64,000 nt of DNA, taken from NCBI RefSeq assembly GCF_002798405.1, contig NZ_PGGV01000016.1, forward strand, positions 310,001-374,000, written 5' to 3'. Position numbers and translations under genes: made by a program. The notes under the pieces were generated by a model that saw nothing but the letters and a program-made list of their open reading frames with translations, had not been told where the DNA came from and did not search any database. The stretch comes from Glycomyces xiaoerkulensis. GTDB lineage: Bacteria; Actinomycetota; Actinomycetes; Mycobacteriales; Micromonosporaceae. Positions 1 to 64,000 of this stretch are shown here, piece by piece. The first letter of the stretch is position 1. The number at the start of each line of letters is the position of its first letter.

Positions 1-303
1 GGAGTAGTCCTTCGTGACCGGATCCGGATCGACCTTCGTCTGCAGGACGAAGCCTTCGGGCAGGCCGCCGAGTTTCCGGACGGCTGCGCCGACGCGCTGC
101 TCGGCGATGCCGTAGCCGTTCGAGGTGTCGAGGAAGTTGACCGGGCTGTCGAACACCGCCTCGACGGTCGCGACGGCGCGTGCGTCGGCGCTGTCGAAAT
201 CACCGGGGTCTTCGAGTCGGCCGAGCGGACTCGTCCCGATGCACAGGGGCGTGACCTCGATGCCGGTGCGGCCGAGTTTCCGGCGTTCGTTCGGGATGCT
301 CAC
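1..303 (-). CDS. Aldo/keto reductase, N-terminal part (cut by window edge)
   Basis: Reading leftward from a GTG at 303 gives about 101 residues of an aldo/keto reductase before the window ends. The start is supported by AAGGAGA four bases upstream. The protein opens with the family signature LGRTGIEVTPLCIGTSPLG, and the catalytic-tetrad Asp and Tyr are in FLDTSNGYG. Such enzymes are cytosolic NADPH-dependent carbonyl reductases or sugar dehydrogenases folded as a TIM barrel; the GTSPLGRL region resembles the D-threo-aldose/L-fucose dehydrogenase branch, but the C-terminal two thirds is missing, so the substrate cannot be named. It lies downstream of the AraC gene on the same strand, 263 bp apart. 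Confidence 0.8.
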   Translation of the reverse strand, partial: MSIPNERRKLGRTGIEVTPLCIGTSPLGRLEDPGDFDSADARAVATVEAVFDSPVNFLDTSNGYGIAEQRVGAAVRKLGGLPEGFVLQTKVDPDPVTKDYS

Positions 304-566
304 ATCGTCTCCTTCGGGGTGCGGTCGACCCTCGGGATCTGGCGTTGTACTGACATTGCCGACACGCATCCGTTCGGTTCGAAGTCGTCTGCGCGGGCAT
401 CGAAGCGCCACCGGGCGTTGCCGTAGGGGCATACGTTCCGGACGGGGCGGATGTGCTTCGACGCATGGTCTCCAGGGTAGGCGGGGCTCGGGGCCGAACG
501 GCCCGCTACCGGGCGGCTGCCTTGAGCGGGACCGGCATGCGCGAGGAACGGCTCCGGGGCGGGCGC
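304..566. other. Intergenic gap between AraC gene and aldo/keto reductase
   Basis: These 263 bases hold no convincing gene. Short open frames on both strands are arginine/serine-rich and lack ribosome sites. Any promoter for the aldo/keto reductase should be here, but I see no clear -10/-35 pair. Confidence 0.4.
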
Positions 567-1448
567 TCAGCCGTGTCGAGTCCGGAAGTCCCTCGGACTC
601 ATGCCCCGGTGCCGCTTGAAAGCCGTGCTGAAGGCGAACGGGTCGGAGTATCCGACCGCTGCGGCCACTTCCCGCACGCTCGGATTCGGATCCGACAGAA
701 GCTCCTCGGCGAGGTCCATACGCCATTCGGTCAGATACCGCAGGGGCGCCTGGCCCATGGCCTCGGTGAATCGCCGAGCGAAGTACGCGCGGGAGACGTG
801 CGCCTCCGCCGCCAGGGAACCGACGGTCCACGGTTCGGCGGGATACTGGTGGATGGTCTCGAGCGCAGGTCCGACGACCGGGTCGGTCACCGCCAGGTAC
901 CACGGTGGGGCCTCTCGGCCCTGCATGTCGAACCAGCAGCCCAGAGTGCAGACGAGCCCCCAGTCCAGCACGCGGTCGATCATGGCCTGGCCTCCGGCCC
1001 GGTCGCTGCGGCGCAGGGCGTCCTCGAGCGACTGGAGCCAGAGCACGTCGTCGGTCTCCTCGTGGAGCACCAGGGCCTGCGGCAGTGCTCGCAGCAGGCG
1101 CTCGTGGCCGGCCCGCGTGGACCGGTAGGCGCCCACGACCGCGGTGGTCCGCTCCTCGCCCTGGTCCGGCCACCGGTCGCCGAGGCGGGTGCCCTCACCG
1201 GTCCGCAGCGAATCCCCGGGGACGGCGGCGGCCAGTCGGAACGGCTCGGGGCCCTTGACCAGGGCGGTGTCGCCGGCGTTCATCACGTATTCGGAGCCGT
1301 CGCCGAGGATCACCGAGCCGCCGCCGACGACGAGCGTGAGCATGGTCAGCGAGGACTCGTGGGCGAAGCGGGTCGTCCACGACGGTTCCAGGGAGATCCG
1401 GCTCACCGACGCGCCCTCGGCGCGGATACCGCCGAGCATGTGACTCAT
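567..1448 (-). CDS. AraC family transcriptional regulator
   Basis: This 293-aa protein has an N-terminal cupin-like sensing region (about residues 1-180) and a C-terminal double helix-turn-helix (about 190-290). The HTH region shows the typical AraC pattern: a first helix pair around TVGSLAAEAHVSRAYFARRF and the second signature SVREVAAAVGYSDPFAFSTAF, ending in the GMSPRDFR motif. I start it at the ATG at 1448. Upstream in-frame codons exist because the frame stays open into radA, but they are antisense to other genes. It is divergent from the oxidoreductase gene 90 bp away, so it probably controls that gene and itself; the effector is unknown. Confidence 0.85.
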   Translation of the reverse strand: MSHMLGGIRAEGASVSRISLEPSWTTRFAHESSLTMLTLVVGGGSVILGDGSEYVMNAGDTALVKGPEPFRLAAAVPGDSLRTGEGTRLGDRWPDQGEERTTAVVGAYRSTRAGHERLLRALPQALVLHEETDDVLWLQSLEDALRRSDRAGGQAMIDRVLDWGLVCTLGCWFDMQGREAPPWYLAVTDPVVGPALETIHQYPAEPWTVGSLAAEAHVSRAYFARRFTEAMGQAPLRYLTEWRMDLAEELLSDPNPSVREVAAAVGYSDPFAFSTAFKRHRGMSPRDFRTRHG

Positions 1449-1538
1449 GGGATCCACGCGCGCAAGAGTAGACGATGACCAAGGAACAGGTGGTCCTCGG
1501 CCATGGCCCGTCCAGCGAATCCGGACTGTACTGGATCC

Positions 1539-2198
1539 ATGAGCGAACACACCGAAGACCGCGCCACCGATGCCGAACTCACCGCCCTGGTCGTCGTATC
1601 CCACCATCGCTCGGATGCGCTGACCGCGGCCGTGGCCGACCGGGCGGCGACGCGACTGGAGGCCGCCGGATACCGGATCGACCTCCTGAACCTCCACGCC
1701 GAGGGATTCGATCCCAGGAACAACGTTGCCGACGAGCCGGATTACGGCAACCGCGACAAGCGCTACTCCGAGGAGGTCCACGCTCAGGTCGACCGCGTCC
1801 ACGCGGCCGATGTGATCGTCCCGGTCTTCCCGGTCTGGTGGTTCGGGCTGCCTGCCCTCCTCAAGGGATGGTTCGATCGGGTCTGGAACTACGGTCTGAC
1901 CTACGGCCGGAGCAAGTCCCCGATGGCGGGAAAGCGGATGCTGTGGCTCGGCCTGGCCGGGCTCACTCAGGACGACCCGAACTCCGATCTGGTGATCACG
2001 CTCCTGGAAGGGCCGCTGAAGCGGGGGGTTTCGGAGTTCTGCGACGTACCGGACACCCATGTGGCCGCCCTGTTCGACAGTGAGGGTCAAGACCTCCAAG
2101 GGCAGGCCCGGGAGCGCCACTACCGCGAACTGTTCACCCGGACGGAAGAGGCGGTCGACAAGCTCCTCGCCGACCGTCGGGTCGCGGCATGCCGATAG
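1539..2198 (+). CDS. NAD(P)H dehydrogenase, flavodoxin-like fold
   Basis: The 219-aa product belongs to the NAD(P)H:quinone oxidoreductase (NQO1/MdaB/KefF-like) family: soluble flavoproteins that carry out two-electron reduction of quinones or other electrophiles. The characteristic segment VFPVWWFGLPALLKGWFDRV followed by a W-x-Y-G-L-x-Y-G stretch forms the FMN/quinone pocket. The N-terminal beta strand LTALVVVSHHRSDALT matches the phosphate-binding loop position. I chose the ATG at 1539 over one at 1503 because family members begin just before this strand. Its divergent AraC neighbour suggests inducible expression. The stop lies 2 bp from the convergent radA stop. Confidence 0.85.
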   Translation: MSEHTEDRATDAELTALVVVSHHRSDALTAAVADRAATRLEAAGYRIDLLNLHAEGFDPRNNVADEPDYGNRDKRYSEEVHAQVDRVHAADVIVPVFPVWWFGLPALLKGWFDRVWNYGLTYGRSKSPMAGKRMLWLGLAGLTQDDPNSDLVITLLEGPLKRGVSEFCDVPDTHVAALFDSEGQDLQGQARERHYRELFTRTEEAVDKLLADRRVAACR

Positions 2199-2200
2199 GT

Positions 2201-3604
2201 TCAGCTTCGCCGGGCCCAGGACCGGGCCGCCGCCTGCTTGGCGTCGTTGATCGTCTCCACTTCGATCACCTCGATGCCCCGGTGCCGCTCGACCACCGAG
2301 CCGCGCGGCACGATCGCGGTCTTGAAACCCAGCCTCCCCGCCTCGGACAGCCGCCGGTCGGCGTTCACCGTCCGCCGCACCTGACCGGTCAGGCTCACCT
2401 CGCCGATCGCGACCAGGTCCGCGCTCACCGCGATCTCCTGCTCGGCGCTCACCAGCGCCAGCGCCAGCGCCAGATCCGAGGCCGGTTCGCGCACCCGGAT
2501 GCCGCCGATGGTCGTCGCGTACACCTCGCGGTCCAGCAACCGCAGGCCGCCGCGTCGGGTGAGCACCGCCAGGACCATGTTCAGCCTGGCCTGGTCCAGC
2601 CCCGAGACCGTGTGCCGCGGCACTGCGCCGTCCTTGATGGACTTGCCCAGCAGGGCCTGCACCTCCACCGGCACCGCCCGGCGGCCCTCCATCGTCACCG
2701 TCACGCACGTCCCCGGCGTCGGCTCGCTCGGCGCGTCGTCCAGGAACAGCCCCGACGGGTCGGCCAGCGACACGATCCCGTCCTCGGTCATCTCGAAGCA
2801 GCCGACCTCGTCGGCCGGCCCGAAGCGGTTCTTCACCCCGCGCAGCAGCCGCAGCATCGAATGCCGGTCGCCCTCGAAGTGCACCACCGTGTCCACCAGG
2901 TGCTCCAGCGCCCGCGGCCCGGCGATGTTGCCGTCCTTGGTCACGTGACCGACCAGGACGACGGCCATGTCGCGGGACTTGGCCTCGGCGATGACCGCGC
3001 CGGCGACGCTCTTGATCTGCGTGACCCCGCCCGGGACGCCGTCGGCGTCGCCTGCGATGACCGTCTGGACGCTGTCGAGGATGAGCAGCGACGGCTTCAC
3101 GTCGTCGACGTGCCCGAGCACCGCGGCCAGGTCGGTCTCGGAGGCCAGGTACAGCTCCTCGGACAGGCACTCGGTCCGGTCGGCCCGGCGGCGCACCTGC
3201 GAGGCCGACTCCTCGCCGGTCGCCACCAGCGCGCGGCCGTACCCGGCCTCGCCGAACCGGTGGGCCACCGCCAGCAGCAGCGTCGACTTGCCCACGCCCG
3301 GCTCCCCGGAGATGAGCGTGACCCCGCCGGGGACCAGCCCGCCGCCCATGACCCGGTCGAACTCGCCGATCCCGGTCGGCAGGCTCGCCGCCTGCTCGGC
3401 GGAGACCGAGCCGATCCGACGCGCCGGCGACGCGGGCCGGCGCGCGCTCGAGACGGGCGCCGCCGGACCGGCCGTCCGCCGCGGCGGGGCCGCGGACTCC
3501 TCCATCGAACCCCACTCCCCGCAGTCGGGGCACTGGCCGACCCATTTGGCGACGCGATGCCCGCATGCGGCGCAGGCGTAGGAGATCCGCTGGCTCTTCG
3601 GCAT
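2201..3604 (-). CDS. radA: DNA repair protein RadA
   Basis: RadA (Sms) is a RecA-like ATPase and branch-migration helicase that helps process recombination intermediates. The 467-aa protein has the full family layout: an N-terminal C4 zinc finger (C11, C14, C25, C28), Walker A GEPGVGKST at 100-108, a Walker B strand LLILDSVQT, the RadA-specific KNRFG motif, and a C-terminal Lon-like domain (GIRVREPASDLALALALVS). The length is normal. It converges on the flavodoxin gene with almost no spacing. No LexA-type operator was seen upstream. Confidence 0.97.
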   Translation of the reverse strand: MPKSQRISYACAACGHRVAKWVGQCPDCGEWGSMEESAAPPRRTAGPAAPVSSARRPASPARRIGSVSAEQAASLPTGIGEFDRVMGGGLVPGGVTLISGEPGVGKSTLLLAVAHRFGEAGYGRALVATGEESASQVRRRADRTECLSEELYLASETDLAAVLGHVDDVKPSLLILDSVQTVIAGDADGVPGGVTQIKSVAGAVIAEAKSRDMAVVLVGHVTKDGNIAGPRALEHLVDTVVHFEGDRHSMLRLLRGVKNRFGPADEVGCFEMTEDGIVSLADPSGLFLDDAPSEPTPGTCVTVTMEGRRAVPVEVQALLGKSIKDGAVPRHTVSGLDQARLNMVLAVLTRRGGLRLLDREVYATTIGGIRVREPASDLALALALVSAEQEIAVSADLVAIGEVSLTGQVRRTVNADRRLSEAGRLGFKTAIVPRGSVVERHRGIEVIEVETINDAKQAAARSWARRS

Positions 3605-3694
3605 GGCGCAAGCCTACGGGCCGCGACCGACACCACCCGGAAGGCCGCTCGATAACCGGAGGTGGCGGTCGGCGGTTGCGCCTAGACTGGCGGC

Positions 3695-4570
3695 ATGATC
3701 CCAGAGGAGCCGATCCATGGCTCGCCGGCACTCTCGCTCAAGCCGAATCCCGCCCCTTCGGCGCCCGAGGGCGAGGCCAAGGGGGCGGTCTTCTTCGATC
3801 TGGACAAGACCGTCATCGCCAAGGCGAGCACCCTCGCGTTCAGCCGCCCGCTCTACCGGGGCGGCCTGCTCGGCCGCCGCGACGTCCTGAAGGTCGCCTA
3901 CTCGCACCTGGCGTTCCGGCTCGGAAGGTCCTCCGACGAGGAGCAGATGGCGCGCACCCGCGACTACGTCGCGGCCCTCTCCCGCGGCTGGCCCGCCGAC
4001 CAGGTCCGGGAGATCGTCGAGGAGACCCTGCACGAGCTGATCGACCCGTTCGTCTACGCCGAGGCCGCCGCCCTCATAGAGGCGCACCGCTCCGCCGGCA
4101 GGGCGGTCGTGCTGGTCAGCGCCTCCGGCGAGGAGATGGTCGCGCCCATCGGCACGATGCTCGGGGTCACCGACGTCATCGCCACCCGGATGCTCATCGG
4201 CCCCGACGGCCGGTTCACCGGCGAGATCGGGTTCTACGCCGCCGGGCCGGCCAAGGCCGAGGCCATCAGGGAGTTCGCCTCCCGGCGCCGCATCGACCTG
4301 GAGGCGTCCTTCGCCTACTCCGACTCGATCACCGACGAGCCGATGCTGCGGGCGGTCGGTTTCCCGCGCGCGGTCAACCCCGACCGGGGCCTGCGGCGCC
4401 TGGCCGCCGAGGAGGGCTGGCCGCAATTGACCTTCCGACGCCCGGTCGAGCTCCGGCCCGCCCTGTCGGGGCCGAAGCGACTCAAGATCGCCGCGGCCGG
4501 AATCGGCGTTGCGGCTGTGGCGTATGTGGTATGGCGCGTATGGAGGGAACGGCGCTTCAGGACCGCCTGA
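3695..4570 (+). CDS. HAD-IB family phosphatase with C-terminal membrane anchor
   Basis: A 291-aa haloacid dehalogenase superfamily IB hydrolase related to SerB. Motif I is FFDLDKT, motif II the serine in VLVSASGEE, and motif IV the acidic pair in YSDSITDEP. About 30 residues of low-complexity N-terminus precede motif I. The last 40 residues contain one hydrophobic segment (IAAAGIGVAAVAYVVW) followed by basic residues, so the enzyme is probably tethered to the inner face of the membrane. Actinobacterial relatives are often annotated as lysophospholipid- or phosphoserine-type phosphatases, but the substrate cannot be read from sequence. The LacI gene follows 34 bp downstream, so the two may be co-transcribed. 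Confidence 0.85.
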   Translation: MIPEEPIHGSPALSLKPNPAPSAPEGEAKGAVFFDLDKTVIAKASTLAFSRPLYRGGLLGRRDVLKVAYSHLAFRLGRSSDEEQMARTRDYVAALSRGWPADQVREIVEETLHELIDPFVYAEAAALIEAHRSAGRAVVLVSASGEEMVAPIGTMLGVTDVIATRMLIGPDGRFTGEIGFYAAGPAKAEAIREFASRRRIDLEASFAYSDSITDEPMLRAVGFPRAVNPDRGLRRLAAEEGWPQLTFRRPVELRPALSGPKRLKIAAAGIGVAAVAYVVWRVWRERRFRTA

Positions 4571-4604
4571 GCAGCGCTTTCAGAGAGTCGGTAGCCTCAG
4601 CGAA

Positions 4605-5627
4605 ATGGAACGTAAACAGCCGGCCCGACTGGCCGATGTCGCCCGAGCCGCCGGTGTCTCGGTGGCCACCGCCTCCCGCGTCCTCAACGGATCCCCTCAC
4701 CGCGTGAGCGATCAGTTGAGCGAACGGGTGAGAGAGGCGGCACGCCGGTTGCGATACGCCCCCAACGTCGGGGCGCAGGTCCTGGCCCGGTCCACTTCGC
4801 AGACGGTCGCCCTGCTCCTGCACGACGTGACCGACCCCTACTTCGGCCAGATCGCGGGCGGCGTCCTCGCCGAGGCCGCCCGCCGCAACGTCCGGGTGCT
4901 CATCGCCGACACCGGCATCGACCCCGACTCGGAGGTGCAGCACCTCGATTCGCTGCGCGGCTACCGGCCCCGCGCGGTCATCGTCGCCGGCTCGCGAACC
5001 ACCGACGAAGCGGCCGAGGGCCGGCTGGCCGACCACCTGTCCGACCTGCTCGAGCTCGGTGCGACCGTCGTCAGCGTCGGCCAGCCGGGGCTGCCGGGCC
5101 GGGTGGTGGGTCCCGCCAACCGCGAGGGCGCCGGCGCGCTGGCCCGGCATCTGGTCGGCATCGGCCACCGCGACTTCGCGGTGGTCTCGGGGCCGGAGAA
5201 GCTCCAGGTCGTCCGGGAGCGGCGCGACGGTTTCGCCGATGCGCTCCCGTCGGACGCGAAGCTCGTCCACGTCGCCTCGAAGTTCAGCCGGGACGGGGGC
5301 TATCAGGCGGGGCGCGAGCTGCTCGAGCGCGGCGAGCTGCCGACGGCGGTGTTCGTTACCAGCGACGTGCAGGCGACCGGCCTGTGCACGGCGCTGCGGG
5401 AGGGCGGGGTCCGGATCCCGGAAGAGGTGTCGGTGGCCGGCTTCGACGACATCCCGGTGGTGCGCGACCTGACCCCGTCGCTGACGACGGTGGCGCTGCC
5501 GCTCCACGACATGGGGGCCAAAGCGCTGGAGGCGGCCGTGGAGGAGGACGGTGAGTTCCCCGAGCAGCTCTCCATTGAAGCCGAGCTGATCGAGCGCGAT
5601 TCCACCGCGCCGCCGCGCGTGCGGTAG
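4605..5627 (+). CDS. LacI family transcriptional regulator
   Basis: A 340-aa LacI/GalR repressor. The N-terminal HTH (residues about 8-28, LADVARAAGVSVATASRVLN) is canonical and is followed by the hinge helix. The rest is a periplasmic-binding-protein-like sugar sensor ending with the conserved VAGFDDIPV and PSLTTVALPLHDMGAKA stretches. The ATG at 4605 fits the family N-terminus; an earlier in-frame ATG would add a tail overlapping the HAD gene. Members repress carbohydrate genes. No adjacent sugar transporter is seen; the GH3 glycosidase at 14840 is the nearest candidate target, which is only an inference. Confidence 0.93.
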   Translation: MERKQPARLADVARAAGVSVATASRVLNGSPHRVSDQLSERVREAARRLRYAPNVGAQVLARSTSQTVALLLHDVTDPYFGQIAGGVLAEAARRNVRVLIADTGIDPDSEVQHLDSLRGYRPRAVIVAGSRTTDEAAEGRLADHLSDLLELGATVVSVGQPGLPGRVVGPANREGAGALARHLVGIGHRDFAVVSGPEKLQVVRERRDGFADALPSDAKLVHVASKFSRDGGYQAGRELLERGELPTAVFVTSDVQATGLCTALREGGVRIPEEVSVAGFDDIPVVRDLTPSLTTVALPLHDMGAKALEAAVEEDGEFPEQLSIEAELIERDSTAPPRVR

Positions 5628-6021
5628 TCGAAGGGGTGGATTGTTCCGGGGGGACGGGACCCATTCTTTGAACGGACTTTTCGATAGAACGGCCGCGCGC
5701 GGCGCGGCCGGAATGGCCGGGCGCCCGGAGTGACTCCGTCCGCGGGCGATTGCGCGGACCGGCCTCTCGGAGTCCGGTTTGCAGGGGACGGCCGGAGTTG
5801 TCGTTCTGGGTGTGAGTCGCGTCGTACTATTACAATACTCCTGTACGACTCGTTATGAGCCGGATGCTCTATGGAAAACATCCTATGGGGTTCTCTGCCG
5901 AGGTCCCTACGCTGCGGACCAGCGGATAGTTCTAGATAATGAGACGCACATCACCAACAGAGCGTGACTTCCATCTCACGGCGGCAACCGGTAAACGGTT
6001 AAATATTGGCGTGTATTGATA
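5628..6021. other. AT-richer intergenic region with inverted repeats
   Basis: About 390 bases without a supportable gene. A GC-rich 9-bp hairpin at 5690-5710 may end LacI transcription. From about 5815 the sequence becomes clearly AT-richer than its surroundings and contains a 7-bp inverted repeat, GTCGTAC (5821-5827) and GTACGAC (5843-5849), separated by an AT-rich 15-bp spacer. It could be an operator or a remnant of transferred DNA. No product is assigned. Confidence 0.4.
5690..5710 (+). terminator. Possible terminator after the LacI gene
   Basis: A perfect 9-bp GC stem (CGGCCGCGC with its complement) around a 3-nt loop lies 63 bp downstream of the LacI stop. There is no U-tract, as is common in high-GC actinomycetes, so the assignment rests on the hairpin and its position. 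Confidence 0.35.
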
Positions 6022-6315
6022 TTAGCCCTGGTAGCTTCTCCACGGCCCGTCGAGAGTGGTCGAGTCGTGGAATTCCGGGCCGGCGGGATCGCTGGTCCAG
6101 GTGGCGACTGCGGCGTACTCTCGGTTGTGGATCAGGTAGGAGCCGTGGTGCAGCTCCCATTCGGATCCAAGGAACCGAACCTTTTGCGGGCCGGAAGTGT
6201 AGCCGTTACCGCCCGGCCACAACGCAAGGGCATATTCAGGGTTGGAACTGGATTGATGGCAGCGCGGCCAATCGTCCGGTCCCCGCCTGGAACCATCCGG
6301 AAGGAACGCGATCAT
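6022..6315 (-). CDS. Possible small protein of unknown function, divergent from ArsR gene
   Basis: An open frame of 97 codons from an ATG at 6315 to a TAA at 6022. The product is rich in W, Y and H, with stretches such as LGSEWELHHGSYLIHN and PAGPEFHDSTTLDGPW. That looks more like a folded protein than antisense noise, and third codon positions are mostly G/C, though less than in neighbouring genes. Against it: it shares its start region with the ArsR gene on the other strand, and no ribosome site is visible. It may be a real small protein or the tail of a degraded gene. Confidence 0.3.
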   Translation of the reverse strand: MIAFLPDGSRRGPDDWPRCHQSSSNPEYALALWPGGNGYTSGPQKVRFLGSEWELHHGSYLIHNREYAAVATWTSDPAGPEFHDSTTLDGPWRSYQG

Positions 6316-6670
6316 GGTGCGAGTCACCGTTGAGGCCGAGACGCCCGTTTCGCCGGTCAGCGGAGAGACGCTCTCTTCTGCCGACGCCGAGCGCATCGCA
6401 GGTGTCCTAAAAGCACTTGCCGACCCGAACCGTCTCCAGCTCATCAGCCGTATCCAGGCCTCTCCCGATCAGGAAGCCTGCGTTGCGGACTTGACCGAGC
6501 CGCTGGGCCTGTCCCAGCCGACCGTCAGCCACCACCTGCGCATCCTGGTCGAGGCCGGGGTCGTCGAGCGCGACAAGCGCGGGGTGTGGGCCTACTTCCG
6601 CCTCGTCCCCGAAACGATGCGGATCGTCGCCGACCTGCTGACGCCGCCCAAGCGGCGCCGTCGACGCTGA
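6314..6670 (+). CDS. ArsR family transcriptional regulator
   Basis: A 118-aa winged-helix regulator of the ArsR/SmtB type. ALADPNRLQLISRIQ leads into the DNA-binding helix pair LGLSQPTVSHHLRIL and the beta-wing around GVVERDKRGVWAYF. Start is the ATG at 6314, with GGAAGGA nine bases upstream. The alpha-3 metal motif of classical ArsR/CmtR (ELCVCDL) is here EACVADL with one cysteine, so arsenic or cadmium sensing cannot be assumed. It is followed by an exported protein gene on the same strand; its target is unknown. Confidence 0.85.
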   Translation: MVRVTVEAETPVSPVSGETLSSADAERIAGVLKALADPNRLQLISRIQASPDQEACVADLTEPLGLSQPTVSHHLRILVEAGVVERDKRGVWAYFRLVPETMRIVADLLTPPKRRRRR

Positions 6671-6757
6671 ACCGCCCCCGGCCGGTCGCCCCGGCCGGGG
6701 CGGATAACCGAATAGGCAGACCTCGACTCAGGTTGTGTCCGGCCATACACTGGTCGC

Positions 6758-7618
6758 ATGACCGGCAGACACCGCAGACCGCACCGACTCTCCAAGGAGG
6801 GTCGGCGCCTTCTGGGCGGCGTCGCCTTGCTGGCCGTGTTCGGGCCGGTCACGGCCTATACGCTGAATGCCGCCATCGCGCACGTGCAATCGTGCGGGAC
6901 CGAGACCACATTGACCGTGGCCGCCGCGCCCGAGCTGGCGCCGGTCCTGGAGGAGTTCGTCGACGCCGGAGGCGGCGCGCCCGAGAAGGGCTCCGACGTG
7001 TGCGCCGAGATCGACGTGACCGCCGCCGAAGGCACCGAGATCGACGAAGTCGACGCCGACGTGTGGATTCCCGAGACCGGGCTGTGGCTCCACATCCCCG
7101 AGCGGGATCTGGACGAGCAGTGGGACGTGCTCAACACCTCGACCGCCTCGAGCGCGGTCGGTCTCGCGCTGCCCGAGGGGGAGTCGACCGACCAGGTCAC
7201 CCCCGACGGCGTCGAGGTGTCGCTGGAGAACCCCCGGGAGGACCCGGCGAGCCTGAAGTGGATGGTGCTGTTCGGCGTCACCGAGGACTCCGCCTCCGGG
7301 GCCTCCGACGACGCCTACGAGGTCATGTCGGCCGCACAGGTGCGGCGCCTGAACGAGCAGGAGGGCGCCGGGCTCCAGGAGCCGATCGGACCGGCCCAGG
7401 TGGGCCAGTTCGAATACCCGATGCTGATCGATGCCGACCTCGACGACGACCGCCGCGAGGCCGCGAACAACCTGCTGCGCTCCTACGGGCTGCCCGAGTA
7501 CCCGGAAATACTGAGCGCCTCCGGCTTCGGCCCGTCGGTCCCCCAGCCCCCGGAGCAGTCGGCCTCGGCGGTCGAGGCCGTCCTCCAGGCCTGGGACGCC
7601 TACTCGTCGGGCGGCTGA
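6758..7618 (+). CDS. Exported protein with substrate-binding-protein-like fold
   Basis: A 286-aa protein with a basic N-terminus and one hydrophobic segment (LLGGVALLAVFGPVTAY), then an acidic extracellular region. The start of the mature part (ETTLTVAAAPELAPVLEEF) and the motif DADVWIPETGLW resemble the opening of type 2 periplasmic binding domains found in actinobacterial substrate-binding/VWA-type membrane proteins. A lipobox is not evident; C48 (SCGTET) could pair with C61. The ligand and partners are unknown. The stop lies 7 bp from the convergent neighbouring gene. Confidence 0.6.
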   Translation: MTGRHRRPHRLSKEGRRLLGGVALLAVFGPVTAYTLNAAIAHVQSCGTETTLTVAAAPELAPVLEEFVDAGGGAPEKGSDVCAEIDVTAAEGTEIDEVDADVWIPETGLWLHIPERDLDEQWDVLNTSTASSAVGLALPEGESTDQVTPDGVEVSLENPREDPASLKWMVLFGVTEDSASGASDDAYEVMSAAQVRRLNEQEGAGLQEPIGPAQVGQFEYPMLIDADLDDDRREAANNLLRSYGLPEYPEILSASGFGPSVPQPPEQSASAVEAVLQAWDAYSSGG

Positions 7619-7624
7619 CGCCGG

Positions 7625-8728
7625 TCACTCCCGCGGCAGCGACCACGCCTGGTTGAACACGTCGTTGAGGACCGGCTGGACCTCGCCGGCCCGCTCCTGG
7701 TCGGCCTCGATCACCGCCGTCACGTGCAGCGTCTCCTCGCCGCCGGGCAGGAACACGCTCAGCGAGGCCTTCCACTCCCCGTACGGGGTCCGCACCGAGA
7801 AGGCGGCGTCCCCGTTCTCGAGCAACTGCATCGGCTGGTACGGGAGCTGCCGCCGCAGCTCCTCCCGAGCCGCCTCGCCGCAGTCGCCTTCGCACACCGA
7901 CCACGCCACCAGCACCGTCGAGTCCCCGCCGGCGGAACTGCACTCGGTGGACGCCTCGTCCCGGGCGCACTCGTAGTCGGCCGGCGTCCGGAAGGCGAAC
8001 GGCCAGCCCTCGTAGGCGACGACCTTCGTGTCCGCGGACTCGCCGAACGGCTCACCGGCCAGCGCGACGTCCGAGGCCTCCGGGTCCCACTCCGGGACCT
8101 GCGCCTCCTCCGCCGCCGCGTCCTCGGGGGCTTCCTCGCCGACCGCCGACTCGCGCTCGTCGGCCGCGGGAGCCGACGAGCCGTCGCCGTCGCCCGAGGC
8201 CAGCGCCGTCCAGATGATCCAACCGCCGACGACCAGCGCCGTCATCACCACCACGCTCGCGATCCCGATCAGGATCGGCCGCACCTGCGAGCGCCGCTTC
8301 GGAGGCGGGATCGCCACCGCCGGCGACATCGGAGGCGCCGAGGGCGGCCCGGCCGGGGACGCCGGTGCCTGCGGCCGGTGCGGGGCCGAACCGGCCGGCA
8401 GCGGCCCCGACGCCGGTCCGAGCGACAGCAGCCGTTCCATGATCCGGTCGGCGCCGCGCAGCCGCGGATCGCGCAGCACCACCACATAGGGCTGCTCGCC
8501 CTCGAGGTCGGCCACCAGGATCGGCGCGTCGTCCGGGCCGGCGGTCGCGTAGGCCCAGGCCACCGTGTCCGACAGCAGGCCGCGGCGGGCCGGGTCCCGG
8601 GCGGAGCTCGTGCCCAGTGTCAGGATGTGCACGGCCCGCCCGGTCTCGTCGACGCCTTCGCACAGCTCATAGGCGCCCTCGACACGAGCGGTCTCGACAT
8701 CTTTGTACGGCCCGACCGTGCGACTCAT
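7625..8728 (-). CDS. Single-pass membrane protein of unknown function
   Basis: The 367-aa product has a cytosolic N-terminal domain (about 1-100), a Pro/Ala-rich linker (about 105-150), one transmembrane helix (PILIGIASVVVMTALVVGGW), an acidic Ser/Ala/Glu linker and an extracellular domain of about 150 residues. The outer domain has cysteines in YECARDEASTECSS and VCEGDCGEA that could form disulfides. This type II topology with an acidic stalk is common among actinobacterial surface proteins. No enzyme motif is seen. It converges with the exported protein gene and has no co-oriented close neighbour. Confidence 0.65.
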   Translation of the reverse strand: MSRTVGPYKDVETARVEGAYELCEGVDETGRAVHILTLGTSSARDPARRGLLSDTVAWAYATAGPDDAPILVADLEGEQPYVVVLRDPRLRGADRIMERLLSLGPASGPLPAGSAPHRPQAPASPAGPPSAPPMSPAVAIPPPKRRSQVRPILIGIASVVVMTALVVGGWIIWTALASGDGDGSSAPAADERESAVGEEAPEDAAAEEAQVPEWDPEASDVALAGEPFGESADTKVVAYEGWPFAFRTPADYECARDEASTECSSAGGDSTVLVAWSVCEGDCGEAAREELRRQLPYQPMQLLENGDAAFSVRTPYGEWKASLSVFLPGGEETLHVTAVIEADQERAGEVQPVLNDVFNQAWSLPRE

Positions 8729-8925
8729 CGAGCCCTCCCTCCACGCCGCCCTTGCGAGCAGTCATCCGGCCCCACGATGGGCGTGCGAGCCGTAAGTTCC
8801 GCGATTTACCACTAAGTATGGCCCGGCCCTGCACATGCGCGAACGCAAGGTGCCCGGGTTCGCGAGCGCGCATTACCACCCGTACGACCGAGGCGCCTCC
8901 GATGCGGGCCGACTAGGCTGGCGGC

Positions 8926-9900
8926 GTGACGATCTACCACAGCACCGACGACGGCCCGGTCCCGGTCGACCCCGCCTCCCGGGGCGGTCCGCGTCGGCGG
9001 ACCTCGTGGCGCTCCGCCCCGTTCTCGGCCCTCCGCGGCGGCCTCATCGGCGCCGCCGAGGGCGTGCCGGGCGTCTCCGGCGGCACCATCGCCCTCGTGG
9101 TGGGCCTGTACGACCAGTTGATCGACGCCGCCGGGGAGCTGCTGCACGCCGCCCGCGCCCTCGTCTCCGGGCCGGTCAAGCGCCGGGGGTTCGGCCCGGG
9201 CCTGCGGGCACTCCAGGTCGTCGACTGGCCGCTGCTGGTTCCGGTGCTGGCCGGCATGGCCGTCGTGCTTCTGCTGACGCTGCAGACCGTCGCCCCGCTG
9301 CTGGAGTCGCACCCGGCCCCGATGCTGGGGCTGTTCTTCGGCATGATCGCCGTCTCGGTCGCCGTGCCCGTCCGCATGATGCCGCACCGGTTCCGCGTGC
9401 TCGATGTCGTGCTCCTTGTGGCCGCGGCGGCCGTGTCGTTCCTTCTCACCGGCCTGCCGGAGGCCGAGCTGTCCGACCCGCCGCTGTGGATGGTGTTCCT
9501 CGGCGCCGCGGTCGCCGTCAACGCCCTGGTGCTGCCGGGCGTGTCCGGTTCCTTCCTGCTGCTGGCCCTGGGCCTGTACGTGCCGGTCCAGCACGCCGTC
9601 GACGACCGGAACCTCGCCTTCATCGGGACTTTCGCTCTCGGCGCGATGATCGGACTGGGCTCGTTCGTCAAACTCCTCCAGTGGCTCCTCCACCACCGTC
9701 GACAAGCGACGATGGCGGTCCTGGCCGGGCTCCTGGCCGGATCGCTGCGCGCCCTGTGGCCCTGGCAGAGCGAGCAGAACGCGCTCCAGGCGCCCTCGGG
9801 TCCGGTGGCCGGCCCGATCCTGCTGGCGCTGTTGGGCGCCGCGCTGGTGCTCACCGCGATGGTCTGGGAGTCCAAGCGGCACAAGAAGGTAACTCTCTAG
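8926..9900 (+). CDS. DUF368 membrane protein (undecaprenyl-phosphate translocase family)
   Basis: A 324-aa polytopic membrane protein with the DUF368 signature GAAEGVPGVSGGTIALVVGL and its internal repeat VLPGVSGSFLLLALG, plus about eight hydrophobic segments. Members of this family (PopT) have recently been shown to recycle undecaprenyl phosphate across the cytoplasmic membrane, feeding cell-wall and teichoic acid synthesis; assigning that role here rests on family membership. The start is a GTG at 8926. The N-terminal 30 residues are hydrophilic and cytoplasmic. No linked cell-wall genes are present. Confidence 0.85.
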   Translation: MTIYHSTDDGPVPVDPASRGGPRRRTSWRSAPFSALRGGLIGAAEGVPGVSGGTIALVVGLYDQLIDAAGELLHAARALVSGPVKRRGFGPGLRALQVVDWPLLVPVLAGMAVVLLLTLQTVAPLLESHPAPMLGLFFGMIAVSVAVPVRMMPHRFRVLDVVLLVAAAAVSFLLTGLPEAELSDPPLWMVFLGAAVAVNALVLPGVSGSFLLLALGLYVPVQHAVDDRNLAFIGTFALGAMIGLGSFVKLLQWLLHHRRQATMAVLAGLLAGSLRALWPWQSEQNALQAPSGPVAGPILLALLGAALVLTAMVWESKRHKKVTL

Positions 9901-10269
9901 GGCAAACGGGTCCGAAAGTGTCGGGTCGGCGGCAAGGCACCGATGTTTTCGAATTTCTTCGCGTGCGGGCGTAACCGCTTCCGCATCTCCTCAGTTAGTC
10001 AGGGTGGCTGCGCGGCCAACGGTCCGCGGAGTCGGCGGCCGGAGGTGTCACCGGACCGCCAGCAGCGTGCACGGCCCTCGACCCGTCGTCGGCGTTCCAG
10101 TCGGCGCGGTTGCGGCTGAGGGCCGCCACCGGCGAGCGCGACGCGCCCCGGCTCGCTGCGACCGAACTGACAACTCACGAACTTGGTCCTCACGGTGCCT
10201 CGCGCTGCGCTGATTCCCCAGCCGCACCGCGGACGCCCGTGTGGTCTGAAGAAAGGCGACAGATAGCAG
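9901..10269. other. Intergenic region upstream of the secreted-protein genes
   Basis: About 370 bases with no supportable gene. A weak 7-bp inverted repeat (CGGTCCG 10020-10026, CGGACCG 10052-10058) flanks a 25-base loop. No known riboswitch or clear sigma-70 promoter is recognised. The secreted-protein promoter presumably lies in the last 100 bases. Confidence 0.3.
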
Positions 10270-10647
10270 ATGGAAATGCGCGCCATGCGTAAGGCGACCT
10301 TCGTCGGAGGGATCGCCACGGGGGCTCTGCTGTTCGCGGGGACGGCCGCCGAGGCCGCCGACGCCGAAGCCGACCAGGCCGATCTCGACGACGTCCAGGC
10401 GGCTCCCGAGCTCTTGGGGGGCCTGCCGAACCCGACCGGGGCGGTGCCCGGTCTGGACGGACTCCCGGTCGATTCGGCTCCGGGTCTGGATACTCTGGCC
10501 CCGAGCCAGACCGCTCCGGCTCCCGCCGACGCCCGGACCGACCAGACCGACATGCCCGCCGACCAGGGTGCCGCTCCGGCGGGCAGCCCGGTCGACGACC
10601 TGCTCGGAGACCTCGGCGGCGGCCTTCCGGTCCCGCTGCCCTTCTAG
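10270..10647 (+). CDS. Small secreted Pro/Ala/Asp-rich protein
   Basis: A 125-aa protein with a classical signal peptide: basic start (MRKA), hydrophobic core VGGIATGALLFAGTA and a likely signal peptidase cleavage after AEA or AAEA. The mature chain is low in complexity, acidic and proline-rich, with repeated LxGLP/PGLD elements (GGLPNPTGAVPGLDGLP, LGDLGGGLPVPLPF) and no cysteine. The C-terminal style is the same as in the next gene, the chaplin-like protein (LPAGGVPGLDTVTG), so the two probably act at the cell surface together. The exact start among three nearby ATGs is uncertain; GAAAGG lies 12-17 bases upstream. Confidence 0.6.
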   Translation: MEMRAMRKATFVGGIATGALLFAGTAAEAADAEADQADLDDVQAAPELLGGLPNPTGAVPGLDGLPVDSAPGLDTLAPSQTAPAPADARTDQTDMPADQGAAPAGSPVDDLLGDLGGGLPVPLPF

Positions 10648-10869
10648 CGAGACGACCGCCTCGGCCTCGGACGGATCTCACCGTCGCTTCCGTCCCCGGC
10701 CGGCGGATCACGGTGAGCGGTACGGACCAGGACACGGGCCCGGTCCTGGGCGTCCCGCTCACCGGCACGAATCTCCACTCCAGTCCGAGGGTGCGCCCGC
10801 GGACCGGAGTCGGGGAGCTTCACGGGGGACACGTGATGCAACGACGAGAACCCTGAAAGGTGACGGTTC

Positions 10870-11859
10870 GTGAACAATTCATGGGCACGCAAGACTGCAC
10901 AGAGCGGTGCTATCGCTGCGGGGGCTGTCCTCGTGGCCGGCGCCGGTACGGCGCACGCGGCCGGCGATGACATCACCACGTCCGACAACGTCGGCGCGGT
11001 CAACGGAAGCCAGGTGGTCGCCCCGGTGCAGGCGCCCGTCAACGTGTGCGGTGTCGCCGCCGCGGTCCTCGGGGCCGCGAACGCGGCCTGCGAGGGCGGC
11101 GCGGAGGCCACCAACGGCGGCGTCGGCGGCGACCTGACCACGCAGGACAACATCGGCCTGCTGAACGGCACCCAGGCGTACGCGCCGGTGCAGGTCCCGA
11201 CCGAGATCAGCGGCAACGCCGCGGCCGTCGGCGGTGCGGCCGACGCCTGGTCGACCGGCGGCTCGAACGCCTCCATCGAGGAGGCCGGCTCGGGTTCGAC
11301 GGTGACGAGCGAGCGGAACACCGGACTGCTCAACGGCAACCAGTTGCTGGCGCCGATCCAGGCGCCCATCAACGCCTGCGGCAACGCGCTGGCGATCGGA
11401 GGCGCGGCCGGCGCCGAATGCGAGGGCGGGGCTTCGGCCTCGAACGACGGTCCCGTGGAGGATCTGACCACGCAGGACAACACCGGACTCGGCAACGGCA
11501 ACCAGGTCTACGCGCCGGTGCAGGCGCCGGTCAACGTGTGCGGCAACGCCATCGCGGTCCTCGGTGCCGCCGACGCCTCCTGCGAGGGCGGCGCCGACGC
11601 CGACATGCCCGGTGACGAGAGCGGTAGCCACAAGAAGCACAGCGGCTACCAGGAGTCGGACTCGGCCGAGTCCGCCGGCGCGGCGGGCGTCGAGGAGCAG
11701 CTCCCCGCGGGCGGCGTCCCCGGGCTCGACACCGTGACCGGCGCCGCCGACTCGGTGACCGGCGGCGTTCCGGTCGTCGGCGGGCTGCTCGACGGCGGTG
11801 CCGCCCCCGAGGGCGTCGTCGACGACGCTACCGGCCTGGTGGGAGCCGGCCTGCTGTAA
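10870..11859 (+). CDS. Chaplin-like secreted protein with four tandem repeats
   Basis: A 329-aa exported protein. After a signal peptide (about 1-31, ending AHA) come four copies of a roughly 45-residue chaplin-type (DUF320) unit at 34-78, 88-132, 144-188 and 198-242. Each has DN-x-G-x-x-NG-x-Q then APVQAPVNVCGNAIAVLG-like sequence. Repeats 1, 3 and 4 keep a cysteine pair 14 apart (C60/C74, C170/C184, C224/C238); repeat 2 has serine at both places. A hydrophilic spacer and an LPAGGVPGLDTVTG-type tail follow. Chaplins are amyloid-forming surface proteins that make aerial hyphae and spores hydrophobic. No LPxTG sorting signal is present. Start is GTG at 10870 with GAAAGGTGA just upstream. Confidence 0.85.
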   Translation: MNNSWARKTAQSGAIAAGAVLVAGAGTAHAAGDDITTSDNVGAVNGSQVVAPVQAPVNVCGVAAAVLGAANAACEGGAEATNGGVGGDLTTQDNIGLLNGTQAYAPVQVPTEISGNAAAVGGAADAWSTGGSNASIEEAGSGSTVTSERNTGLLNGNQLLAPIQAPINACGNALAIGGAAGAECEGGASASNDGPVEDLTTQDNTGLGNGNQVYAPVQAPVNVCGNAIAVLGAADASCEGGADADMPGDESGSHKKHSGYQESDSAESAGAAGVEEQLPAGGVPGLDTVTGAADSVTGGVPVVGGLLDGGAAPEGVVDDATGLVGAGLL

Positions 11860-12422
11860 ACCACGGGGTCCAGCAAACGGGTCGGCGCCGCGGCGGATGC
11901 CGCGGCGCCGACCCGCGTCCGTAACCTGACCCGGTCGAGGAGCGCTGCGTTCATGGAGTCGAACTGCTCCTCGGTCTCGGCCACCAGGTCCGGCATCCAC
12001 GGCACCAACAGGCCGGTGAAGCGCTCGCCGTGGACGAGCCTGGTGGTGCCGTCTTCTCTGGGTTCGAGCACCAAGTAGTGCTGGCCGACGAGCAGGCCGC
12101 CGGGGCCGGTCTTGGCGAGCAGGCGGATCTGCCGGGCCGGGGAGACCCGCAGGACGGTCGGGCGGAGCCGGACGGTCTTCCCGTCCTTCCGGGCGAGGGC
12201 CACTTCGAGCCGGTCCTGTTCGCCCAGTTGGCCGCTGATCTCGGTGATGAGCGGGTTCCACTCGCCGTAGGCGGGGAAGTCGGTCAGCACCGCCCACACC
12301 CGGTGGGCTGGAGCCGGGAGGTCGATCACGGTCTCGGCCGTCCGCTCCTGGCGCAGCGCCCAGATGCAGTAGCCGACCGCGACGGCCGCCACGATGATCA
12401 GGGCGATGATGAGGACAATCAA
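11646..12422 (-). CDS. SRPBCC family protein with N-terminal membrane helix
   Basis: A 258-aa frame. Residues 1-24 form a transmembrane helix (LIIALIIVAAVAVGYCIWAL). Residues about 32-165 are an SRPBCC/polyketide-cyclase-like ligand-binding domain (IDLPAPAHRVWAVLTDFPAY, then EWNPLITEISGQL). The start is a TTG at 12422 with GAGGAAGG seven bases upstream, in an operon just behind the Hsp70-like gene (3-bp gap). The natural domain ends near residue 170 (about 11912), but no stop occurs there: the frame runs through the terminator hairpin and 214 bp antisense into the chaplin-like gene, adding a Pro/Ser/Thr-rich tail. The ligand is unknown. Confidence 0.7.
   Translation of the reverse strand: MIVLIIALIIVAAVAVGYCIWALRQERTAETVIDLPAPAHRVWAVLTDFPAYGEWNPLITEISGQLGEQDRLEVALARKDGKTVRLRPTVLRVSPARQIRLLAKTGPGGLLVGQHYLVLEPREDGTTRLVHGERFTGLLVPWMPDLVAETEEQFDSMNAALLDRVRLRTRVGAAASAAAPTRLLDPVVYSRPAPTRPVASSTTPSGAAPPSSSPPTTGTPPVTESAAPVTVSSPGTPPAGSCSSTPAAPADSAESDSW
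11879..11914 (+). terminator. Strong terminator hairpin after the chaplin-like gene
   Basis: A perfect 16-bp GC-rich stem (GGGTCGGCGCCGCGGC and its complement) with a GGAT loop, 20 bp after the chaplin-like stop. There is no U-tract. On the opposite strand the same hairpin is inside the reading frame of the SRPBCC gene. Confidence 0.7.
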
Positions 12423-12425
12423 GGT

Positions 12426-14732
12426 TCAGCCTTCCTCGAGCTTCCAGAGCCGTACGGTCCCGTCGTCGTGACCGGTGATCGCGATCGTATCCCCGCGGTC
12501 GGTTCCGGCTGCCGCGCTCATCACCGGACTCGGATCGACCGAGTCGGTCCGGTCGAAGTCGGCGAGCGGTTCGCCGGTGGCGATGTCGGCGAGTTCGGCC
12601 CCGCTGTCGCCGCCGTAGGCGATGAGCGCGTGGCCGTCGCCGACGGTCACGGCCTCGGTGACGAGACGCGATCCGGTGTCGGGCTCCCATCCGGTGCTCC
12701 AGCCGAATTCGCCGGTCTCCAGGTTCCAGAAGTGGAAGTCGCCTTCCTTGAGCACCATGGCGTGCGGCGTGCCGCCGATCTTGACGACGCTGAGCGACTC
12801 GGGGGTGTCGCCGGAGTCCCAGTCGGTCGGAGGCTCGAACTCGACGTCGGCGACCTCGCCGGTTTCGGCGTCGTGGCGTACCAGTTCGCCCCCGGCGGTG
12901 ACGGTGACGACGTCGATGGCGTCGTCGAAGACCGCGAAGTTCGAGTAGCCGTTGCCCTGCTCCTCGGTGAACTCGGCGCCATCGGTCAGCGGGGTCCGGT
13001 CCTCGAGGTCGAAGGCGCCGTAGCCGGCGTCGCTCATGGCCGCCAACGTGGCGTGGCCGTCGTAGGTACCGACCTTGAACCGCCGGATCGCGCTCGGGTC
13101 GGCGTCCTCGTCGGGTTCGAAGAGGGTCTCGAGGTCGGATTCGTCCGGGTGCCAGAAGTGGATCCCGAAGCGCGCGTCGATGATGACCACCCGCGGGTCG
13201 CCGTCGGAATGCTGCACGGCGGCCATGGTGAACACGGGGTATTCGAGTTCGACCTCGGCCTCGAGCGATCCCGTGTCCCACCGTTTGACGGTGCGGTCCT
13301 GGCCGGCGGTGAAGTACCGGCCGTCCGGGACGGTCACGACCGATCTGACCGCGCCCTCGTGGGCGGTCGCCTCGGTCTGCAGCTCGACCGAGACCGACGC
13401 GTTCACCGGTGTCCCGTCGCCGCCGTCGCCGCCGTCGCCGCCGTCGCCGTCGGGACGGAGGGACAGGATGAGTGAGGCGACGATGAGGATGTCGACCAGG
13501 ACCACCGCCAGGACGATCCGCCTGGTGCGCCGTTTCTTCGCGGCCCGTTCGGCTGCGGAGGGCGGATCGGGCGGCGGCGTCGGGGTCGGCGGCAGCGAGC
13601 CCCCGGTCGGGCCGGTGGCGGCGTTCGGAACAACCGGCGGGGCCGGAGCGGGCGGCTGCGCCTCGGTCCACAGGACGCTGCCCTCGGCCACCACGACCTC
13701 GGGTTGGTCGAGGACGGTCGGAGCGACGCCGAGGGCGCGGTGCAGGACGGTCGCCACCAGCGGCATGCGACTGGCGCCGCCGACCAGGAACACGCCGGAG
13801 CCGCCGCCGAGGTCGAGTCCGGCCGCCTCGATCACCGCCCGCGTGACCCGGATCGTCCGCTCCAGGTGCGGGGCGGCGACCTGTTCGAGTTCGGCGCGGG
13901 TCAGGTGGGCGTCGACCTCCAGCAGCGGGATGGCGATGTCGACCTGCTGGTGGCGCGAGAGGCGCTCCTTGGCGCCGCGGATCTCCTCCCGGAACTCGCG
14001 GGAGCGGCGGCGCTCGGACGAGGTGGCCGGGCCGGTGAGGCGCGGCCAGGCCTCGTGCTCGCCGTACGTCCTTCCCAGGTGCTCGATGAGCGCGGCGTCG
14101 ATGTCGAGGCCGCCCAGGTCGCCGCGGCCGTCGAGCGCGACCGTTTCGAAGCCGTTCGCGGTGCGGCGCACCACGCTCGCGTCGAAGGTTCCGGCGCCCA
14201 GGTCGTAGACCACGACGGACTGTCCGATGGAGATGTGGTGCTTGAGGGCGTCGGCGTAGTAGGTGGCGGCGGCGACCGGTTCGGGCACCAGTCGCACGCG
14301 GCCGAGCCCGCTCGCGGCGGCGGAGGCTTCGATGACGCGGCGGCGGGTCGGGCCCCACACGGCCGGGACGGTGATCGTCACCTGCCGGGGCGGTCCGACC
14401 ACGCGGCGGCATTCGTCGGCGACCGCGTGCAGCACCGCGGCGATCAAGTCCACGACCCGGTACTCGTCGTCGCCCAGCAGGATCGAGCCGCGGTCGATGA
14501 GCCGCTTGGGGTTCGGTTCGAACCGCTCGGGGTGGCGGCGTCCGCTGTGGAGGGCGTCGTTGCCCACCAGCAGGCCGCCGTCGGGCCCGGCGCACACGGC
14601 CGACGGCATGAGCGGGGCACCGTCGAACAGCAGCGGCCGGACGCTGCCGTCGGGTCGCCGGACCACCGCGATGGTGTGGGAGGTGCCGAAGTCGATGCCC
14701 AGGGCGGGGAGCGGGGTTGGGGGGCGGAGCAT
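12426..14732 (-). CDS. Hsp70-like ATPase fused to a transmembrane helix and beta-propeller
   Basis: A 768-aa fusion. Residues 1-360 are an Hsp70/DnaK-type nucleotide-binding domain: phosphate-1 GIDFGTSHT, connect/phosphate-2 VVYDLGAGTFDASVV and the adenosine motif VFLVGGASRMPLV. The DnaK substrate-binding domain is absent. After a Pro-rich linker there is one transmembrane helix (about 406-426, VLAVVLVDILIVASLILSL), a GDGG-repeat spacer, and a C-terminal WD40-like propeller (446-768; DRTVKRWD, DDGTVRLWK) on the outer face. The layout suggests ATP-dependent inside-outside coupling, perhaps signalling rather than folding. The ATG at 14732 puts the phosphate-1 loop at residue 12. The SRPBCC gene follows in the same operon. 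Confidence 0.8.
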   Translation of the reverse strand: MLRPPTPLPALGIDFGTSHTIAVVRRPDGSVRPLLFDGAPLMPSAVCAGPDGGLLVGNDALHSGRRHPERFEPNPKRLIDRGSILLGDDEYRVVDLIAAVLHAVADECRRVVGPPRQVTITVPAVWGPTRRRVIEASAAASGLGRVRLVPEPVAAATYYADALKHHISIGQSVVVYDLGAGTFDASVVRRTANGFETVALDGRGDLGGLDIDAALIEHLGRTYGEHEAWPRLTGPATSSERRRSREFREEIRGAKERLSRHQQVDIAIPLLEVDAHLTRAELEQVAAPHLERTIRVTRAVIEAAGLDLGGGSGVFLVGGASRMPLVATVLHRALGVAPTVLDQPEVVVAEGSVLWTEAQPPAPAPPVVPNAATGPTGGSLPPTPTPPPDPPSAAERAAKKRRTRRIVLAVVLVDILIVASLILSLRPDGDGGDGGDGGDGTPVNASVSVELQTEATAHEGAVRSVVTVPDGRYFTAGQDRTVKRWDTGSLEAEVELEYPVFTMAAVQHSDGDPRVVIIDARFGIHFWHPDESDLETLFEPDEDADPSAIRRFKVGTYDGHATLAAMSDAGYGAFDLEDRTPLTDGAEFTEEQGNGYSNFAVFDDAIDVVTVTAGGELVRHDAETGEVADVEFEPPTDWDSGDTPESLSVVKIGGTPHAMVLKEGDFHFWNLETGEFGWSTGWEPDTGSRLVTEAVTVGDGHALIAYGGDSGAELADIATGEPLADFDRTDSVDPSPVMSAAAGTDRGDTIAITGHDDGTVRLWKLEEG

Positions 14733-14774
14733 GGGAGCGATGGTAGCGGTCGGGGGCGAGGCCCCGATTCCCAC

Positions 14775-14804
14775 TTGAATTTGTCGGGTCGTACGTCGTA
14801 ATGT
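14775..14804 (+). promoter_or_regulatory. Likely promoter of the GH3 glycosidase gene
   Basis: TTGAAT (14775-14780) and TAATGT (14799-14804) are separated by 18 bp, ending 35 bp before the GH3 start. The spacer carries GTCGTACGTCGTA, a possible regulator site. This is a match by eye to sigma-70-type consensus only. Confidence 0.4.
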
Positions 14805-14839
14805 TCGGAGGCCACTGACACCCCACCGAACGGAAGACC

Positions 14840-17800
14840 ATGGCCGAACCGACCTACCTCGACCCCGCCCGGCCCACCGCCGAACGCGTCGAAGCGATCC
14901 TCGCCCTCATGTCGGACGAGCAGAAGCTCCACTGCTTCGGCGGCATCCCCGAGGGCCTGACCCTCGCCGACGGCTACGAGCTCCCGGCTTTCCAGAACCG
15001 CTTCGCCGAAGTCCTGCACGGCTCCGGGCACCACCGCAACGCCACCCTGTTCCCGCAGGCGATCGGCCTCGGTGCCACCTGGGACGCCGAACTGCTCGAA
15101 CGGATCGGCGAGGTCGTCTCCCACGAGATGCGCTCCCGCGACCCCGAGGCCCTGGCCGCCTTCGGGCCGGTCGCCGACATCCGGTCCAACCCCCTGGCCG
15201 GCCGCTACGAAGAGGGCTTCGGCGAGGACCCCCTGCACGTCGGCGCGATGGCGACCGCCTACGCCCGCGGCCTGCGCGGCCCCCACCCCGAGTACGTGCG
15301 CGTGCTGCCGCAGATGAAGCACTTCCTCGGCTACTGCCACGAATGGCACCGCCACCGCACCTCGTCGTCGATGAGCGTGCGCGCGCTGCACGAATACCAG
15401 GCCGTGCCCTACCGCAAACCGGTCGAGGCCGGCGCGGTCGGCGGAGCGATGACCGCCTACAACCTCGTCAACGGCGTACCGGCGATCATCGGACCCATGA
15501 TGGACACGCTGCGGCGCGAATGGGCGCCGGACGGGTTCATGTTCCTGCCCGACGGCTGGGACGCGGTCAACCTCAACACCACCAAGGGCGCACCGTTCGA
15601 CACCTGGGAGACGCCCGAGGCACGCGACGTGCCCTATCCTGCGGCTCTGGCGGCCGAGGAGGGCCGCCGGATCGACGCCGACGAGATCCTGGTCTACGCC
15701 TCGGGACTGATGCTCAAGGCGGGACAGACGAACTTCCGCGACGGCTCCGAACTGCCGCTGGGCGAGAAGGCCGCCGAGGCGGTCCGGCGCGGCCTGTTCG
15801 GACTGACCTCGGCCGACGCCGAACGGGTCGCGCGCGACTGGCTGATGTTCCTGGTGCGGACCGGCCTCCTCGACGGCGACGCCTGCCCGTACAACCGGAT
15901 CGAGGTGACCGACGCCCCGCACGACCGACCCGAGTCCCGCGAGCTCGCACTCCGGGCCGCCCGGGAACAGCTCGTGCTCCTGCGCAACGAGGACCTGCTC
16001 CCGCTCCCGGACGGTTCCGGCGTCGCCGTCCTCGGAGCGCTGTCCGATGTGAACCTGCGCGACTACTACAGCCCCCTGGTCGACGACCGCGTCACCCCGC
16101 TCCAGGCGATCCGCGACCGCATCGGCGCCGGCAACGTGACCCACCACCGCGGCAACGACCGGATCGCCTGGCGGGCCGGCGACCACTACGTCGCCCCGGC
16201 CGCCGATGGGACGCTCGCGGCCCGCGCCGGATCGATCGGCCGCGACGAGACCTTCGAGGTCTACGACTGGGCCCACGACCAGTACATGTTCCGCAACGTC
16301 GGCACCGGGAAGTTCGTGACCGGCGACATCCTCGAGCACGGCGACGGCCCGGCGAGCTTCACCAACCAGGCCGGCGCCGCCGGCGGCGACACCCGGCCGG
16401 TCCTGGTCGCCGCCGACGACGAGATGGTCGACGCGCACGCCTGGTTCACCTTCCAGAACTTCCACTACCGCCACGTGGGCGACCGAATCTCCATGTTCGG
16501 GCTCAACCACGTCGAGGCCGACATCACGCCCGCCGACGCCTTCCACGTCGGCCTCGCCGAGGACGGGACGCTCCCGCTCGCCAAGGGGCGGCCCGAGACG
16601 CCGCTCACCGAGACCCTGGTCGAAGACGGCCCGGCCGCGGCCGCCGCGATCGCGGGCGAGGCCGACTACGCGGTCGTGGTGGTCGGCAACCACCCGTTGA
16701 TGAACGCCCGCGAGTGCTTCGACCGCCCCGGCCTCGACCTCGCCCCGCGCCAGGCCGACCTGGTTCGCGAGACCGCCGCCGCCAAGCCCGGCCGGACGGT
16801 CGTGGTGGTGGTCTCGTCCTACCCGCTGGCGATCGGCGAGGCCGCCGACGACCCGAACGTGGCCGCGATCGTGTACACCTCCCACGCCGGCCAGGCGGCG
16901 GGCACCGCGATCGCCGAGGCCCTGTTCGGCGACCACTCCCCGGCCGGGCGGCTCACCGCGACCTGGCCGGCCGACCTCGAGTCGCTCCCGAAACCCGGCG
17001 CCGAGACCGAGGAATTCCGCGTCGACCAGGCGGACATGCTCGAGTACGACGTGATCGCCGCAGGCCTGACCTACCGCTACTCGGCGGCCGAGCCGCTCTT
17101 CCCGTTCGGCCACGGGCTGACCTACACCACCTTCGAGTACGGCGGCCTCGAGGTGCCGCGGCAGGCGTCCGCCGCCGAGCCGTTCGCCGTGTCGTTCGAC
17201 CTGACCAACACCGGGGAGCGGACCTCGGACGAGGTGGCGCTGGTGTACGCCCGCTCGCTCGATTCGGCCTACGGCGAGCGCGTCCCGCGGCGGCAACTGG
17301 CCGGCTTCCGGCGGGTCAGGGGCGTCGCCCCCGGCGAGACCCGCCGCGTGTCGATCGAGGTCGACCCCGACGACCTGTTCGTCTGGGACGTCGTCTCCGG
17401 GAAGCGGGTCGTCGAGACCGGCCGCTACGCGTTCTTCGCGGGCGCCGAGGGCCCGGAGGCGGTCGTGGCGATCGAAGGCGAGACGATCGGCGAGCTCGAC
17501 CTGTCCTCGACGCGCAACATCTGGGAGCGGGCGACGATCGCCCAGGGCGTGACCTACTGGGAGGTCTCCAAGCTCAACACCCTCGCGCGCGAGGGCGGAT
17601 ACCACTCGGTCGGCTCGCGGCGACGCGGCGACTTCGTGGGCTTCACGAAGGTGAACCTGGAGGGCGCGACCGCGGTCGTGCTCCGCGCGGCCACCAGCGC
17701 CGCCGAATGGGCCGACCTGGCCGATCCGGTGGTGGAGGTCCGGCGGGGCGCGCCGGACGGCGAACTCCTCGGGCGGGCGGCGGTCCCCGTCACCGGCGAC

Positions 17801-17917
17801 CTGCAGCGGTTCGAAGAGGTCGAGGCCCCGCTGACCGGTGCCGCCGGCGTCGACGACCTCTACCTGCGCTTCCGGGCCGGAGGCATCTACCTCGACTCCA
17901 TCCGTCTCCGCCGCTAG
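14840..17917 (+). CDS. Family 3 glycoside hydrolase with inserted and C-terminal binding domains
   Basis: A 1025-aa GH3 enzyme (beta-glucosidase/xylosidase class) with no signal peptide, so probably cytosolic. The N-terminal TIM barrel (to about 330) has the KH motif at 160-161 and the nucleophile region FLPDGWDAVN (D238 or D241), a departure from the usual SDW. The alpha/beta domain (about 370 onward) is interrupted near 450-580 by an insert starting with YMFRNVGTGKFVTG, which looks beta-trefoil-like. GLTYRYSAAEPLFPFGHGLT and a fibronectin-III-like domain follow. The last 150 residues resemble a CBM6 module (DLYLRFRAGGIYLDSIRL). It is divergent from the Hsp70-like gene. The substrate is unknown. 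Confidence 0.88.
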   Translation: MAEPTYLDPARPTAERVEAILALMSDEQKLHCFGGIPEGLTLADGYELPAFQNRFAEVLHGSGHHRNATLFPQAIGLGATWDAELLERIGEVVSHEMRSRDPEALAAFGPVADIRSNPLAGRYEEGFGEDPLHVGAMATAYARGLRGPHPEYVRVLPQMKHFLGYCHEWHRHRTSSSMSVRALHEYQAVPYRKPVEAGAVGGAMTAYNLVNGVPAIIGPMMDTLRREWAPDGFMFLPDGWDAVNLNTTKGAPFDTWETPEARDVPYPAALAAEEGRRIDADEILVYASGLMLKAGQTNFRDGSELPLGEKAAEAVRRGLFGLTSADAERVARDWLMFLVRTGLLDGDACPYNRIEVTDAPHDRPESRELALRAAREQLVLLRNEDLLPLPDGSGVAVLGALSDVNLRDYYSPLVDDRVTPLQAIRDRIGAGNVTHHRGNDRIAWRAGDHYVAPAADGTLAARAGSIGRDETFEVYDWAHDQYMFRNVGTGKFVTGDILEHGDGPASFTNQAGAAGGDTRPVLVAADDEMVDAHAWFTFQNFHYRHVGDRISMFGLNHVEADITPADAFHVGLAEDGTLPLAKGRPETPLTETLVEDGPAAAAAIAGEADYAVVVVGNHPLMNARECFDRPGLDLAPRQADLVRETAAAKPGRTVVVVVSSYPLAIGEAADDPNVAAIVYTSHAGQAAGTAIAEALFGDHSPAGRLTATWPADLESLPKPGAETEEFRVDQADMLEYDVIAAGLTYRYSAAEPLFPFGHGLTYTTFEYGGLEVPRQASAAEPFAVSFDLTNTGERTSDEVALVYARSLDSAYGERVPRRQLAGFRRVRGVAPGETRRVSIEVDPDDLFVWDVVSGKRVVETGRYAFFAGAEGPEAVVAIEGETIGELDLSSTRNIWERATIAQGVTYWEVSKLNTLAREGGYHSVGSRRRGDFVGFTKVNLEGATAVVLRAATSAAEWADLADPVVEVRRGAPDGELLGRAAVPVTGDLQRFEEVEAPLTGAAGVDDLYLRFRAGGIYLDSIRLRR

Positions 17918-17925
17918 TACGGGAA

Positions 17926-17954
17926 GGGCCGGTGCGCCTCCGGCGCACCGGCCC
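17926..17954 (+). terminator. Terminator after the GH3 gene
   Basis: A perfect 13-bp stem (GGGCCGGTGCGCC and complement) with a TCC loop, 9 bp beyond the GH3 stop. The convergent gene ends 18 bp further, so the hairpin may serve both directions. Confidence 0.75.
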
Positions 17955-17971
17955 TCGGCAGGCTCGGGCGA

Positions 17972-18871
17972 CTATGGGTGGAAGATGCTCGCTTCAGAAC
18001 CCTTTGCCAGGAACTCGGTGATCCAGGCGTCGAGCTGCTCAAGATCGTCGCAGGCCTCGATGCGCTTGCGCTGCGCCTCGGCGGTGCGGTCGGAGGAGGT
18101 CTCGATCATCCTGAGCAGGACGCTGCGGGCGTGCTCAACCGCGCCTTCTTCCCGGCCTTCCTGTCGGCCCTCCTGCCGGCCCTCCGTGCGGAGGCGGTCG
18201 CTGTATTCCGAGTGATAGGGCCTTGACTTGGTTTGCATGAGTTCCTCCAGCATCCTGGCGGGCGCCTCGGCCAGCGCCGTGAGCAAGAACTTGGCGTAGT
18301 CGGCGGCTCGCCCTGCTTCGATGGTACCGAGGCGCTGGTCGAGTGTCGATATGAACGACTCGGGTGCGCGAGTCCGTGGTCTCTTGCAGATCGCGGCCAC
18401 CACGACCGCACCCCCGACACTGGGTACCGAGTCCGGGTCGATGAGATCGGGGAAATCCGATGGGCCGAGGGCGTGCACCATCATGGTGTTCCCAGGGCCG
18501 AGGTACACCCCTTTCCGGTAGCGCATCGCCAGCGAGTCCTCGCTGCAGATGAGCACCAGTTCCACCGGTATCCGATGATCCTCGAACGCACGGGTCATAT
18601 ACCCGGGGAGGCGGTAATACTTCTCGTCCTTCCATGAGTTCTGCGCCTCGCAGATGACGATCCGGTCCGATTCGTTCGGCAGCGACAGCCGAACCACGGC
18701 GTCGGCCCGACGCTCAGTGGGCCCGGGCGAGCCGACCGACTCACTGCGGGTCTCGGCGCCGTTGCAGACGTGGGCCCGGCGGTCCAAGTCCGCGAGGTCG
18801 AGCAACCAAGCGGCGGTGCGAGGCTCGTCCCGGATCGCCATTGCGATGAGTTCGTGGGCGTCTCCCGGCAT
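17972..18871 (-). CDS. PD-(D/E)XK nuclease-fold protein (Rpn/YhgA-like)
   Basis: A 299-aa protein of the actinobacterial group often labelled transposase (YhgA-like) or Rpn-family nuclease. The PD-(D/E)XK core is visible as RADAVVRLSL followed by the E-x-Q motif in IVICEAQNS. The C-terminal part is charged, with GRQEGRQEGREEG repeats that probably form a coiled coil. I start at the ATG at 18871 (AAGGGAC upstream). Rpn proteins are DNA endonucleases that raise RecA-independent recombination; some are encoded by moron-like genes. It resembles the 298-aa protein at 34204 in length and layout. The precise role is unknown. Confidence 0.6.
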   Translation of the reverse strand: MPGDAHELIAMAIRDEPRTAAWLLDLADLDRRAHVCNGAETRSESVGSPGPTERRADAVVRLSLPNESDRIVICEAQNSWKDEKYYRLPGYMTRAFEDHRIPVELVLICSEDSLAMRYRKGVYLGPGNTMMVHALGPSDFPDLIDPDSVPSVGGAVVVAAICKRPRTRAPESFISTLDQRLGTIEAGRAADYAKFLLTALAEAPARMLEELMQTKSRPYHSEYSDRLRTEGRQEGRQEGREEGAVEHARSVLLRMIETSSDRTAEAQRKRIEACDDLEQLDAWITEFLAKGSEASIFHP

Positions 18872-18956
18872 CAGGGGTCCCTTCGTGACAGGTGTTCCTC
18901 CTGTCAAAACGAGTGGGTGACCTCGAAGACGCGGTTTTGTCGGATTGCCGACGGTG

Positions 18957-19838
18957 TCAGTCGTGGTGCTCGGTCGCGACCAGCCGACCCTCGCTGGTGT
19001 GGAAGACCCGGAAGGAGCCCTTGGCCAGATCGGATTCGGGCGGGGCATCGGCGCCCAGCCGGTGGCAGAAGTGCTCCATGAGCTCGGTGAGGTTCTCGCC
19101 GTGGCCGCAGATGACGGCCGGTTCGCCGTCCTCGATGAGCCGGTCCATGCGGCGCTGCGCCCGGCCGGGCTTGGCGCCGCCGATCGTGAACTCGGGCAGG
19201 CCGATGAGCGGCACGCCCTCGCCCGCGCAGTAGGGCAGCAGCGTCTCCAGGCAGCGGCCGCTGGAGGAGCAGTAGGCGGTCCCGGACGGGTATCCGGACA
19301 GCAGGACCGCCAGTTCGGCGGCGCGTTCGCGGCCGCGCCGGTTGAGCGGGCGCAGTTCGTCCTGATCGAACCAGTCGGCCTTGGACATCGCGACGGCGTG
19401 CCGCACGAAGATGTACGGGACCGTCCGGCGCACCGGGTTCGAGGCGAAGTCGGCCAGGACCGGCCGGTCGCGCTCGTGCGTGAGCCGTTCGGCGGCGCGG
19501 CTCAGCGGCACCCACTCCAGACCGTCCACTTCGCTCGGATCAACCGCGTCGTCGACCGCTTCGGCGGCGGGCGTGGCGCACCAGTAGTCGACCCGCTTGA
19601 GCCGGCCCTCCTTGTCGTAGAAGGACGGCGCGAGGGGCCGACCGAGCACGGGCCGGATGCCGGTCTCCTCGTACACCTCCCGCCGGGCGGCCGCCAGCAG
19701 GTGTTCGCGCCGCTTGAGCTTCCCCTTCGGGAACGACCAGTCGCCGTACTTGGGGCGGTGGATGAACGCCAGCTCGGGCTCGCCGGGGCCCGGCCGCCAC
19801 AGCACGGCGCCGGCGGCGAAGATCTCGGGTCGGTTCAA
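18957..19838 (-). CDS. mutT1: MutT1-like Nudix hydrolase/histidine phosphatase fusion
   Basis: A 293-aa bifunctional protein. The N-terminal Nudix domain carries the full box (G39 to I61; RREVYEETG) that hydrolyses oxidised nucleotides or diadenosine polyphosphates. The C-terminal half is a histidine phosphatase of the SixA type, with the RHA motif in YIFVRHAVA and a second histidine in ICGHGENL. This fusion equals mycobacterial MutT1, which removes 8-oxo-dGTP and 8-oxo-GTP, and in mycobacteria it also neighbours ppk1. It starts at a TTG overlapping the ppk stop (TTGA), with AGGAG upstream, so the two genes are translationally coupled. Confidence 0.88.
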
Positions 19839-21883
19839 CGGTGCTCCTGCATGAGGACTTCCTGGTGTTCGATGCCGGTGGACGGACGGGACCACAGTCC
19901 CAGCGGTCCGAGCCGCCACATGCGCGTCCCGTCGTCCATGCCGCGATCGAGCACCGAGATCAGTTGGCGCCGATGGGCATCGCCGGTTACCTGCACCAGC
20001 ACTTCGACGCGCCGGTCGAGGTTGCGGTGCATCAGGTCCGCACTGCCCAACCATACTTCCGGGTCGCCTCCGTTCTCGAACACGTACATCCGGGAGTGCT
20101 CCAGGAAGCGGCCGAGGATGCTGCGGACCCGGATGCGCTCGGACAGGCCCGGCACCCCGGGGCGGAGGGCGCAGATGCCGCGGACGAGCAGGTCGACCGG
20201 CACTCCGGCGCGGGAGGCGCGGTAGAGGGCGTCGATCATGTCGTCGTCGGTCAGCGAATTGCACTTGAACCGCAGCCCGGCCGGGAGCCCGTTGCGGTGG
20301 TTCTCGATCTCGCGCTCGATCCGGTCGATCAGGCCCGAGCGCAGCGAACGCGGGGCGACCAGGAGGCGCTGGTGCTCCTCGGCGTGGGAGTAGCCGGTGA
20401 GGTGGTTGAACACGGCGTTGACGTCCTCGCCGACAGCTCGGTCGCTGGTGAGCAGCCCGAAGTCCTCGTACAGCCGCGCGGTGTTGGGGTGGTAGTTGCC
20501 GGTCCCTATGTGGCTGTAGCGCAGCAGGCTCCCATCGTTCTCCTCGCGCACGACCAGCGCCAGCTTGCAGTGTGTCTTGAGTCCGACGATGCCGTACATG
20601 ACGTGGCATCCGGCCTGCTCCAGCTTCTGCGCCCAGTCGATGTTGGCCTGCTCGTCGAAGCGGGCCTTGAGCTCTACGACGACCACCACCTGCTTTCCGG
20701 CGTCGGCGGCGCTGATGAGCGCGTCGACGATCGGGGACTTGCCGCCGGTGCGGTAGAGGGTCTGCTTGATGGCCAGGACCTGCGGGTCGGCGGCGGCCTC
20801 CTCGATGAGCCGCTCGACCGAGGTGGTGAACGAGTCGTAGGGGTGATGGACGAGGACGTCCTGCTCCCGCAGCACCCCGAACAGGTCGGCGTCGGGCGGC
20901 AGCACCTTCTCCGAGGGCCGGAACGGCGGGTACTTCAGCTCGGCGCGGTCGAGGTCGGCGATGGCGCCGAGCCCGGCGAGGTCGAGCGGGCCGGGCAGCC
21001 GGTAGACGATCTCGTCGCCGACGTCGAGTTCGGTGGTGAGCCGCTCGAGCACGCCGGGGTCGATGGTGTCCTCCACCTCGAGCCTCACCACCGGCCCGAA
21101 CCGGCGGCGGAGCAGCTCGCGCTCGAGCGTCTGCAGCAGGTTCTCGGTGATGTCCTCGTCGATCTCGAGGTCCTGGTTGCGGGTGACCCGGAAGGTGTGG
21201 TGGCCGAGGACGTCCATGCCGGGGAACAACTGGTCGAGATGCGCGGCGATGACGTCCTCGAGAGGCACGAACCGGCCGGGCGAGACGGCCATGAAACGCG
21301 GCAGCAGCGGCGGGACCTTGACGCGGGCGAAGCGGATGACGCCCTTGCGGGGGTCGCTGACCTGGACGGCGAGGTTGAGCGACTGGCCCGAGATGTACGG
21401 GAACGGGTGGGCGGGGTCGACGACGAGCGGGGTGAGCACCGGGTAGATATGGGTGCGGAAGAGCTCGTGCACCGGGCCCCGCTCGGATTCGGCGAGGTCT
21501 TCCCAGCGGAGGATCGCGATCTCCTCCTTGGCCAGCAGCGGCGCGATCTCGTCGCGGAAGTACTCGGCGTGCTCGAGGCTGAGCCGGTGGGCGAGGGCGG
21601 CGATGCGGTGGAGGACGCTCTGGGGCGGCTTGCCCGAGGAAGTGCGGACGGGCAGGCCGGTGGCGATGCGGCGCATCAGGCCGGCGACGCGGACCATGAA
21701 GAACTCGTCGAGGTTGGACGAGAAGATCGACAGGAAGCGGACACGCTCCAGCAGCGGCAGCTCGGGGGACTGGGCGAGGCGCAGCACTCGGCCGTTGAAG
21801 CGCAGCCAGCTTTCCTCGCGGTCGAGGAACCGGTCCGGGGGCAGATCGGCTCCGAACGGGGTCAAAGGCTCGCTTTTCGTCAT
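19835..21883 (-). CDS. ppk1: Polyphosphate kinase 1
   Basis: A 682-aa PPK1, which reversibly polymerises the gamma-phosphate of ATP into polyphosphate at the membrane. All four domains are present: the N-terminal domain ([17 protein letters not shown]), the head domain, and two phospholipase-D-like catalytic domains with the autophosphorylated histidine in [11 protein letters not shown] and the second in [26 protein letters not shown] is a typical active-site stretch. I use the ATG at 21883 rather than a GTG three codons earlier. mutT1 overlaps its end. A PHO-box-like direct repeat lies just upstream, suggesting control by phosphate limitation. Confidence 0.96.
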
Positions 21884-21905
21884 ACACCACAATATTCAAG
21901 GGAAA

Positions 21906-21923
21906 GGTGAATGTCAGATGAAC
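21906..21923 (-). promoter_or_regulatory. PHO-box-like direct repeat upstream of ppk1
   Basis: Read on the minus strand, GTTCATC (21923-21917) and ATTCACC (21912-21906) form two 7-mers with 11-bp periodicity, close to the Streptomyces PHO box (GTTCACC repeated every 11 bp). They end 23 bp before the ppk1 ATG, followed by an AT-rich stretch (TTGAATATTG) that could hold the -10. Confidence 0.5.
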
Positions 21924-21964
21924 GAGCTCTGAAGATCCCGGGCACGCGCGGACGCCGGTGGGCT

Positions 21965-22489
21965 CTATTCCCCGGTGACGCCGTCGATGGACTCTCGGAT
22001 GAGGTCGGCGTGGCCGTTGTGGCGGGCGTACTCCTCGATCATGTGCAGGTACAGCCAGCGGATGCTCATGCGGCCGAAACGCGGATGCTCGAAGACCTCG
22101 TCGAGGCCGTGCCGGGCGGCGACCGCCTGGGAGTCCGCGATCGCCTGCCGGTAGCGCTCGACGGCCTCCCGGGGGTCGGCGCGGGACGCCTGGCCGAAAA
22201 CGACCTCCCTGTCGCCTTCGCGAGCGTAGTACGGGATCTGGTCGGCGGGCCGCCGGTCGACGCACTGGGAGAACCACGCGTACTCGACCTCGGTGAGGTG
22301 CCGGATCAGTCCCAGCAGCGACAGCCCCGAGGGCGCGACCGGGGCCCGCTTGAGCCGGTCCTCGGGCAGTCGGGAGCTCTTGACCAGCAGCGTCCGGCGG
22401 TGGTAGTCGAGGAAGCCCTCCAGCATGTCGCGCTCGGGGCCGGTGTTCGGCGGGCGCTCGCGCTCGATCGGCTTGATAGTCCACGTCAT
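21965..22489 (-). CDS. DinB/DUF664 family protein
   Basis: A 174-aa four-helix protein of the DinB-like superfamily, DUF664 branch. The metal-site histidines are in LIRHLTEVE and HMIEEYARHNGH. LDYHRRTLL and the SLLGLIRHL segment are typical of this branch. In actinobacteria this fold includes mycothiol-dependent transferases, so a thiol-transfer role in the cytosol is plausible but not shown by sequence alone. It is upstream of ppk1 on the same strand, 81 bp away, with the candidate PHO box between them, so it is probably a separate unit. Confidence 0.8.
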   Translation of the reverse strand: MTWTIKPIERERPPNTGPERDMLEGFLDYHRRTLLVKSSRLPEDRLKRAPVAPSGLSLLGLIRHLTEVEYAWFSQCVDRRPADQIPYYAREGDREVVFGQASRADPREAVERYRQAIADSQAVAARHGLDEVFEHPRFGRMSIRWLYLHMIEEYARHNGHADLIRESIDGVTGE

Positions 22490-22581
22490 CGACTCACGCT
22501 AGCGCCCGCCGCCGGAGGAGTCGAATCGGTTTGCGTGGGTAACCAATCCCGAGCCCCCGGGTACGGAGCGAAGGAGGAGCC

Positions 22582-23010
22582 ATGTCGGACGACCGCAGGC
22601 CGTACTCGGCCGACGAGAAGGAAGCGTTCGGTTACGTCGACGACGAGGAGCGGACCGAGCAGCCACTCGAGGAGGAGATCCTCGAAGCCGAGGACTACCG
22701 GGGCGTCACCAGACACGGCACGACCCCCGCCGAGGAGCGGACGGGGGTGCCGCTGGACGAGGCGCTGGAAGAGGAGCGCCCGGAGGAGCCGGACGAGGAG
22801 GTCTCCGAGGAGGGACGGGACGATGCCGACCCGCAGGCGGGCGCCCTGGTCGACAGCTGGGACGTCTTCGCCGAGGAGACCGAGGCGCCGCCCGAGGACC
22901 CGGAGCAGGAAGCCGTCCGCGAAACCGAGGACGACCGTGCCAGGGCGGCCCGGCTCAGAGAGTCCGGGGAGGCGGGCCCGCCGCCGGACCCCACCGGAGG
23001 CCGACGCTGA
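22582..23010 (+). CDS. Acidic actinobacterial protein, DUF5709-like
   Basis: A 142-aa very acidic protein dominated by Glu, Asp and Pro, probably largely disordered. It has GAAGGAGGAG directly before the ATG. Repeated short elements (RHGTTPAEERTGVPLDEALEEE, split around a central TP) and the ending ARAARLRESGEAGPPPDPTGG fit the DUF5709 group of small actinobacterial proteins, often stress-expressed. No catalytic motif or membrane segment is seen, and function is unknown. Confidence 0.65.
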   Translation: MSDDRRPYSADEKEAFGYVDDEERTEQPLEEEILEAEDYRGVTRHGTTPAEERTGVPLDEALEEERPEEPDEEVSEEGRDDADPQAGALVDSWDVFAEETEAPPEDPEQEAVRETEDDRARAARLRESGEAGPPPDPTGGRR

Positions 23011-23039
23011 CCGGCGGTGCGCGTTCCGATGGGGCAAGC

Positions 23040-23064
23040 AAAAACCCGCTGGTCGTCCAGCGGG
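23040..23064 (-). terminator. Terminator of the tRNA-Glu/tRNA-Asp unit
   Basis: An 8-bp stem (CCCGCTGG with its complement, 23045-23064) with a 4-nt loop is followed on the minus strand by five T residues. It lies 10 bp beyond the tRNA-Asp 3' end: a classical intrinsic terminator. Confidence 0.75.
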
Positions 23065-23073
23065 CCATTTCTG

Positions 23074-23148
23074 CGGTCCCGACGGGATTTGAACCCGCGA
23101 CCTCCGCCTTGACAGGGCGGCGAGCACTCCGTACTGCTCCACGGGACC
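23074..23148 (-). tRNA. tRNA-Asp (GTC)
   Basis: A complete cloverleaf of 75 nt including the discriminator. The acceptor is GGTCCCG paired with CGGGACC, discriminator G. The anticodon stem-loop is CCGCC-CTGTCAA-GGCGG with anticodon GTC, and the T-arm loop is TTCAAAT. CCA is not encoded. It lies 84 bp downstream of tRNA-Glu on the same strand, so they are probably co-transcribed. Confidence 0.97.
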
Positions 23149-23232
23149 TTGAGTGGATCGAGATCCTCCAAGGTCGTAAGACCTCTTAATTTATACCAGG
23201 CGCTTCCGTGTGACCGGAACCGCGCCTCGGTG

Positions 23233-23305
23233 TACCCCCAACGGGATTCGAACCCGTGTTACCGCCTTGAAAGGGCGGCGTCCTAGGCCTCTAGACGATG
23301 GGGGC
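23233..23305 (-). tRNA. tRNA-Glu (TTC)
   Basis: A complete 73-nt tRNA. The acceptor GCCCCCA pairs with TGGGGGT (one G-U pair), discriminator A. The anticodon stem-loop is CCGCC-CTTTCAA-GGCGG, anticodon TTC, and the T-arm loop is TTCGAAT. CCA is not encoded. It is the upstream member of a Glu-Asp tRNA pair. Confidence 0.97.
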
Positions 23306-23432
23306 TCTCAGCGGCTTGACAGTCGACGCGAAGCGCCGCATCTCGAAATCACTGGGCTTACCACCGCGGAATTCCGCTCGGGCCCGACAAGCATACGTGA
23401 CCCGAACCCGCCCGTCTACGCCGGGGCTCCAG

Positions 23433-23448
23433 TGAGACAACCGTCTCA
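23433..23448. promoter_or_regulatory. Palindrome upstream of pheA
   Basis: TGAGAC-AACC-GTCTCA, a perfect 6-bp inverted repeat, lies 25 bp before the pheA start. It could be an operator or chance; no regulator is assigned. Confidence 0.25.
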
Positions 23449-23472
23449 GCCCGAGCTTGCTAGCGTTGGCGC

Positions 23473-24390
23473 ATGGAGTTCGCCTACCTGGGCCCTCGCG
23501 GCACCTTCACCGAGGCCGCGCTGCGGCGCCTGCCCGACGCCAAGGGCGCGCACACCGCCCCGATGTCCTCGGTCGCCGAGGTGCTCGAGGCCGTGCGCCG
23601 CGGGCAGGTCGACGCGGGGTTCGTGCCGCTGGAGAACTCCCAGGAGGGGACGGTCACCGTCACCGTCGACGAGCTGGTCGGCGGTGACCCGCTGGTGATC
23701 GCCGGCGAGGTCGTCCTGCCGGTGACGTTCGTACTCGCCTCGGCGAAGGCGACCGACCAGATCGCCACGGTCGCTTCGCATCCGCACGCCCTCGCGCAAG
23801 TGCGCGGCTACCTGCGGCGGGAACTGCCTTCGGCGCGGTCCCTCGAGGCGCTGTCCACCGCCGAGGCCGCCGAGCAGGTCCGGCGCGGCGAGGCCGACGC
23901 CTGCGTCTGCGCGCCGTTCACCGCAGAGGCCGCCGGGCTTCCGGTGCAGGCCTTCGACATCGGGGACAACGCGAGGGCCGAGACCCGGTTCGTCCACGTC
24001 GTCAGGCCGGGGCCGCCTCCCGAGCCGTCCGGCAACGACGTCACCTCCCTGGCCGTCTACATCGACCACGACCGGGTCGGCGCCCTGCTCGCCGTGCTCA
24101 CCGAGTTCGCAATCCGCGGCATCAACCTCACCCGCATCGAGTCCCGCCCCACCGGCGAGGGACTGGGCCGCTACGCCTTCTTCCTCGACTGCGCCGGCCA
24201 CCTCAACGACGCCCGGATGGGCGAGGCGCTCATGGGGCTGCGCCGCATCTGCGCCGACGTCCGCTACCTCGGCTCCTACCGCCGCGACCACGCCGACGCG
24301 CCGGTCCCGGCGCCTCCGGGCCAGACCGACGCCGACTTCGCCGACTCCACCGCCTGGCTCCGGCGCCTGCGTGAGGCAGGCCACGAGTGA
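23473..24390 (+). CDS. pheA: Prephenate dehydratase
   Basis: A 305-aa monofunctional prephenate dehydratase, converting prephenate to phenylpyruvate in phenylalanine synthesis. The catalytic domain (about 1-180) begins FAYLGPRGTFTEAAL and contains VPLENSQEGTV and the catalytic TRF in AETRFVHV. The C-terminal ACT domain (about 190-270; GALLAVLTEFAIRGINLTRI then ESRP) is the phenylalanine feedback-inhibition site. About 25 extra residues end the protein. Start is ATG 23473. A GPP34 gene follows 36 bp later. Confidence 0.95.
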   Translation: MEFAYLGPRGTFTEAALRRLPDAKGAHTAPMSSVAEVLEAVRRGQVDAGFVPLENSQEGTVTVTVDELVGGDPLVIAGEVVLPVTFVLASAKATDQIATVASHPHALAQVRGYLRRELPSARSLEALSTAEAAEQVRRGEADACVCAPFTAEAAGLPVQAFDIGDNARAETRFVHVVRPGPPPEPSGNDVTSLAVYIDHDRVGALLAVLTEFAIRGINLTRIESRPTGEGLGRYAFFLDCAGHLNDARMGEALMGLRRICADVRYLGSYRRDHADAPVPAPPGQTDADFADSTAWLRRLREAGHE

Positions 24391-24426
24391 TTCCCGCGGC
24401 CGGCCGATCCGTCCTAGGCTGACGGC

Positions 24427-25092
24427 ATGGCCTCCCTGCTAGACGAAGTGCTCCTGCTCGCCTACGACGACTCCTCCGGGTTCAACAAATCGAGCCAACT
24501 CGAAATCGGCCTGGGCGGCGCGACCATCCTGGAACTGGCCCTGGCCGGACGCATCGACGTCATCGAGGGCAAGGTCCGGGTCGTCCAGCCCGCACCCACC
24601 GGCGACCCGCTCCTGGACCAGGCGCTGCACAAGCTCGCCGCCGACGGGCCCCGCAAACCCCAGGCGGCGGTCCAGCGGGCCGCCAAGGGCAAGCGCCGGG
24701 CGGTCCTCGACCGCCTCGTAGCACGCGGCCTCCTGGTCCACCGCGGGGAGAAGGCGCTCGGATTCATCCCCTTCCACCGCCACCTGCCCGGCGACTCCGC
24801 CGTAGAGGACGACGCCCGCAACCGGCTCGCGGCCACCGCCGACGCCGAGGGCACGGACGACGCCCGCACCGCCGCGCTCGCCTCGCTGGTCTACGCCCTC
24901 AACCTGGAGAAGGCCGCCCTCCCCGGGCGCGACCACCGGCGGGCCCGCAAGGTCTTCAAGGCGATCTCCGAAGGCATGTGGGGCGGCCACGCCACCCGGA
25001 AGGCCGTCGAGGGCGCCCAGGCCGCGGTCATGGCCTCGATCGCCGCCACCGTCGCCGTCAGCGCCGCCGGTGCGGGCGGCGCGGGCGGCTGA
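24427..25092 (+). CDS. GPP34 family protein
   Basis: A 221-aa GOLPH3/Vps74-like (GPP34) domain protein. It shows the family opening (LLDEVLLLAYDDSSG), the GATILELALAGRIDV stretch, and GDPLLDQALHKLA. Eukaryotic members bind phosphatidylinositol-4-phosphate. Actinobacteria carry many paralogues of unknown role, presumably peripheral membrane proteins. The last 25 residues are Ala/Gly-rich and hydrophobic. It sits between pheA and an HTH regulator on the same strand. Confidence 0.85.
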   Translation: MASLLDEVLLLAYDDSSGFNKSSQLEIGLGGATILELALAGRIDVIEGKVRVVQPAPTGDPLLDQALHKLAADGPRKPQAAVQRAAKGKRRAVLDRLVARGLLVHRGEKALGFIPFHRHLPGDSAVEDDARNRLAATADAEGTDDARTAALASLVYALNLEKAALPGRDHRRARKVFKAISEGMWGGHATRKAVEGAQAAVMASIAATVAVSAAGAGGAGG

Positions 25093-25133
25093 GTGCTCGC
25101 CGCGGGTGCGGACCTGCGTGGTTAGCTAGAGGC

Positions 25134-25805
25134 ATGCCTGAAACGTCTGCTTCGAATCCGGAGCCGCCCGCTCCACCGGAGCCCCCCGCACCGCCGGAAC
25201 CGCCGGTGCCCGATCTGGCCCGCGTCCGGATCACCGATCCCGAACGGATGAAGGCCCTGGCCCACCCGGCGAGACTCGAGGTCTTCAACTTCCTGAGCAG
25301 GCGCCGGCTCCAGGGTTTCGAGGGTGCGACGGCCACCGAGATAGCCGAGGCGGCGGGCATGACTCCGAGCGCGATGAGCTATCACCTGCGGACGCTCGCC
25401 AAGACCGGGTACCTGGAGGAGGCGCCGAACCGGGGCGACGCGCGCGAGCGGGTCTGGCGACTGAAGTTCCAGTCCCTGGACATCGGGGCCGAGGCCGACG
25501 CCCCCGAGAGCGACAAGGTCGTCAGCCGGGAGATGGCCCAGGCGTTCAACGACCAGCACGCCCGGAGCTTCCAGCGCTGGCTGGAGGTCAGGGACCAGGT
25601 CGAACCGGAGCTGCGCGACCTGTCGAACCTGTCCCAGGGGCAGTTGCGGCTCACGATCGAGGAGGCCGAGGAGTTCCGGTCGCGGCTGATGGAGCTGAAC
25701 GAGGAGTTCGCCCGCAAGAGCCTGGCGCACGCCGCACGTTCGGGAACCGAGGAAGACGGCACCGTCATCCTCACTTACCTCACCCGCATCTTCCCGCACA
25801 CCTAG
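25134..25805 (+). CDS. ArsR-type winged-helix regulator
   Basis: A 223-aa regulator. A Pro-rich 30-residue leader (EPPAPPEPPAPPEPP) is followed by a winged HTH of the ArsR/HTH_20 class (ERMKALAHPARLEVFNFL, then GMTPSAMSYHLRTLAKTGYL) and a roughly 130-residue helical effector or dimerisation region. The ATG at 25134 was chosen because earlier starts overlap the GPP34 gene. It is 69 bp upstream of an MFS exporter on the same strand, the usual layout of a repressor with its efflux target. No metal-binding cysteines, so a small-molecule ligand is likely. Confidence 0.85.
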   Translation: MPETSASNPEPPAPPEPPAPPEPPVPDLARVRITDPERMKALAHPARLEVFNFLSRRRLQGFEGATATEIAEAAGMTPSAMSYHLRTLAKTGYLEEAPNRGDARERVWRLKFQSLDIGAEADAPESDKVVSREMAQAFNDQHARSFQRWLEVRDQVEPELRDLSNLSQGQLRLTIEEAEEFRSRLMELNEEFARKSLAHAARSGTEEDGTVILTYLTRIFPHT

Positions 25806-25825
25806 GCGCGAAGCTTCCCGAAAAA

Positions 25826-25875
25826 ATCTGAAAAACATCTTTTATACTTAGATCTGAAATAGTATTTTCGAAATA
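25826..25875 (+). promoter_or_regulatory. AT-rich promoter/operator region of the MFS gene
   Basis: This short gap is much more AT-rich than its surroundings. TATACT (25843-25848) is a good -10. It is flanked by a direct repeat ATCTGAAA (25826-25833 and 25852-25859), and a small palindrome TATTT-TCG-AAATA (25863-25875) touches the MFS ATG. This fits a site for the upstream ArsR-type repressor. No Shine-Dalgarno sequence is seen before the MFS start. Confidence 0.45.
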
Positions 25876-27158
25876 TGTCTTTCACATCATTCCCCGAGGG
25901 CACCCGCTGGTCCGACCTCTACACCACCGCCGCCTGCTCACTGCTCGGCGGCACCGCCATGTTCACCGCCGACTTCGCGCTGATCCTCCAGCTCCAGTCC
26001 GCCGGCCTCGGCGGGGCCGCCGTCGCCACCCTGATCTTCTGCGCCACCCTCCCGATCGTCCTGCTCGCGCCCGTCGCCGGACACATGGCCGACCGCTTCG
26101 ACAGCCGCGCGCTCATGGCCGGAAGCGGACTCCTGCAATCCGCCGCCATCACCTGCATGGTCCTCACCGACCACCTCCCGGCGCTACTGGCCCTGGTCGT
26201 GGTCAACGCCGCCGGCACCGTGCTGCTGAGCCCCACCGTCAGCGCGCTCGTCCCGGTCATCGCCACCGCGAAGGACCTGCCGCGCGCCGTGGCGACGGTC
26301 CAGACCGGCAACCTGGTGGGCATGACCGCGGGCCCGGCGACCGCCGGATTCATCGTCGCCGCCCACGGCACCGGCGCCGCGCTCCTGGTCGCGGCAAGCT
26401 GCGCCCTGCTGCGGGCCCTGCTGTCCTGCGACGTCCGCACCCGCCGCGGCGGCGTCCGCCGCGACACCGCCCCCGCCGGGAACACCGAGCGGCCCGCCTG
26501 GCACCTGCGCGGCGACCGGCTGCTGACCGCCATGGTGATCGGGCTGGCCGCCGTCATCGCCTGCCTGGGCGCGGCCAACGTCCTCGAAGTCTTCCTGGTC
26601 CGCGAGGTCTTCGGCGCCTCCGAGAGCACCTACGGCCTGATCAACGCCACCTGGACCGCCGGCATGGCCGCCGGAGCCTGGATCACCGCCGCGGCCATCG
26701 CCCGCGTCGCGCGCGACGGCCGCCTCGCCCTGCTCCTGATGGGGGCGCTGACCGGCATGGGCGTGATCACCCTGCTGTTCAGCTCGCCCCTGCCGACCGT
26801 GCTCATGCTGGTGCCGCTCTATCTGATCGGCGGCCTCATCAACGCCTCGATGAACTCGATCACCCAGGTCTCGATCGCCCGCCGCGTGCCCGAACGCTTC
26901 CGCGGGCGCGCCGGCGCCAAGGTCAACGGCATCATCAACGCCGCCATGCTCTGCGGCTTCGTCCTCGGCGGCGCCCTCGCGGAGGTGCTCTCCACCCGGC
27001 AGACCTACCTGCTGATCGGCCTGGGCACCATCGCCACCGTGGCCTGCTGCCTGCCGATGGTCCGCCGGGCCGACCGCCGCGAGACCGACGACTCAAGCGG
27101 GGTAGGCGCGGATCTCGGCGGCCTTGACCGCCGCCCAGACGCGCTGGCCCGGACCTAG
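25875..27158 (+). CDS. MFS transporter
   Basis: A 427-aa major facilitator with about 12 hydrophobic segments, of the EntS/MFS_3-like exporter group. The loop 2-3 signature is GHMADRFDSRALMAG, and a cytosolic basic loop (around 195-215) separates the two halves. LYLIGGLINASMNSITQVSI is typical. It probably exports a drug or metabolite using the proton gradient. Preceded by an ArsR-type regulator. The final 22 codons overlap modC on the opposite strand by 66 bp and are hydrophilic. Confidence 0.85.
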   Translation: MSFTSFPEGTRWSDLYTTAACSLLGGTAMFTADFALILQLQSAGLGGAAVATLIFCATLPIVLLAPVAGHMADRFDSRALMAGSGLLQSAAITCMVLTDHLPALLALVVVNAAGTVLLSPTVSALVPVIATAKDLPRAVATVQTGNLVGMTAGPATAGFIVAAHGTGAALLVAASCALLRALLSCDVRTRRGGVRRDTAPAGNTERPAWHLRGDRLLTAMVIGLAAVIACLGAANVLEVFLVREVFGASESTYGLINATWTAGMAAGAWITAAAIARVARDGRLALLLMGALTGMGVITLLFSSPLPTVLMLVPLYLIGGLINASMNSITQVSIARRVPERFRGRAGAKVNGIINAAMLCGFVLGGALAEVLSTRQTYLLIGLGTIATVACCLPMVRRADRRETDDSSGVGADLGGLDRRPDALART

Positions 27159-28160
27159 CCCGAGCTGGGCGGCCGCGGCCGGGGTCACGTCGGCGACCGC
27201 GTGGAGCCGCCCGTCGAGCTGGACGCGCAGGTTGTCGCCGTGCCGGTGGACCCCGGTGACCGTCGCCGGCCACGCGTTGCGCGGGCTGCCCTCCGGGCGG
27301 CGCGGGTGCAGCGCCACCGCGCTCGGCCGGAAGGCGGCGAACGCCTCGCCGTCGAGCGGATCGGCGACCGCCAGCTCCCCGCCCGAGTCCAGCCGCAGCC
27401 GGTGGCCCTCGGCCCGGCCCCGGTACAGGTTGAGCCCGACCAGGCGGGCGACGTAGTCGGTGCGGGGCCTGGCGGTGATCGACTCGGCGTCGCCTTCCTG
27501 GACGGCCCGCCCCTCCTCCACGACGATGAGCCGGTCGGCGAGCATCAGGGCGTCCACCGGATCGTGCGTCACCAACACGGCCGCCCCGGGGTGGTCGGAG
27601 AGGTGCCGGTGCAGCTCGGCACGCGTGTCGAGCCGGGTGCGCGCGTCCAGTGCGGCCAGCGGCTCGTCGAGCAGCAGCAGGCCCGGGTCGAGCGCGAGTG
27701 CCCGCGCCAGCGCCACCCGCTGGGCCTGCCCGCCCGAGAGCTGCCGCGTGCGCCGCTTCGCCAGCTCGCCCAGGCCCACGCGATCCAGTTGCGCCGCGGC
27801 CCTGGCGCGGGCGGCGCTTCGGCCCAGGCCCCGGCGGCGCGGCCCGAACGCGACGTTGTCGAGCGCGTTCAGGTGCGGGAACAGCAGGTAGTCCTGGAAG
27901 ACGACGCCGATGCCGCGGTGCTCGGGCGCGGTCCACCGCCGGCTGCCGGGCCGGTCGAGGTCGCGTCCGTCGAGGGCGATGTGCCCCTCCGAGAGCGCTT
28001 CGAGTCCGGCCAGGGCGCGCAGCGCGGTGGTCTTGCCGGCCCCGTTGGGGCCCAGTAGGGCCACGGTCTCGCCGGCGGCGGCGCGCAGTTCGAGGTCGAG
28101 CCGGAAGGCGCCGCGGTCGACCACCAGATGGGAGTCGAGGCCCTCGCTCGCGGCGCTCAC
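27093..28160 (-). CDS. modC: Molybdate ABC transporter ATP-binding protein
   Basis: A 355-aa ABC ATPase: Walker A GPNGAGKTT, Q-loop FQDYLLFPHL, signature LSGGQAQRVALARAL, Walker B LLLLDEPLAALD and the H-loop VLVTHDP. The C-terminal region (about 285-355, SPRNAWPATVTGVHRHGDN) is a TOBE/Mop-type domain, which marks ModC-type importers and can bind molybdate. The GTG start at 28160 overlaps the modB stop by 4 bp (GTGA). It energises molybdate or tungstate uptake with ModB and ModA. Its end overlaps the MFS gene. Confidence 0.93.
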   Translation of the reverse strand: MSAASEGLDSHLVVDRGAFRLDLELRAAAGETVALLGPNGAGKTTALRALAGLEALSEGHIALDGRDLDRPGSRRWTAPEHRGIGVVFQDYLLFPHLNALDNVAFGPRRRGLGRSAARARAAAQLDRVGLGELAKRRTRQLSGGQAQRVALARALALDPGLLLLDEPLAALDARTRLDTRAELHRHLSDHPGAAVLVTHDPVDALMLADRLIVVEEGRAVQEGDAESITARPRTDYVARLVGLNLYRGRAEGHRLRLDSGGELAVADPLDGEAFAAFRPSAVALHPRRPEGSPRNAWPATVTGVHRHGDNLRVQLDGRLHAVADVTPAAAAQLGLGPGQRVWAAVKAAEIRAYPA

Positions 28161-28981
28161 GGGGCGGCCGTCCAGCGGTCGCGCAGGCTCGCCAGCACGA
28201 TGACCGAGACGGCCAGCAGGATCAGGCTGAGCACGATCGCGGCCTCGAGGTCGGTCTCGAGAGCCAGGTACACCGCCAGCGGCATCGTCCGGGTGCGGCC
28301 GGGGAAGTTCCCGGCGAAGGTGATGGTCGCGCCGAACTCCCCGAGGGCGCGGGCCCAGCACAGGACCGTCCCGGCGGCGATGCCGGGCGCGATCAGCGGC
28401 AGCGTGACGCGGGTGAAGACCGTCCAGCGGCCCGCGCCGAGCGTCGCCGCGGCCTCCTCGAACCGGACGTCGGCGCCGCGCAGCGCGCCTTCGACCGACA
28501 CGACCAGGAACGGCATCGCCACGAACGTCATCGCCATGACCACTCCGGCGGTGGAGAACGGCAGGGTGATGCCGAACGCCTCGTCCAGCCGGGAGCCCAC
28601 GGGGCCGCTGCGGCCGAAGACCAGCAGCAGCGCGACACCGCCGACCACCGGCGGCAGCACCAGCGGCACTGTCACCAGCGCCCGCACCAGGCTCCGCCCG
28701 CGGAAGTCGACGCGGGCGAGCAGCCAGGCGAGCGGGATGCCGAGCACCAGGCTGAGCACCGTGGCCGCCGTAGCGGTCCGCAGCGACAGCCACAGCGCGG
28801 CGAGCACACCGGGTTCGGTCAGTCGTTCCGGCATGGTCGACCACGGGGCGCGCAGCAGCAGCCCGAGCAGCGGCAGGACCAGGAACGCCAGGCCGAGTAG
28901 GGCGGGGACGAGCAGCGCGACCGGTATTCGCCGCCGGTGCGGCCCCCGCCGGCGGTCGGTCGGTGCTGCCGGGGCGGTCAT
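28157..28981 (-). CDS. modB: Molybdate ABC transporter permease
   Basis: A 274-aa inner-membrane permease with about six transmembrane segments. The EAA-type coupling loop is EEAAATLGAGRWTVFTRVTL, followed by ARALGEFGATITFAGN, a stretch typical of ModB/CysT-like permeases. The hydrophilic N-terminus is Arg-rich. Its ATG overlaps the modA stop (ATGA), so translation is coupled. Confidence 0.94.
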   Translation of the reverse strand: MTAPAAPTDRRRGPHRRRIPVALLVPALLGLAFLVLPLLGLLLRAPWSTMPERLTEPGVLAALWLSLRTATAATVLSLVLGIPLAWLLARVDFRGRSLVRALVTVPLVLPPVVGGVALLLVFGRSGPVGSRLDEAFGITLPFSTAGVVMAMTFVAMPFLVVSVEGALRGADVRFEEAAATLGAGRWTVFTRVTLPLIAPGIAAGTVLCWARALGEFGATITFAGNFPGRTRTMPLAVYLALETDLEAAIVLSLILLAVSVIVLASLRDRWTAAP

Positions 28982-29721
28982 GGCGTCCGGAATCCTTCGG
29001 CGGTGAGCGTCTCGAGCGCGGCCTCCGACCCGAGGTGGGCGACGAACGCCTCGGCCGCGTCCGGGTTCGCGGCCTCGGTGAGGACGGCGACCCGGTAGTC
29101 GTTGACGGCCGCGTCGGCTTCGGCGAACGCCACGGCGTCTACGCCGTCCCGGTCGGCCTGGACGTCGGAGCGGTAGACCAGGGCCGCGTCGACCTCGCCG
29201 AGCGTGAGCTTGGCGAGGGTGGCCTTGACGTCGGTCTCGTAGGTGGCGGGGGTCAGTTCGACTCCGGCGGCCTCGAGCGCGGTCTGCGACGCCGCTCCGC
29301 AGGGGACCGCATGGGCGCACACGGCGACCCGGAGTCCGGGACCGGCGAGGTCGCCGAGGCCGGCGATGCCGTCCGGGTTGCCTTCGGGGACGGCGATGAC
29401 GAGCCGGTTGCGCGCGAACGTTTCGGCCTCGGAGGCGTGACCGTCGCCGACGACGGTGTCCATGGTGGCGGCGTCGGCGGAGGCGAACACGTCGGCGGGG
29501 GCGCCCTCGCCGATCTGGGCGGCCAGCGTGGAGCTGCCGGCGAAGCTGAAGACCACGCTCGCGTCCGGGTTCGCGCGCTCGAAGTCCTCGCCGATCTCGG
29601 TGAACGCCTCGGTGAGGGAGGCGGCCGCGAACACGTGGATCGCGCCGTCCTCGTCGCCGCCGCAGGCGGTCAGGGTCAGCGCGGCGGTGAGGGCGGCCAC
29701 GGCCGCGGCGGCGCGTTTCAC
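28978..29721 (-). CDS. modA: Molybdate-binding lipoprotein
   Basis: A 247-aa solute-binding lipoprotein. The signal peptide ends in the lipobox LTAC (LTLTACGG), so it is anchored on the outer face of the membrane. The mature protein starts IHVFAAASLTEAFTEIGEDF, the classical ModA opening, and continues with FSFAGSSTLAAQIGEGAPAD, whose serines contact the oxyanion. GTG start at 29721 with AAGGAG upstream, overlapping the regulator stop (GTGA). Confidence 0.95.
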   Translation of the reverse strand: MKRAAAAVAALTAALTLTACGGDEDGAIHVFAAASLTEAFTEIGEDFERANPDASVVFSFAGSSTLAAQIGEGAPADVFASADAATMDTVVGDGHASEAETFARNRLVIAVPEGNPDGIAGLGDLAGPGLRVAVCAHAVPCGAASQTALEAAGVELTPATYETDVKATLAKLTLGEVDAALVYRSDVQADRDGVDAVAFAEADAAVNDYRVAVLTEAANPDAAEAFVAHLGSEAALETLTAEGFRTP

Positions 29722-30134
29722 GGTTGCTCCTTCTCGCCTGCGCCGCCGGGCCGTTCGACGACCACCGTGGTCGACTTGACCGCGGCCACGGCGACCGATC
29801 CGACCCGGAGGTCGAGTTCGTCGACGGCCTCGCGGCTCATGAGCGACACGACTCTGAACGGTCCCGCCTGCAGGTCGACCTGGGCCATGACCCGGTCTTT
29901 GACCACAGCGGTGACGATGCCGCGGAGTCGGTTGCGCGCCGAGGTCGAATCGGCGCCCGCGACGGGGCCGGCGGCGCGGGAGCGGGCGAAGGCGGCCAGG
30001 TCCACCCCGTCGATCAGGCGGCGCCCCTGGTGGTCGCGGTCGGCGGCGAGGCGGCCGCCGTCGATCCAGCGGCGCACGGTGTCGCCGCTGACGCCGAGCA
30101 GCTCGGCGGCCTCACCGATGCGGAAATGCGTCAC
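29718..30134 (-). CDS. Molybdate-responsive regulator: excisionase-type HTH fused to TOBE/Mop domain
   Basis: A 138-aa protein. Residues 1-50 are a MerR/excisionase-like HTH (FRIGEAAELLGVSGDTVRRW, then IDGGRLAADRDHQGRR). Residues about 70-135 are a molybdate-binding Mop/TOBE domain (RNRLRGIVTAVVKDRVMAQV; SLMSREAVDELDLRVG). As first gene of the mod operon it is most likely a ModE-like repressor sensing intracellular molybdate. I choose the GTG at 30134 over ATGs at 30143 and 30146 because a -10 element (TATGAT, 30147-30142) covers those ATGs and would place transcription start at or next to the GTG, giving a leaderless mRNA. Confidence 0.82.
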   Translation of the reverse strand: MTHFRIGEAAELLGVSGDTVRRWIDGGRLAADRDHQGRRLIDGVDLAAFARSRAAGPVAGADSTSARNRLRGIVTAVVKDRVMAQVDLQAGPFRVVSLMSREAVDELDLRVGSVAVAAVKSTTVVVERPGGAGEKEQP

Positions 30135-30191
30135 AGGACGCATCATATACCGGCAGATGCGAGCGATACCTGCCATCAGGCTCGCATCTGC
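30135..30191 (-). promoter_or_regulatory. Promoter and long palindromic operator of the molybdate operon
   Basis: Two perfect 12-bp arms, GCAGATGCGAGC (30153-30164) and GCTCGCATCTGC (30180-30191), are separated by 15 bp. The proximal arm lies just upstream of TATGAT (30147-30142), so a bound dimer would cover the -35 zone. It is the only spacer before the operon, so it is probably the site of the Mop-domain regulator. A terminator for the upstream metallopeptidase is the alternative, but the loop is long and no T-tract follows. Confidence 0.55.
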
Positions 30192-30203
30192 GCCGGTCCA
30201 GGT

Positions 30204-30545
30204 TCAGCCCCAGCCGAGCTCGTGCAGCCGGTGCTCCTCGATGCCGAAGTGGTGGGCGATCTCGTGGACCACGGTGATCGCGACCTCGTCGACCACCTCG
30301 TCGCTGCTGGAGCACATCCGCAGCGTCGGCCCCCGGTAGATGGTGATGGTGTCGGGCAGGACCCCGCCGTACTCCCAGCCCCGGTCGGTCAGCGCCGTGC
30401 CCTGGTAGAGCCCGAGCAGGTCCTTGTCGGGCCCTTCGGGCTCGGCCTCGACCAGGACCACCACGTTGTCCAACATGTCCATCAGCTCGTGCGGCACCGC
30501 GTCGAGCGCGTCGGCCACGGCCGCTTCGAATTCCTTCGCGTTCAT
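30204..30545 (-). CDS. Zincin-like metallopeptidase family protein
   Basis: A 113-aa small protein with the HExxH zinc motif in AITVVHEIAHHFGIEEHRL. The first half (FEAAVADALDAVPHELMDML) and the YQGTALTDRGWEY/TITIYRGP segments match the minimal metallopeptidase family (DUF1025) widespread in actinobacteria. The physiological substrate is unknown; it is probably cytosolic. The start may be ATG 30545 or GTG 30551. It is divergent from serS, 66 bp apart. Confidence 0.85.
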   Translation of the reverse strand: MNAKEFEAAVADALDAVPHELMDMLDNVVVLVEAEPEGPDKDLLGLYQGTALTDRGWEYGGVLPDTITIYRGPTLRMCSSSDEVVDEVAITVVHEIAHHFGIEEHRLHELGWG

Positions 30546-30611
30546 TTCCACCGGCACACGGCCACGATAAGGCTTTGTCGGGTCGCGAGACCAGGCCGGT
30601 AATCTGGGGAC

Positions 30612-31868
30612 GTGATCGATCTGCGAGCATTGCGAGAGAATCCGGACGCCTACCGCGACAGCCAGCGCAAGCGCGGCGACTCCCCCGAGACCGTCGACGC
30701 GCTCCTGTCGGCCGACTCCGACCACCGCAGTGCCCTGCAGTCCTTCGAGGCCCTCCGCGCCGAGCAGAAGGGCCTGGGCAAGCAGATCGCGAAGGCCCAG
30801 GGCGAGGAGAAGCAGGCGCTGCTGGAGCGCACCAAGACCCTCGCCGAGGAGGTCAAGGCCGCAGAGGCGCGCGTGACGGCGACCGCCGCCGCCTTCGACG
30901 CCGCCGGCAAGGCCCTGCCGAACCTGGTCGCCGACGGCGCACCGGCGGGCGGCGAGGACGACTTCGTCCTCCTCAAGGAGGTCGGCGATACCGCCGTCCC
31001 CGAGGACGTCCGGGACCACCTCGATCTCGGCACCGCCTTGGGCCTGCTCGACACCGAGCGCGGCGCGAAGGCCTCGGGCGCCCGGTTCTACTACCTCACC
31101 GGCGACGGGGCGCTGCTGCAGTTGGCGATGCTGAATCTGGCGGTGCAGCAGGCGGTCGAGACCGGCTTCACGCCGGTGATTCCGCCGGTGCTGGTGCGCC
31201 CGGAGGCGATGGAGGGCACGGGGTTCCTCGGCGAGCACTCCGATGAGGTCTACTACCTCGAGCGCGACGAGATGTACCTGGTGGGGACCTCGGAGGTCCC
31301 GCTGGCCGCGTACCACTCGGGGGAGAACCTCGGGGAGCTGTCGGAGCCGGTGCGGTACGCGGGCTGGTCGTCGTGCTTCCGCCGCGAGGCCGGCTCGTAC
31401 GGCAAGGACACCCGCGGGATCATCCGCGTCCACCAGTTCGACAAGGTGGAGATGTTCTCCTACTGCCGTCCCGAGGACGCCGCGGCCGAGCACGAGCGGC
31501 TGCTGGAGTACGAGGAGCGGATGCTGCAGAAGATGGAGCTGCCCTACCGGGTGATCGACGTCGCCGCCGGCGACCTGGGCACGAGCGCGGCCCGCAAGTT
31601 CGACTGCGAGGCGTGGGTGCCCAGCCAGGGCCGCTACCGGGAGCTGACCTCGACCTCGAACTGCACCACGTTCCAGGCCCGGCGGCTGAACATCAAGTAC
31701 CGCGACGAGCACGGCAAGAACGCCGTGGCCGCTACCTTGAACGGGACGCTCGCCACGACCCGGTGGCTGGTGTCGATCCTGGAGAACCACCAGCGTCCCG
31801 ACGGTTCGCTGGGGGTGCCGAAGGCGCTGCAGCCGTTCCTGGGCAAGGACGTCATCGAACCCAAATAG
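30612..31868 (+). CDS. serS: Seryl-tRNA synthetase
   Basis: A 418-aa class II aminoacyl-tRNA synthetase charging tRNA-Ser with serine. It has the N-terminal two-helix tRNA-binding coiled coil (about 30-100), motif 2 ([18 protein letters not shown], then [11 protein letters not shown]) and motif 3 near the C-terminus ([18 protein letters not shown]). Length is typical. The start is a GTG at 30612. Two HAD phosphatase genes follow on the same strand after a small opposite-strand gene, an arrangement seen near serS in other actinobacteria. Confidence 0.98.
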
Positions 31869-31872
31869 GGGG

Positions 31873-31895
31873 AGATCCTATATCCTATAGGATCT
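31873..31895. repeat. Perfect AT-containing palindrome after serS
   Basis: AGATCCTATA and TATAGGATCT form 10-bp arms around TCC, beginning 5 bp after the serS stop. There is no T-tract on either side. It could end transcription of serS and the convergent DUF488 gene, or be a protein-binding site. Its TATA-rich sequence is unusual here. Confidence 0.5.
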
Positions 31896-31914
31896 ACGAT
31901 CCGGTTCGCTCGCG

Positions 31915-32280
31915 TCAGTCGCCGAGCTCGTCCTCGCACCATGCCTTGAGCACCACGGCGTGGTTGACCTGCGGGTCCTTCGCGGCGTAGAGCAGTGTCA
32001 CCGGCCCGGAGCGGGCGGCCTCGACGATCGGTTCGGCATGTTCGGGCCGCCCGTCCAGCTCGGCGCGGTAGCGGCCGGTGAACTCGTCGAACCGTTCGGT
32101 GCTGTGCCCGAACCAGATCCGCAGATTCGGCGACGGCGACGCGTCGGGCAGCCAGGTGACGCCCGCCAGGTCCTCCTTGCTGACGCCCCGCGGCCACAGC
32201 CGGTCGACCAGGAATACCGCGCCGGAACGGTCCGGGTCGGCCCGGTAGTCGTAGACGCGCTCAATCGTGATGTCGGCCAT
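31915..32280 (-). CDS. DUF488 family protein
   Basis: A 121-aa protein with the DUF488 hallmarks VFLVDRLWPRGVSKEDL, LRIWFGH and VTLLYAAKDPQVNHAVVLK. The family is widespread and uncharacterised; the conserved Arg/Trp/His residues suggest an anion-binding or enzymatic pocket. Cytosolic, no signal. ATG at 32280. Stands alone on this strand. Confidence 0.85.
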   Translation of the reverse strand: MADITIERVYDYRADPDRSGAVFLVDRLWPRGVSKEDLAGVTWLPDASPSPNLRIWFGHSTERFDEFTGRYRAELDGRPEHAEPIVEAARSGPVTLLYAAKDPQVNHAVVLKAWCEDELGD

Positions 32281-32395
32281 AGTGGCACCGTATGCCGCGC
32301 GCCGCCTGAATGGGTGAGTTTGGGGCGAATCGCGTCCCCGTGAGTTCAGCCGCTCGGTCCCCTGCCGTTCACCTCCGGCGGTATACCGTTGTCAA

Positions 32396-33244
32396 ATGCA
32401 GCAATACGCCCCATCGACCCCCCGGGAGGATCCTCCCAAGTTCGTCGCCGTAGACCTCGACGGCACCGTGGTCGACTACAAGCACGTCGAGTTCACCCGG
32501 CCCACCCGCCCGGTGATCGAGGCGCTCGCGGCCGTCCGGGACGCCGGGGTGCCGGTCGCCGTGGTGACCGGGCGCGCGGTCTGGGGCGCCAGGCGCACCG
32601 CCGACGACCTGGAACTGGACGACGGCTTCGCCTCCGCCTCCCACGGCGCCTCCGAATACGACCTCACCGCCCGCGAACTCTCCCACCAGACCGAACTCGA
32701 CCCCCGCCCGGCCGTCGAAGCGCTCATGGCCGCCGACGACTCGGTCGAGTTCGCCGTCGCCTGGGACATGGAAGGCTGGTACCACACCAAGGGCTTCAAG
32801 CGAGACTTCGAAGCCCAGTGGGCCGGACAGATCAGCCTCGACGACCTGGTCGACCGCCCCACCTCGCGGATCGTGGCGCGCGTGGAAGCCGCCGGCGGCA
32901 ACAACATCGGCCGCCAATGCCCCAACGCGCTGCGCCTGGCCGAGACCGCCGCCCTGGACGCGGCCGACTACCACGTCGAGGTCGGCTTCAACGGCTGGAT
33001 CGACGTCGGACCCCCGGGAGTGACCAAGGCCACGGGACTGGCGCGCATCGCCGGAAACTACGGCGTATCATCGGCCGACACCGTCGTCTTCGGCGACGCC
33101 CACAACGACCTGACCATGTTCGGGTGGGCCGGGTACGCGGTGGCGATGGGACAAGCGGCCCCCGAAGTGCGCAGCGCCGCCGACGAGGTGGCCCCGCCCG
33201 TGTGGGACGACGGCGTCGCGCACGTACTGCGCCGGTGGTTCTGA
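32396..33244 (+). CDS. HAD family hydrolase (Cof-like), first of a pair
   Basis: A 282-aa HAD phosphatase of class IIB. Motif I is FVAVDLDGTVVDYK, motif II VVTGRA, motif III a lysine in the GVTKATGL segment and motif IV FGDAHNDLTMF. The cap domain (about 95-200) is tryptophan-rich. Such enzymes dephosphorylate sugar phosphates or cofactors; the substrate is not predictable. 46 bp upstream of a paralogue, so the two are probably co-transcribed. Confidence 0.88.
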   Translation: MQQYAPSTPREDPPKFVAVDLDGTVVDYKHVEFTRPTRPVIEALAAVRDAGVPVAVVTGRAVWGARRTADDLELDDGFASASHGASEYDLTARELSHQTELDPRPAVEALMAADDSVEFAVAWDMEGWYHTKGFKRDFEAQWAGQISLDDLVDRPTSRIVARVEAAGGNNIGRQCPNALRLAETAALDAADYHVEVGFNGWIDVGPPGVTKATGLARIAGNYGVSSADTVVFGDAHNDLTMFGWAGYAVAMGQAAPEVRSAADEVAPPVWDDGVAHVLRRWF

Positions 33245-33290
33245 CCCGACCGGGGGCGGCGGACCGAAGCTCGACGACCAAGGAGGATGC

Positions 33291-34118
33291 ATGATCGACC
33301 TTCGCAAGACGCCTCGGCTCGTCGCCACCGACCTCGACGGCACGCTCGTCCGCTCCGACGAGAGCGTCTCCCCCCGCAGCATGGCCGCACTCAAGCGCCT
33401 GGCCGCCTCCGGCGTCATCGTCGTCGGCGCCACCGGCCGCGGTCCGCGCCTGCTCGACCTGTGCCGCAACGACGTCCCCTCCGCCGACTACCTGGTCCTC
33501 GGCCAGGGCGCCTTCGTCTACGAGTGCCGCTACGACGACACCGTCGTCGAGATGGCCAACCGCTCGGTCGACGGCGAGGTCCTCCACACCGCACTCCGGC
33601 GGATCGAGCAACGGGTCGGACCGCTGCGCGCGCTCGCCGAACCGGCCGACCCCGACCGCCACATCACCGGCGACGAGATGCCGAACTGGCCGTGGCCGAC
33701 CGTCACCCTCATGACCGCGCCCCGCCACGAGGCCTTCCGCGGCCCGATGGTCAAGGGCTACTTCGTCTCCGACGAGCACTCCGGCCCCGACCTGCTCACA
33801 GCCGCCCAGGAGGTGGTCGACACCGATCGGGTCACCGTCACCGAGTCCGGTGTCGGCATCCTCGAAGTCTGCCCCGTCGGCGTCAACAAGGCCGCCGGGA
33901 TCCAGGTCGTGCTCGACAAGTTCGACATCGACTGGGACGACGTCCTCGTACTCGGCGACGCCACCAACGACCTGCCGATGCTCCGCAGTGCCGGGCACGC
34001 GGTGGCCATGCCCGACGCCCACCCCTGGGTCAAGCAGGCCGCCGACGAGATCGCCCCCGCCGGCAACGACGACGACGGCGTCGCCCAGTACATCGAAGCC
34101 CTCCTCGAAATGCTCTGA
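33291..34118 (+). CDS. HAD family hydrolase (Cof-like), second of a pair
   Basis: A 275-aa class IIB HAD phosphatase: motif I LVATDLDGTLVRSD, motif II VGATGRG, motif III lysine in GVNKAAGIQVVL and motif IV LGDATNDLPML. AAGGAGGATGC directly precedes the ATG. A paralogue of the preceding gene but divergent in the cap domain, so probably a different substrate. A hairpin at 34131 may end the unit. Confidence 0.9.
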   Translation: MIDLRKTPRLVATDLDGTLVRSDESVSPRSMAALKRLAASGVIVVGATGRGPRLLDLCRNDVPSADYLVLGQGAFVYECRYDDTVVEMANRSVDGEVLHTALRRIEQRVGPLRALAEPADPDRHITGDEMPNWPWPTVTLMTAPRHEAFRGPMVKGYFVSDEHSGPDLLTAAQEVVDTDRVTVTESGVGILEVCPVGVNKAAGIQVVLDKFDIDWDDVLVLGDATNDLPMLRSAGHAVAMPDAHPWVKQAADEIAPAGNDDDGVAQYIEALLEML

Positions 34119-34130
34119 CCGGTCGGGCTC

Positions 34131-34148
34131 CTGTCGGTTCTCCGACAG
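34131..34148 (+). terminator. Possible terminator after the HAD pair
   Basis: CTGTCGG-TTCT-CCGACAG, a 7-bp stem 12 bp beyond the second HAD gene's stop. No U-tract. Weak but well placed. Confidence 0.4.
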
Positions 34149-34203
34149 ACGACACGCGCAGCGGATCCACCCGAACGAGCGACCCTCCGCTTACGGTTCG
34201 GTC

Positions 34204-35100
34204 ATGGCGAAGATCCCCCATGAGGCGCTGCACCACATCTTCCGCGAGGACGCCGGCCTGTTCACCCGGACCTTGAGGCGGGTGATAGCCGAGAACTTCC
34301 CCGAAGTCGAGGCGGTCGGCCTCGTCAACGGCGACCTGACCGAGATCGATGCCCTCGAGCGGAGAGTCGACACGATCCTCAGGGCCGAGACCGCCGAAGG
34401 TCCGCGACTTCTGGTCATCGAGCCGCAGACCGAGGTAAGCGAGAAGAAGGTCCGTAGCTGGGCCTACTACCTGAGCTGCCTCGAGAACAAGTACGAGATC
34501 CCGGCCACGCTCTTGGTGATCACGCCGAAGGAGGAAACCGCACGTTGGGCGCGGGGTCCACTCACACTCGGTCCGCCCGGATGCCCGTCCTTGAGGCTGT
34601 TCCCGTTCGTGGTCGGACCGGACAACACGCCGTTCATCACCGATCCGGAGACCGCCGCCGAGGACGTGGTCTTCTGCGTACTCGCCGTACTCTGCCATCG
34701 GCTCGATCCCGACATCGAGAAGGCGATGCGCCCGCTCGCCGAGGCGCTCGACTCGCTCGATCCCGAGACGGCCGCCTACTGGGCCGAGTTCACCGAGGGC
34801 GGCCTCGGCAAAGGTTGCGCACGAGAAAGCTGGAGGAACATAATGAGGACCATGCCGTACCGATACAAGTCCGCCCTTCGCCTCGAAGGCGAAGCCACCG
34901 GTCGCGCCGAAGGGCGCGTCGAGGGGCGCGTCGAGGGCTTGGCCGAAGCGATCCTGGCCTTCCTGAGCGAGCGCGGAGTGGACGTCGGCGACGCCGACCG
35001 GGACCGCATCACCGCCTGCACCGATCCCGGACTGCTGCGGCGCTGGCTTCTGCGGGCGCCCTCGGTCGAGAGCGCAGCCGACCTGTTCGCGGAGGACTAG
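34204..35100 (+). CDS. PD-(D/E)XK nuclease-fold protein (Rpn/YhgA-like), second copy
   Basis: A 298-aa protein with the same plan as the 299-aa protein at 17972: N-terminal helical segment (HEALHHIFREDAGLFTRTL), nuclease core RVDTILRAE then LLVIEPQTEVSEKKVRSW (D and E-x-Q), and a charged C-terminal RAEGRVEGRVEGLAE repeat, then LSERGVDVGDADRDRI. The ATG at 34204 fits this layout. The family is annotated as putative transposase or Rpn nuclease. Two divergent copies in one window suggest an expanded family in this genome. Confidence 0.6.
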   Translation: MAKIPHEALHHIFREDAGLFTRTLRRVIAENFPEVEAVGLVNGDLTEIDALERRVDTILRAETAEGPRLLVIEPQTEVSEKKVRSWAYYLSCLENKYEIPATLLVITPKEETARWARGPLTLGPPGCPSLRLFPFVVGPDNTPFITDPETAAEDVVFCVLAVLCHRLDPDIEKAMRPLAEALDSLDPETAAYWAEFTEGGLGKGCARESWRNIMRTMPYRYKSALRLEGEATGRAEGRVEGRVEGLAEAILAFLSERGVDVGDADRDRITACTDPGLLRRWLLRAPSVESAADLFAED

Positions 35101-35110
35101 CGGCGATCGG

Positions 35111-35467
35111 TCAGCCGACCGGGGCCATCTCGGTCTCGGCGTTCTTCGCAGGCGCCCTCGGTGCCAGGCGTCCCGTGCGCCGCAGCCACACTTCGACCGG
35201 GGCGGTCGCCAACGGCGGAATCGAGGCGGCCAGGGCCACGCCCGCGACCCACCACCGCCACCGCAGCCGCACCGCCGCGACCAGCGTCACCGCCACATAG
35301 GCGATGAACGCCCCGCCGTGGAGCCGCCCGAAGATCTGCACGCCGAGCTCGGTGGTCTCGGGGATGTACTTGAAGTACATCCCCGCCAGCAGCCCGGCCC
35401 ACGTGGCGGCCTCGATGAACGCGACGGCCGCGAAGAGGCGGCCCATGCGGCTGACGGGTCGATACAT
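35111..35467 (-). CDS. DUF3817 membrane protein
   Basis: A 118-aa protein with about three transmembrane helices. FAAVAFIEAATWAGLLAGMYFKY and GRLHGGAFIAYVAVTLVAA, read as two adjoining segments, are the DUF3817 signature (E-x-x-TW and the H-G pair). Uncharacterised integral membrane protein found in most actinobacteria. ATG at 35467. Confidence 0.85.
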   Translation of the reverse strand: MYRPVSRMGRLFAAVAFIEAATWAGLLAGMYFKYIPETTELGVQIFGRLHGGAFIAYVAVTLVAAVRLRWRWWVAGVALAASIPPLATAPVEVWLRRTGRLAPRAPAKNAETEMAPVG

Positions 35468-35543
35468 GCTGCGGAGTCCTTCCGATCGGTGCCCCGGAGG
35501 CGGGCACGGTCCGCTCCGAGTATGCCTCGCCCCCGCCGGACGG

Positions 35544-35912
35544 TCAGGAGCCCCGATCCCGGCCCTTGCCGGCCCGGTGGGCGTCGCGGCAGTCGGGGCA
35601 CCGGCACCCGAACCGCTTGTAGGTCGGGTCCCTGCCGTGCTCCAGGTCCGGATCGCGCCCGGCCAGCAGCGACGCGTCCAGGCGCTCCGACCATTCGGCG
35701 TCCCATCTGGCGCGGTTGTGCACCCCTCGCAGCGTCAGGCCGTACCACTCGACCGCCTGCTTCAGCGGAATGCCCGCCGCGATGTCGTTGAGCAGCATCT
35801 GCTCGATGCCGTCGAACATCGCCAACGTGTTGCGCCGCTGCCGATCGCGCGCACGGATGCGCTTCTCGTCCTCGTACTTCCACTCCCGCTCGGGAACCCC
35901 GCTACTGCCCAC
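35544..35912 (-). CDS. Small HTH-like protein with C-terminal CxCxxC motif
   Basis: A 122-aa basic protein. The central region (MLLNDIAAGIPLKQAVEWYG, then LTLRGVHNRARWDAEW) reads like a helix-turn-helix used for spacing or DNA binding, as in phage terminase small subunits. The C-terminus has GCRCPDCRDAHR, a Cys-rich module that probably binds zinc. The same type of module (GKCRCQHCRR) is inserted in the integrase at 61536. Function unknown; possibly of phage origin. Flanked by unrelated housekeeping genes. Confidence 0.5.
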   Translation of the reverse strand: MGSSGVPEREWKYEDEKRIRARDRQRRNTLAMFDGIEQMLLNDIAAGIPLKQAVEWYGLTLRGVHNRARWDAEWSERLDASLLAGRDPDLEHGRDPTYKRFGCRCPDCRDAHRAGKGRDRGS

Positions 35913-35966
35913 GCCGCCTGTCGTCTCTCCTGCTTGGTCTTCGGACCACCAGGATACGGCCTTGCC

Positions 35967-36899
35967 CTAAGCGACAGGGGAACTGAGTATCCACCAATGC
36001 GCCCCGAGTCCCCCCGGGTCGGTCAACCGGGCCGAGGCCGAGGCCCGCGCCAGGTCGACCGCGTACCGGGTCGGGTCCCGGTAGGCCAGCGACAGCGGCG
36101 GCCGCTCCACCGGCAGCCCCAGGTCGCGCAGCGCCTCCCGCTGCGTCACCAGCCGGTCGCTCCCCAGCGCGTCGACCGCCACGTGCGCGGTGATGTCGCA
36201 ACTGCCGTCGGGCACCGGCCGGACGGTGCCCCCGCCGCGGAAACCGGACATGCTCCCGGCCTCGGGCCGATCGGCACGGGTGTGCCCGTAGTCGATCGCC
36301 AGCGCCGTCCCCGACGCCACGCGACCGGTGAGCGCCTCCCACATCCGCTCCCGCGGCCGTCCGATCTCGGCGCGCCGCCCCGGCTCGGGCAGCGGCCACC
36401 ATTCGTCCAGCCACTTGGCGTCGGCGTCGTCGACCGGCCCGCCCGGCCGGGTCTCGCCGTGCTCGTCGACCTCCTCGTAGCGCAGCCCGCCCTCGGGGTC
36501 GACCACGGCCACGTCGCACGGCACGTTGTCCAGCAGCTCGCAGGCGACCACGAGCCCCACCACGCGGTCGGGCAGGTGCGACTGCCAGTTGACCCGCTCG
36601 GGCAGGTCGCCCGGCTTGGGGCGGAGTTCGACGGCCGTCAGCCGCGCCCGCTCGTCCAGCAGCGAGTCCAGGTGCCCGATCAGCTCGCCGTTCCCGGCGC
36701 CCACGTCGACGACCTCGAACGCCTCCGGGCGGCCCAGGCCCGCGTCCACCGCGTCGGCCAACCGGGCTACCGCCTCGGCGAACACGGGAGTCTGCGCGCT
36801 GGTCGAGAAGTGGTGCCGCGGCAGCTCGCGGCGGTAGAAGCCGCCGGGCCCGTAGAGGGCCCTGTCCATTGCAGCGCTCCAGCGCTCGAACCCCACCAT
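35967..36899 (-). CDS. SAM-dependent methyltransferase, MidA/NDUFAF7-like
   Basis: A 310-aa protein of the MidA (DUF185, NDUFAF7) type. ALYGPGGFYRR, HHFSTSAQTPVFAEAVARL, the SAM-binding motif FEVVDVGAGNGELIG and ACELLDNVPCDVAVVD are hallmark stretches. Mitochondrial NDUFAF7 dimethylates an arginine in complex I; the bacterial substrate is not established. Cytosolic. ATG at 36899. Divergent from the DUF2520 gene. Confidence 0.85.
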   Translation of the reverse strand: MVGFERWSAAMDRALYGPGGFYRRELPRHHFSTSAQTPVFAEAVARLADAVDAGLGRPEAFEVVDVGAGNGELIGHLDSLLDERARLTAVELRPKPGDLPERVNWQSHLPDRVVGLVVACELLDNVPCDVAVVDPEGGLRYEEVDEHGETRPGGPVDDADAKWLDEWWPLPEPGRRAEIGRPRERMWEALTGRVASGTALAIDYGHTRADRPEAGSMSGFRGGGTVRPVPDGSCDITAHVAVDALGSDRLVTQREALRDLGLPVERPPLSLAYRDPTRYAVDLARASASARLTDPGGLGAHWWILSSPVA

Positions 36900-37025
36900 G
36901 CACCGACCCTAGCGGCCGAGTGAATCTCGCCACTCCCAGGCTCCCGGGCTGGCATCGGCATTCTGACGAAGCACAATTAATCCGTAAGCAATGACCGGTA
37001 CCTCCCACAGGACTGGATCAGCATC

Positions 37026-37943
37026 ATGGATCACCCCAGCGCCGGGTCCACGCGGCGAGCCGCGACCCAGACGGCCAGCCGCCTCGCGGTCGGCGTCGTG
37101 TCCGCCGGACGCGTCGGCTCCGCGATCGGCGCCGCCCTCGAGAGGGCCGGCCACCGCGTCGTGGCCGCCACCGCCGGCTCCGAGGCCTCCCGCGCCCGCG
37201 CCGCCCGCTGCTTCCCCGACGCCGAGATCCTCGCCCCCGACGCCGTCGCCGCCGCGGCCGAACTGCTCGTCCTCGCCGTCCCCGACGACGCCCTCGCCTC
37301 CTTGGCGGCCTCGCTGCGGTTCCGGCCCGGCCAGATCGTCGTCCACACCTCCGGCGCCAACGGCGCCGGGATCCTCCGGCCGGCAGCCGACGCCGGCGCG
37401 TTGACCATCGCCCTCGCCCCGGCCATGACCTTCACCGGCCGCCCCGAGGACCTCGAACGGCTCGCCGGTGCGTCCTGGGCGATCACCGCCGAGGACGACG
37501 CCCGCCTGATCGGGGAGGCCCTCGTGGTCGAAATGGGCGGCGAGCCCGAGCACCTGTCCGAGGCCGACCGCGCCCGCTACCATGCCGCGCTGGTCTACTC
37601 CGCGAACCACCTGGTCACCCTCGTCAACGACACCGTCGACCAGCTCCGCGGGATGGGCGTCCGCGCCCCCGAGCGCCTGCTGTCCCCGCTGGCGGCGGCC
37701 GCGCTCGAAAACGCCCTGCGCCACGGCGACGCCGGGCTCACCGGACCGGTCGCCCGCGGCGACTCCGGCACCGTCGCCGGGCACCTGCGGGCCCTGGACG
37801 GCACCGACCTCGCCGGCGCCTACCGCGCGCTGGCGCGGCGCACCGCCGAGCGCGCCCTGGACTCCGGCCGCCTCGACCCCGCCGACGCCGAGGGACTGCT
37901 CGACGTCCTAGCCCACCCCCAGGACAAGGAGGACACCCCCTGA
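37026..37943 (+). CDS. Rossmann-like/DUF2520 domain protein
   Basis: A 305-aa protein. The N-terminal Rossmann domain has a slightly altered nucleotide loop ([17 protein letters not shown]). The DUF2520 C-terminal domain (about 160-290) includes [20 protein letters not shown] and [18 protein letters not shown]. In many actinobacteria this gene directly precedes panC. Its resemblance to ketopantoate reductase or hydroxyacid dehydrogenases has suggested a part in pantothenate synthesis, but the reaction is not established. The stop overlaps the panC start (TGATG). Confidence 0.88.
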
Positions 37944-38773
37944 TGACCTTGCTCGTCCACACCCGGCCCGATCTGGCCCGGGCCCGTTCCGGATTGACCG
38001 GCCGCGTCGGCCTGGTCCCCACCATGGGGGCGCTCCACGACGGCCACCGCGCCAACATCAGGCGCGCCAAGGAGGTCGCCGACTCGACGGTCGTCACCGT
38101 CTTCGTCAATCCGCTTCAGTTCGGGCCCGGTGAGGACCTCGACCGCTACCCGCGCTCCCTCGACGCCGACCTGGCCGTGTGCGAGGAAGAGGAGGTCGAC
38201 CTCGTCTTCGCCCCGGTCGAGGCCGAGCTGTACCCGGGGGGCCGCCACGGCCTCACCACCGTCCACGCCGGATCCGGCGGCGAGATCCTCGAAGGGGCGT
38301 GCCGGCCCGGGTTCTTCACCGGCGTGCTCACCGTGGTCGCGAAGCTGTTCCATCTGGTCCGGCCCGACCTCGCCTGCTTCGGCGAGAAGGACTTCCAGCA
38401 GTTGGCGATGGTGCGCCGCATGGTCCGCGACCTCGACTTCGGGATCGAGATCGTCCCGGTCGAGACCGTCCGCGAGCCGGACGGCCTGGCGCTGTCCAGC
38501 CGCAACACCTACCTGTCGGAGACCGAGCGCGCCGCCGCCCTGGCCATCCCGCACGCCATCCGCGCCGCCCAGGACTCGCCCGAACCGCTCGCGGCCGCCG
38601 AGAAGGTGCTCGCCTCCGAGCCCGGCCTGACGATCGACTACACGGTCCTGTGCGGCCCCGACCTCGGCGAGCCACCCGAATCCGGGCCCGCCCGCCTGCT
38701 CATCGCCGCCAGGGCGGGCACCACCCGCCTGATCGACAACGCCCCCGTCCGGATCGGAGAACCCGATGCTTAG
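37943..38773 (+). CDS. panC: Pantothenate synthetase
   Basis: A 276-aa pantoate-beta-alanine ligase, the ATP-dependent last step of vitamin B5 synthesis. [10 protein letters not shown] holds the nucleotide-binding HxGH-type motif, [20 protein letters not shown] is the pantoate pocket, and [15 protein letters not shown] the KMSKS-like loop; SSRNTYLS follows. Translationally coupled to the DUF2520 gene (TGATG) and overlapping panD by 8 bp. Confidence 0.96.
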
Positions 38774-39188
38774 GAACATGTTCAAGTCCAAGGTCCACCG
38801 CGCCACGGTCACCGAGGCCGACCTGCACTACGTCGGATCGGTCACCGTCGACGCCGACCTGCTGGAGGCCGCCGACATCCTCGACGGCGAGCAGGTCGCC
38901 ATCGTCGACATCACCAACGGCGCGCGGCTGGAGACCTACACCATCGCCGGCGAGCGCGGCAGCGGCGTCATCGGCATCAACGGCGCCGCCGCCCACCTGG
39001 TCGACCCCGGTGATCTGGTGATCCTCATCTCGTACGCGCAGATGGAGGACGCCGAGGCGCGCCGCTTCGTGCCGCGCGTGGTGCACGTGGACGAGCGCAA
39101 CCGGATCGTCGAGGTCGACGGCGACAAGGCCCGCCCCGCCCCGGGGACGGCCGGGAACGCGTTGGCATCCCCACTGGCCGGGCGGTAA
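38766..39188 (+). CDS. panD: Aspartate 1-decarboxylase
   Basis: A 140-aa pyruvoyl-dependent enzyme that makes beta-alanine from aspartate for PanC. The self-cleavage Gly-Ser pair is in [13 protein letters not shown] (S25 becomes the pyruvoyl group). [19 protein letters not shown] and [20 protein letters not shown] are conserved. Overlaps panC, so stoichiometric production is likely. Confidence 0.97.
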
Positions 39189-39199
39189 TTTTCTTGAGC

Positions 39200-40687
39200 A
39201 TGAGCGACGAGCAACGAAAAGACGACAAAGCCGAGGACAAGGGCACCGGCGAGCGGGAGGCCGGGAACGGCAAGCCCGAGCCCGCCGACGACCTCAAGAC
39301 CACCCGCCACCGCCTCGGCGACCTCGCCTACACCGCCACCACCGGGCGGATCGTGCTGCGAGAAGAAGTCGTCGAGGACGAGAAGTACACCGGCCGCAAA
39401 CCCAAGGCCGAGGTCTCGATCACCTACTACACCCTCGACGACGCCGACGTGACCTCCCGCCCGGTCACCTTCGCGTTCAACGGCGGTCCCGGCTCGTCCT
39501 CGATCTGGCTGCACCTGGGCCTGCTCGGGCCGCGCCGGGTCGACTCCGGCGACGTCGGCGAACGCACCCCGCCGCCGTACGGGCTGCTCGACAACGACCA
39601 GACCCTCCTGCGGCACACCGACCTGGTGTTCATCGACCCGGTCTCGACCGGCTACTCCCGCGCCGTCGAAGGCGAGAAGGCCAAGGACTACCACGGCTTC
39701 ACCGGCGACATCGAATCGGTCGGCGAGATCATCCGCCTGTGGACCACCCGCCACAACCGCTGGCTGTCGCCGAAGTTCCTCATCGGCGAGTCCTACGGCG
39801 GCACCCGCGGCGCCGGGCTGGCCGAGCACCTCATGACCCGGTACGGCCTGTTCCTCAACGGCGCCATGTTCCTGGCCCCGGCGTTCAACCTCGAGACGCT
39901 GTACCTGTCCAACCGCTCCGACCTGCCGAACCCGCTGTTCCTGCCCACCTACGCGGCCACCTCCCACTACCACGGGCTCCAGGAGGGCCGCGACCTCGAA
40001 GAACTGGTCGCCGAGGCCCGCGACTACACCGACCGGTACCGCGCTATCCTCGCCAAGGGCCACAACCTCGACCCCGCCGAGCGGGCCGATGCCGTCGCCA
40101 AGCTCGCCTCCCTGTCCGGCGTCGGCGAACAGTACGTCGACAACGCCAACCTGCGCCTGGAGCACACCCGCTACTACGCCGAGCTCCAGCGCCACCGGAA
40201 GCTCGTGACCGGCCGCCTGGACACCCGCTTCACCGGCCCGGCCGACCACCACCTCCACGAGCGGATGCCGTACGACCCGTTCCTGTCGGCCACCGCCGGC
40301 CCCTACACCGCGGCCCTCCAGCACTACCTGCGAGCCGAACTCGAATACGAGAACGAGGCGGTCTACGAGACGCTGTCGCGGGCCGTCCACCCCTGGTCGT
40401 TCAAGGAATTCGAAGGCGAAGCGGTCGACGTCACCGACAAGCTGGCGAGCGCCATGCGGCTCAACCCCCACATGAAGGTCCACGTCGCCATGGGCCGCTA
40501 CGACGGCGGCGTCCCGGTCGAGGCGATCGAGTACACCCTCGACCACCTCGAGGTCCCGTCCGAGGCGCGCGAGCGGATCGAGACCAAGACCTACCCGGCC
40601 GGGCACATGATGTACGTCCACGAGCCCTCCCGCGTCCAGCAGTCCGCCGATCTGGCCGACTTCATCCAGAGGGCCTCGAACCGGTGA
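39200..40687 (+). CDS. Peptidase S10 (serine carboxypeptidase) family protein
   Basis: A 495-aa alpha/beta hydrolase of family S10. The oxyanion region FNGGPGSSSIWLHLG, DPVSTGYSRA, nucleophile elbow GESYGGTRGAGLAEHL, catalytic Asp in VAMGRYDGGVP and catalytic His in TYPAGHMMYVH are all present. No signal peptide: the N-terminus is a charged Lys/Glu-rich tail, so this copy is probably cytosolic, unusual for classical carboxypeptidases. It lies within the NAD/CoA operon; its stop overlaps the nadB GTG. A role in that pathway is not evident. Confidence 0.85.
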   Translation: MSDEQRKDDKAEDKGTGEREAGNGKPEPADDLKTTRHRLGDLAYTATTGRIVLREEVVEDEKYTGRKPKAEVSITYYTLDDADVTSRPVTFAFNGGPGSSSIWLHLGLLGPRRVDSGDVGERTPPPYGLLDNDQTLLRHTDLVFIDPVSTGYSRAVEGEKAKDYHGFTGDIESVGEIIRLWTTRHNRWLSPKFLIGESYGGTRGAGLAEHLMTRYGLFLNGAMFLAPAFNLETLYLSNRSDLPNPLFLPTYAATSHYHGLQEGRDLEELVAEARDYTDRYRAILAKGHNLDPAERADAVAKLASLSGVGEQYVDNANLRLEHTRYYAELQRHRKLVTGRLDTRFTGPADHHLHERMPYDPFLSATAGPYTAALQHYLRAELEYENEAVYETLSRAVHPWSFKEFEGEAVDVTDKLASAMRLNPHMKVHVAMGRYDGGVPVEAIEYTLDHLEVPSEARERIETKTYPAGHMMYVHEPSRVQQSADLADFIQRASNR

Positions 40688-42387
40688 CACCGCCGCCCGT
40701 GCCGCCGCCCCGGCTGCCGCGACTGCCGCGGCGGCTGCGGGCCGAGGCCCCGTCGTGGACCGAGACCACCGACGTGTGCGTCATCGGCTCCGGCGTCGCC
40801 GGCCTGACCCTCGCCCTCAACCTCCGCCAAGCCGGATTCCACGTCACCGTGGTCACCAAGGTCCGCATCGACGACGGCTCCACGCGGTGGGCGCAGGGCG
40901 GCGTGGCCGCCGTCCTCGACCCGCTCGACACGCCCGAGGCCCACGCGCGCGACACCCGGATCGCGGGCGTGGGCCTGTGCGACCCGGCCGCGGTCGAGGT
41001 CACCGTGACCGAGGGGCCCGAACGGATCGCCGAGCTCGTCCACCTCGGCGCCAGGTTCGACCGGCACGCCGACGGCTCGCTCCAGCTCACCCGCGAGGGC
41101 GGGCACCGGGCGCGGCGCATCGTCCACGCCGGCGGCGACGCCACCGGCGCCGAGATCCAGCGCGCCCTGCACCAAGCGGTGCTGCGCGACCCGTGGATCC
41201 GCATCATCGAGCACGCGATGGTGCTCGACCTCCTCACCGACGCCGCCGGCCGCACCGCCGGGGTGAGCCTCCACGTCCTCGGCGAAGGCGTCGAGCACGG
41301 CGTCGGCGGCGTCGAGGCCCGCGCGGTCGTGCTCGCCACCGGCGGCATGGGCCAGATCTTCCAGTCCACCACCAACCCGTCGGTCTCCATCGGCGACGGC
41401 GTCGCCCTCGCGCTCCGCGCCGGGGCCGCCGTGACCGACCTCGAGTTCGTCCAGTTCCACCCCACCGCCCTGTTCCTCACCGGCGAAGCCGCACCCGAAC
41501 CCGCGCCCGACCGCGACGAAGGCGAAGAGGTGGCCCGCAGCGCCCGGCAGCCGCTCATCACCGAGGCGATCCGAGGCGAAGGCGCCTACCTGCGCGACCA
41601 CTCGGGCGAGCGGTTCATGACCGACGTCCACGAACTGGCCGAGCTCGCCCCGCGCGACGTGGTCGCCAAGGCCGCCACCGCCCGGATGCGGCAACAGGGC
41701 CGTCCGCACGTGTGGCTCGACGCCCGCCACCTGGGCCGCACCATGCTCGAAGAGCGGTTCCCGACCGTCACCGGCTCGTGCCGGGCGCTCGGCATCGACC
41801 CGGTCACCGACCTCGTCCCCGTAGCGCCCGCAGCCCACTACGCCTCCGGCGGCGTCCGCACCGACCTGCGCGGACGCACCACCGTCCCCGGCCTCTACGC
41901 CGCCGGCGAGGCCGCCTGCACCGGCCTGCACGGCGCCAACCGGCTCGCCTCCAACTCCCTGCTCGAAGCCCTGGTCTTCACCCGCCGGATCGCCGACGAC
42001 CTCGCCGAGGAGAAACCCGAGCCCGGCGCCCCCGAACTGAGCGGCACCGAAGGCTGGGTCAGCTCCACCACCTCCCGCGCCCCGCTCCAAGAGGCGATGA
42101 CGGCCGGAGCGGGCGTCCTCCGGTCCGAATCCAGCCTCGAAGCCACCGCCGAGGCCCTCACCGCACTGGGGGAGAACGTCTCCGGGCGCCCGCGCCCGGC
42201 CACCTGGGAGGCCACCAACCTCCTGACGGTCGCGACCGCCCTCACCGCCGCGGCCCACCGGCGCCGCGAGACCCGCGGCAGCCACTGGCGCGAGGACCAC
42301 CCCGAAGCCTCCGACGACTGGCTCGGCCACCTCCACCTGTCGCTCGGCCCCGACGGGCGGCTCGACACGACCTGGGAGTCCGCATGA
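40684..42387 (+). CDS. nadB: L-aspartate oxidase
   Basis: A 567-aa FAD enzyme oxidising L-aspartate to iminoaspartate, first step of de novo NAD synthesis. The FAD loop is CVIGSGVAGLTLALNLR. STRWAQGGVAA, EFVQFHPTAL and EGAYLRDHSGERFM are succinate-dehydrogenase-family motifs, and YAAGEAACTGLHGANRLASN closes the FAD site. A C-terminal helical domain follows. The start is GTG 40684, preceded by no gap from the S10 gene, and gives a proline-rich N-terminus. nadA is not in the window. The stop overlaps nadC (ATGA). Confidence 0.96.
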   Translation: MTPPPVPPPRLPRLPRRLRAEAPSWTETTDVCVIGSGVAGLTLALNLRQAGFHVTVVTKVRIDDGSTRWAQGGVAAVLDPLDTPEAHARDTRIAGVGLCDPAAVEVTVTEGPERIAELVHLGARFDRHADGSLQLTREGGHRARRIVHAGGDATGAEIQRALHQAVLRDPWIRIIEHAMVLDLLTDAAGRTAGVSLHVLGEGVEHGVGGVEARAVVLATGGMGQIFQSTTNPSVSIGDGVALALRAGAAVTDLEFVQFHPTALFLTGEAAPEPAPDRDEGEEVARSARQPLITEAIRGEGAYLRDHSGERFMTDVHELAELAPRDVVAKAATARMRQQGRPHVWLDARHLGRTMLEERFPTVTGSCRALGIDPVTDLVPVAPAAHYASGGVRTDLRGRTTVPGLYAAGEAACTGLHGANRLASNSLLEALVFTRRIADDLAEEKPEPGAPELSGTEGWVSSTTSRAPLQEAMTAGAGVLRSESSLEATAEALTALGENVSGRPRPATWEATNLLTVATALTAAAHRRRETRGSHWREDHPEASDDWLGHLHLSLGPDGRLDTTWESA

Positions 42388-43265
42388 GCGAAGACTGGAA
42401 CGCCGAGGCCCGGCTCGTGGCAGGCGGCCTCGACCCGCTGGCGGTGCGCGAGGCCGTACGGGACTACCTCGACGAGGACCTCTCCCCCGAGCGACGCGAC
42501 GCCACCTCCGAGGCCGTGTTCGGGCCCGAGCACACCTCCGTGGTCGTCCTCGCCGCCCGCGCCGACGGCGTCCTGGCCGGCCTCCCGGTCGCCCACACCG
42601 TCTTCAGCGCCCTGTCCGGCGACGTCGAATTCACCTACCTCGCCGGCGACGGCGCGCGCATCCGGGAAGGCCGGGCGCTGGCCCGCATCGCCGGCCCCAC
42701 CCGCGACCTGCTGGCCGCCGAGCGCACCGCGCTCAACCTGCTGGGCCGCCTCAGCGGCATCGCCACCCACACCCGGCGCTTCGCCGACGTGCTCGCCGAC
42801 TGGCCGACCACCGTGCTCGACACCCGCAAGACCACCCCGGGGCTGCGCGCGCTGGAGAAGTACGCCGTCCGCGTCGGCGGCGGCGACAACAAGCGCATGG
42901 GCCTGTTCGACGCCGCCATGATCAAGGACAACCACAAGGAGGCGGCCGGATCGGTCTCCGACGCCTACCTGGCGGTGCGCTCGGCCGAGCCCGACATCGA
43001 GATCCAGGTCGAGATCGAGACCCTCGAGGAGGCGCTGGAGGCGGTCGCGGCCGGCGCGACGTTCCTGCTGTGCGACAACATGAACCCCAAGGAGCTGGCC
43101 GAAGTGGTCGACGCGGTCGGCGACCGGGCCGAACTGGAGGCGACCGGCCGGATCACCCTGGACACCGCGGTCGAATACGCCGAGACCGGGGTCCACTACC
43201 TCTCCGTCGGCGCCCTCACCCACTCCTCGCCCGTACTCGACATCGGACTCGACTTCGAGGAGTGA
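42384..43265 (+). CDS. nadC: Nicotinate-nucleotide pyrophosphorylase (carboxylating)
   Basis: A 293-aa quinolinate phosphoribosyltransferase, making nicotinate mononucleotide from quinolinate and PRPP. LDTRKTTPGLRALEKYAVRV and GGGDNKRMGLFDAAMIKDNH, adjacent segments, contain the substrate-binding Arg, Lys and His residues; EIQVEIETLEEALEA and GVHYLSVGALTHSSP complete the barrel. Coupled to nadB by an ATGA overlap. Confidence 0.97.
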   Translation: MSEDWNAEARLVAGGLDPLAVREAVRDYLDEDLSPERRDATSEAVFGPEHTSVVVLAARADGVLAGLPVAHTVFSALSGDVEFTYLAGDGARIREGRALARIAGPTRDLLAAERTALNLLGRLSGIATHTRRFADVLADWPTTVLDTRKTTPGLRALEKYAVRVGGGDNKRMGLFDAAMIKDNHKEAAGSVSDAYLAVRSAEPDIEIQVEIETLEEALEAVAAGATFLLCDNMNPKELAEVVDAVGDRAELEATGRITLDTAVEYAETGVHYLSVGALTHSSPVLDIGLDFEE

Positions 43266-43269
43266 ACAC

Positions 43270-44031
43270 GTGCTGCTGTGCGTCGACATCGGCAATACCA
43301 ACACCGTGCTGGCCGTGTTCGAGGGCGAGCACCTCAAGCACTCCTGGCGCATCCGCACCGACCCGGACGCGACCGCCGACGAGATCGGCGTGACCTTTCG
43401 GGCCCTCCTCGACGGCGACGGCGTGGACATCACCGGGATCGCCCTGTCCTCCACCGTGCCGCAGCAGGGCGCCGAGGTCGGCAAGATGGTCCAGCGCTAC
43501 TACCCGCACGCGCACCTGGTGTCGATCGCGCCGGGCGTCAAGACCGGCGTGCGGCTGAGCATCGACAACCCCAAGGAGGCCGGCCCGGACCGGATCGCGA
43601 ACACCCACGCGGCCTTCCACCTCTACGGCGGCCCCTGCATCAGCATCGACTTCGGCACCTCCACCAACATCGACGTGATCTCCGAGAACGGCGACTTCCT
43701 GGGCGGCGCCTTCGCGCCGGGCATCGAGATCTCGATCGACGCGCTCGCGTCGCGGGCGGCGAACCTGCTGAAGATCCCGCTGGCGAAGCCGCGCGGCGTG
43801 ATCGGCAAGAACACCGTCGAGTGCCTCCAGTCGGGAATGGTGTACGGCACCGCCGCCCAAGTGGACGGCCTGGTCCGCCGCATCACCGCCGAGCTGGACA
43901 CGGTGCCGACCGCCGTGGTCGCGACCGGCGGCCTGGCCCCGCTGGTGATCGAGCAGTGCGAGACCGTGACCGCCTATGAGCCGAACCTGACCCTGCACGG
44001 CCTGCGGATGATCTTCGACCGCAACCGTTGA
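43270..44031 (+). CDS. coaX: Type III pantothenate kinase
   Basis: A 253-aa CoaX, the first committed enzyme of coenzyme A synthesis. ASKHA-fold motifs: LLCVDIGNTNTVLAVFEG (phosphate 1), GPDRIANTHAAF, ISIDFGTSTNIDVIS (phosphate 2) and VATGGLAPLV (adenosine). GTG start at 43270, 4 bp after nadC. With panC and panD upstream, the operon makes both the substrate and the kinase for CoA. Confidence 0.96.
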   Translation: MLLCVDIGNTNTVLAVFEGEHLKHSWRIRTDPDATADEIGVTFRALLDGDGVDITGIALSSTVPQQGAEVGKMVQRYYPHAHLVSIAPGVKTGVRLSIDNPKEAGPDRIANTHAAFHLYGGPCISIDFGTSTNIDVISENGDFLGGAFAPGIEISIDALASRAANLLKIPLAKPRGVIGKNTVECLQSGMVYGTAAQVDGLVRRITAELDTVPTAVVATGGLAPLVIEQCETVTAYEPNLTLHGLRMIFDRNR

Positions 44032-44044
44032 GCGGCCCGCCGGG

Positions 44045-44977
44045 TCATTCGAGCGGACCGGCCACCGGGCCGTGCGCGAGGTGGACCGACCGGGCGCCGC
44101 CGCGCATCCGCAGGCGCCGCGCCAGCGCCGAGGCGTGCTTGGAGCCTTCGACCAGGAACAGGACCGTGGGGCCGGACCCGGACACGTGCGCCGCGAGCGC
44201 GCCCTCCTCGAGGCCGCCGTGCATGAGCGAGGCCAACTGCGGGCGCAGGCTCACCGCCGCGGCCTCCATGTCGTTGACCAGCAGCCGGGCGAGGTCGTCG
44301 GCGCCGACCCCGGACTCGAATGCCTTGACGATCGGTTCGACGTCGTCGGAGAAGCGGCCGATGCCCTCGGCGCGGAGCCGGTCGACCTCCTCGTAGCACT
44401 CGGGGGTCGGGATCTGGGTGTCGGTGGTGGCCACGACCCAGTGCCACGATCCGCGGGCGTCGACCCGCGTGAGCTCCTCGCCGCGCCCGGCGCCGACGGC
44501 GACCCCGCCCTTGAGGCAGAACGGCACGTCGGAGCCGAGTCCGGCGGCGAGCCGGTGCAGCTCGGCGTCGCCGATCTCGATCTCCCACAGGCGGGCGCAG
44601 GCCACCAGCGCGGCCGCGGCGTCGGCCGAGCCGCCGGCCAGGCCCCCGGCCACGGGGATGCGCTTGTGCAGGCGGAGACGCACGCCGGTTTCGATCTCGC
44701 CGTAGAGGGCGACCAACTGGGCGGCCTTGTGGGCGAGGTTGCTCTCGCCGGTCGGCAGCGTGTCGGCGCCCTCGCCGATGATCGTCAGCTCGACGCCGGG
44801 CTCGGACCGGCGCTCGGCGGTGACGGTGTCGTAGACCGATACCGCCTGGTAGACGGTGGCGAGCGCGTGGTATCCGTCCGCGCGGGCGTCGCCAACGCCC
44901 AGATGCGGATTGATCTTGGCCGGCACGTCGACGGTGACGGCCGCCTCGGGCGCGGCGGGTGCGGTCTGACCACTCAC
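44045..44977 (-). CDS. ispE: 4-(cytidine 5'-diphospho)-2-C-methyl-D-erythritol kinase
   Basis: A 310-aa GHMP-family kinase of the MEP isoprenoid pathway. [20 protein letters not shown] is the opening motif, [19 protein letters not shown] the ATP loop and [13 protein letters not shown] motif 3. GTG start at 44977 overlapping the rsmA stop, with AAGGAGG upstream. The rsmA-ispE order is conserved in actinobacteria. Confidence 0.96.
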
Positions 44978-45819
44978 GGGTCCTCCTTGGCTTCGGCGAG
45001 CGCGATGAACTCTGCGATGTCCAACGACTCACCCCGGCGGGTAGGTTCGATCCCGGCGCGGGCGAGGACCGCCTCGGCGGCGCCGACCGACCCGGCCCAG
45101 GACTTGAGGGCCTGGCGGAGCATCTTGCGGCGCTGCCCGAAGGCGGCGTCGACGGCGGCGAAGACCTCGGCCCGGTCGGCTCGCGGCGACTCGATCCGCT
45201 CGAAGGCAACCAGTCCACTGGAGACGTTGGGCATCGGCCAGAATACGTTGGCCGAGACCGAGCCGGCGCGCCTGGCCTTGGCGTACCAGGCCAGTTTGAC
45301 CGACGGGGCGCCGTAGATCTTGGACCCGGGTCCGGCGGTCAGCCGGTCGGCGACCTCCTTCTGGACCATGACCAGGCCGCCGGTGAGGCCGGGGAAGGTC
45401 TCGAGGGCGTGCAGGACGACCGGGACGGCGACGTTGTAGGGAAGGTTCGCGACCAGCACCGTGGGCGGCTCGGGCAGGTCGCCGGGGGCGATGCGGGCGG
45501 CGTCGGCCTCGACGACGGTCAGCCGGCGGTGCTCGGCCGGCGCCCGGTGGGCGACGGTCGTGGGCAGGGCCAGGGCCAGTTTCGGGTCGATCTCGACGGC
45601 GATCACGCGGCGGGCGGTCTCGATGAGCGCCAGTGTGAGCGAGCCGACTCCCGGTCCGACCTCCATGACGACGTCGTCGGGCCCGAGGTCGGCCGCGGCG
45701 GCGATGCGGCGCACGGTGTTGGCGTCGACGACGAAGTTCTGCCCCCACTTCTTGGCGGGCCGGATGCCCAGGCCCCGGGCCAGGGTCCGGATGTCGGACG
45801 AGGTCAGCAGCCGGGCCAT
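44974..45819 (-). CDS. rsmA: 16S rRNA (A1518/A1519) dimethyltransferase
   Basis: A 281-aa KsgA/RsmA, which dimethylates two adenines near the 3' end of 16S rRNA during small-subunit assembly. [19 protein letters not shown], motif [17 protein letters not shown], the acidic loop VEADAARI and catalytic motif [14 protein letters not shown] are present, followed by [16 protein letters not shown]. It starts 1 bp after the prfC stop and overlaps ispE. Confidence 0.96.
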
Positions 45820-45820
45820 G

Positions 45821-47425
45821 TCAGTCCCGGCCGCCGGCGAGGAGCGGTTCGAGTTTGACGTCGGGGTAGTCGTTGGCGATGGTCTGGATGCGGTACTTGT
45901 TCGGCATGGCGACCAGGTGGGCGCCGTCGCGGGGCCGGTCGAACACCTCGACGCCGGGGGCGTTCCGGAGCCGCTTGGCGCCGTCGTCGTCGGTGAGCCG
46001 GGCCAGCCTGTAGGGCAGGTGGTCGATGGCCGCGGGGACGTCGAACTCGGCGGCCAGGCGAGCGAGCGTGACCTCGAACTGGAGGGGGCCGACGGCGGCC
46101 AGCACCGGCGTGGCGTCGCCGCGCCGCTCGGAGTAGAGGACCTGCACCACGCCCTCGGCGTCGAGTTGAGAGATGCCGCGGCGGAATCGCTTGGCCTTGG
46201 AGGTGTCGTGCATCTGGAGGGCGCCGAAGTGCTCGGGCGCGAACGCCGGCAGCGGCGGGAACTCGACGGGCTTGCCGGCGTAGATGGTGTCGCCGACGGC
46301 CAGGCCGGAGGCGTTGACCAGGCCGATGATGTCGCCCGGCCACGCCTCTTCGAGCGTGCCGCGGGAGGAGCCGAAGAGGGTCTGGGCGTATTTGGTGGAC
46401 ATGGTGCGCTTGCCCTGGGCCTGGGTGACCTGCATGCCGCGTTCGAAACGGCCCGAGCAGATGCGGACGAAGGCGAGCTGGTCGCGGTGGGAGGCGTTCA
46501 TGTTGGCCTGGGACTTGAAGACGAACCCGGAGAATCCCGCTTCCAGGTCGCGGGGCGCGCCGGAGACGTCTTCGCGGGCGTACGGCGAGGGGGCGATGTC
46601 GACCAGCAGATCGAGCAACTGCCCGACCCCGAAGTGGACCAGGGCGGCGCCGAACAGGGTGGGGGTGGTCTGACCCTCCTCGAACGTTTTCTGGTCGAAG
46701 TCGGCCTCGACCTCGCCGAGCAGTTCGGACTCCTCGACCGCGCGCTCGAAGTCGTCGCCGAACCGGTCGGCGGCGGTGTCGGCGTCGAGGGCTTCGGTGA
46801 CGGCGAGCTGCTGCCCGCCGGGGGAGCGCTCGTAGCGGATCATGCCGGGGGCGCGGCTGCCGCCGATGGCGGTCCGTTCGACGACACCGCGGAACTCGCC
46901 GCCGATGCCGACCGGCCAGGTGACCGGGGTCGGCTTGATGCCGATGCGGTCCTCGATCTCCTCGAGCAGTTCGAGGGCGTCCTTGGCGGGGCGGTCCCAC
47001 TTGTTGATGAAGGTGATGACGGGGATGCGGCGGGCCCGGCAGACCTCGAACAGTTTGAGGGTCTGCGGTTCGAGGCCCTTGGCGGCGTCCAGGAGCATGA
47101 CCGCGGCGTCCACGGCCGTCAGGACCCGGTAGGTGTCCTCGGAGAAATCGGCGTGGCCGGGCGTATCGAGGAGGTTGACGACGCAGTCGCGGTATTCGAA
47201 CTGCAGCGTCGCCGAGGTGATGGAGATGCCGCGGTCTTGCTCCATGGACATCCAGTCGGAGACGACGCCTTTGCGGCCGCCCTTGCCGTGGACGGCGCCG
47301 GCCGAGGAGATGGCCTGGCCGTGGAGGGCGAGGGCCTCGGTGATCGTCGACTTTCCCGCGTCGGGGTGGGAGATGACGGCGAAGGTGCGACGACGTGCGG
47401 ATTCGGCCGTGATTTGGCTGGACAT
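45821..47425 (-). CDS. prfC: Peptide chain release factor 3
   Basis: A 534-aa translational GTPase that removes RF1/RF2 from the ribosome after termination. G1 [17 protein letters not shown], the switch/G2 region [16 protein letters not shown]3 [14 protein letters not shown] and G4 NKWDRPAKD are canonical, with the RF3 C-terminal domain ([20 protein letters not shown]). Length is normal. Transcribed toward rsmA-ispE and possibly co-transcribed with them. Confidence 0.97.
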
Positions 47426-47530
47426 GGATTCCTCAAGGTAAGACGTGTGGTTCGGACCCGACGATCAACGATAGCCGTGACCTGCGGCCGGTCCGGTCGG
47501 GCGCGGGCCGGGGACGGCCGGCGGCCCCGG

Positions 47531-47992
47531 TCAGGCGCCCGAGGAGAGCTCGTTCTTCACGATGCCGGCGACGACCTTGCCCTCGGCCCGCCCTGCCACC
47601 TTCGGCTGCACGGCCTTCATGGCCTTCCCCATGTCGCCCGGTCCGGCGTAGCCGCCCTCGGCGATCACGTCACGGACCATTTCCGTGAGTTCGGCCTCAC
47701 TCAGCGGCTCCGGCAGGTAGCGCTTGATGACCGCCTCCTCGGCCAGCTCGGCCTCGGCCTGCTCGGGCCGCCCGCCCTCCTGGAACGCCTCGGCGGCCTC
47801 GCGGCGCTGCTTGGCCTGCTTGGTGAGCACCTTGACGACTTCGTCGTCGCCGAGCTCGCGGGCGGCCTTGCCCGAGACCTCTTCGTTCCGGACCGCCGAC
47901 AGCACCATCCGCAGAGTGCCCAGCGTCACCTTGTCCCGTGACTTGAGCGCATCTCTCATATCCGTTTCCAACTGGGTCTTTAGTCTGCTCAT
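47531..47992 (-). CDS. GatB/YqeY domain-containing protein
   Basis: A 153-aa YqeY-type protein: LKTQLETDMRDALKSRDKV, LGTLRMVLSAVRNEEV, KRYLPEPLSEAEL and GDMGKAMKAVQPKVAGRAEG match the free-standing GatB/YqeY tail domain, thought to bind tRNA. ATG at 47992; an upstream extension of the frame is antisense to the next gene. Divergent from the metallophosphoesterase, only 24 bp apart. Function is uncharacterised. Confidence 0.9.
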   Translation of the reverse strand: MSRLKTQLETDMRDALKSRDKVTLGTLRMVLSAVRNEEVSGKAARELGDDEVVKVLTKQAKQRREAAEAFQEGGRPEQAEAELAEEAVIKRYLPEPLSEAELTEMVRDVIAEGGYAGPGDMGKAMKAVQPKVAGRAEGKVVAGIVKNELSSGA

Positions 47993-48016
47993 AGAACGAC
48001 AATCTACCGTTGGGGT

Positions 48017-48913
48017 ATGAAGATGAGCCGTGGCCTTGCCGCAGCAGCCGGAATCGGGGTCGGCGCCGGGGCGCTGGCACTCACGTACGCCTCGCTCTAT
48101 GAGCGGGTCCAATACACGCTCCGCCACTTCGCGGTGCCGGTGCTGCCACCGGACGCCGAACCGATCCGAGTCCTGCACATCTCCGACCTTCACATGACGC
48201 CGGGGCAGGTCAGGAAGGCGCACTGGGTGGCGTCGCTGGCCGCGCTCGACCCTGACCTGGTCCTGCTCACCGGCGACAACCTCGGCCACCCGGAGTCGCT
48301 CGACCTGGTGTCGAAGACCCTGCGGCCGCTGTTCAAGGCCCCCGGGGCGTTCGTGTTCGGCTCGAACGACTACTACGCGCCGGTGTTCAAGAACCCCTTC
48401 CAGTACTTCAACCCGAACCACAAGCACAGGTACGGCGAGCCGCTGCCGACCGAGGACCTGCATAAGATCCTCGTCGACGGCGGCTGGACCGACCTGAACA
48501 ACGCCTCCGCCGACGCGGTCGTCTCGGGCCTGAACGTCCACTTCGCCGGCGTGGACGACCCGCACTTCGACCTCGACGACTACGACCTCGTGGCAGGCCG
48601 GGTCCCGAAGGACACCGACCTGTCGATCGGTCTGACCCACACGCCCGAGCCGCGCGTGCTGGACGCCTTCGCGGCCGACGGCTACGACTTCGCGGCCGCC
48701 GGCCACACGCACGGCGGCCAGGTCTGCATGCCGGGCGTGGGCGCCCTGGTCACCAACTGCGGCATCGACCGCGCGCGCGTGAAGGGCCTCCACACGTGGG
48801 ACGACATGTTGATCCACGTCTCCGCGGGCCTGGGGACGTCCCCGTACGCGCCGGTCCGATTCGCCTGCGCCCCGGAGGCCAGCCTGCTCACCTTCGTCCC
48901 CACCGAGCGCTGA
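48017..48913 (+). CDS. Metallophosphoesterase with N-terminal membrane segment
   Basis: A 298-aa calcineurin-like phosphoesterase. The N-terminus has a hydrophobic stretch (GIGVGAGALALTYA) that may anchor or export it. Metal motifs: RVLHISDLHMTP, LLTGDNLGHPES, GSNDYYAP (usual GNHD replaced by GSND), LTHTPEP and AAGHTHGGQVCMPGVG. This divergence in motif III is shared by related YkuE-like enzymes. Typical of actinobacterial phosphoesterases encoded near gatB/yqeY. Substrate unknown. Confidence 0.88.
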   Translation: MKMSRGLAAAAGIGVGAGALALTYASLYERVQYTLRHFAVPVLPPDAEPIRVLHISDLHMTPGQVRKAHWVASLAALDPDLVLLTGDNLGHPESLDLVSKTLRPLFKAPGAFVFGSNDYYAPVFKNPFQYFNPNHKHRYGEPLPTEDLHKILVDGGWTDLNNASADAVVSGLNVHFAGVDDPHFDLDDYDLVAGRVPKDTDLSIGLTHTPEPRVLDAFAADGYDFAAAGHTHGGQVCMPGVGALVTNCGIDRARVKGLHTWDDMLIHVSAGLGTSPYAPVRFACAPEASLLTFVPTER

Positions 48914-48988
48914 ACCCGAAGCGCACTCGGCCTGTGACGGGGTCCGGCCCGGCCGGACCCCGTTCGACGCAGACGGTGCGCTTCGGGT
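48914..48988 (+). terminator. Nested (cruciform-like) terminator after the metallophosphoesterase
   Basis: An outer 13-bp inverted repeat (ACCCGAAGCGCAC 48914-48926 with its complement 48976-48988) encloses an inner perfect 12-bp one (CGGGGTCCGGCC 48938-48949 with 48951-48962). It lies between the phosphoesterase stop and tRNA-Pro and should isolate the tRNA from read-through. Confidence 0.6.
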
Positions 48989-49043
48989 AACATTTGATCC
49001 CGGTGTGGGTGCCCCGGCGTGCTCACGGATAAGCGAATACCTT

Positions 49044-49120
49044 CGGGTTGTGGCGCAGCTTGGTAGCGCACCTCGTTCGGGACGAGGGGGTCGCAGGTTC
49101 AAATCCTGTCAACCCGACCA
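49044..49120 (+). tRNA. tRNA-Pro (CGG), integration target
   Basis: A complete 77-nt tRNA with encoded CCA. Acceptor CGGGTTG pairs with CAACCCG, discriminator A. The anticodon stem-loop is CCTCG-TTCGGGA-CGAGG, anticodon CGG for codon CCG, and the T-arm loop is TTCAAAT. Its 3' half, from the anticodon loop onward, is repeated at 63151, marking it as the attB site of the mobile element. The gene stays intact because the element carries the copied 3' part. Confidence 0.97.
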
Positions 49121-49121
49121 A
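49077..49121. repeat. attL core (45-bp direct repeat)
   Basis: The 3' half of tRNA-Pro from position 33 in the anticodon loop through CCA plus one base. It is identical to 63151-63195. Crossover in or next to the anticodon loop is typical for tyrosine integrases using tRNA genes. Confidence 0.93.
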
Positions 49122-49412
49122 AGAATCCCAGCTCAGGCTCTGTCTTCGACGGGGCCTGACTGGTTTCCGAACCGGCCTGGCTAGCGCCTGGTTAGTGAAA
49201 CACAACGTCAGTTCGTGATAGTAGCTGTAAGCCCGAGGGTTGGCGAAGTGACCTTGGACACTCCGTTGGTCTGTGCTGATTGCTTCGTCAACTCCCGTGG
49301 GCAACGCGCGGTGTGGCCGCTTAGCGCGCGTCTCTCCTGCTGACGTTCCTTCGGTGACACCGGGCCAGCCAGTCGATGCAACCAGTTTCTTAGTTTGGTT
49401 GTGGTGCTTGGG
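49122..49412. other. Left end of the element, no gene seen
   Basis: About 290 bases between attL and the endonuclease-like gene without a supportable gene. It contains TGGTTAGTGAA (49189-49199), nearly matching TGGTTAGCGAA at 63010-63020 near attR; these may be integrase arm-type sites. Confidence 0.4.
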
Positions 49413-50378
49413 ATGTCATACCCGTCGGATAGAACCATTGGCATGCCCTACAACCAGTTCTACAACCTGACGGTCGGTGAAGCGATCTATGAGAAGGTCC
49501 AGGTGATCGCAGATTGCGCGATCGGGAAAGGCCGGTCTGAAGCTCTCGGGCGCGGTGCGTTCATCGAACTTCCTGTGGTGGTTCAGTTGCTCCAAGCAAT
49601 GAGCATGGGTGATGCTTCGATTGATGAAGTGCGTGAGGTCTTGGAAGATGTTGCCCAGGATGTTGCCCCAGAGCCTGGGCTGATGGGCGGCTGTTGTTCC
49701 ATGTGCGCCTACTCCTACGACAGTTACCTGAAGGTTTGGGATAATTTCGATAGGCATTTCGCGCAACAAGAGCTGCTTGAGGAGGCGCGGACCAACTTCG
49801 ACATCGTGGTCACCAAGAATCGAATTCACGCTGCTGACTGCGGCTCGGCCAGAATTCATCTTCCAAGCCCTCCAATGCGGTTGGAGGACTTCACGCATGG
49901 TGGGTATGTAGGAGACCGTCCGGGGCCGTATGCTCTCTTGGCATATGAGGAGTTGGATGAATGGCTGGCGCGAAATACTGCGAAGAGCGGACGACGGAAA
50001 TTCTGCAAGCGCTGCGTTGCACGGATTCCTGGTGCCATTGAGAAGTTCGCAAAGGCGGACCCGATCTGCTGGGAATGGCCCGTTAGATCGCTAGAGAACT
50101 TGGACCCGGAATCGTATGAAGGGTTCAAGATCATGGAGGAATGGCAGAATGGCAGGTGCGCCGCATGCGGTATCTATGCTGATCTGGTTCTCGACCATGA
50201 TCACGAAACTGGCCTCGTTCGAGGTTGGCTCTGCCGAAGCTGCAATGTGCGTGAAGGCAGTCGGCATGACACGAGCGCGATGATATCGAATTACCGAAAG
50301 AAGAACCCGGCAACGATTCTTGGTATACGAATTCCTTTCTATGTCGTAAAGGATCATCAACTTCGAGAAGGAAAGTGA
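49413..50378 (+). CDS. Endonuclease VII-like (HNH superfamily) protein
   Basis: A 321-aa protein (from ATG 49413; an ATG at 49443 is also possible). The C-terminal domain has the recombination endonuclease VII pattern: CAACGIYADLVLDHDHETG followed by VRGWLCRSCN, i.e. two zinc cysteine pairs around an HDH nuclease core. The first 220 residues are unrecognised and contain further cysteines (GCCSMCAYSYD; KFCKRCVARIPG). Codon use is much less GC-rich than in the chromosome, indicating recent transfer. T4 endonuclease VII resolves branched DNA; here it could cut DNA in defence or in transfer. First gene inside attL. Confidence 0.7.
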   Translation: MSYPSDRTIGMPYNQFYNLTVGEAIYEKVQVIADCAIGKGRSEALGRGAFIELPVVVQLLQAMSMGDASIDEVREVLEDVAQDVAPEPGLMGGCCSMCAYSYDSYLKVWDNFDRHFAQQELLEEARTNFDIVVTKNRIHAADCGSARIHLPSPPMRLEDFTHGGYVGDRPGPYALLAYEELDEWLARNTAKSGRRKFCKRCVARIPGAIEKFAKADPICWEWPVRSLENLDPESYEGFKIMEEWQNGRCAACGIYADLVLDHDHETGLVRGWLCRSCNVREGSRHDTSAMISNYRKKNPATILGIRIPFYVVKDHQLREGK

Positions 50379-50458
50379 CTCATCCGTCGCGGGAGGCGCT
50401 TCCGTCTCAGCGAATGAGCATGCAAAGGAACCTGGACCAGCCAGTTTCCCCATATCGA

Positions 50459-53400
50459 TCAGATGAGGCGAGGCCCGGCCGGTCCTTGGATAGTCTGATA
50501 GTTCGGTGTTTCCAGGAGGGTGGGATCGAAACCGCCATATGCTAGTTCGTCGCGCTGAGGTTGGATTGGTTGCTGCTGGCGCGCTTCTACTTCGGGGTAG
50601 GGGATTTGATCGGGTGTGCGTCGGCCGGTGGTGATGTCGTGGGCTTGGTGGGCGGCGGCGGAGGCGATGTCGAGGATGCGGCGCTCTTCTGGGGTCTTCG
50701 GCGTCCAGCCCCATGGGTTGTGTTGCTCGGCATCGACATGGTCGGTTGCGGCGCAGATTAGGGCGACGCGCTCGTGCCACATCTCCTTGGCGGTGGGGTC
50801 GGTGGGTTCTTCGCCGGGGTAGTCCATCCAGTGGGGCCGTTCGGTGATGGCTTGCTCGGCGAGGGTGCGGGCGCGTTCGCCGATGGCGTCGGCGAGGGCG
50901 CTGGTGTATCCGGCGAGCCTGTCGGGTGTTGGGTCGTCCCCGACTGGTGCGACGGTGATCCATGGGGCGGAGTTGAGCACCGCATGTTCGGCCGGGTCGG
51001 GGTCTCGTCTGTGTGCGGCGCGGAGTTCTTCGGTGTAGGCGAGTTTGTCGGCGAGGTCGGCGATGGTTCCGGCGCGGGCGAGTTTGTCGCGCAGGGTCTC
51101 GGTGGCGGAGCGTTCGGCGTCGTCGCGGTCGAGGACGCGCACGAACGCGGCTTGCGCTTCGGACTGTTCTTGGTCCGGAGTGAGCGGCTGGTCCTCGGGG
51201 ACCTCCACCGCAAAGTAGAGGTGGTTGGCCTCTTTGCCTCGGGTGACGGGGACGTAGGCGCCTTCTCTGCCGCACAGCTCGGGGTCGATGAGGGAATGGG
51301 TGGTGTCGACGGTGCGGCCTTGAGAGCGATGCCCGGTGACGGCATAAGCGAGTTCGACCGACTCGGCGACGTACGCGGCGGGCAGGACCAGGCGCCCGCC
51401 GTGTTCGGCGTGTCTTACGGCCAGGGCGTCGTCACCGTGGCGAGTCTCGACGGTCCAGGTGTCGCCGTTCTTGACAAACTGCCCGCCCTGGCAGGCGAGG
51501 TCGCGTCTCGGGGTGCGGGTGACGATGAGGTCGCCGGTCCCGGCCTGGTTCCCGTCGTGGAGTGTGACCCCGTCCGCGGCGACCTTCCCGGCTGCGACGA
51601 GGTCTTCGCGGGCTCGTTCGGAGAGCGCGGTGACCTCTTGGTTGGTTCCGGCGATCGTGAGCGAGTCCCTGCCGCCTTGGGTGTCGGCCAGCCACGCCTG
51701 GTAGACCCGCTCCCGCAAGTCGTCGTTGTCTCCGGCGTGGAGGCGGCCCGCGTTGGCGTAGAAGTCGACGGCAGCGTTGTCGCCTTCGCGGAGCTGGAGC
51801 GAGGCGGCGGCTTCGGTGGGGTCGTTGAAGCGGTGGACTTCGTCGAGGACGACGGTCGGAGTCTCTGAAGCGAGGAGGCGCAGTGCCCCGCCGGATTCGA
51901 CGGCGGAGAACTGGTAGTGGTCGCCGAGCAGCCGCAGCGCGGTGCCGTGGTTGTCGGTGATCTGCCGGAGCCGGTCGAGGTTCGGCGTCCCGGTCATGCC
52001 GGCCTCGTCGACCAGGACCACGTCGCCGGGCCGGAGACGGAACTGCTCCACCTCGGCCGGGACCGGCTGACCTTGGTAGAGGTCGGTTGCCGACGTGCCT
52101 TTGGTGTGTTTGTGGACGAACTTGTGGACGTTCTCGGACGGGAGGCCGAGTTCGGCGGCGAGGACTGCGGCCGCGGTGCCGGAGGACGCGAGCGGCACCA
52201 AGCGGCGCCCGTCAGCGTTGAGGACGTGGGCGAGGGCGCGCATGGCGGTGGTCTTCCCGGTTCCGGCCGGGCCGATCCCGGCGACGGTCTGGCGGGTGTC
52301 GGTCGCGAACGACTCGACGAGTTTCCGTTGCCCCGCGTCAAGCTGCTGGCCTGCTTGTCGCTCGAAGTCCGTGAGCGTGGCGGCGGCCCGTTCGGGCGCG
52401 GTGGCGGTGATGACGCCGGGGATGGTGGCGGCTTGGACGAGGTCGGTTTCGGCGGTGAGGATCTGTTCGGAGGTGTAGCGGGCCGCTCCGTGCGCGGTGA
52501 ACACTGAGACGCCGTCCTTGCGGCGCAGCGTGGCCGGTTTGGGCACGACTGCCGGAGCCTCCAGGCTGATGCTCGCGCTCAACGCGGTGTCGGTGATCTG
52601 TTCGACCAGCGATTTCCGCTGGGCGTGGTCGGTGAGGGTGACACCGTGCTCAGCCAGGGTGCGGTGGGCGGCGGCCTCGATGTTCCACCGGTTCCAGGTC
52701 GCCCGGTACTCCGACACCCGCGCCGTGACTGCTTCGGCCAGCGCGAGGAGGTCGAGTCCGGACACCGGCGTCGAGACCGAGCACGGCTCTTGCCCGCGAC
52801 GCGCTGGAATCCCTCCAGGGCGTCGGCGCCGAACCGGTCGGTGAACTGCCCCCGCCATGCCGCGTTCAACTCTCCCAGCGACTTTGCGGTTCCTTTGACG
52901 TTGCGGGTGTCGAGGTTCGCCGTCCGCGCAAGCTGCCGCTCGGTGGCCTTGTCGGGGCTGCGGCCGTGGGCGTTGCGGTAGTCGGCGACCAGTTCGTAGT
53001 AGCGCTCGACGATGCCCTCACGGCGGCTTGAAAAGGACTTGATCCACTCGTCCTTGACCCCGGCGATCTCCCACACCGGTTCCTTGTCCGCCCGCGTGTT
53101 GGTGCGCATCCGCCACTCGACCCCGAGGCGTCTGGTGAGTTCGGCGCGGAACGCCGAGTCGTAGACAGCCCCGGCGGTCACGGTGATGAAGTGCAGCGGG
53201 CGCCCGTCAATGGTCCGCCACTTCCCGTCCGTCACCGCTTGGACCCGGTTGGCGACCGCGACATGGGTGTGGAGGTGCGGCTCGCCGTTGCGGTTGTCGA
53301 AATGATCGAACGCGACCGCCACGAGCCCGTTCGTGTCTACCTGCGCTGGGCCGCCGGCCCCGACCCGCGTGAACGCCGCGTGCTCCTCCAGATACTTCAC

Positions 53401-54027
53401 CGCCTCGGCCACGGCGGCGTCGTGCGCCCACTTCACCTGCGCCCGGACCTGCTGCGAATCGTGCAGCGCCCACAGCATCGACGCCGACTTCACCGGCGCG
53501 AACACCAGGTCGTACCCGGCCACGGCCTGCTTGCTCTTCTGGGCCGCGACCTTCCGGGCCTCGCGCAGCTCGCCCGGGGTCGGCCCCCGGCCCTGCTCGA
53601 TCAAGATCTTGTCGACCTGCCGGTGGAACCGCTCGGCGTAGTCGGCCGTGACCTGCTGATATTTCGGGAACGGCCGCCCGAGTCGTGCGGCGCGCACGGC
53701 CTCCTCGGCGATCCGCTCCGCATCACCGGGCTTGCGCACCCGGTGGGCGTTGGCGGCTTTGTAGGCGTCCATGACCCGCTGCGCGTCCGGGCGCATCCCC
53801 TCGCCGAACAGGAACCGCATCTGCTCCTCGGCGACCTTGTCGCCGGGCTTCAGGTCGAGGCCGTCGAGCCCGGACCCGAGCCAGACACCGGGCGGGTTCC
53901 CGCGCGCGTTGTAGTAGGCGACCGCGTCCGCCTCGGTCGCGAACACCCTCGGGGTGTCCCCGGCCGCGACCGACTCGGTCAGATACAGGTAGCCCGAACC
54001 GGCGTAGATCTTCTTCAACGAAAGCAG
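50459..54027 (-). pseudogene. MobF-type relaxase/helicase (TraA/TrwC-like), frameshifted
   Basis: Two overlapping frames together make one protein of about 1190 residues. The N-terminal frame (to about 52790) is a TrwC relaxase: LSLKKIYAGSGYLYLTESVA at its start, the FDHFDNRNGEPHLHTHVAVA His-triad motif, and TWGI-like body sequence. The C-terminal frame (about 52790 down to 50459) is a RecD-like helicase with Walker A GIGPAGTGKTTAMRAL, VVLVDEAGM and GDHYQFSAV. Frames switch near 52785-52800 by a one-base loss after DALEGFQRVAG. The expected start codon before LSLKK is CTG (54027); only weak GTG/TTG alternatives exist. It would nick oriT and unwind DNA for conjugative transfer. Confidence 0.85.
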
Positions 54028-54513
54028 CGCATACCACCAAACCAGGAGAGGGAGATAGTCGACAGGAAATGACACCAACGACGCCGGGGAAGCGGCCGGA
54101 TCGGCAACACTACATCCCGCACTCGCAGAGTGCAAGATGTGTCTTGCTCTTTTCTCCCTTGGTTATGAAGGTGGTATTGTTGCAGGTAGATTGTCTAATC
54201 TACCTGTCATTTCTTGCTGATCCGTATTGAATCGTACTGGAGCGTACTGACTTATCACTGCGGGTACCAGGTCGTCTTGAGATTGCATTCATTGCAGGAG
54301 GATTCTCGGCTTTGTAGTGACGGTTCCGCTGATTCCTCTCGGTATTCGCCGGGCGATGCGTGATGTTTTCCTGCCCGTTCGGTGCCGACTTCGAGGTCCT
54401 GAAACCGGGAAACGCCGGGGTGCGAGATCATTTCGCGCCCCGGCGCTTGGCCCTCCTCCACCTTGGCGGGCCGGAGGCGGGGCGGCCCCACCGTCCGCCC
54501 CGCTGGATCGTGT
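54028..54513. promoter_or_regulatory. Candidate oriT region beside the relaxase gene
   Basis: No gene is supported between the relaxase start and tgmC. The stretch 54130-54270 is AT-rich and structured: GCAAGA-TGTG-TCTTGC (54132-54147), a 10-bp inverted repeat CAGGTAGATT-GTCT-AATCTACCTG (54183-54206), and short iterated CGTACTG/CGTATTG units (about 54222-54250). Inverted repeats next to a relaxase gene are the usual form of an origin of transfer. The nic site cannot be placed. Confidence 0.45.
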
Positions 54514-55677
54514 TCAGCCGTTCCTGAAGCGTTGCCACTTGACGCCGATGGCGGGGGAGCCGAGCGCGTCGTAGCCGTCATGCCCGGAAACAACCTCGTA
54601 CCGGAAGCCGCTGAGATCGTCGACACTGCTGCGCTGCCATTCGGTGAGGATCTGCTCGACGGCTTGCCAGATGCGGCGCTTGCCGCCTTCCCGAACCCGG
54701 TGCCCGTGCTCGCCGTCGGTGAACGCGGCCCATGAGTCTGAGGCGTGATCGATGATCACGGGCCATCCCCCCTCGAATTCGGGATAGAAGCTGGCGTCAC
54801 CGAGCACCCAACCGGCCAGAAACCCGACCGGGAATCTGAAGAGGTCGGCGGGATTCCATTCCGTAGCCCGCTCTGTGGCCTCTTCGATCTGTTCGAGGTC
54901 GGGGAACCGGACCGGGCCGGACGGCGGGGTGCGGGTCTCCATGAAGCTCGCGCCGGGCACGATGAACTCGCCTTCACCGCGACGCTCCCCGACGCTTACT
55001 TTGACGATCGCCATGCCGAAGGGCTTGGTGAAGACGGTGGTGATGATGATGCCACCAGGTTTGACCATGCTGAGCCAAGCGTCGGGAATGGTCGGGAACG
55101 AGCAGGTGGCTATCAGACGATCGACCCGTGGGCCGCCGAGCACCGCGCCGTCACCGACCACGAGGCGCGGCGCAAGGCCCGCCTTCCGCAACTGTTCGCT
55201 GGCCTCAGCTGACACCTTCGGATCAACCTCGATGGAGGTCACGTTCGCTTCGCCGAGCCGTTCGGAGAGCAGTGCAGCGTTGTAGCCGGTACCGGTGCCG
55301 ATCTCGACCACGGCCATGCCGTCGTCGAGTTCAAGTGCTTCGAGCATGTCGGCCATGAGCCCCGGCTCAGTGGAGGACGACGTCGCCAGGCCCTCGACGG
55401 CGCCTTGCACGTCGAGCGGAGTGGTCCCCCCGTCGAGCTGGGTGACGCAGGTCCGATCCGTGTAGACCTGGCCGAGCCAACTCGCCTCGTCGGTGGTCTC
55501 GACCGTGACCGGAATCCACCTCCCGGCCGAATCGAGGTCGAAGAAGTAGGGCACGAACACATGACGCGGCACCGACGCGAAGGCCGACTCCCACTCGGGC
55601 GAGGAGATGCGGCCCTCGGCGACGAGGTCGGCGACCATGCCGCGCCGGTAGGGATCGGCGGCCCTATCGAATTCCAT
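54514..55677 (-). CDS. tgmC: Graspetide-associated PIMT-like methyltransferase
   Basis: A 387-aa protein. Residues 1-220 follow protein-L-isoaspartate O-methyltransferase: VPRHVFVP, the SSSTEPGLMADMLEAL segment and SAM motif I VVEIGTGTGYNAAL (124-131 core). About 160 extra C-terminal residues (FPDLEQIEEATERATEWNP onward) mark the version found in ATP-grasp RiPP clusters rather than the repair enzyme. In the graspetide fuscimiditide such an enzyme methylates an aspartate of the cross-linked peptide, which cyclises to aspartimide. Overlaps tgmB by 14 bp, last gene of the operon. Confidence 0.88.
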   Translation of the reverse strand: MEFDRAADPYRRGMVADLVAEGRISSPEWESAFASVPRHVFVPYFFDLDSAGRWIPVTVETTDEASWLGQVYTDRTCVTQLDGGTTPLDVQGAVEGLATSSSTEPGLMADMLEALELDDGMAVVEIGTGTGYNAALLSERLGEANVTSIEVDPKVSAEASEQLRKAGLAPRLVVGDGAVLGGPRVDRLIATCSFPTIPDAWLSMVKPGGIIITTVFTKPFGMAIVKVSVGERRGEGEFIVPGASFMETRTPPSGPVRFPDLEQIEEATERATEWNPADLFRFPVGFLAGWVLGDASFYPEFEGGWPVIIDHASDSWAAFTDGEHGHRVREGGKRRIWQAVEQILTEWQRSSVDDLSGFRYEVVSGHDGYDALGSPAIGVKWQRFRNG

Positions 55678-56605
55678 GCATCCCCCGTGCTAGCAGTTCG
55701 GCGAAGCTCTTCGCCATCGGCAGTCCGGTCTCGTCCTCCAGCCACGCCCACTGCCCGGCCGGGTTGCATTCGAGGAAGACCCACGTCCCGGCAGCCGTGA
55801 GCGCGAAGTCGAAACACCCGTAGTGCAGCGAGAAGCCGTCAAGATAGCGCCGCACGGCTTTACTGACATCCTCTGGTACCTCCACCGGCTCGTAGCGGAG
55901 CTGGTCGTAGTCCGATCGCCAGTCGAGCACATCGCTGTCGATGCGGACGGCGAACAGCTCCCGGCCGATCGCAGTCAGACGGATGTCGGCGATCTTGTCG
56001 ACCTGGGCTTGGAACTGGTGAGCCGTCGCCGCGACCTCGCCGGTGATCTCTTCCGGCGCTACGGTACCGGCCCAGATCGCCAGCGGCTCCCCGTCCCGAT
56101 CGATCTCCGGCGGCCTGAGCGACTTGTACACCACCGGGCCGTGGCGCTGCGCGAACGACTGCGCACGAGCGGGCCGGTTCGTGATCGTGGTCGCCGGCAC
56201 TGCGAACCCGAGCCGACCCGCGTGCTGGAGTTGGAGCGGCTTGTTCTCGGCGCGGCGGGTGAAGTCCGGGTAGTTGACGTGCAGGCACGGCAGCGCCTTC
56301 AACGCCGCGACGAACCCGGCGCGAGCCTCCCGTTCCGCGAACTCCGCGACGGCCGGATCGTCGTACTGGCAACTCACCGGCGTTGGCCTGCGCCAGTAGA
56401 CCGCACGGACGTCATTGAAGAACACCGTCCGGGTGGGCGTCGCCAGACTCCCGAGCCCGGTCTCCGTGATCTCGAAGTCGACCCGTCCGGGGAAGTCCAC
56501 CAGGTCGAGCCTCGCGACGCGCATCCCCGTCGAGTGCAGGTGTTCGATCACCGAGTCGGCGGTGGTGTCGCCGAGCTCGGTGACGACCATGACGGTGCTA
56601 GTCAT
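55664..56605 (-). CDS. tgmB: ATP-grasp ribosomal peptide maturase
   Basis: A 313-aa ATP-grasp ligase of the graspetide (microviridin/SAV_5884-like) type. RAVYWRRPTP, NYPDFTRRAENKPLQLQHAG, ATP-binding K161 in GPVVYKSLRP, D266 in GCFDFALT and the metal-binding FLECNPAGQWAWLE (E279, N281) are diagnostic. It would phosphorylate acidic side chains of TgmA and join them to Ser/Thr hydroxyls (esters) or Lys (amides). Its ATG overlaps the tgmA stop, and tgmC overlaps its end, so precursor and enzymes are coupled. Confidence 0.93.
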   Translation of the reverse strand: MTSTVMVVTELGDTTADSVIEHLHSTGMRVARLDLVDFPGRVDFEITETGLGSLATPTRTVFFNDVRAVYWRRPTPVSCQYDDPAVAEFAEREARAGFVAALKALPCLHVNYPDFTRRAENKPLQLQHAGRLGFAVPATTITNRPARAQSFAQRHGPVVYKSLRPPEIDRDGEPLAIWAGTVAPEEITGEVAATAHQFQAQVDKIADIRLTAIGRELFAVRIDSDVLDWRSDYDQLRYEPVEVPEDVSKAVRRYLDGFSLHYGCFDFALTAAGTWVFLECNPAGQWAWLEDETGLPMAKSFAELLARGMHGIR

Positions 56606-56849
56606 ACGAGGACTTCGTGTCGGTGTAGCGGCTGGTGTCGCCGGGTTTGCTGCCGTCGGTGGAGTTCTGCGTGGTGGTCGCCTGGTGGTTCACCGACTGG
56701 CGATGCTTGGCGTTGTGGATGACCTCGCCTGCGGCACCCTGCCACACGGCCATCTGGGTTGCCGAGTCCACCCGAACGGGCTCGCCCTCAAGCATCGAAG
56801 GCGTGCCGTACGGTGCGAGGCGGGAGAGGCCCCACGGCTGATGTTCCAT
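56598..56849 (-). CDS. tgmA: Graspetide precursor peptide
   Basis: An 83-aa RiPP precursor with a strong AGGAGG site. The leader has the conserved maturase-recognition motif PWGLSRLAPYG (5-15) and VRVDSATQMAVW. From about residue 57 the sequence becomes a core rich in donors and acceptors: TTTQNSTDGSKPG (58-70) then DTSRYTDTKSSYD (71-83), with seven Ser/Thr after K68, two Lys and four Asp. D65-G66, D71-T72 and D77-T78 are sites prone to aspartimide formation. The final product should be a small side-chain-cross-linked peptide. No export gene is adjacent. Confidence 0.9.
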   Translation of the reverse strand: MEHQPWGLSRLAPYGTPSMLEGEPVRVDSATQMAVWQGAAGEVIHNAKHRQSVNHQATTTQNSTDGSKPGDTSRYTDTKSSYD

Positions 56850-56851
56850 TG

Positions 56852-57058
56852 CTACCTCCTGTCGTCGGAACGGGGATCACTGTTGTTTGCGCGGAAGACC
56901 TTCCGCAGTCTTCCTCCCGGCTTGTGCTGGACGTACCAGCGCGCCTGCTCGAACTCGGTGGCGTCTGGGGGCGGTGCGCCGAGCTCCTCTTTTGTGGCGG
57001 CCTCGGCGGCGGATCCGCGATCGGCTACCTCGTCGTCAGGCTTGTGTTCGGACGGCAT
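56852..57058 (-). CDS. Small acidic protein of unknown function in the graspetide operon
   Basis: A 68-aa hydrophilic protein, from ATG 57058. The first half is acidic (HKPDDEVADRGSAAEAATKE); the second (EFEQARWYVQHKPGGRLRKV) is basic and may fold as a helix with a Trp-Tyr patch. Its start lies inside the end of the preceding gene (23-bp overlap), and its stop is 3 bp before the tgmA ATG. The position immediately before the precursor suggests a pathway role such as leader-peptide binding or immunity, which is only inference. Confidence 0.6.
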   Translation of the reverse strand: MPSEHKPDDEVADRGSAAEAATKEELGAPPPDATEFEQARWYVQHKPGGRLRKVFRANNSDPRSDDRR

Positions 57059-57347
57059 CGCGCTGCTCCTTCCGCCTAGCACGCTGAACCCGGTGGATCG
57101 TGTGGGAGAGCAAGACTCGGGCGAACCCATTGCCGGGATCGATCCAGTCCGGCCATTCGGCCTCGTAGTCGCCGAAGTCGTACCTGCGCTGCCGCAAGCC
57201 AGTCACCCGAAGGAGTTTGACCGAGTCGCCGCACCAGGTCTCGACGGTGTCGGGGTCGGTTCGGTTGTCGCCGTAAACGATGAACTGAAGGAACTCGCCG
57301 GGGCCGATCACACCGAGGCGGTGTTCGGGCTTGTGGACATCGTTCAT
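57036..57347 (-). CDS. Unknown 103-aa protein in the graspetide operon (second gene)
   Basis: A 103-aa soluble protein with no recognised family. It is Trp/Asp-rich in the middle (RYDFGDYEAEWPDWIDPGNG), starts with HRLGVIGPGEFLQFIVYGDN, and ends in a basic helix (HTIHRVQRARRKEQRDAVR). Its ATG overlaps the preceding stop (ATGA), a sign of translational coupling. It has natural amino-acid composition and G/C-rich third positions, so it is a real gene. Confidence 0.65.
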   Translation of the reverse strand: MNDVHKPEHRLGVIGPGEFLQFIVYGDNRTDPDTVETWCGDSVKLLRVTGLRQRRYDFGDYEAEWPDWIDPGNGFARVLLSHTIHRVQRARRKEQRDAVRTQA

Positions 57348-57655
57348 TGCGGGGCCACCAACTCTCTCGCGATTCGGCTTGCTTCACGACGAAGAAAGAC
57401 CATCAATGTCTCGAACACGAAGCGGCGCTGCCACTGTCGGCTGTACGACCGCCACGGCGAGGACCAGGACACGGCATAGGGGGCTGCACTGGGACCGACG
57501 CCCCTCAGTACGAGCGCGAGTACGGGCCCGCAGTAGACGTGGAGTGTCGCCTCACTGGACTTGACGACCAGGAAATCGCTTCGCCCGTCGCTGAACGAAC
57601 CGAGTTCGCCATCGGGAGCCGATCCGGCCACTCTAGAGGCTGACATGCTGCTCAT
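57344..57655 (-). CDS. Unknown 103-aa protein, first gene of the graspetide operon
   Basis: A 103-aa protein with GGAAGGAG eight bases before the ATG at 57655. The centre is hydrophobic (TLHVYCGPVLALVLRGVG) and could be a beta sheet or a short membrane segment. The C-terminal third is Arg/Trp-rich (SSPWRSYSRQWQRRFVFETL). No family recognised. First gene after the divergent control region and coupled to the next by ATGA. Confidence 0.6.
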   Translation of the reverse strand: MSSMSASRVAGSAPDGELGSFSDGRSDFLVVKSSEATLHVYCGPVLALVLRGVGPSAAPYAVSWSSPWRSYSRQWQRRFVFETLMVFLRREASRIARELVAPQ

Positions 57656-57753
57656 TCACGGTCTCCTTCCTGCATGGTTGTATCGTGGCTCACGTGAGAA
57701 CCAGAAGCTAGAAGCCCGCTGTTGCATGCTGTTGCATGGCGTGAGGAGGTGGC
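57656..57753. promoter_or_regulatory. Divergent control region of the graspetide operon and XRE regulator
   Basis: A 98-bp gap between divergent genes. It holds a perfect palindrome CTCACGTGAG (57690-57699) and a tandem TGTTGCATG repeated every 10 bp (57720-57728 and 57730-57738), with a related TGCATGG at 57672. GAGGAGG precedes the regulator's ATG. These are the likely operator sites of the XRE protein. Confidence 0.5.
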
Positions 57754-59021
57754 ATGGAGTTCGGGTGGCGGTTGAAGGAGTTGCGCGCGGCCCGCAAGGT
57801 GTCACTCCGTGCTCTAGCTCGGCGAACGTCCTTCGACCACACCTATCTGTGGCGGATTGAGAACGGCGCGCATCCGGGTACCGTCGAGGTCGCGCAGCGG
57901 TGTGACGAGGCCCTTGGAAGTGCGACCGAACTGTCCGATCTCGCGAGAGCGGGCGAGGACGCAGGGGCATTCGGCCCGAACCTGCTGCGATCGATACGGC
58001 AGGTAGAGGGTTCAGACGTGGAACGAAGAAGCTTCCTGATGGTGGCGTCGTCGTCGGTTGCCGTGAGTGCGACCGGCCTCATCGGCGGTCCGAGAGCCAT
58101 CGGTGCCGGTGACGTCGCGGCAGTGCGGGACATGACCGCGCTGTTCTCCCGCGCCGACCAGCGGCACGGCGGCGGCCACGCACGGAACGCCTTGACGCAG
58201 TACCTGATGACCGACGTCCTCGACTCCCTCACCGGGCGGTTCCGCAGCGACACGGACCGGCGTCAACTCTTCTCCGCCGCCAGCGAAGCCGCATACCTGG
58301 TCGGATGGATGTCCTTCGACGACAACCAGCACGAGGAAGCTCGCCGAGCCTTCGCTCTGGCCGTCGAACTGGCGAAAGAAGCCGATGACGCGGCACTGGT
58401 CGGGCACGTGCTGCGCGCAATGGCACATCAAGCCAACGACATCGGCTATGTCTCTCAAGCTCTGCGGTACTCCTCCGCCTCTGTCGAGGGCGATTCCTAC
58501 CGTGAAGCCGGACCGAAGGAGCGCGCGCTGATGGGCGTCGTACACGCCCGCGCCCTCGTATCCGCCAATCAGCACCAAGCCGCCTCGCGCGCCCTGCTCC
58601 GAGCCGAGGACGACCTCGCTTCGGCGAACGCGGGCGATACAGAACCCGACCGGGTCTTCTTCTTCGGCGAGGCGGCGCTCGCGCACGAGACCGCCTCCGC
58701 GCTGCGGGACATGGGTGACTACGACGGTGCGATCCGTGAGTTCGAACGGAGCGTCGAGGCCCGAAGGCGCACACCTTCACGCGAACCCACGCCGTCACAC
58801 TCGGATATCTCGCCGAGGTCCAGGCCCGAGACGGTGACCTTGAAGCGGCCAGCGATACCTGGTCGCAAGCCCTCGACGCCATGAACGGCGTCCGGTCCGG
58901 GCGCACGAGGAAGGTCATCGGCAACATGATCGAAGTGCTCGACACGTACCAAGGGGCGGGCGGCGACCAAGTCGCGGAACTCCGCCAGCGCGCCAACGAC
59001 CTACTCACAGAGTCGCAGTGA
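57754..59021 (+). pseudogene. XRE-type HTH regulator with TPR-like sensor, frameshifted
   Basis: Residues 1-60 are an XRE HTH (LKELRAARKVSLRALARRTS, HTYLWRIENG). The rest is a helical TPR-like region (AYLVGWMSFDDNQHEEARRA; ALRYSSASVEGDSYREAGPK) typical of streptomycete regulators beside secondary-metabolite and RiPP genes. The frame breaks at 58764: after EFERSVEAR the shifted frame continues naturally as HTFTRTHAVTLGYLAEVQAR and ends ANDLLTESQ at the TGA 59019-59021. One base appears lost. As sequenced, translation would give 376 aa with a scrambled tail of about 40 residues; the HTH stays intact, so some DNA binding may persist. Confidence 0.75.
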
Positions 59022-59038
59022 CGAATTCGAGGAGCAGC

Positions 59039-59521
59039 ATGACAGAGGAATTCACCGTCCGGCCGGTCGCACACGTCATCGGCGGCCGGGAGAAGCCCAC
59101 CGACGACTACTGGGGCGGAACGAAGTCGATCATCCGCATCGACGACCCGAGGTTCGACGAGGAGTCCACTCGGGGACTGGACGAGTTCTCCCACCTCGAA
59201 GTCGTGTTCTACTTCCACCTGACGGACCCTGCCGACCTGCACTTCGGCGCCCGAGCCGCCCGCGACAACCCGGCATGGCCGAAAGTCGGCGTGTTCGGCC
59301 ACCGCAACATGCGACGGGTCAACTGGCTCGGCGTGAGCCGCTGCAAGCTCCTCAAAGTCGACGGCCTCGACCTCCACGTCGAAGACCTCGACGCCGTGGA
59401 CGGCACGCCGGTCCTCGACATCAAGCCCTGGTTCGCCGAGATGGGGCCGCGCGGAGAAACCGCTCAACCCTCCTGGGTCGGCGAAATGCTGGTCGACTAC
59501 TTCGCCCCGAAGCAGGACTAG
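59039..59521 (+). CDS. TrmO/TsaA-like (UPF0066) SAM-dependent methyltransferase
   Basis: A 160-aa beta-barrel protein of the TrmO family. VRPVAHVIGGREKPTDDYWG, LDEFSHLEVVFYFHL, GVFGHRNMRRVNWLGVSRCK and DGTPVLDIKPW are the hallmark stretches. E. coli TrmO adds a methyl group to t6A37 of tRNA-Thr; family members can also have other roles. I take the ATG at 59039 (GAGGAG before it) over a GTG at 59018. It directly follows the XRE regulator, with 17 bp between them. Its presence on the mobile element is unexplained. Confidence 0.82.
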   Translation: MTEEFTVRPVAHVIGGREKPTDDYWGGTKSIIRIDDPRFDEESTRGLDEFSHLEVVFYFHLTDPADLHFGARAARDNPAWPKVGVFGHRNMRRVNWLGVSRCKLLKVDGLDLHVEDLDAVDGTPVLDIKPWFAEMGPRGETAQPSWVGEMLVDYFAPKQD

Positions 59522-59534
59522 ACAGCAGGCCCCG

Positions 59535-60569
59535 ATGACCGAATACGTGCTCAATGCCGAACTGGCGCTCCCAGAGGGTCATCCGGACCTCAATGCCCTT
59601 GAGAACGCGGGCGCGACCGCGCTGGTCGACCAGACGCTCGACCGGGTCGGGGGAGCCGAAACCGAAGACGGCGAGTCGATCGACCTCGTCCGGCACTGGG
59701 TCGGCGGCCATCCCCAGGGCGCGTTGCTGCTCCTGGTCATCGACGCGCCGACGCTGGACGACGCGGAAGGCGGAGCCGAAGCGATCCTCGACGGGGTCCT
59801 TGAAGAAATCGAACCGCTTGAAGACTGGCGGGTGACCAAGTGCGAGGTCAGCCTGGGCGAGGAAGAGTTCAAGCAGAAGCTCGCGAATCCCAGAACAACC
59901 CCGGGACAGATTGAGCCTCGCTCCCCATCGCCAAGCGACGACCGAGACATGGCAGCAGAGCACTCCGAGTGGGCGGAGCGACTCCGGGGAGAAGCGAAGC
60001 AACTGCGCGCCTTCAGCCTCGCGACGTTTGAAGCTGACCGTGAGACCGCTGAGACCGCAGCCGGGGCTCTGATCTGGTGCACGAGTCTCATCCTCGAAGA
60101 CCTGTTCCAGGCCCACGAAGAACTGAGCCAGTCCGGCGGAACAGCCGCTGATACCGATGACACCGTCCTGTGGCAGCTCCCGGAGCGCTTCCGAGAGCAC
60201 TACGGCGTGCTGTTCGTCAGGCACATGATCACCGCCGCAGTCACAGTCTCGAACCGGCTGGTTGAAGACGTGTGGCAGATGCCCTGTTGCGTCGGCGAGG
60301 CGTTGGCACTCCACATGATCATCGACACGGCAGCTGCCATCTTGCAGGACAACGCCGGTATCGAGGTTGAGGAAATCTATGAGGAGTTCCGAGAACGAGC
60401 GTTCCTCAATCAGGACTTCTACTGGCTCTACGCTGACGACCCGGGCGGCGCAGAAGACGAGGCATCCCTGCGGAGCTGGCTCAGCACTCACGGACTCGAC
60501 TTCGAGAAATGGTTCGAGCCACTGCCAGAGAGTACGGCATGCGTCCACCCCTTCTTGCTGGATCACTGA
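59535..60569 (+). CDS. Unknown 344-aa protein of the mobile element
   Basis: A soluble, acidic protein in two parts: residues 1-105 (YVLNAELALPEGHPDLNALE; VTKCEVSLGEEEFKQKL) and, after a Pro/Ser linker near 125, an all-helical C-terminal region (LIWCTSLILEDLFQAHEELS; MPCCVGEALALHMIIDTAAA). No family recognised. It follows the TrmO-like gene by 13 bp and is probably co-transcribed. No catalytic motif, signal peptide or membrane segment is seen. Confidence 0.65.
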   Translation: MTEYVLNAELALPEGHPDLNALENAGATALVDQTLDRVGGAETEDGESIDLVRHWVGGHPQGALLLLVIDAPTLDDAEGGAEAILDGVLEEIEPLEDWRVTKCEVSLGEEEFKQKLANPRTTPGQIEPRSPSPSDDRDMAAEHSEWAERLRGEAKQLRAFSLATFEADRETAETAAGALIWCTSLILEDLFQAHEELSQSGGTAADTDDTVLWQLPERFREHYGVLFVRHMITAAVTVSNRLVEDVWQMPCCVGEALALHMIIDTAAAILQDNAGIEVEEIYEEFRERAFLNQDFYWLYADDPGGAEDEASLRSWLSTHGLDFEKWFEPLPESTACVHPFLLDH

Positions 60570-60707
60570 CGGACACATCATGGATCAAAAAATGCAGGGC
60601 CATGGATGTAGTCGCAGGGTGCGTAAACCGGGGCAAATAGCCAGAACGGAAGCATTGTACGGGTCCGATAGACTACCAGCACCGAAGGACGTTCCCGGGG
60701 AGGTGAG

Positions 60708-61259
60708 ATGGAGTTGGGCAGCGACATGCTCCAGGTCGGTGTCGAGCTGCGTTTCAGGACGGTTCCCGCCTCGGAGATCATTCAATCCATCGGTCGGCTG
60801 AACCGGTTCGATTCTCGCGAACCGTCTCTGGTCGTCGAGGTACCTACCGGATCTGGCAAGACTGAAGCCCTCCTGCAAATACTCGATGAGTACAGTCGGA
60901 CCTTCGGTCGGAGCAGCCGATCCGGAATCGATAAGCGGGAACGCCTCCGGAACGCCGCAGACGAGCTGCGCAAGGCAAGAAGCGCTCATGCTAGACGCGC
61001 GGCTGCGCGAGCGTTCTTGGCGGCCCTGGCTGACTCGATCCGCGAGCTCTTGCAATTCCTCGGGCGGCTCTTGATCCTGCTCCTTTCCCAGCTAGAGGGG
61101 CGGCTGAGTCGAGCTGACGAGGGACTTTCCTGGAGGATCAGTCCTCGCAATGCCTTCCCACGGATCACACCTAGGGGGCCGAACACCGCCTTCCCCCTGT
61201 TCCTGAATCGGGGTGGACACCAACGCAGTGCGCTGGGGAGCGCCGTACTTGCTGCCTGA
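60708..61259 (+). CDS. Small protein with helicase-type P-loop
   Basis: A 183-aa frame with GGGGAGGTGAG before the ATG. Residues about 41-56 read LVVEVPTGSGKTEALL, a helicase/AAA motif I, preceded by VPASEIIQSIGRLNRFD. No Walker B or further motifs follow; the next part is Arg/Ala-rich helix (KRERLRNAADELRKARSAHA) and a leucine-rich stretch (LLQFLGRLLILLLSQLEGRL). The last 50 residues look unstructured. It may be a small ATPase or the remnant of a larger one. Third positions are less GC-rich than in the chromosome. Confidence 0.45.
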   Translation: MELGSDMLQVGVELRFRTVPASEIIQSIGRLNRFDSREPSLVVEVPTGSGKTEALLQILDEYSRTFGRSSRSGIDKRERLRNAADELRKARSAHARRAAARAFLAALADSIRELLQFLGRLLILLLSQLEGRLSRADEGLSWRISPRNAFPRITPRGPNTAFPLFLNRGGHQRSALGSAVLAA

Positions 61260-61298
61260 GTGACCCCCCGACCGTTCGAGGTCGGAAGGCTGTGAGTC

Positions 61299-61484
61299 GT
61301 GTTTACCCTGCCGGACTCCATTCCGTGGGTTGCGGTCCTAATCATTGCGGTTCTGCTGATTATCCGAGGGCTCTGTATCGCTTTGGTAAGGGCGGTCTGG
61401 CCCCAAGACTCAGAACACCGCAAGGAGTTGTTGGAGCAGAGACAGCAAGCCCGCGAACGCAGGCGAAGGAGTCGTCGACGGTGA
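61299..61484 (+). CDS. Small single-pass membrane protein
   Basis: A 61-aa protein from GTG 61299: one transmembrane helix (WVAVLIIAVLLIIRGLCIAL), then a charged cytosolic tail ending in RRRRSRRR. GGAAGG lies 12 bases upstream. Proteins of this shape are common on actinomycete mobile elements; function unknown. Confidence 0.55.
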   Translation: MFTLPDSIPWVAVLIIAVLLIIRGLCIALVRAVWPQDSEHRKELLEQRQQARERRRRSRRR

Positions 61485-61535
61485 GGAGCCGATGGGCAGA
61501 TTCCATCGCATCCACCCGCTTGACCACACGTGTCC

Positions 61536-62990
61536 TCAGGTAACGAGCTTCGCCAGCTTTGTCTGGATCTCGGTCAACTGCGCGAGAAGCTGCTGCGCGT
61601 TCTCCTCGCCATCAGAAACCAAGCTCGTCGCTTGGGCCGCTTCACCAGAGATTTGCTTAGGGATGTTTCGGAAGCGGACAGCATCGAAGGCATCGAGGGC
61701 GGTCTCGTCGGCGTTGTCGAGGGTGTGGAGGTAGCGCTCCGTCGTGGTGATGCTGGCGTGGCCCAGGCGGGTCTTGACCACCATGAGGTCCGCGCCGCCG
61801 TTGAGGAGCCATGAAGCGTGCGCGTGGCGGAGCATGTGCATCCGGATGTCCACGCCTAGGTCGGCCTCTTCGAGCGCGGGCTTGATGACCTTCTCACGGA
61901 ACCAGCGGCGCGGTATGTGGCCGTCGGTCTCCCAGGTCCGAGGGCTGCGGGGGTCGTCCTTGCCTTCGGCTCTGCGGCTGGCGCGGTAGTCGGCCATCGC
62001 CCGGCGGCAGTGCTGGCAGCGGCACTTTCCGGCGGTGTAGGCCGAGGTCGTGCCGTGACGGTACTTGCGACCCTTCGAGTTCGGCTCCGTGAATCCGAGA
62101 TCGGTCTGTGCGAGTTCTGATTGCTGCTGCGCACGGGAGTCCTCCCCGTCGAAGGAGAAGATCAAGTCCTCGCTGCCGATCCCATTCTCGGAGATGTAGC
62201 CGTCGAGCTTGTCGCAGAGGCGCTGGCCGATCTTGAACGCGCGCCACTCGCCGTTTTTCGGGTAGTCCTTGACGTGGAAGCGCCCGCCGGTTGGGTGGAA
62301 CTTCTTGTTGACCTGGACTACCGCTCGGGCCACGGTGAGCCTCCGGGTGGACCGGTTGATGTCCTTGGGGCGCAGTTCGGTCAGCTCGCCCCAGCGCATG
62401 CCAGTCTCGATCGCGACTTCGACCAGGAGCTTGGACATCTCGTCGGGGAGCGCGTCGTGGAACTGCTGGTACTGCTCGGGGGTGATGATCGGCAACGGCT
62501 TCGCCGCGACCTTCTCCATCTTCACCGATGCGCAGGGGTTCACGGCGATGACCTCGTCGCCGACCGCACAGTTCATGATGGTCGACAGGAGGATCTTGCA
62601 GTACTTCCGGCTGTGCGCGCTCATGCCGGCGTCCTTGAGGCCCTTGATCCAGGCGCGGACGTCGTCGGCGTAGATGTCGAGCATCCGCTTGTGCTCGAAG
62701 AACCCCATCAGATGGGCGTAGAGGGCGTAGGTGTAGTTCTCCCGCGTGGTGACCTCGACGGCGAGGTTGGGGAGCCAGGACTTCTCGACGTAGGTCCTGA
62801 AGGTCTGGCGGCCTCGGACGAGGTGGCTCCCGCGGGATTCGGCCACCTTCGTCTCGGCGGCCTTCCACTCCTGATCGGCGCGCTTCTTGGTGGGGAAGGT
62901 CCCGGCGGAGCGGTGGACTCCTGCGGGATCCTTGTACATCGCGGTATAGCGGTAGCCGTCCCGGCGCTTGCGCTTGATCGAGTAACCCAT
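61536..62990 (-). CDS. int: Tyrosine site-specific integrase
   Basis: A 484-aa phage-type recombinase. Residues 1-50 form an arm-binding domain (YSIKRKRRDGYRYTAMYKD), about 63-160 the SAM-like core-binding domain, and 170-440 the catalytic domain with R199 (GMRWGELTELR), H385 and R388 (HMLRHAHASW), H411 (RLGHASITTTERY) and nucleophile Y420. Residues about 300-345 are an insertion with a Cys cluster C323, C325, C328 (GKCRCQHCRR), typical of actinobacterial integrases. It is transcribed inward from the right end, 160 bp from attR, as expected for the enzyme that inserted this element into tRNA-Pro. Confidence 0.95.
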   Translation of the reverse strand: MGYSIKRKRRDGYRYTAMYKDPAGVHRSAGTFPTKKRADQEWKAAETKVAESRGSHLVRGRQTFRTYVEKSWLPNLAVEVTTRENYTYALYAHLMGFFEHKRMLDIYADDVRAWIKGLKDAGMSAHSRKYCKILLSTIMNCAVGDEVIAVNPCASVKMEKVAAKPLPIITPEQYQQFHDALPDEMSKLLVEVAIETGMRWGELTELRPKDINRSTRRLTVARAVVQVNKKFHPTGGRFHVKDYPKNGEWRAFKIGQRLCDKLDGYISENGIGSEDLIFSFDGEDSRAQQQSELAQTDLGFTEPNSKGRKYRHGTTSAYTAGKCRCQHCRRAMADYRASRRAEGKDDPRSPRTWETDGHIPRRWFREKVIKPALEEADLGVDIRMHMLRHAHASWLLNGGADLMVVKTRLGHASITTTERYLHTLDNADETALDAFDAVRFRNIPKQISGEAAQATSLVSDGEENAQQLLAQLTEIQTKLAKLVT

Positions 62991-63150
62991 GGGGTGGTTC
63001 TCCTCGTACTGGTTAGCGAATGGTTAGCAGGCGGGTTGGTACTAACCAGTACGCGGCAGCACGTTTCAGCACTAGAAAATGGCACATGACCTGGACCTTA
63101 ATCCAGATTTGAGCCTGCATCTAGTTCCCTGTACATATGACAGGGCGCGG
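62991..63150. promoter_or_regulatory. Integrase upstream region with inverted repeats
   Basis: A 12-bp perfect inverted repeat, CGTACTGGTTAG (63005-63016) and CTAACCAGTACG (63042-63053), frames a second TGGTTAGC (63021-63028). A further repeat CCCTGT-ACATATG-ACAGGG (63127-63145) lies 5 bp before attR. These are probably integrase arm sites, a recombination directionality site and/or the int promoter operator. Confidence 0.5.
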
Positions 63151-63195
63151 TCGGGACGAGGGGGTCGCAGGTTCAAATCCTGTCAACCCGACCAA
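63151..63195. repeat. attR core (45-bp direct repeat)
   Basis: Identical to 49077-49121. Only the 3' half of the tRNA is present here; the preceding bases do not form the 5' half, so it is not a second tRNA gene. Confidence 0.93.
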
Positions 63196-63217
63196 TGTGA
63201 TGTCTCAGGACATCGGA

Positions 63218-63249
63218 AACGGTCCGAACCTGCGAAGGTTCGGACCGTT
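63218..63249 (+). terminator. Original tRNA-Pro terminator, displaced by the element
   Basis: A perfect 13-bp stem (AACGGTCCGAACC and complement) with a 6-nt loop, followed by CGTGGTTTT. It lies 23 bp after attR; before integration it would have stood the same distance behind tRNA-Pro. Confidence 0.75.
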
Positions 63250-63264
63250 CGTGGTTTTCAGCGG

Positions 63265-63652
63265 GTGGGTCCTTTGGGTGTGCCGGTGAGCTGGTAGTCG
63301 CGGTCCGAGCTCGGCGATGGTGTCCGTGATCTCGGCAGAGTCGCGGGAGCCGCGCAGGTGATGCGGCGGGATCCAGGATCGGGAATCGCGTCGGCTGGCC
63401 TCCAGATGGTCCATGATGAACACCGGTCCCGGCAGGTGCGCGATCGGTTCGCCGTCGCGAGGGAATACGACGGTCGTCGCGGCGCTCGTTGGTGAACCAG
63501 GTGCCGTAGGCGACCTGGGCCGGCCCCGCGTCCTCATGCTCGCCGAAAACGAGCAGTGCGTCCAGGTCCTCACGTGCCATGAGTGCTCGGGCGAGGTTCC
63601 AACGCCGTTCGCGTTCGGCCGCCGAGAGAGTCGGCCCGGCGGCATCGTTCAT
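63265..63652 (-). pseudogene. Remnant of an M24 family peptidase gene (N-terminal domain)
   Basis: From ATG 63652 the protein reads as the creatinase-like N-terminal domain of an M24 (Xaa-Pro dipeptidase type) enzyme: ERERRWNLARALMAREDLDA, then GPAQVAYGTWFTNER. A single extra base near 63480 shifts the frame; the neighbouring frame continues the fold with TTVVFPRDGEPIAHLPGPVF and DHLEASRRDSRSW. Similarity fades by about 63270, and the catalytic domain is absent: the sequence ends at the tRNA terminator. A clear pseudogene, probably older than the element's arrival. Confidence 0.6.
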
Positions 63653-63716
63653 CGTCGCGTTTCCTCAGTGGTCATCGCGGTGCATCGCTCGGAGGTGGAG
63701 TGGCGGGCGGTGCGCG

Positions 63717-64000
63717 TCAGACGCGCGTGCCGGTCAGCTTGAGGCTGTCGGTCCAGAGCTGCTCGGCGCGCTCGACGTCGTACGACTCCTCCGAAGAGCG
63801 GGCCCGGGTGCGACCGTCGAAGTACCGGCCCGTGGTATCGGCAAGCTCCGGGGCGGTCGCCAGCCATGCGAGGGCACGGCCCGATTCGGCGGCCGAGTGG
63901 ATGTTGGGCGTCAACACCCGGCGCAGCAGCCAGGTCAGGTGTGGGAGGAGATGCTTGGCGACGAACCGCACCGGTGCGGGCAGCGAGCGGCCCAGGGCGG
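63717..64000 (-). CDS. Short-chain dehydrogenase, C-terminal part (cut by window edge)
   Basis: The last roughly 94 codons of an SDR family oxidoreductase, running in from the right edge. FVAKHLLPHLTWLLRRVLTP, SAAESGRALAWLATAPELAD and TGRYFDGRTRARSSEESYD match the end of retinol-dehydrogenase or protochlorophyllide-reductase-like SDRs, which are NAD(P)-dependent. The nucleotide-binding and catalytic parts are outside the window, so the substrate is unknown. Confidence 0.8.
   Translation of the reverse strand, partial: ALGRSLPAPVRFVAKHLLPHLTWLLRRVLTPNIHSAAESGRALAWLATAPELADTTGRYFDGRTRARSSEESYDVERAEQLWTDSLKLTGTRV

Follow-up and report, generated by a model that had tools for sequence, protein, structure and literature searches.

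Gene content of the locus

The window analysed here, a stretch of 64,000 nucleotides from Glycomyces xiaoerkulensis, carries six minus-strand genes within positions 54514 to 57655, which lie wholly inside a 14.1-kb element delimited by two 48-bp att copies (Table 1). As the first-pass annotation had described, three genes for small proteins are followed by those for a precursor, TgmA, an ATP-grasp ligase, TgmB, and a PIMT-like enzyme, TgmC. All six frames are open, tgmC overlaps tgmB, and Shine-Dalgarno-like sites precede orf1, orf3, and tgmA. For orf3, a start at 57058, which has AAGGAG upstream, is likelier than one at 57130. GC3 exceeds GC1 and GC2 in every gene, and the operon therefore fits coding sequence. 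No gene for a transporter, a protease, or immunity was recognised. On sequence grounds, the operon belongs to group 13 of the graspetides (graspimiditides). More than 1000 graspimiditide clusters are in print.

Table 1. Features of the tRNA-Pro element and its operon in the window
Feature	Position	Strand	Remarks
tRNA-Pro(CGG)	49044..49120	+	integration target
attL	49074..49121	+	3' half of tRNA-Pro(CGG)
endonuclease VII-type protein (PF02945)	49395..50378	+	element backbone; 69% identical copy in G006 element
TrwC/MobF helicase half	50459..52858	-	frame differs from relaxase half
TrwC relaxase domain half (PF08751)	52579..54135	-	frame broken near its 3' end
tgmC	54514..55677	-	PIMT-like O-methyltransferase, long C-terminal extension
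tgmB	55664..56605	-	graspetide ATP-grasp ligase
tgmA	56598..56849	-	precursor peptide, 83 aa; core with Asp65-Gly66, Asp71, Asp77, Asp83
orf3	56852..57058	-	small protein, 68 aa; frame open to ATG at 57130
orf2	57036..57347	-	103-aa protein without family match; predicted strands then long helix (low confidence)
orf1	57344..57655	-	103-aa protein without family match; predicted strands then long helix (low confidence)
NsdA-family HTH/TPR regulator	57754..58884	+	divergent from operon
TrmO/TsaA-like protein	59018..59521	+	often adjoins NsdA-like genes elsewhere
backbone protein, no assigned function	59535..60569	+	copy in G006 element
backbone protein	60708..61259	+	weak sub-threshold ResIII match; 41% copy in G006 element
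tyrosine integrase	61536..62990	-	beside attR
attR	63148..63195	+	47/48 identical to attL (98%)

The orphan companions orf1 to orf3 and the regular precursor core described below were newly noted in this analysis. None of the three small proteins had a match in NCBIfam or Pfam at E values up to 1. Searches of genomes of the class (394 for orf1, 296 for orf2) returned three non-self matches (E of 4.5e-5, 8.2e-4, and 5.4e-4; 30 to 43% over 60 to 83 aa), which were rejected as chance, each lying inside a far longer open frame of 493 to 1024 aa. Neither orf1 nor orf2 had a plasmid match at E≤0.01, and orf2 had none in viral contigs; the searches with orf3 covered the family libraries and the compared loci. 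Comparison of orf1 with orf2 gave an E value of 0.24 by BLASTP and, for the single pair, 0.011 by phmmer without filters. Models built without an alignment (mean pLDDT of 57.5 for orf1 and 56.6 for orf2) place the predicted helix at the C terminus of both. Paralogy of the two is kept as a lead, and the models are not strong enough to justify searching for related folds.

The precursor and its two enzymes

TgmA scored 42.5 bits against TIGR04186 and 26.0 bits against PF14408 (cut-off of 25 for each) and matched no solved structure at E values up to 10. Its leader carries QPWG at residues 4 to 7, not RPFG itself, and its relatives show RPWG, APWG, PPWG, and TPWG; the recognition motif of group 13 graspetides is of the RPFG type, according to PMC13003496. 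The core contains S52, T58-60, S63, T64, D65-G66, D71, D77, and D83, a sequence pattern that matches the layout of Thr donors, loop Asp, and Asp acceptors. Asp recurs every six residues. Acidic residues thus follow the DG at +6, +12, and +18, a spacing that none of the other 55 DG-bearing tails listed shows, and TgmA predicts a ring spacing absent from the sample examined. By a hand count, the chance that four Asp within 38 residues form an arithmetic progression is about 0.003, a figure left uncorrected although the pattern was picked out after being seen.

Analysis of TgmB against TIGR04187 gave 359.3 bits (cut-off, 350). By sequence, TgmB comes nearest among solved structures to ATP-grasp peptide ligases (9bou at 4e-47, CdnC 7mgv, 5ig8, 5ig9, and AMdnB 7m4s), and 9bou shares an ECNxxGQ stretch with TgmB. 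Within its order the ligase lacks close relatives, in that 6 non-self of 397 genomes gave matches at E≤1e-60 (40 to 44% identical), and in the tree it forms a long lone branch in no supported group. In contrast, a second TgmB of the genome (G000:C26:141172-142098, locus L002), 36% identical to that of the window, clusters with a genome of the same family (97/98). The second cluster resembles the operon in having TgmB, a PIMT-like gene, and a similar core, but its DG is followed by Asp at +6, +10, and +14; no tRNA or integrase-profile match was found within 17.4 kb around it.

TgmC reached 330.8 bits against TIGR04188, under the cut-off of 380, although this was still its best family by far (E of 1.2e-98). 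Of the three families that the first-pass annotation proposed to check, those of the precursor and the ligase are thus hit above cut-off and that of TgmC below it. The enzyme also scored 75.2 bits against PF01135 (cut-off, 20.3), and its nearest solved structures are PIMTs, including 1dl5. The PCMT match stops at residue 215 of 387, so that some 170 aa lie beyond the catalytic match. RiPP-linked PIMTs carry a long C-terminal extension of >100 aa, according to PMC10787088, and TgmC does likewise.

The element and its present state

The family matches, the att repeats, and the integrase agree with the earlier placement of a graspetide operon that includes a PIMT-like enzyme between the att sites of a tRNA-Pro element. 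Like tRNA-integrated IME/ICE-like elements of actinomycetes, this one has a tyrosine integrase beside an att in a tRNA 3' end and a MobF relaxase gene; unlike them, it has no recognised Rep or FtsK-type transfer ATPase in the scanned ORFs, and its relaxase is frame-broken. The relaxase attributed to the element earlier is thus present as a TrwC relaxase/helicase, but split over two frames, where an integrative mobilizable element has an intact one. On an Amycolatopsis plasmid, a single annotated mobF CDS covers matches to both halves. By eye, the C-terminal part of the NsdA-like protein appears to run on in another frame to 59021; either decay or draft error may account for the two broken frames. 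AICEs are defined by Rep together with an FtsK-type transfer protein, and those element ORFs that were run against Pfam yielded no conjugation ATPase, no Rep, and no FtsK-type transfer protein. Since the relaxase is broken and no conjugation ATPase was found, present mobility between cells is doubtful, and this copy may no longer move.

An NsdA-like gene adjoins TrmO in 10 of 19 non-self TrmO loci, and no tgm gene occurs in any of the 19 (3.3 to 3.5 kb each). We therefore rejected, as the main reading, that NsdA-TrmO are dedicated graspetide partners; the two seem to be a widespread gene pair, acquired separately as cargo.

The tRNA-Pro site in the genus

To recognise empty sites, we set the 108 bases right of attR against those that follow each att copy, with 100 shuffles as background. 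Aligning the two joined flanks locally proved too lax, as the occupied site L072 also gave 326/423. In the stretches examined, the operon was absent from all 21 same-genus tRNA-Pro loci, including any without the element, where its presence had been named beforehand as evidence against the first-pass annotation. Two loci are clean empty sites, with the right flank directly after the tRNA (97/108 identical in G015 and 77/107 in G021), one (G006) holds the same backbone, and four others hold different elements. In G016, which holds another element, the right flank (88/106) follows cleanly behind that element's second att copy. A slight excess in G019 (L084; 58/100 versus a shuffle maximum of 54) was left out of the empty sites, and most single-copy sites cannot be called empty because the right flank has diverged.

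The G006 element (L062) is a differently loaded copy, such as the first-pass annotation had proposed to look for. It shares the endonuclease VII-type gene, two backbone genes, a TrwC relic, and the att core, and its integrase is 81% identical; however, it measures 8.6 kb and has no graspetide operon, NsdA-like gene, or TrmO-like gene at E≤1e-5. Because it keeps a TrwC relic, this element may equally well have lost the cargo or never acquired it. As a complete pathway lies between defined att sites and can be compared with empty sites and with a sister element that lacks the cargo, the vehicle can be named and tested.

Graspetide loci elsewhere

We surveyed the best 60 of 85 non-self TIGR04187/TgmB matches and 18 control loci. 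A duplicated tRNA 3' end was found at 0 of these 60 and at one control (L206), where it arises from two neighbouring tRNA-Asp genes. An integrase-like ORF lay within 9.5 kb at 3/60 TgmB loci versus 0/18 controls, in a survey blind to serine integrases and to elements reaching past ±9.5 kb. The integrase profile did pick up the more distantly related enzymes of L055, L058, and L072. Only 6/60 TgmB stretches and 4/18 controls contain any tRNA, and 6/60 stretches are shorter than 19 kb. A TgmC-like gene occurs in 33 of the 60. These data do not bear out the earlier suggestion that graspetide clusters generally spread as discrete cargo; the rarity of such a vehicle near other loci restricts how far the idea stretches. 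The case for horizontal exchange of such loci in PMC8939145 was built on trees and on the likeness between loci.

At E≤1e-10, 66 plasmid records contain TgmB-like matches (the best at 48.5%), 57 of them non-mobilizable by PLSDB typing; the 66 are an upper bound because one, of 11.85 Mb, is surely a chromosome. Among 50,697 phage records there were two distant matches (34% and 24% identical; E of 8e-32 and 4e-25).

Proposed pathway and alternative readings

We put at roughly 0.86 the probability that a complete group 13 graspetide operon is the cargo of a 14.1-kb element integrated site-specifically into tRNA-Pro(CGG). The integrase would have inserted the element together with its operon at the tRNA gene, and the MobF relaxase, its frame now broken, would formerly have allowed mobilisation. 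In the proposed pathway, TgmB would bind the TgmA leader through QPWG, in place of an RPFG-type motif, and would use ATP to link Asp71, Asp77, and Asp83 through esters to Thr/Ser side chains within residues 52-64, which would build a nested stem-loop. TgmC would then methylate the loop Asp65, whose closure onto Gly66 would give an aspartimide, or isoaspartate after hydrolysis. A protease encoded outside the operon would remove the leader, and orf1 to orf3 may be co-transcribed helpers acting as partners or in export, immunity, or regulation. In a bolder version, which we consider unlikely, the stem is of a new kind with six-residue rungs (S52/T58/T64 to D71/D77/D83), the ligase needs one or more of orf1 to orf3 as partners, and operon, NsdA-TrmO, and MobF recur together and travel as a set. 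For such a set, L136, from another family, has NsdA and TrmO fragments about 1.8 kb upstream of its tgmB, and L143, its sister in the tree, has TrwC fragments about 5.6 kb beyond its tgmB.

The att repeats could instead mark an older genomic island, in which an ordinary chromosomal operon lies by chance after arriving through homologous recombination or another element. Two frame-broken element genes do suggest age and decay, and 57 of the 60 loci surveyed (best 60 of 85) lack any integrase-like ORF within 9.5 kb. However, the operon sits fully between the repeats and is missing at every same-genus site, the matching backbone in G006 lacks it, and the other graspetide cluster of the genome belongs to a different lineage, and we regard such an island as improbable. 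It is more improbable still that TgmC is an ordinary isoaspartate repair enzyme beside a TgmA-TgmB pathway whose product has no aspartimide: the sub-threshold TIGR04188 score and the PIMT structures would suit such an enzyme, but TIGR04188 as by far the best family, the RiPP-type extension (PMC10787088), and the overlap of tgmC with tgmB argue otherwise. There is some, if small, likelihood that the operon is inert, a silent pathway in a decaying element. Neighbouring genes are broken, and a sigma-70 scan found 0 promoter-like sites (0.4 expected by chance); that scan, however, is ill-suited to actinomycete promoters, and the open frames, GC3 bias, and Shine-Dalgarno-like sites speak for working genes.

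On the cargo reading, the peptide pathway itself is of a known kind, and what is unusual is its mobile-type setting. Fuscimiditide, amycolimiditide, albusimiditide, and SsfA resemble the operon in keeping precursor, ATP-grasp ligase, and PIMT genes together, in a PWG/PFG-type leader motif, in a DG within a Thr-rich, then Asp-spaced core, and in their actinomycete hosts. The operon differs in its core spacing, its three extra orphan genes, and its att-bracketed element. The first-pass annotation had given fuscimiditide as the known example; four graspimiditides have been expressed, according to PMC13001092.

A complete set of graspimiditide genes carried on an element integrated at tRNA-Pro(CGG)

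All six genes of the minus-strand operon proposed in the first-pass annotation (54514-57655) were recovered, and our analysis supports a real, complete graspimiditide (group 13 graspetide) operon that is cargo of a tRNA-integrated element. Coding bias favored all six genes (GC3 0.71-0.86), and overlaps of 8, 14, and 4 bases were found for tgmA/tgmB, tgmB/tgmC, and orf1/orf2, respectively. Of the three expected graspetide families, those of the precursor and the ATP-grasp ligase were matched above cut-off, but the PIMT-like methyltransferase TgmC scored under the TIGR04188 cut-off. Neither NCBIfam nor Pfam gave a match (E values up to 1) to the small ORFs orf1, orf2, and orf3. Because AAGGAG lies upstream of the ATG at 57058, this is most likely the start of orf3, giving a product of 68 aa.

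Features of the element and its graspetide operon (window positions)
Feature	Position	Strand	Observation
tRNA-Pro(CGG)	49044-49120		3' end is a 48-bp stretch; second copy at 63148-63195, one mismatch
tgmC	54514-55677	minus	Best family TIGR04188, 330.8 bits (cut-off 380); PF01135, 75.2 (20.3)
tgmB	55664-56605	minus	TIGR04187, 359.3 bits (cut-off 350)
tgmA	56598-56849	minus	83 aa; TIGR04186, 42.5 bits (cut-off 25); PF14408, 26.0 (25)
Tyrosine integrase	61536-62990		Inside the att-bracketed element

The solved structures closest to TgmB by sequence were 9bou (E value of 4e-47), CdnC (7mgv), 5ig8, 5ig9, and AMdnB (7m4s), and an ECNxxGQ stretch is common to TgmB and 9bou. Residues 96 to 240 of TgmC match PIMTs (2yxe, 1dl5, and others), and the chain runs on to residue 387; the part past the match resembles the long C-terminal extension of RiPP-linked PIMTs described in PMC10787088.

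TgmA carries QPWG close to its N terminus; PMC13003496 gives the tetrapeptide RPFG as the recognition site of the fuscimiditide ligase. In its C-terminal tail, TTTQNSTDGSKPGDTSRYTDTKSSYD, the acidic residues past Asp65-Gly66 are Asp71, Asp77, and Asp83 (+6, +12, and +18). By analogy with fuscimiditide and amycolimiditide, as covered in PMC12291112 and PMC13001092, we expect an ester-ringed graspimiditide with a modified Asp65: up to three Thr/Ser-to-Asp esters would surround the loop with Asp65, which would then be converted to aspartimide or isoaspartate. Candidate precursors at 68 loci gave 67 distinct tails. DG fell within the last 45 residues of 55 of these, and the +6, +12, +18 spacing was absent from all 55, including the candidate from the host's own second cluster (+6, +10, and +14). 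This comparison is a description and not a test, because candidates were picked by composition, many of them have their DG in the leader, and a deep branch of the TgmB tree sets 24 rows apart.

The element and its integration site

Also between the att repeats are an endonuclease VII-type gene, a TrwC/MobF relaxase-helicase, a divergent NsdA-family regulator whose end seemingly runs on in another frame, a TrmO-like gene, and two backbone genes without assigned function. The relaxase attributed to the element is present but lies in two frames; a single mobF coding sequence on an Amycolatopsis plasmid (2696-7543 of L207) covers the matches of both pieces. No replication or FtsK-type gene was found among the element ORFs scanned with Pfam. 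Directly beyond the right att copy (attR), an ORF without a Pfam match (63173-63652) appears by eye to be the frame-broken 5' end of an M24-peptidase gene. Elsewhere in the genome, a further integrase of the same family (49%; G000:C23:56196-57596, locus L085) lies close to another tRNA-like att copy and probably marks a second element.

The left flank was present, at least partly, in 61 of 61 genomes searched, and we compared the tRNA-Pro regions of 21 same-genus genomes: 20 with 6.7 to 19.6 kb each, and G019. The three tgm genes, orf1-3, and the NsdA-like and TrmO-like genes had no match in the 20 loci (E ≤ 1e-5) or at the G019 locus (E ≤ 1e-3). Two relatives, G015 and G021, have the sequence right of attR directly after the tRNA (97/108 and 77/107) and are clean empty sites; only these two were counted, as the right flank has diverged at other single-copy sites, where occupancy is not readable. 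G006 shares the backbone and the insertion site but lacks the operon: its att copies are separated by 8.6 kb, and identities to the window element are 69% (endonuclease), 85% over 74 residues (TrwC relic), 81% (integrase), and 77/65% and 41% (backbone proteins). Other elements, each with an integrase-profile match, separate the att copies by 16.0 (G004), 6.6 (G009), 11.6 (G012), and 12.4 kb (G016); in G016 the attR-right sequence follows the second copy (88/106). By eye, from translations, one of these four (L066, L058, L055, and L072, respectively) resembles a DNA-methylase, Vsr, and helicase restriction set, and the others resemble AICEs with NUDIX or HD genes. Judged from these sequence comparisons, the empty, cargo-free, and differently loaded sites make tRNA-Pro(CGG) an integration hot spot within the genus and, as first proposed, the operon element-borne here. 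The G006 and G016 comparisons hold irrespective of the empty-site count.

Origin of the window TgmB

TgmB was found at E ≤ 1e-60 in 7 of 397 genomes of the order, the host included, the others being 40 to 44% identical. The nearest relatives found (45 to 48% identical; 7 of 9 loci near full length) were in Actinomadura, Streptomonospora, and Streptomyces, and plasmid records also held relatives, the best from Streptomyces (48.5%). A 75-row TgmB tree placed the window TgmB on a long lone branch (1.18) in no supported group and the host's second copy with a same-family genome (support 97/98). This pattern fits import of the window TgmB from outside the family, a long branch being no proof. The second cluster (L002, G000:C26:141172-142098; L074), of a different lineage, comprises a candidate precursor, TgmB (334 bits), and a PIMT-like gene, with no tRNA or integrase-profile match within the surrounding 17.4 kb.

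Mobility of graspetide clusters at large

Horizontal exchange of graspetide loci has already been inferred (PMC8939145), and graspimiditides are a known kind of product; the setting here, a pathway on a tRNA-integrated element, is informative. Our search, which left most subscription journals outside, found no literature joining graspetides with integrative and conjugative elements, an absence that is unproven, and, for graspetides and mobile genetic elements, only general coverage of RiPPs and phages. Graspetides were joined with horizontal gene transfer in two papers, PMC8939145 among them.

From 85 other TIGR04187 matches we took the best 60 and surveyed ~9.5 kb on both flanks of each, along with 18 stretches of those genomes as controls. 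Integrase-like ORFs were near TgmB in 3/60 (controls, 0/18) and TrwC fragments in 1/60. A duplicated tRNA 3' end was seen within this distance in 0/60, any tRNA being present in just six, and in one control, from two adjacent tRNA-Asp genes. Most such clusters therefore have no visible vehicle nearby, and the broader proposal that they spread as discrete cargo draws on the window case alone. Contrary to the survey, two loci hint at a vehicle: L136 has NsdA (64%) and TrmO (67.5%) fragments ~1.8 kb upstream of tgmB, possibly element scars, and L143, its sister in the tree (100/99), has TrwC fragments ~5.6 kb beyond tgmB. The L136 fragments (5000-9500) are flanked by a gene that by eye looks transposase-like and by the graspetide cluster.

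The pairing at 57754-59521, an NsdA-family regulator gene and then a TrmO-like gene, recurs in several actinomycete families, and 10 of 19 non-self TrmO loci had the pair without graspetide genes in the stretches examined. The TrmO-like gene occurred at E ≤ 1e-40 in 22 of 374 genomes, the host's being the sole one of its order.
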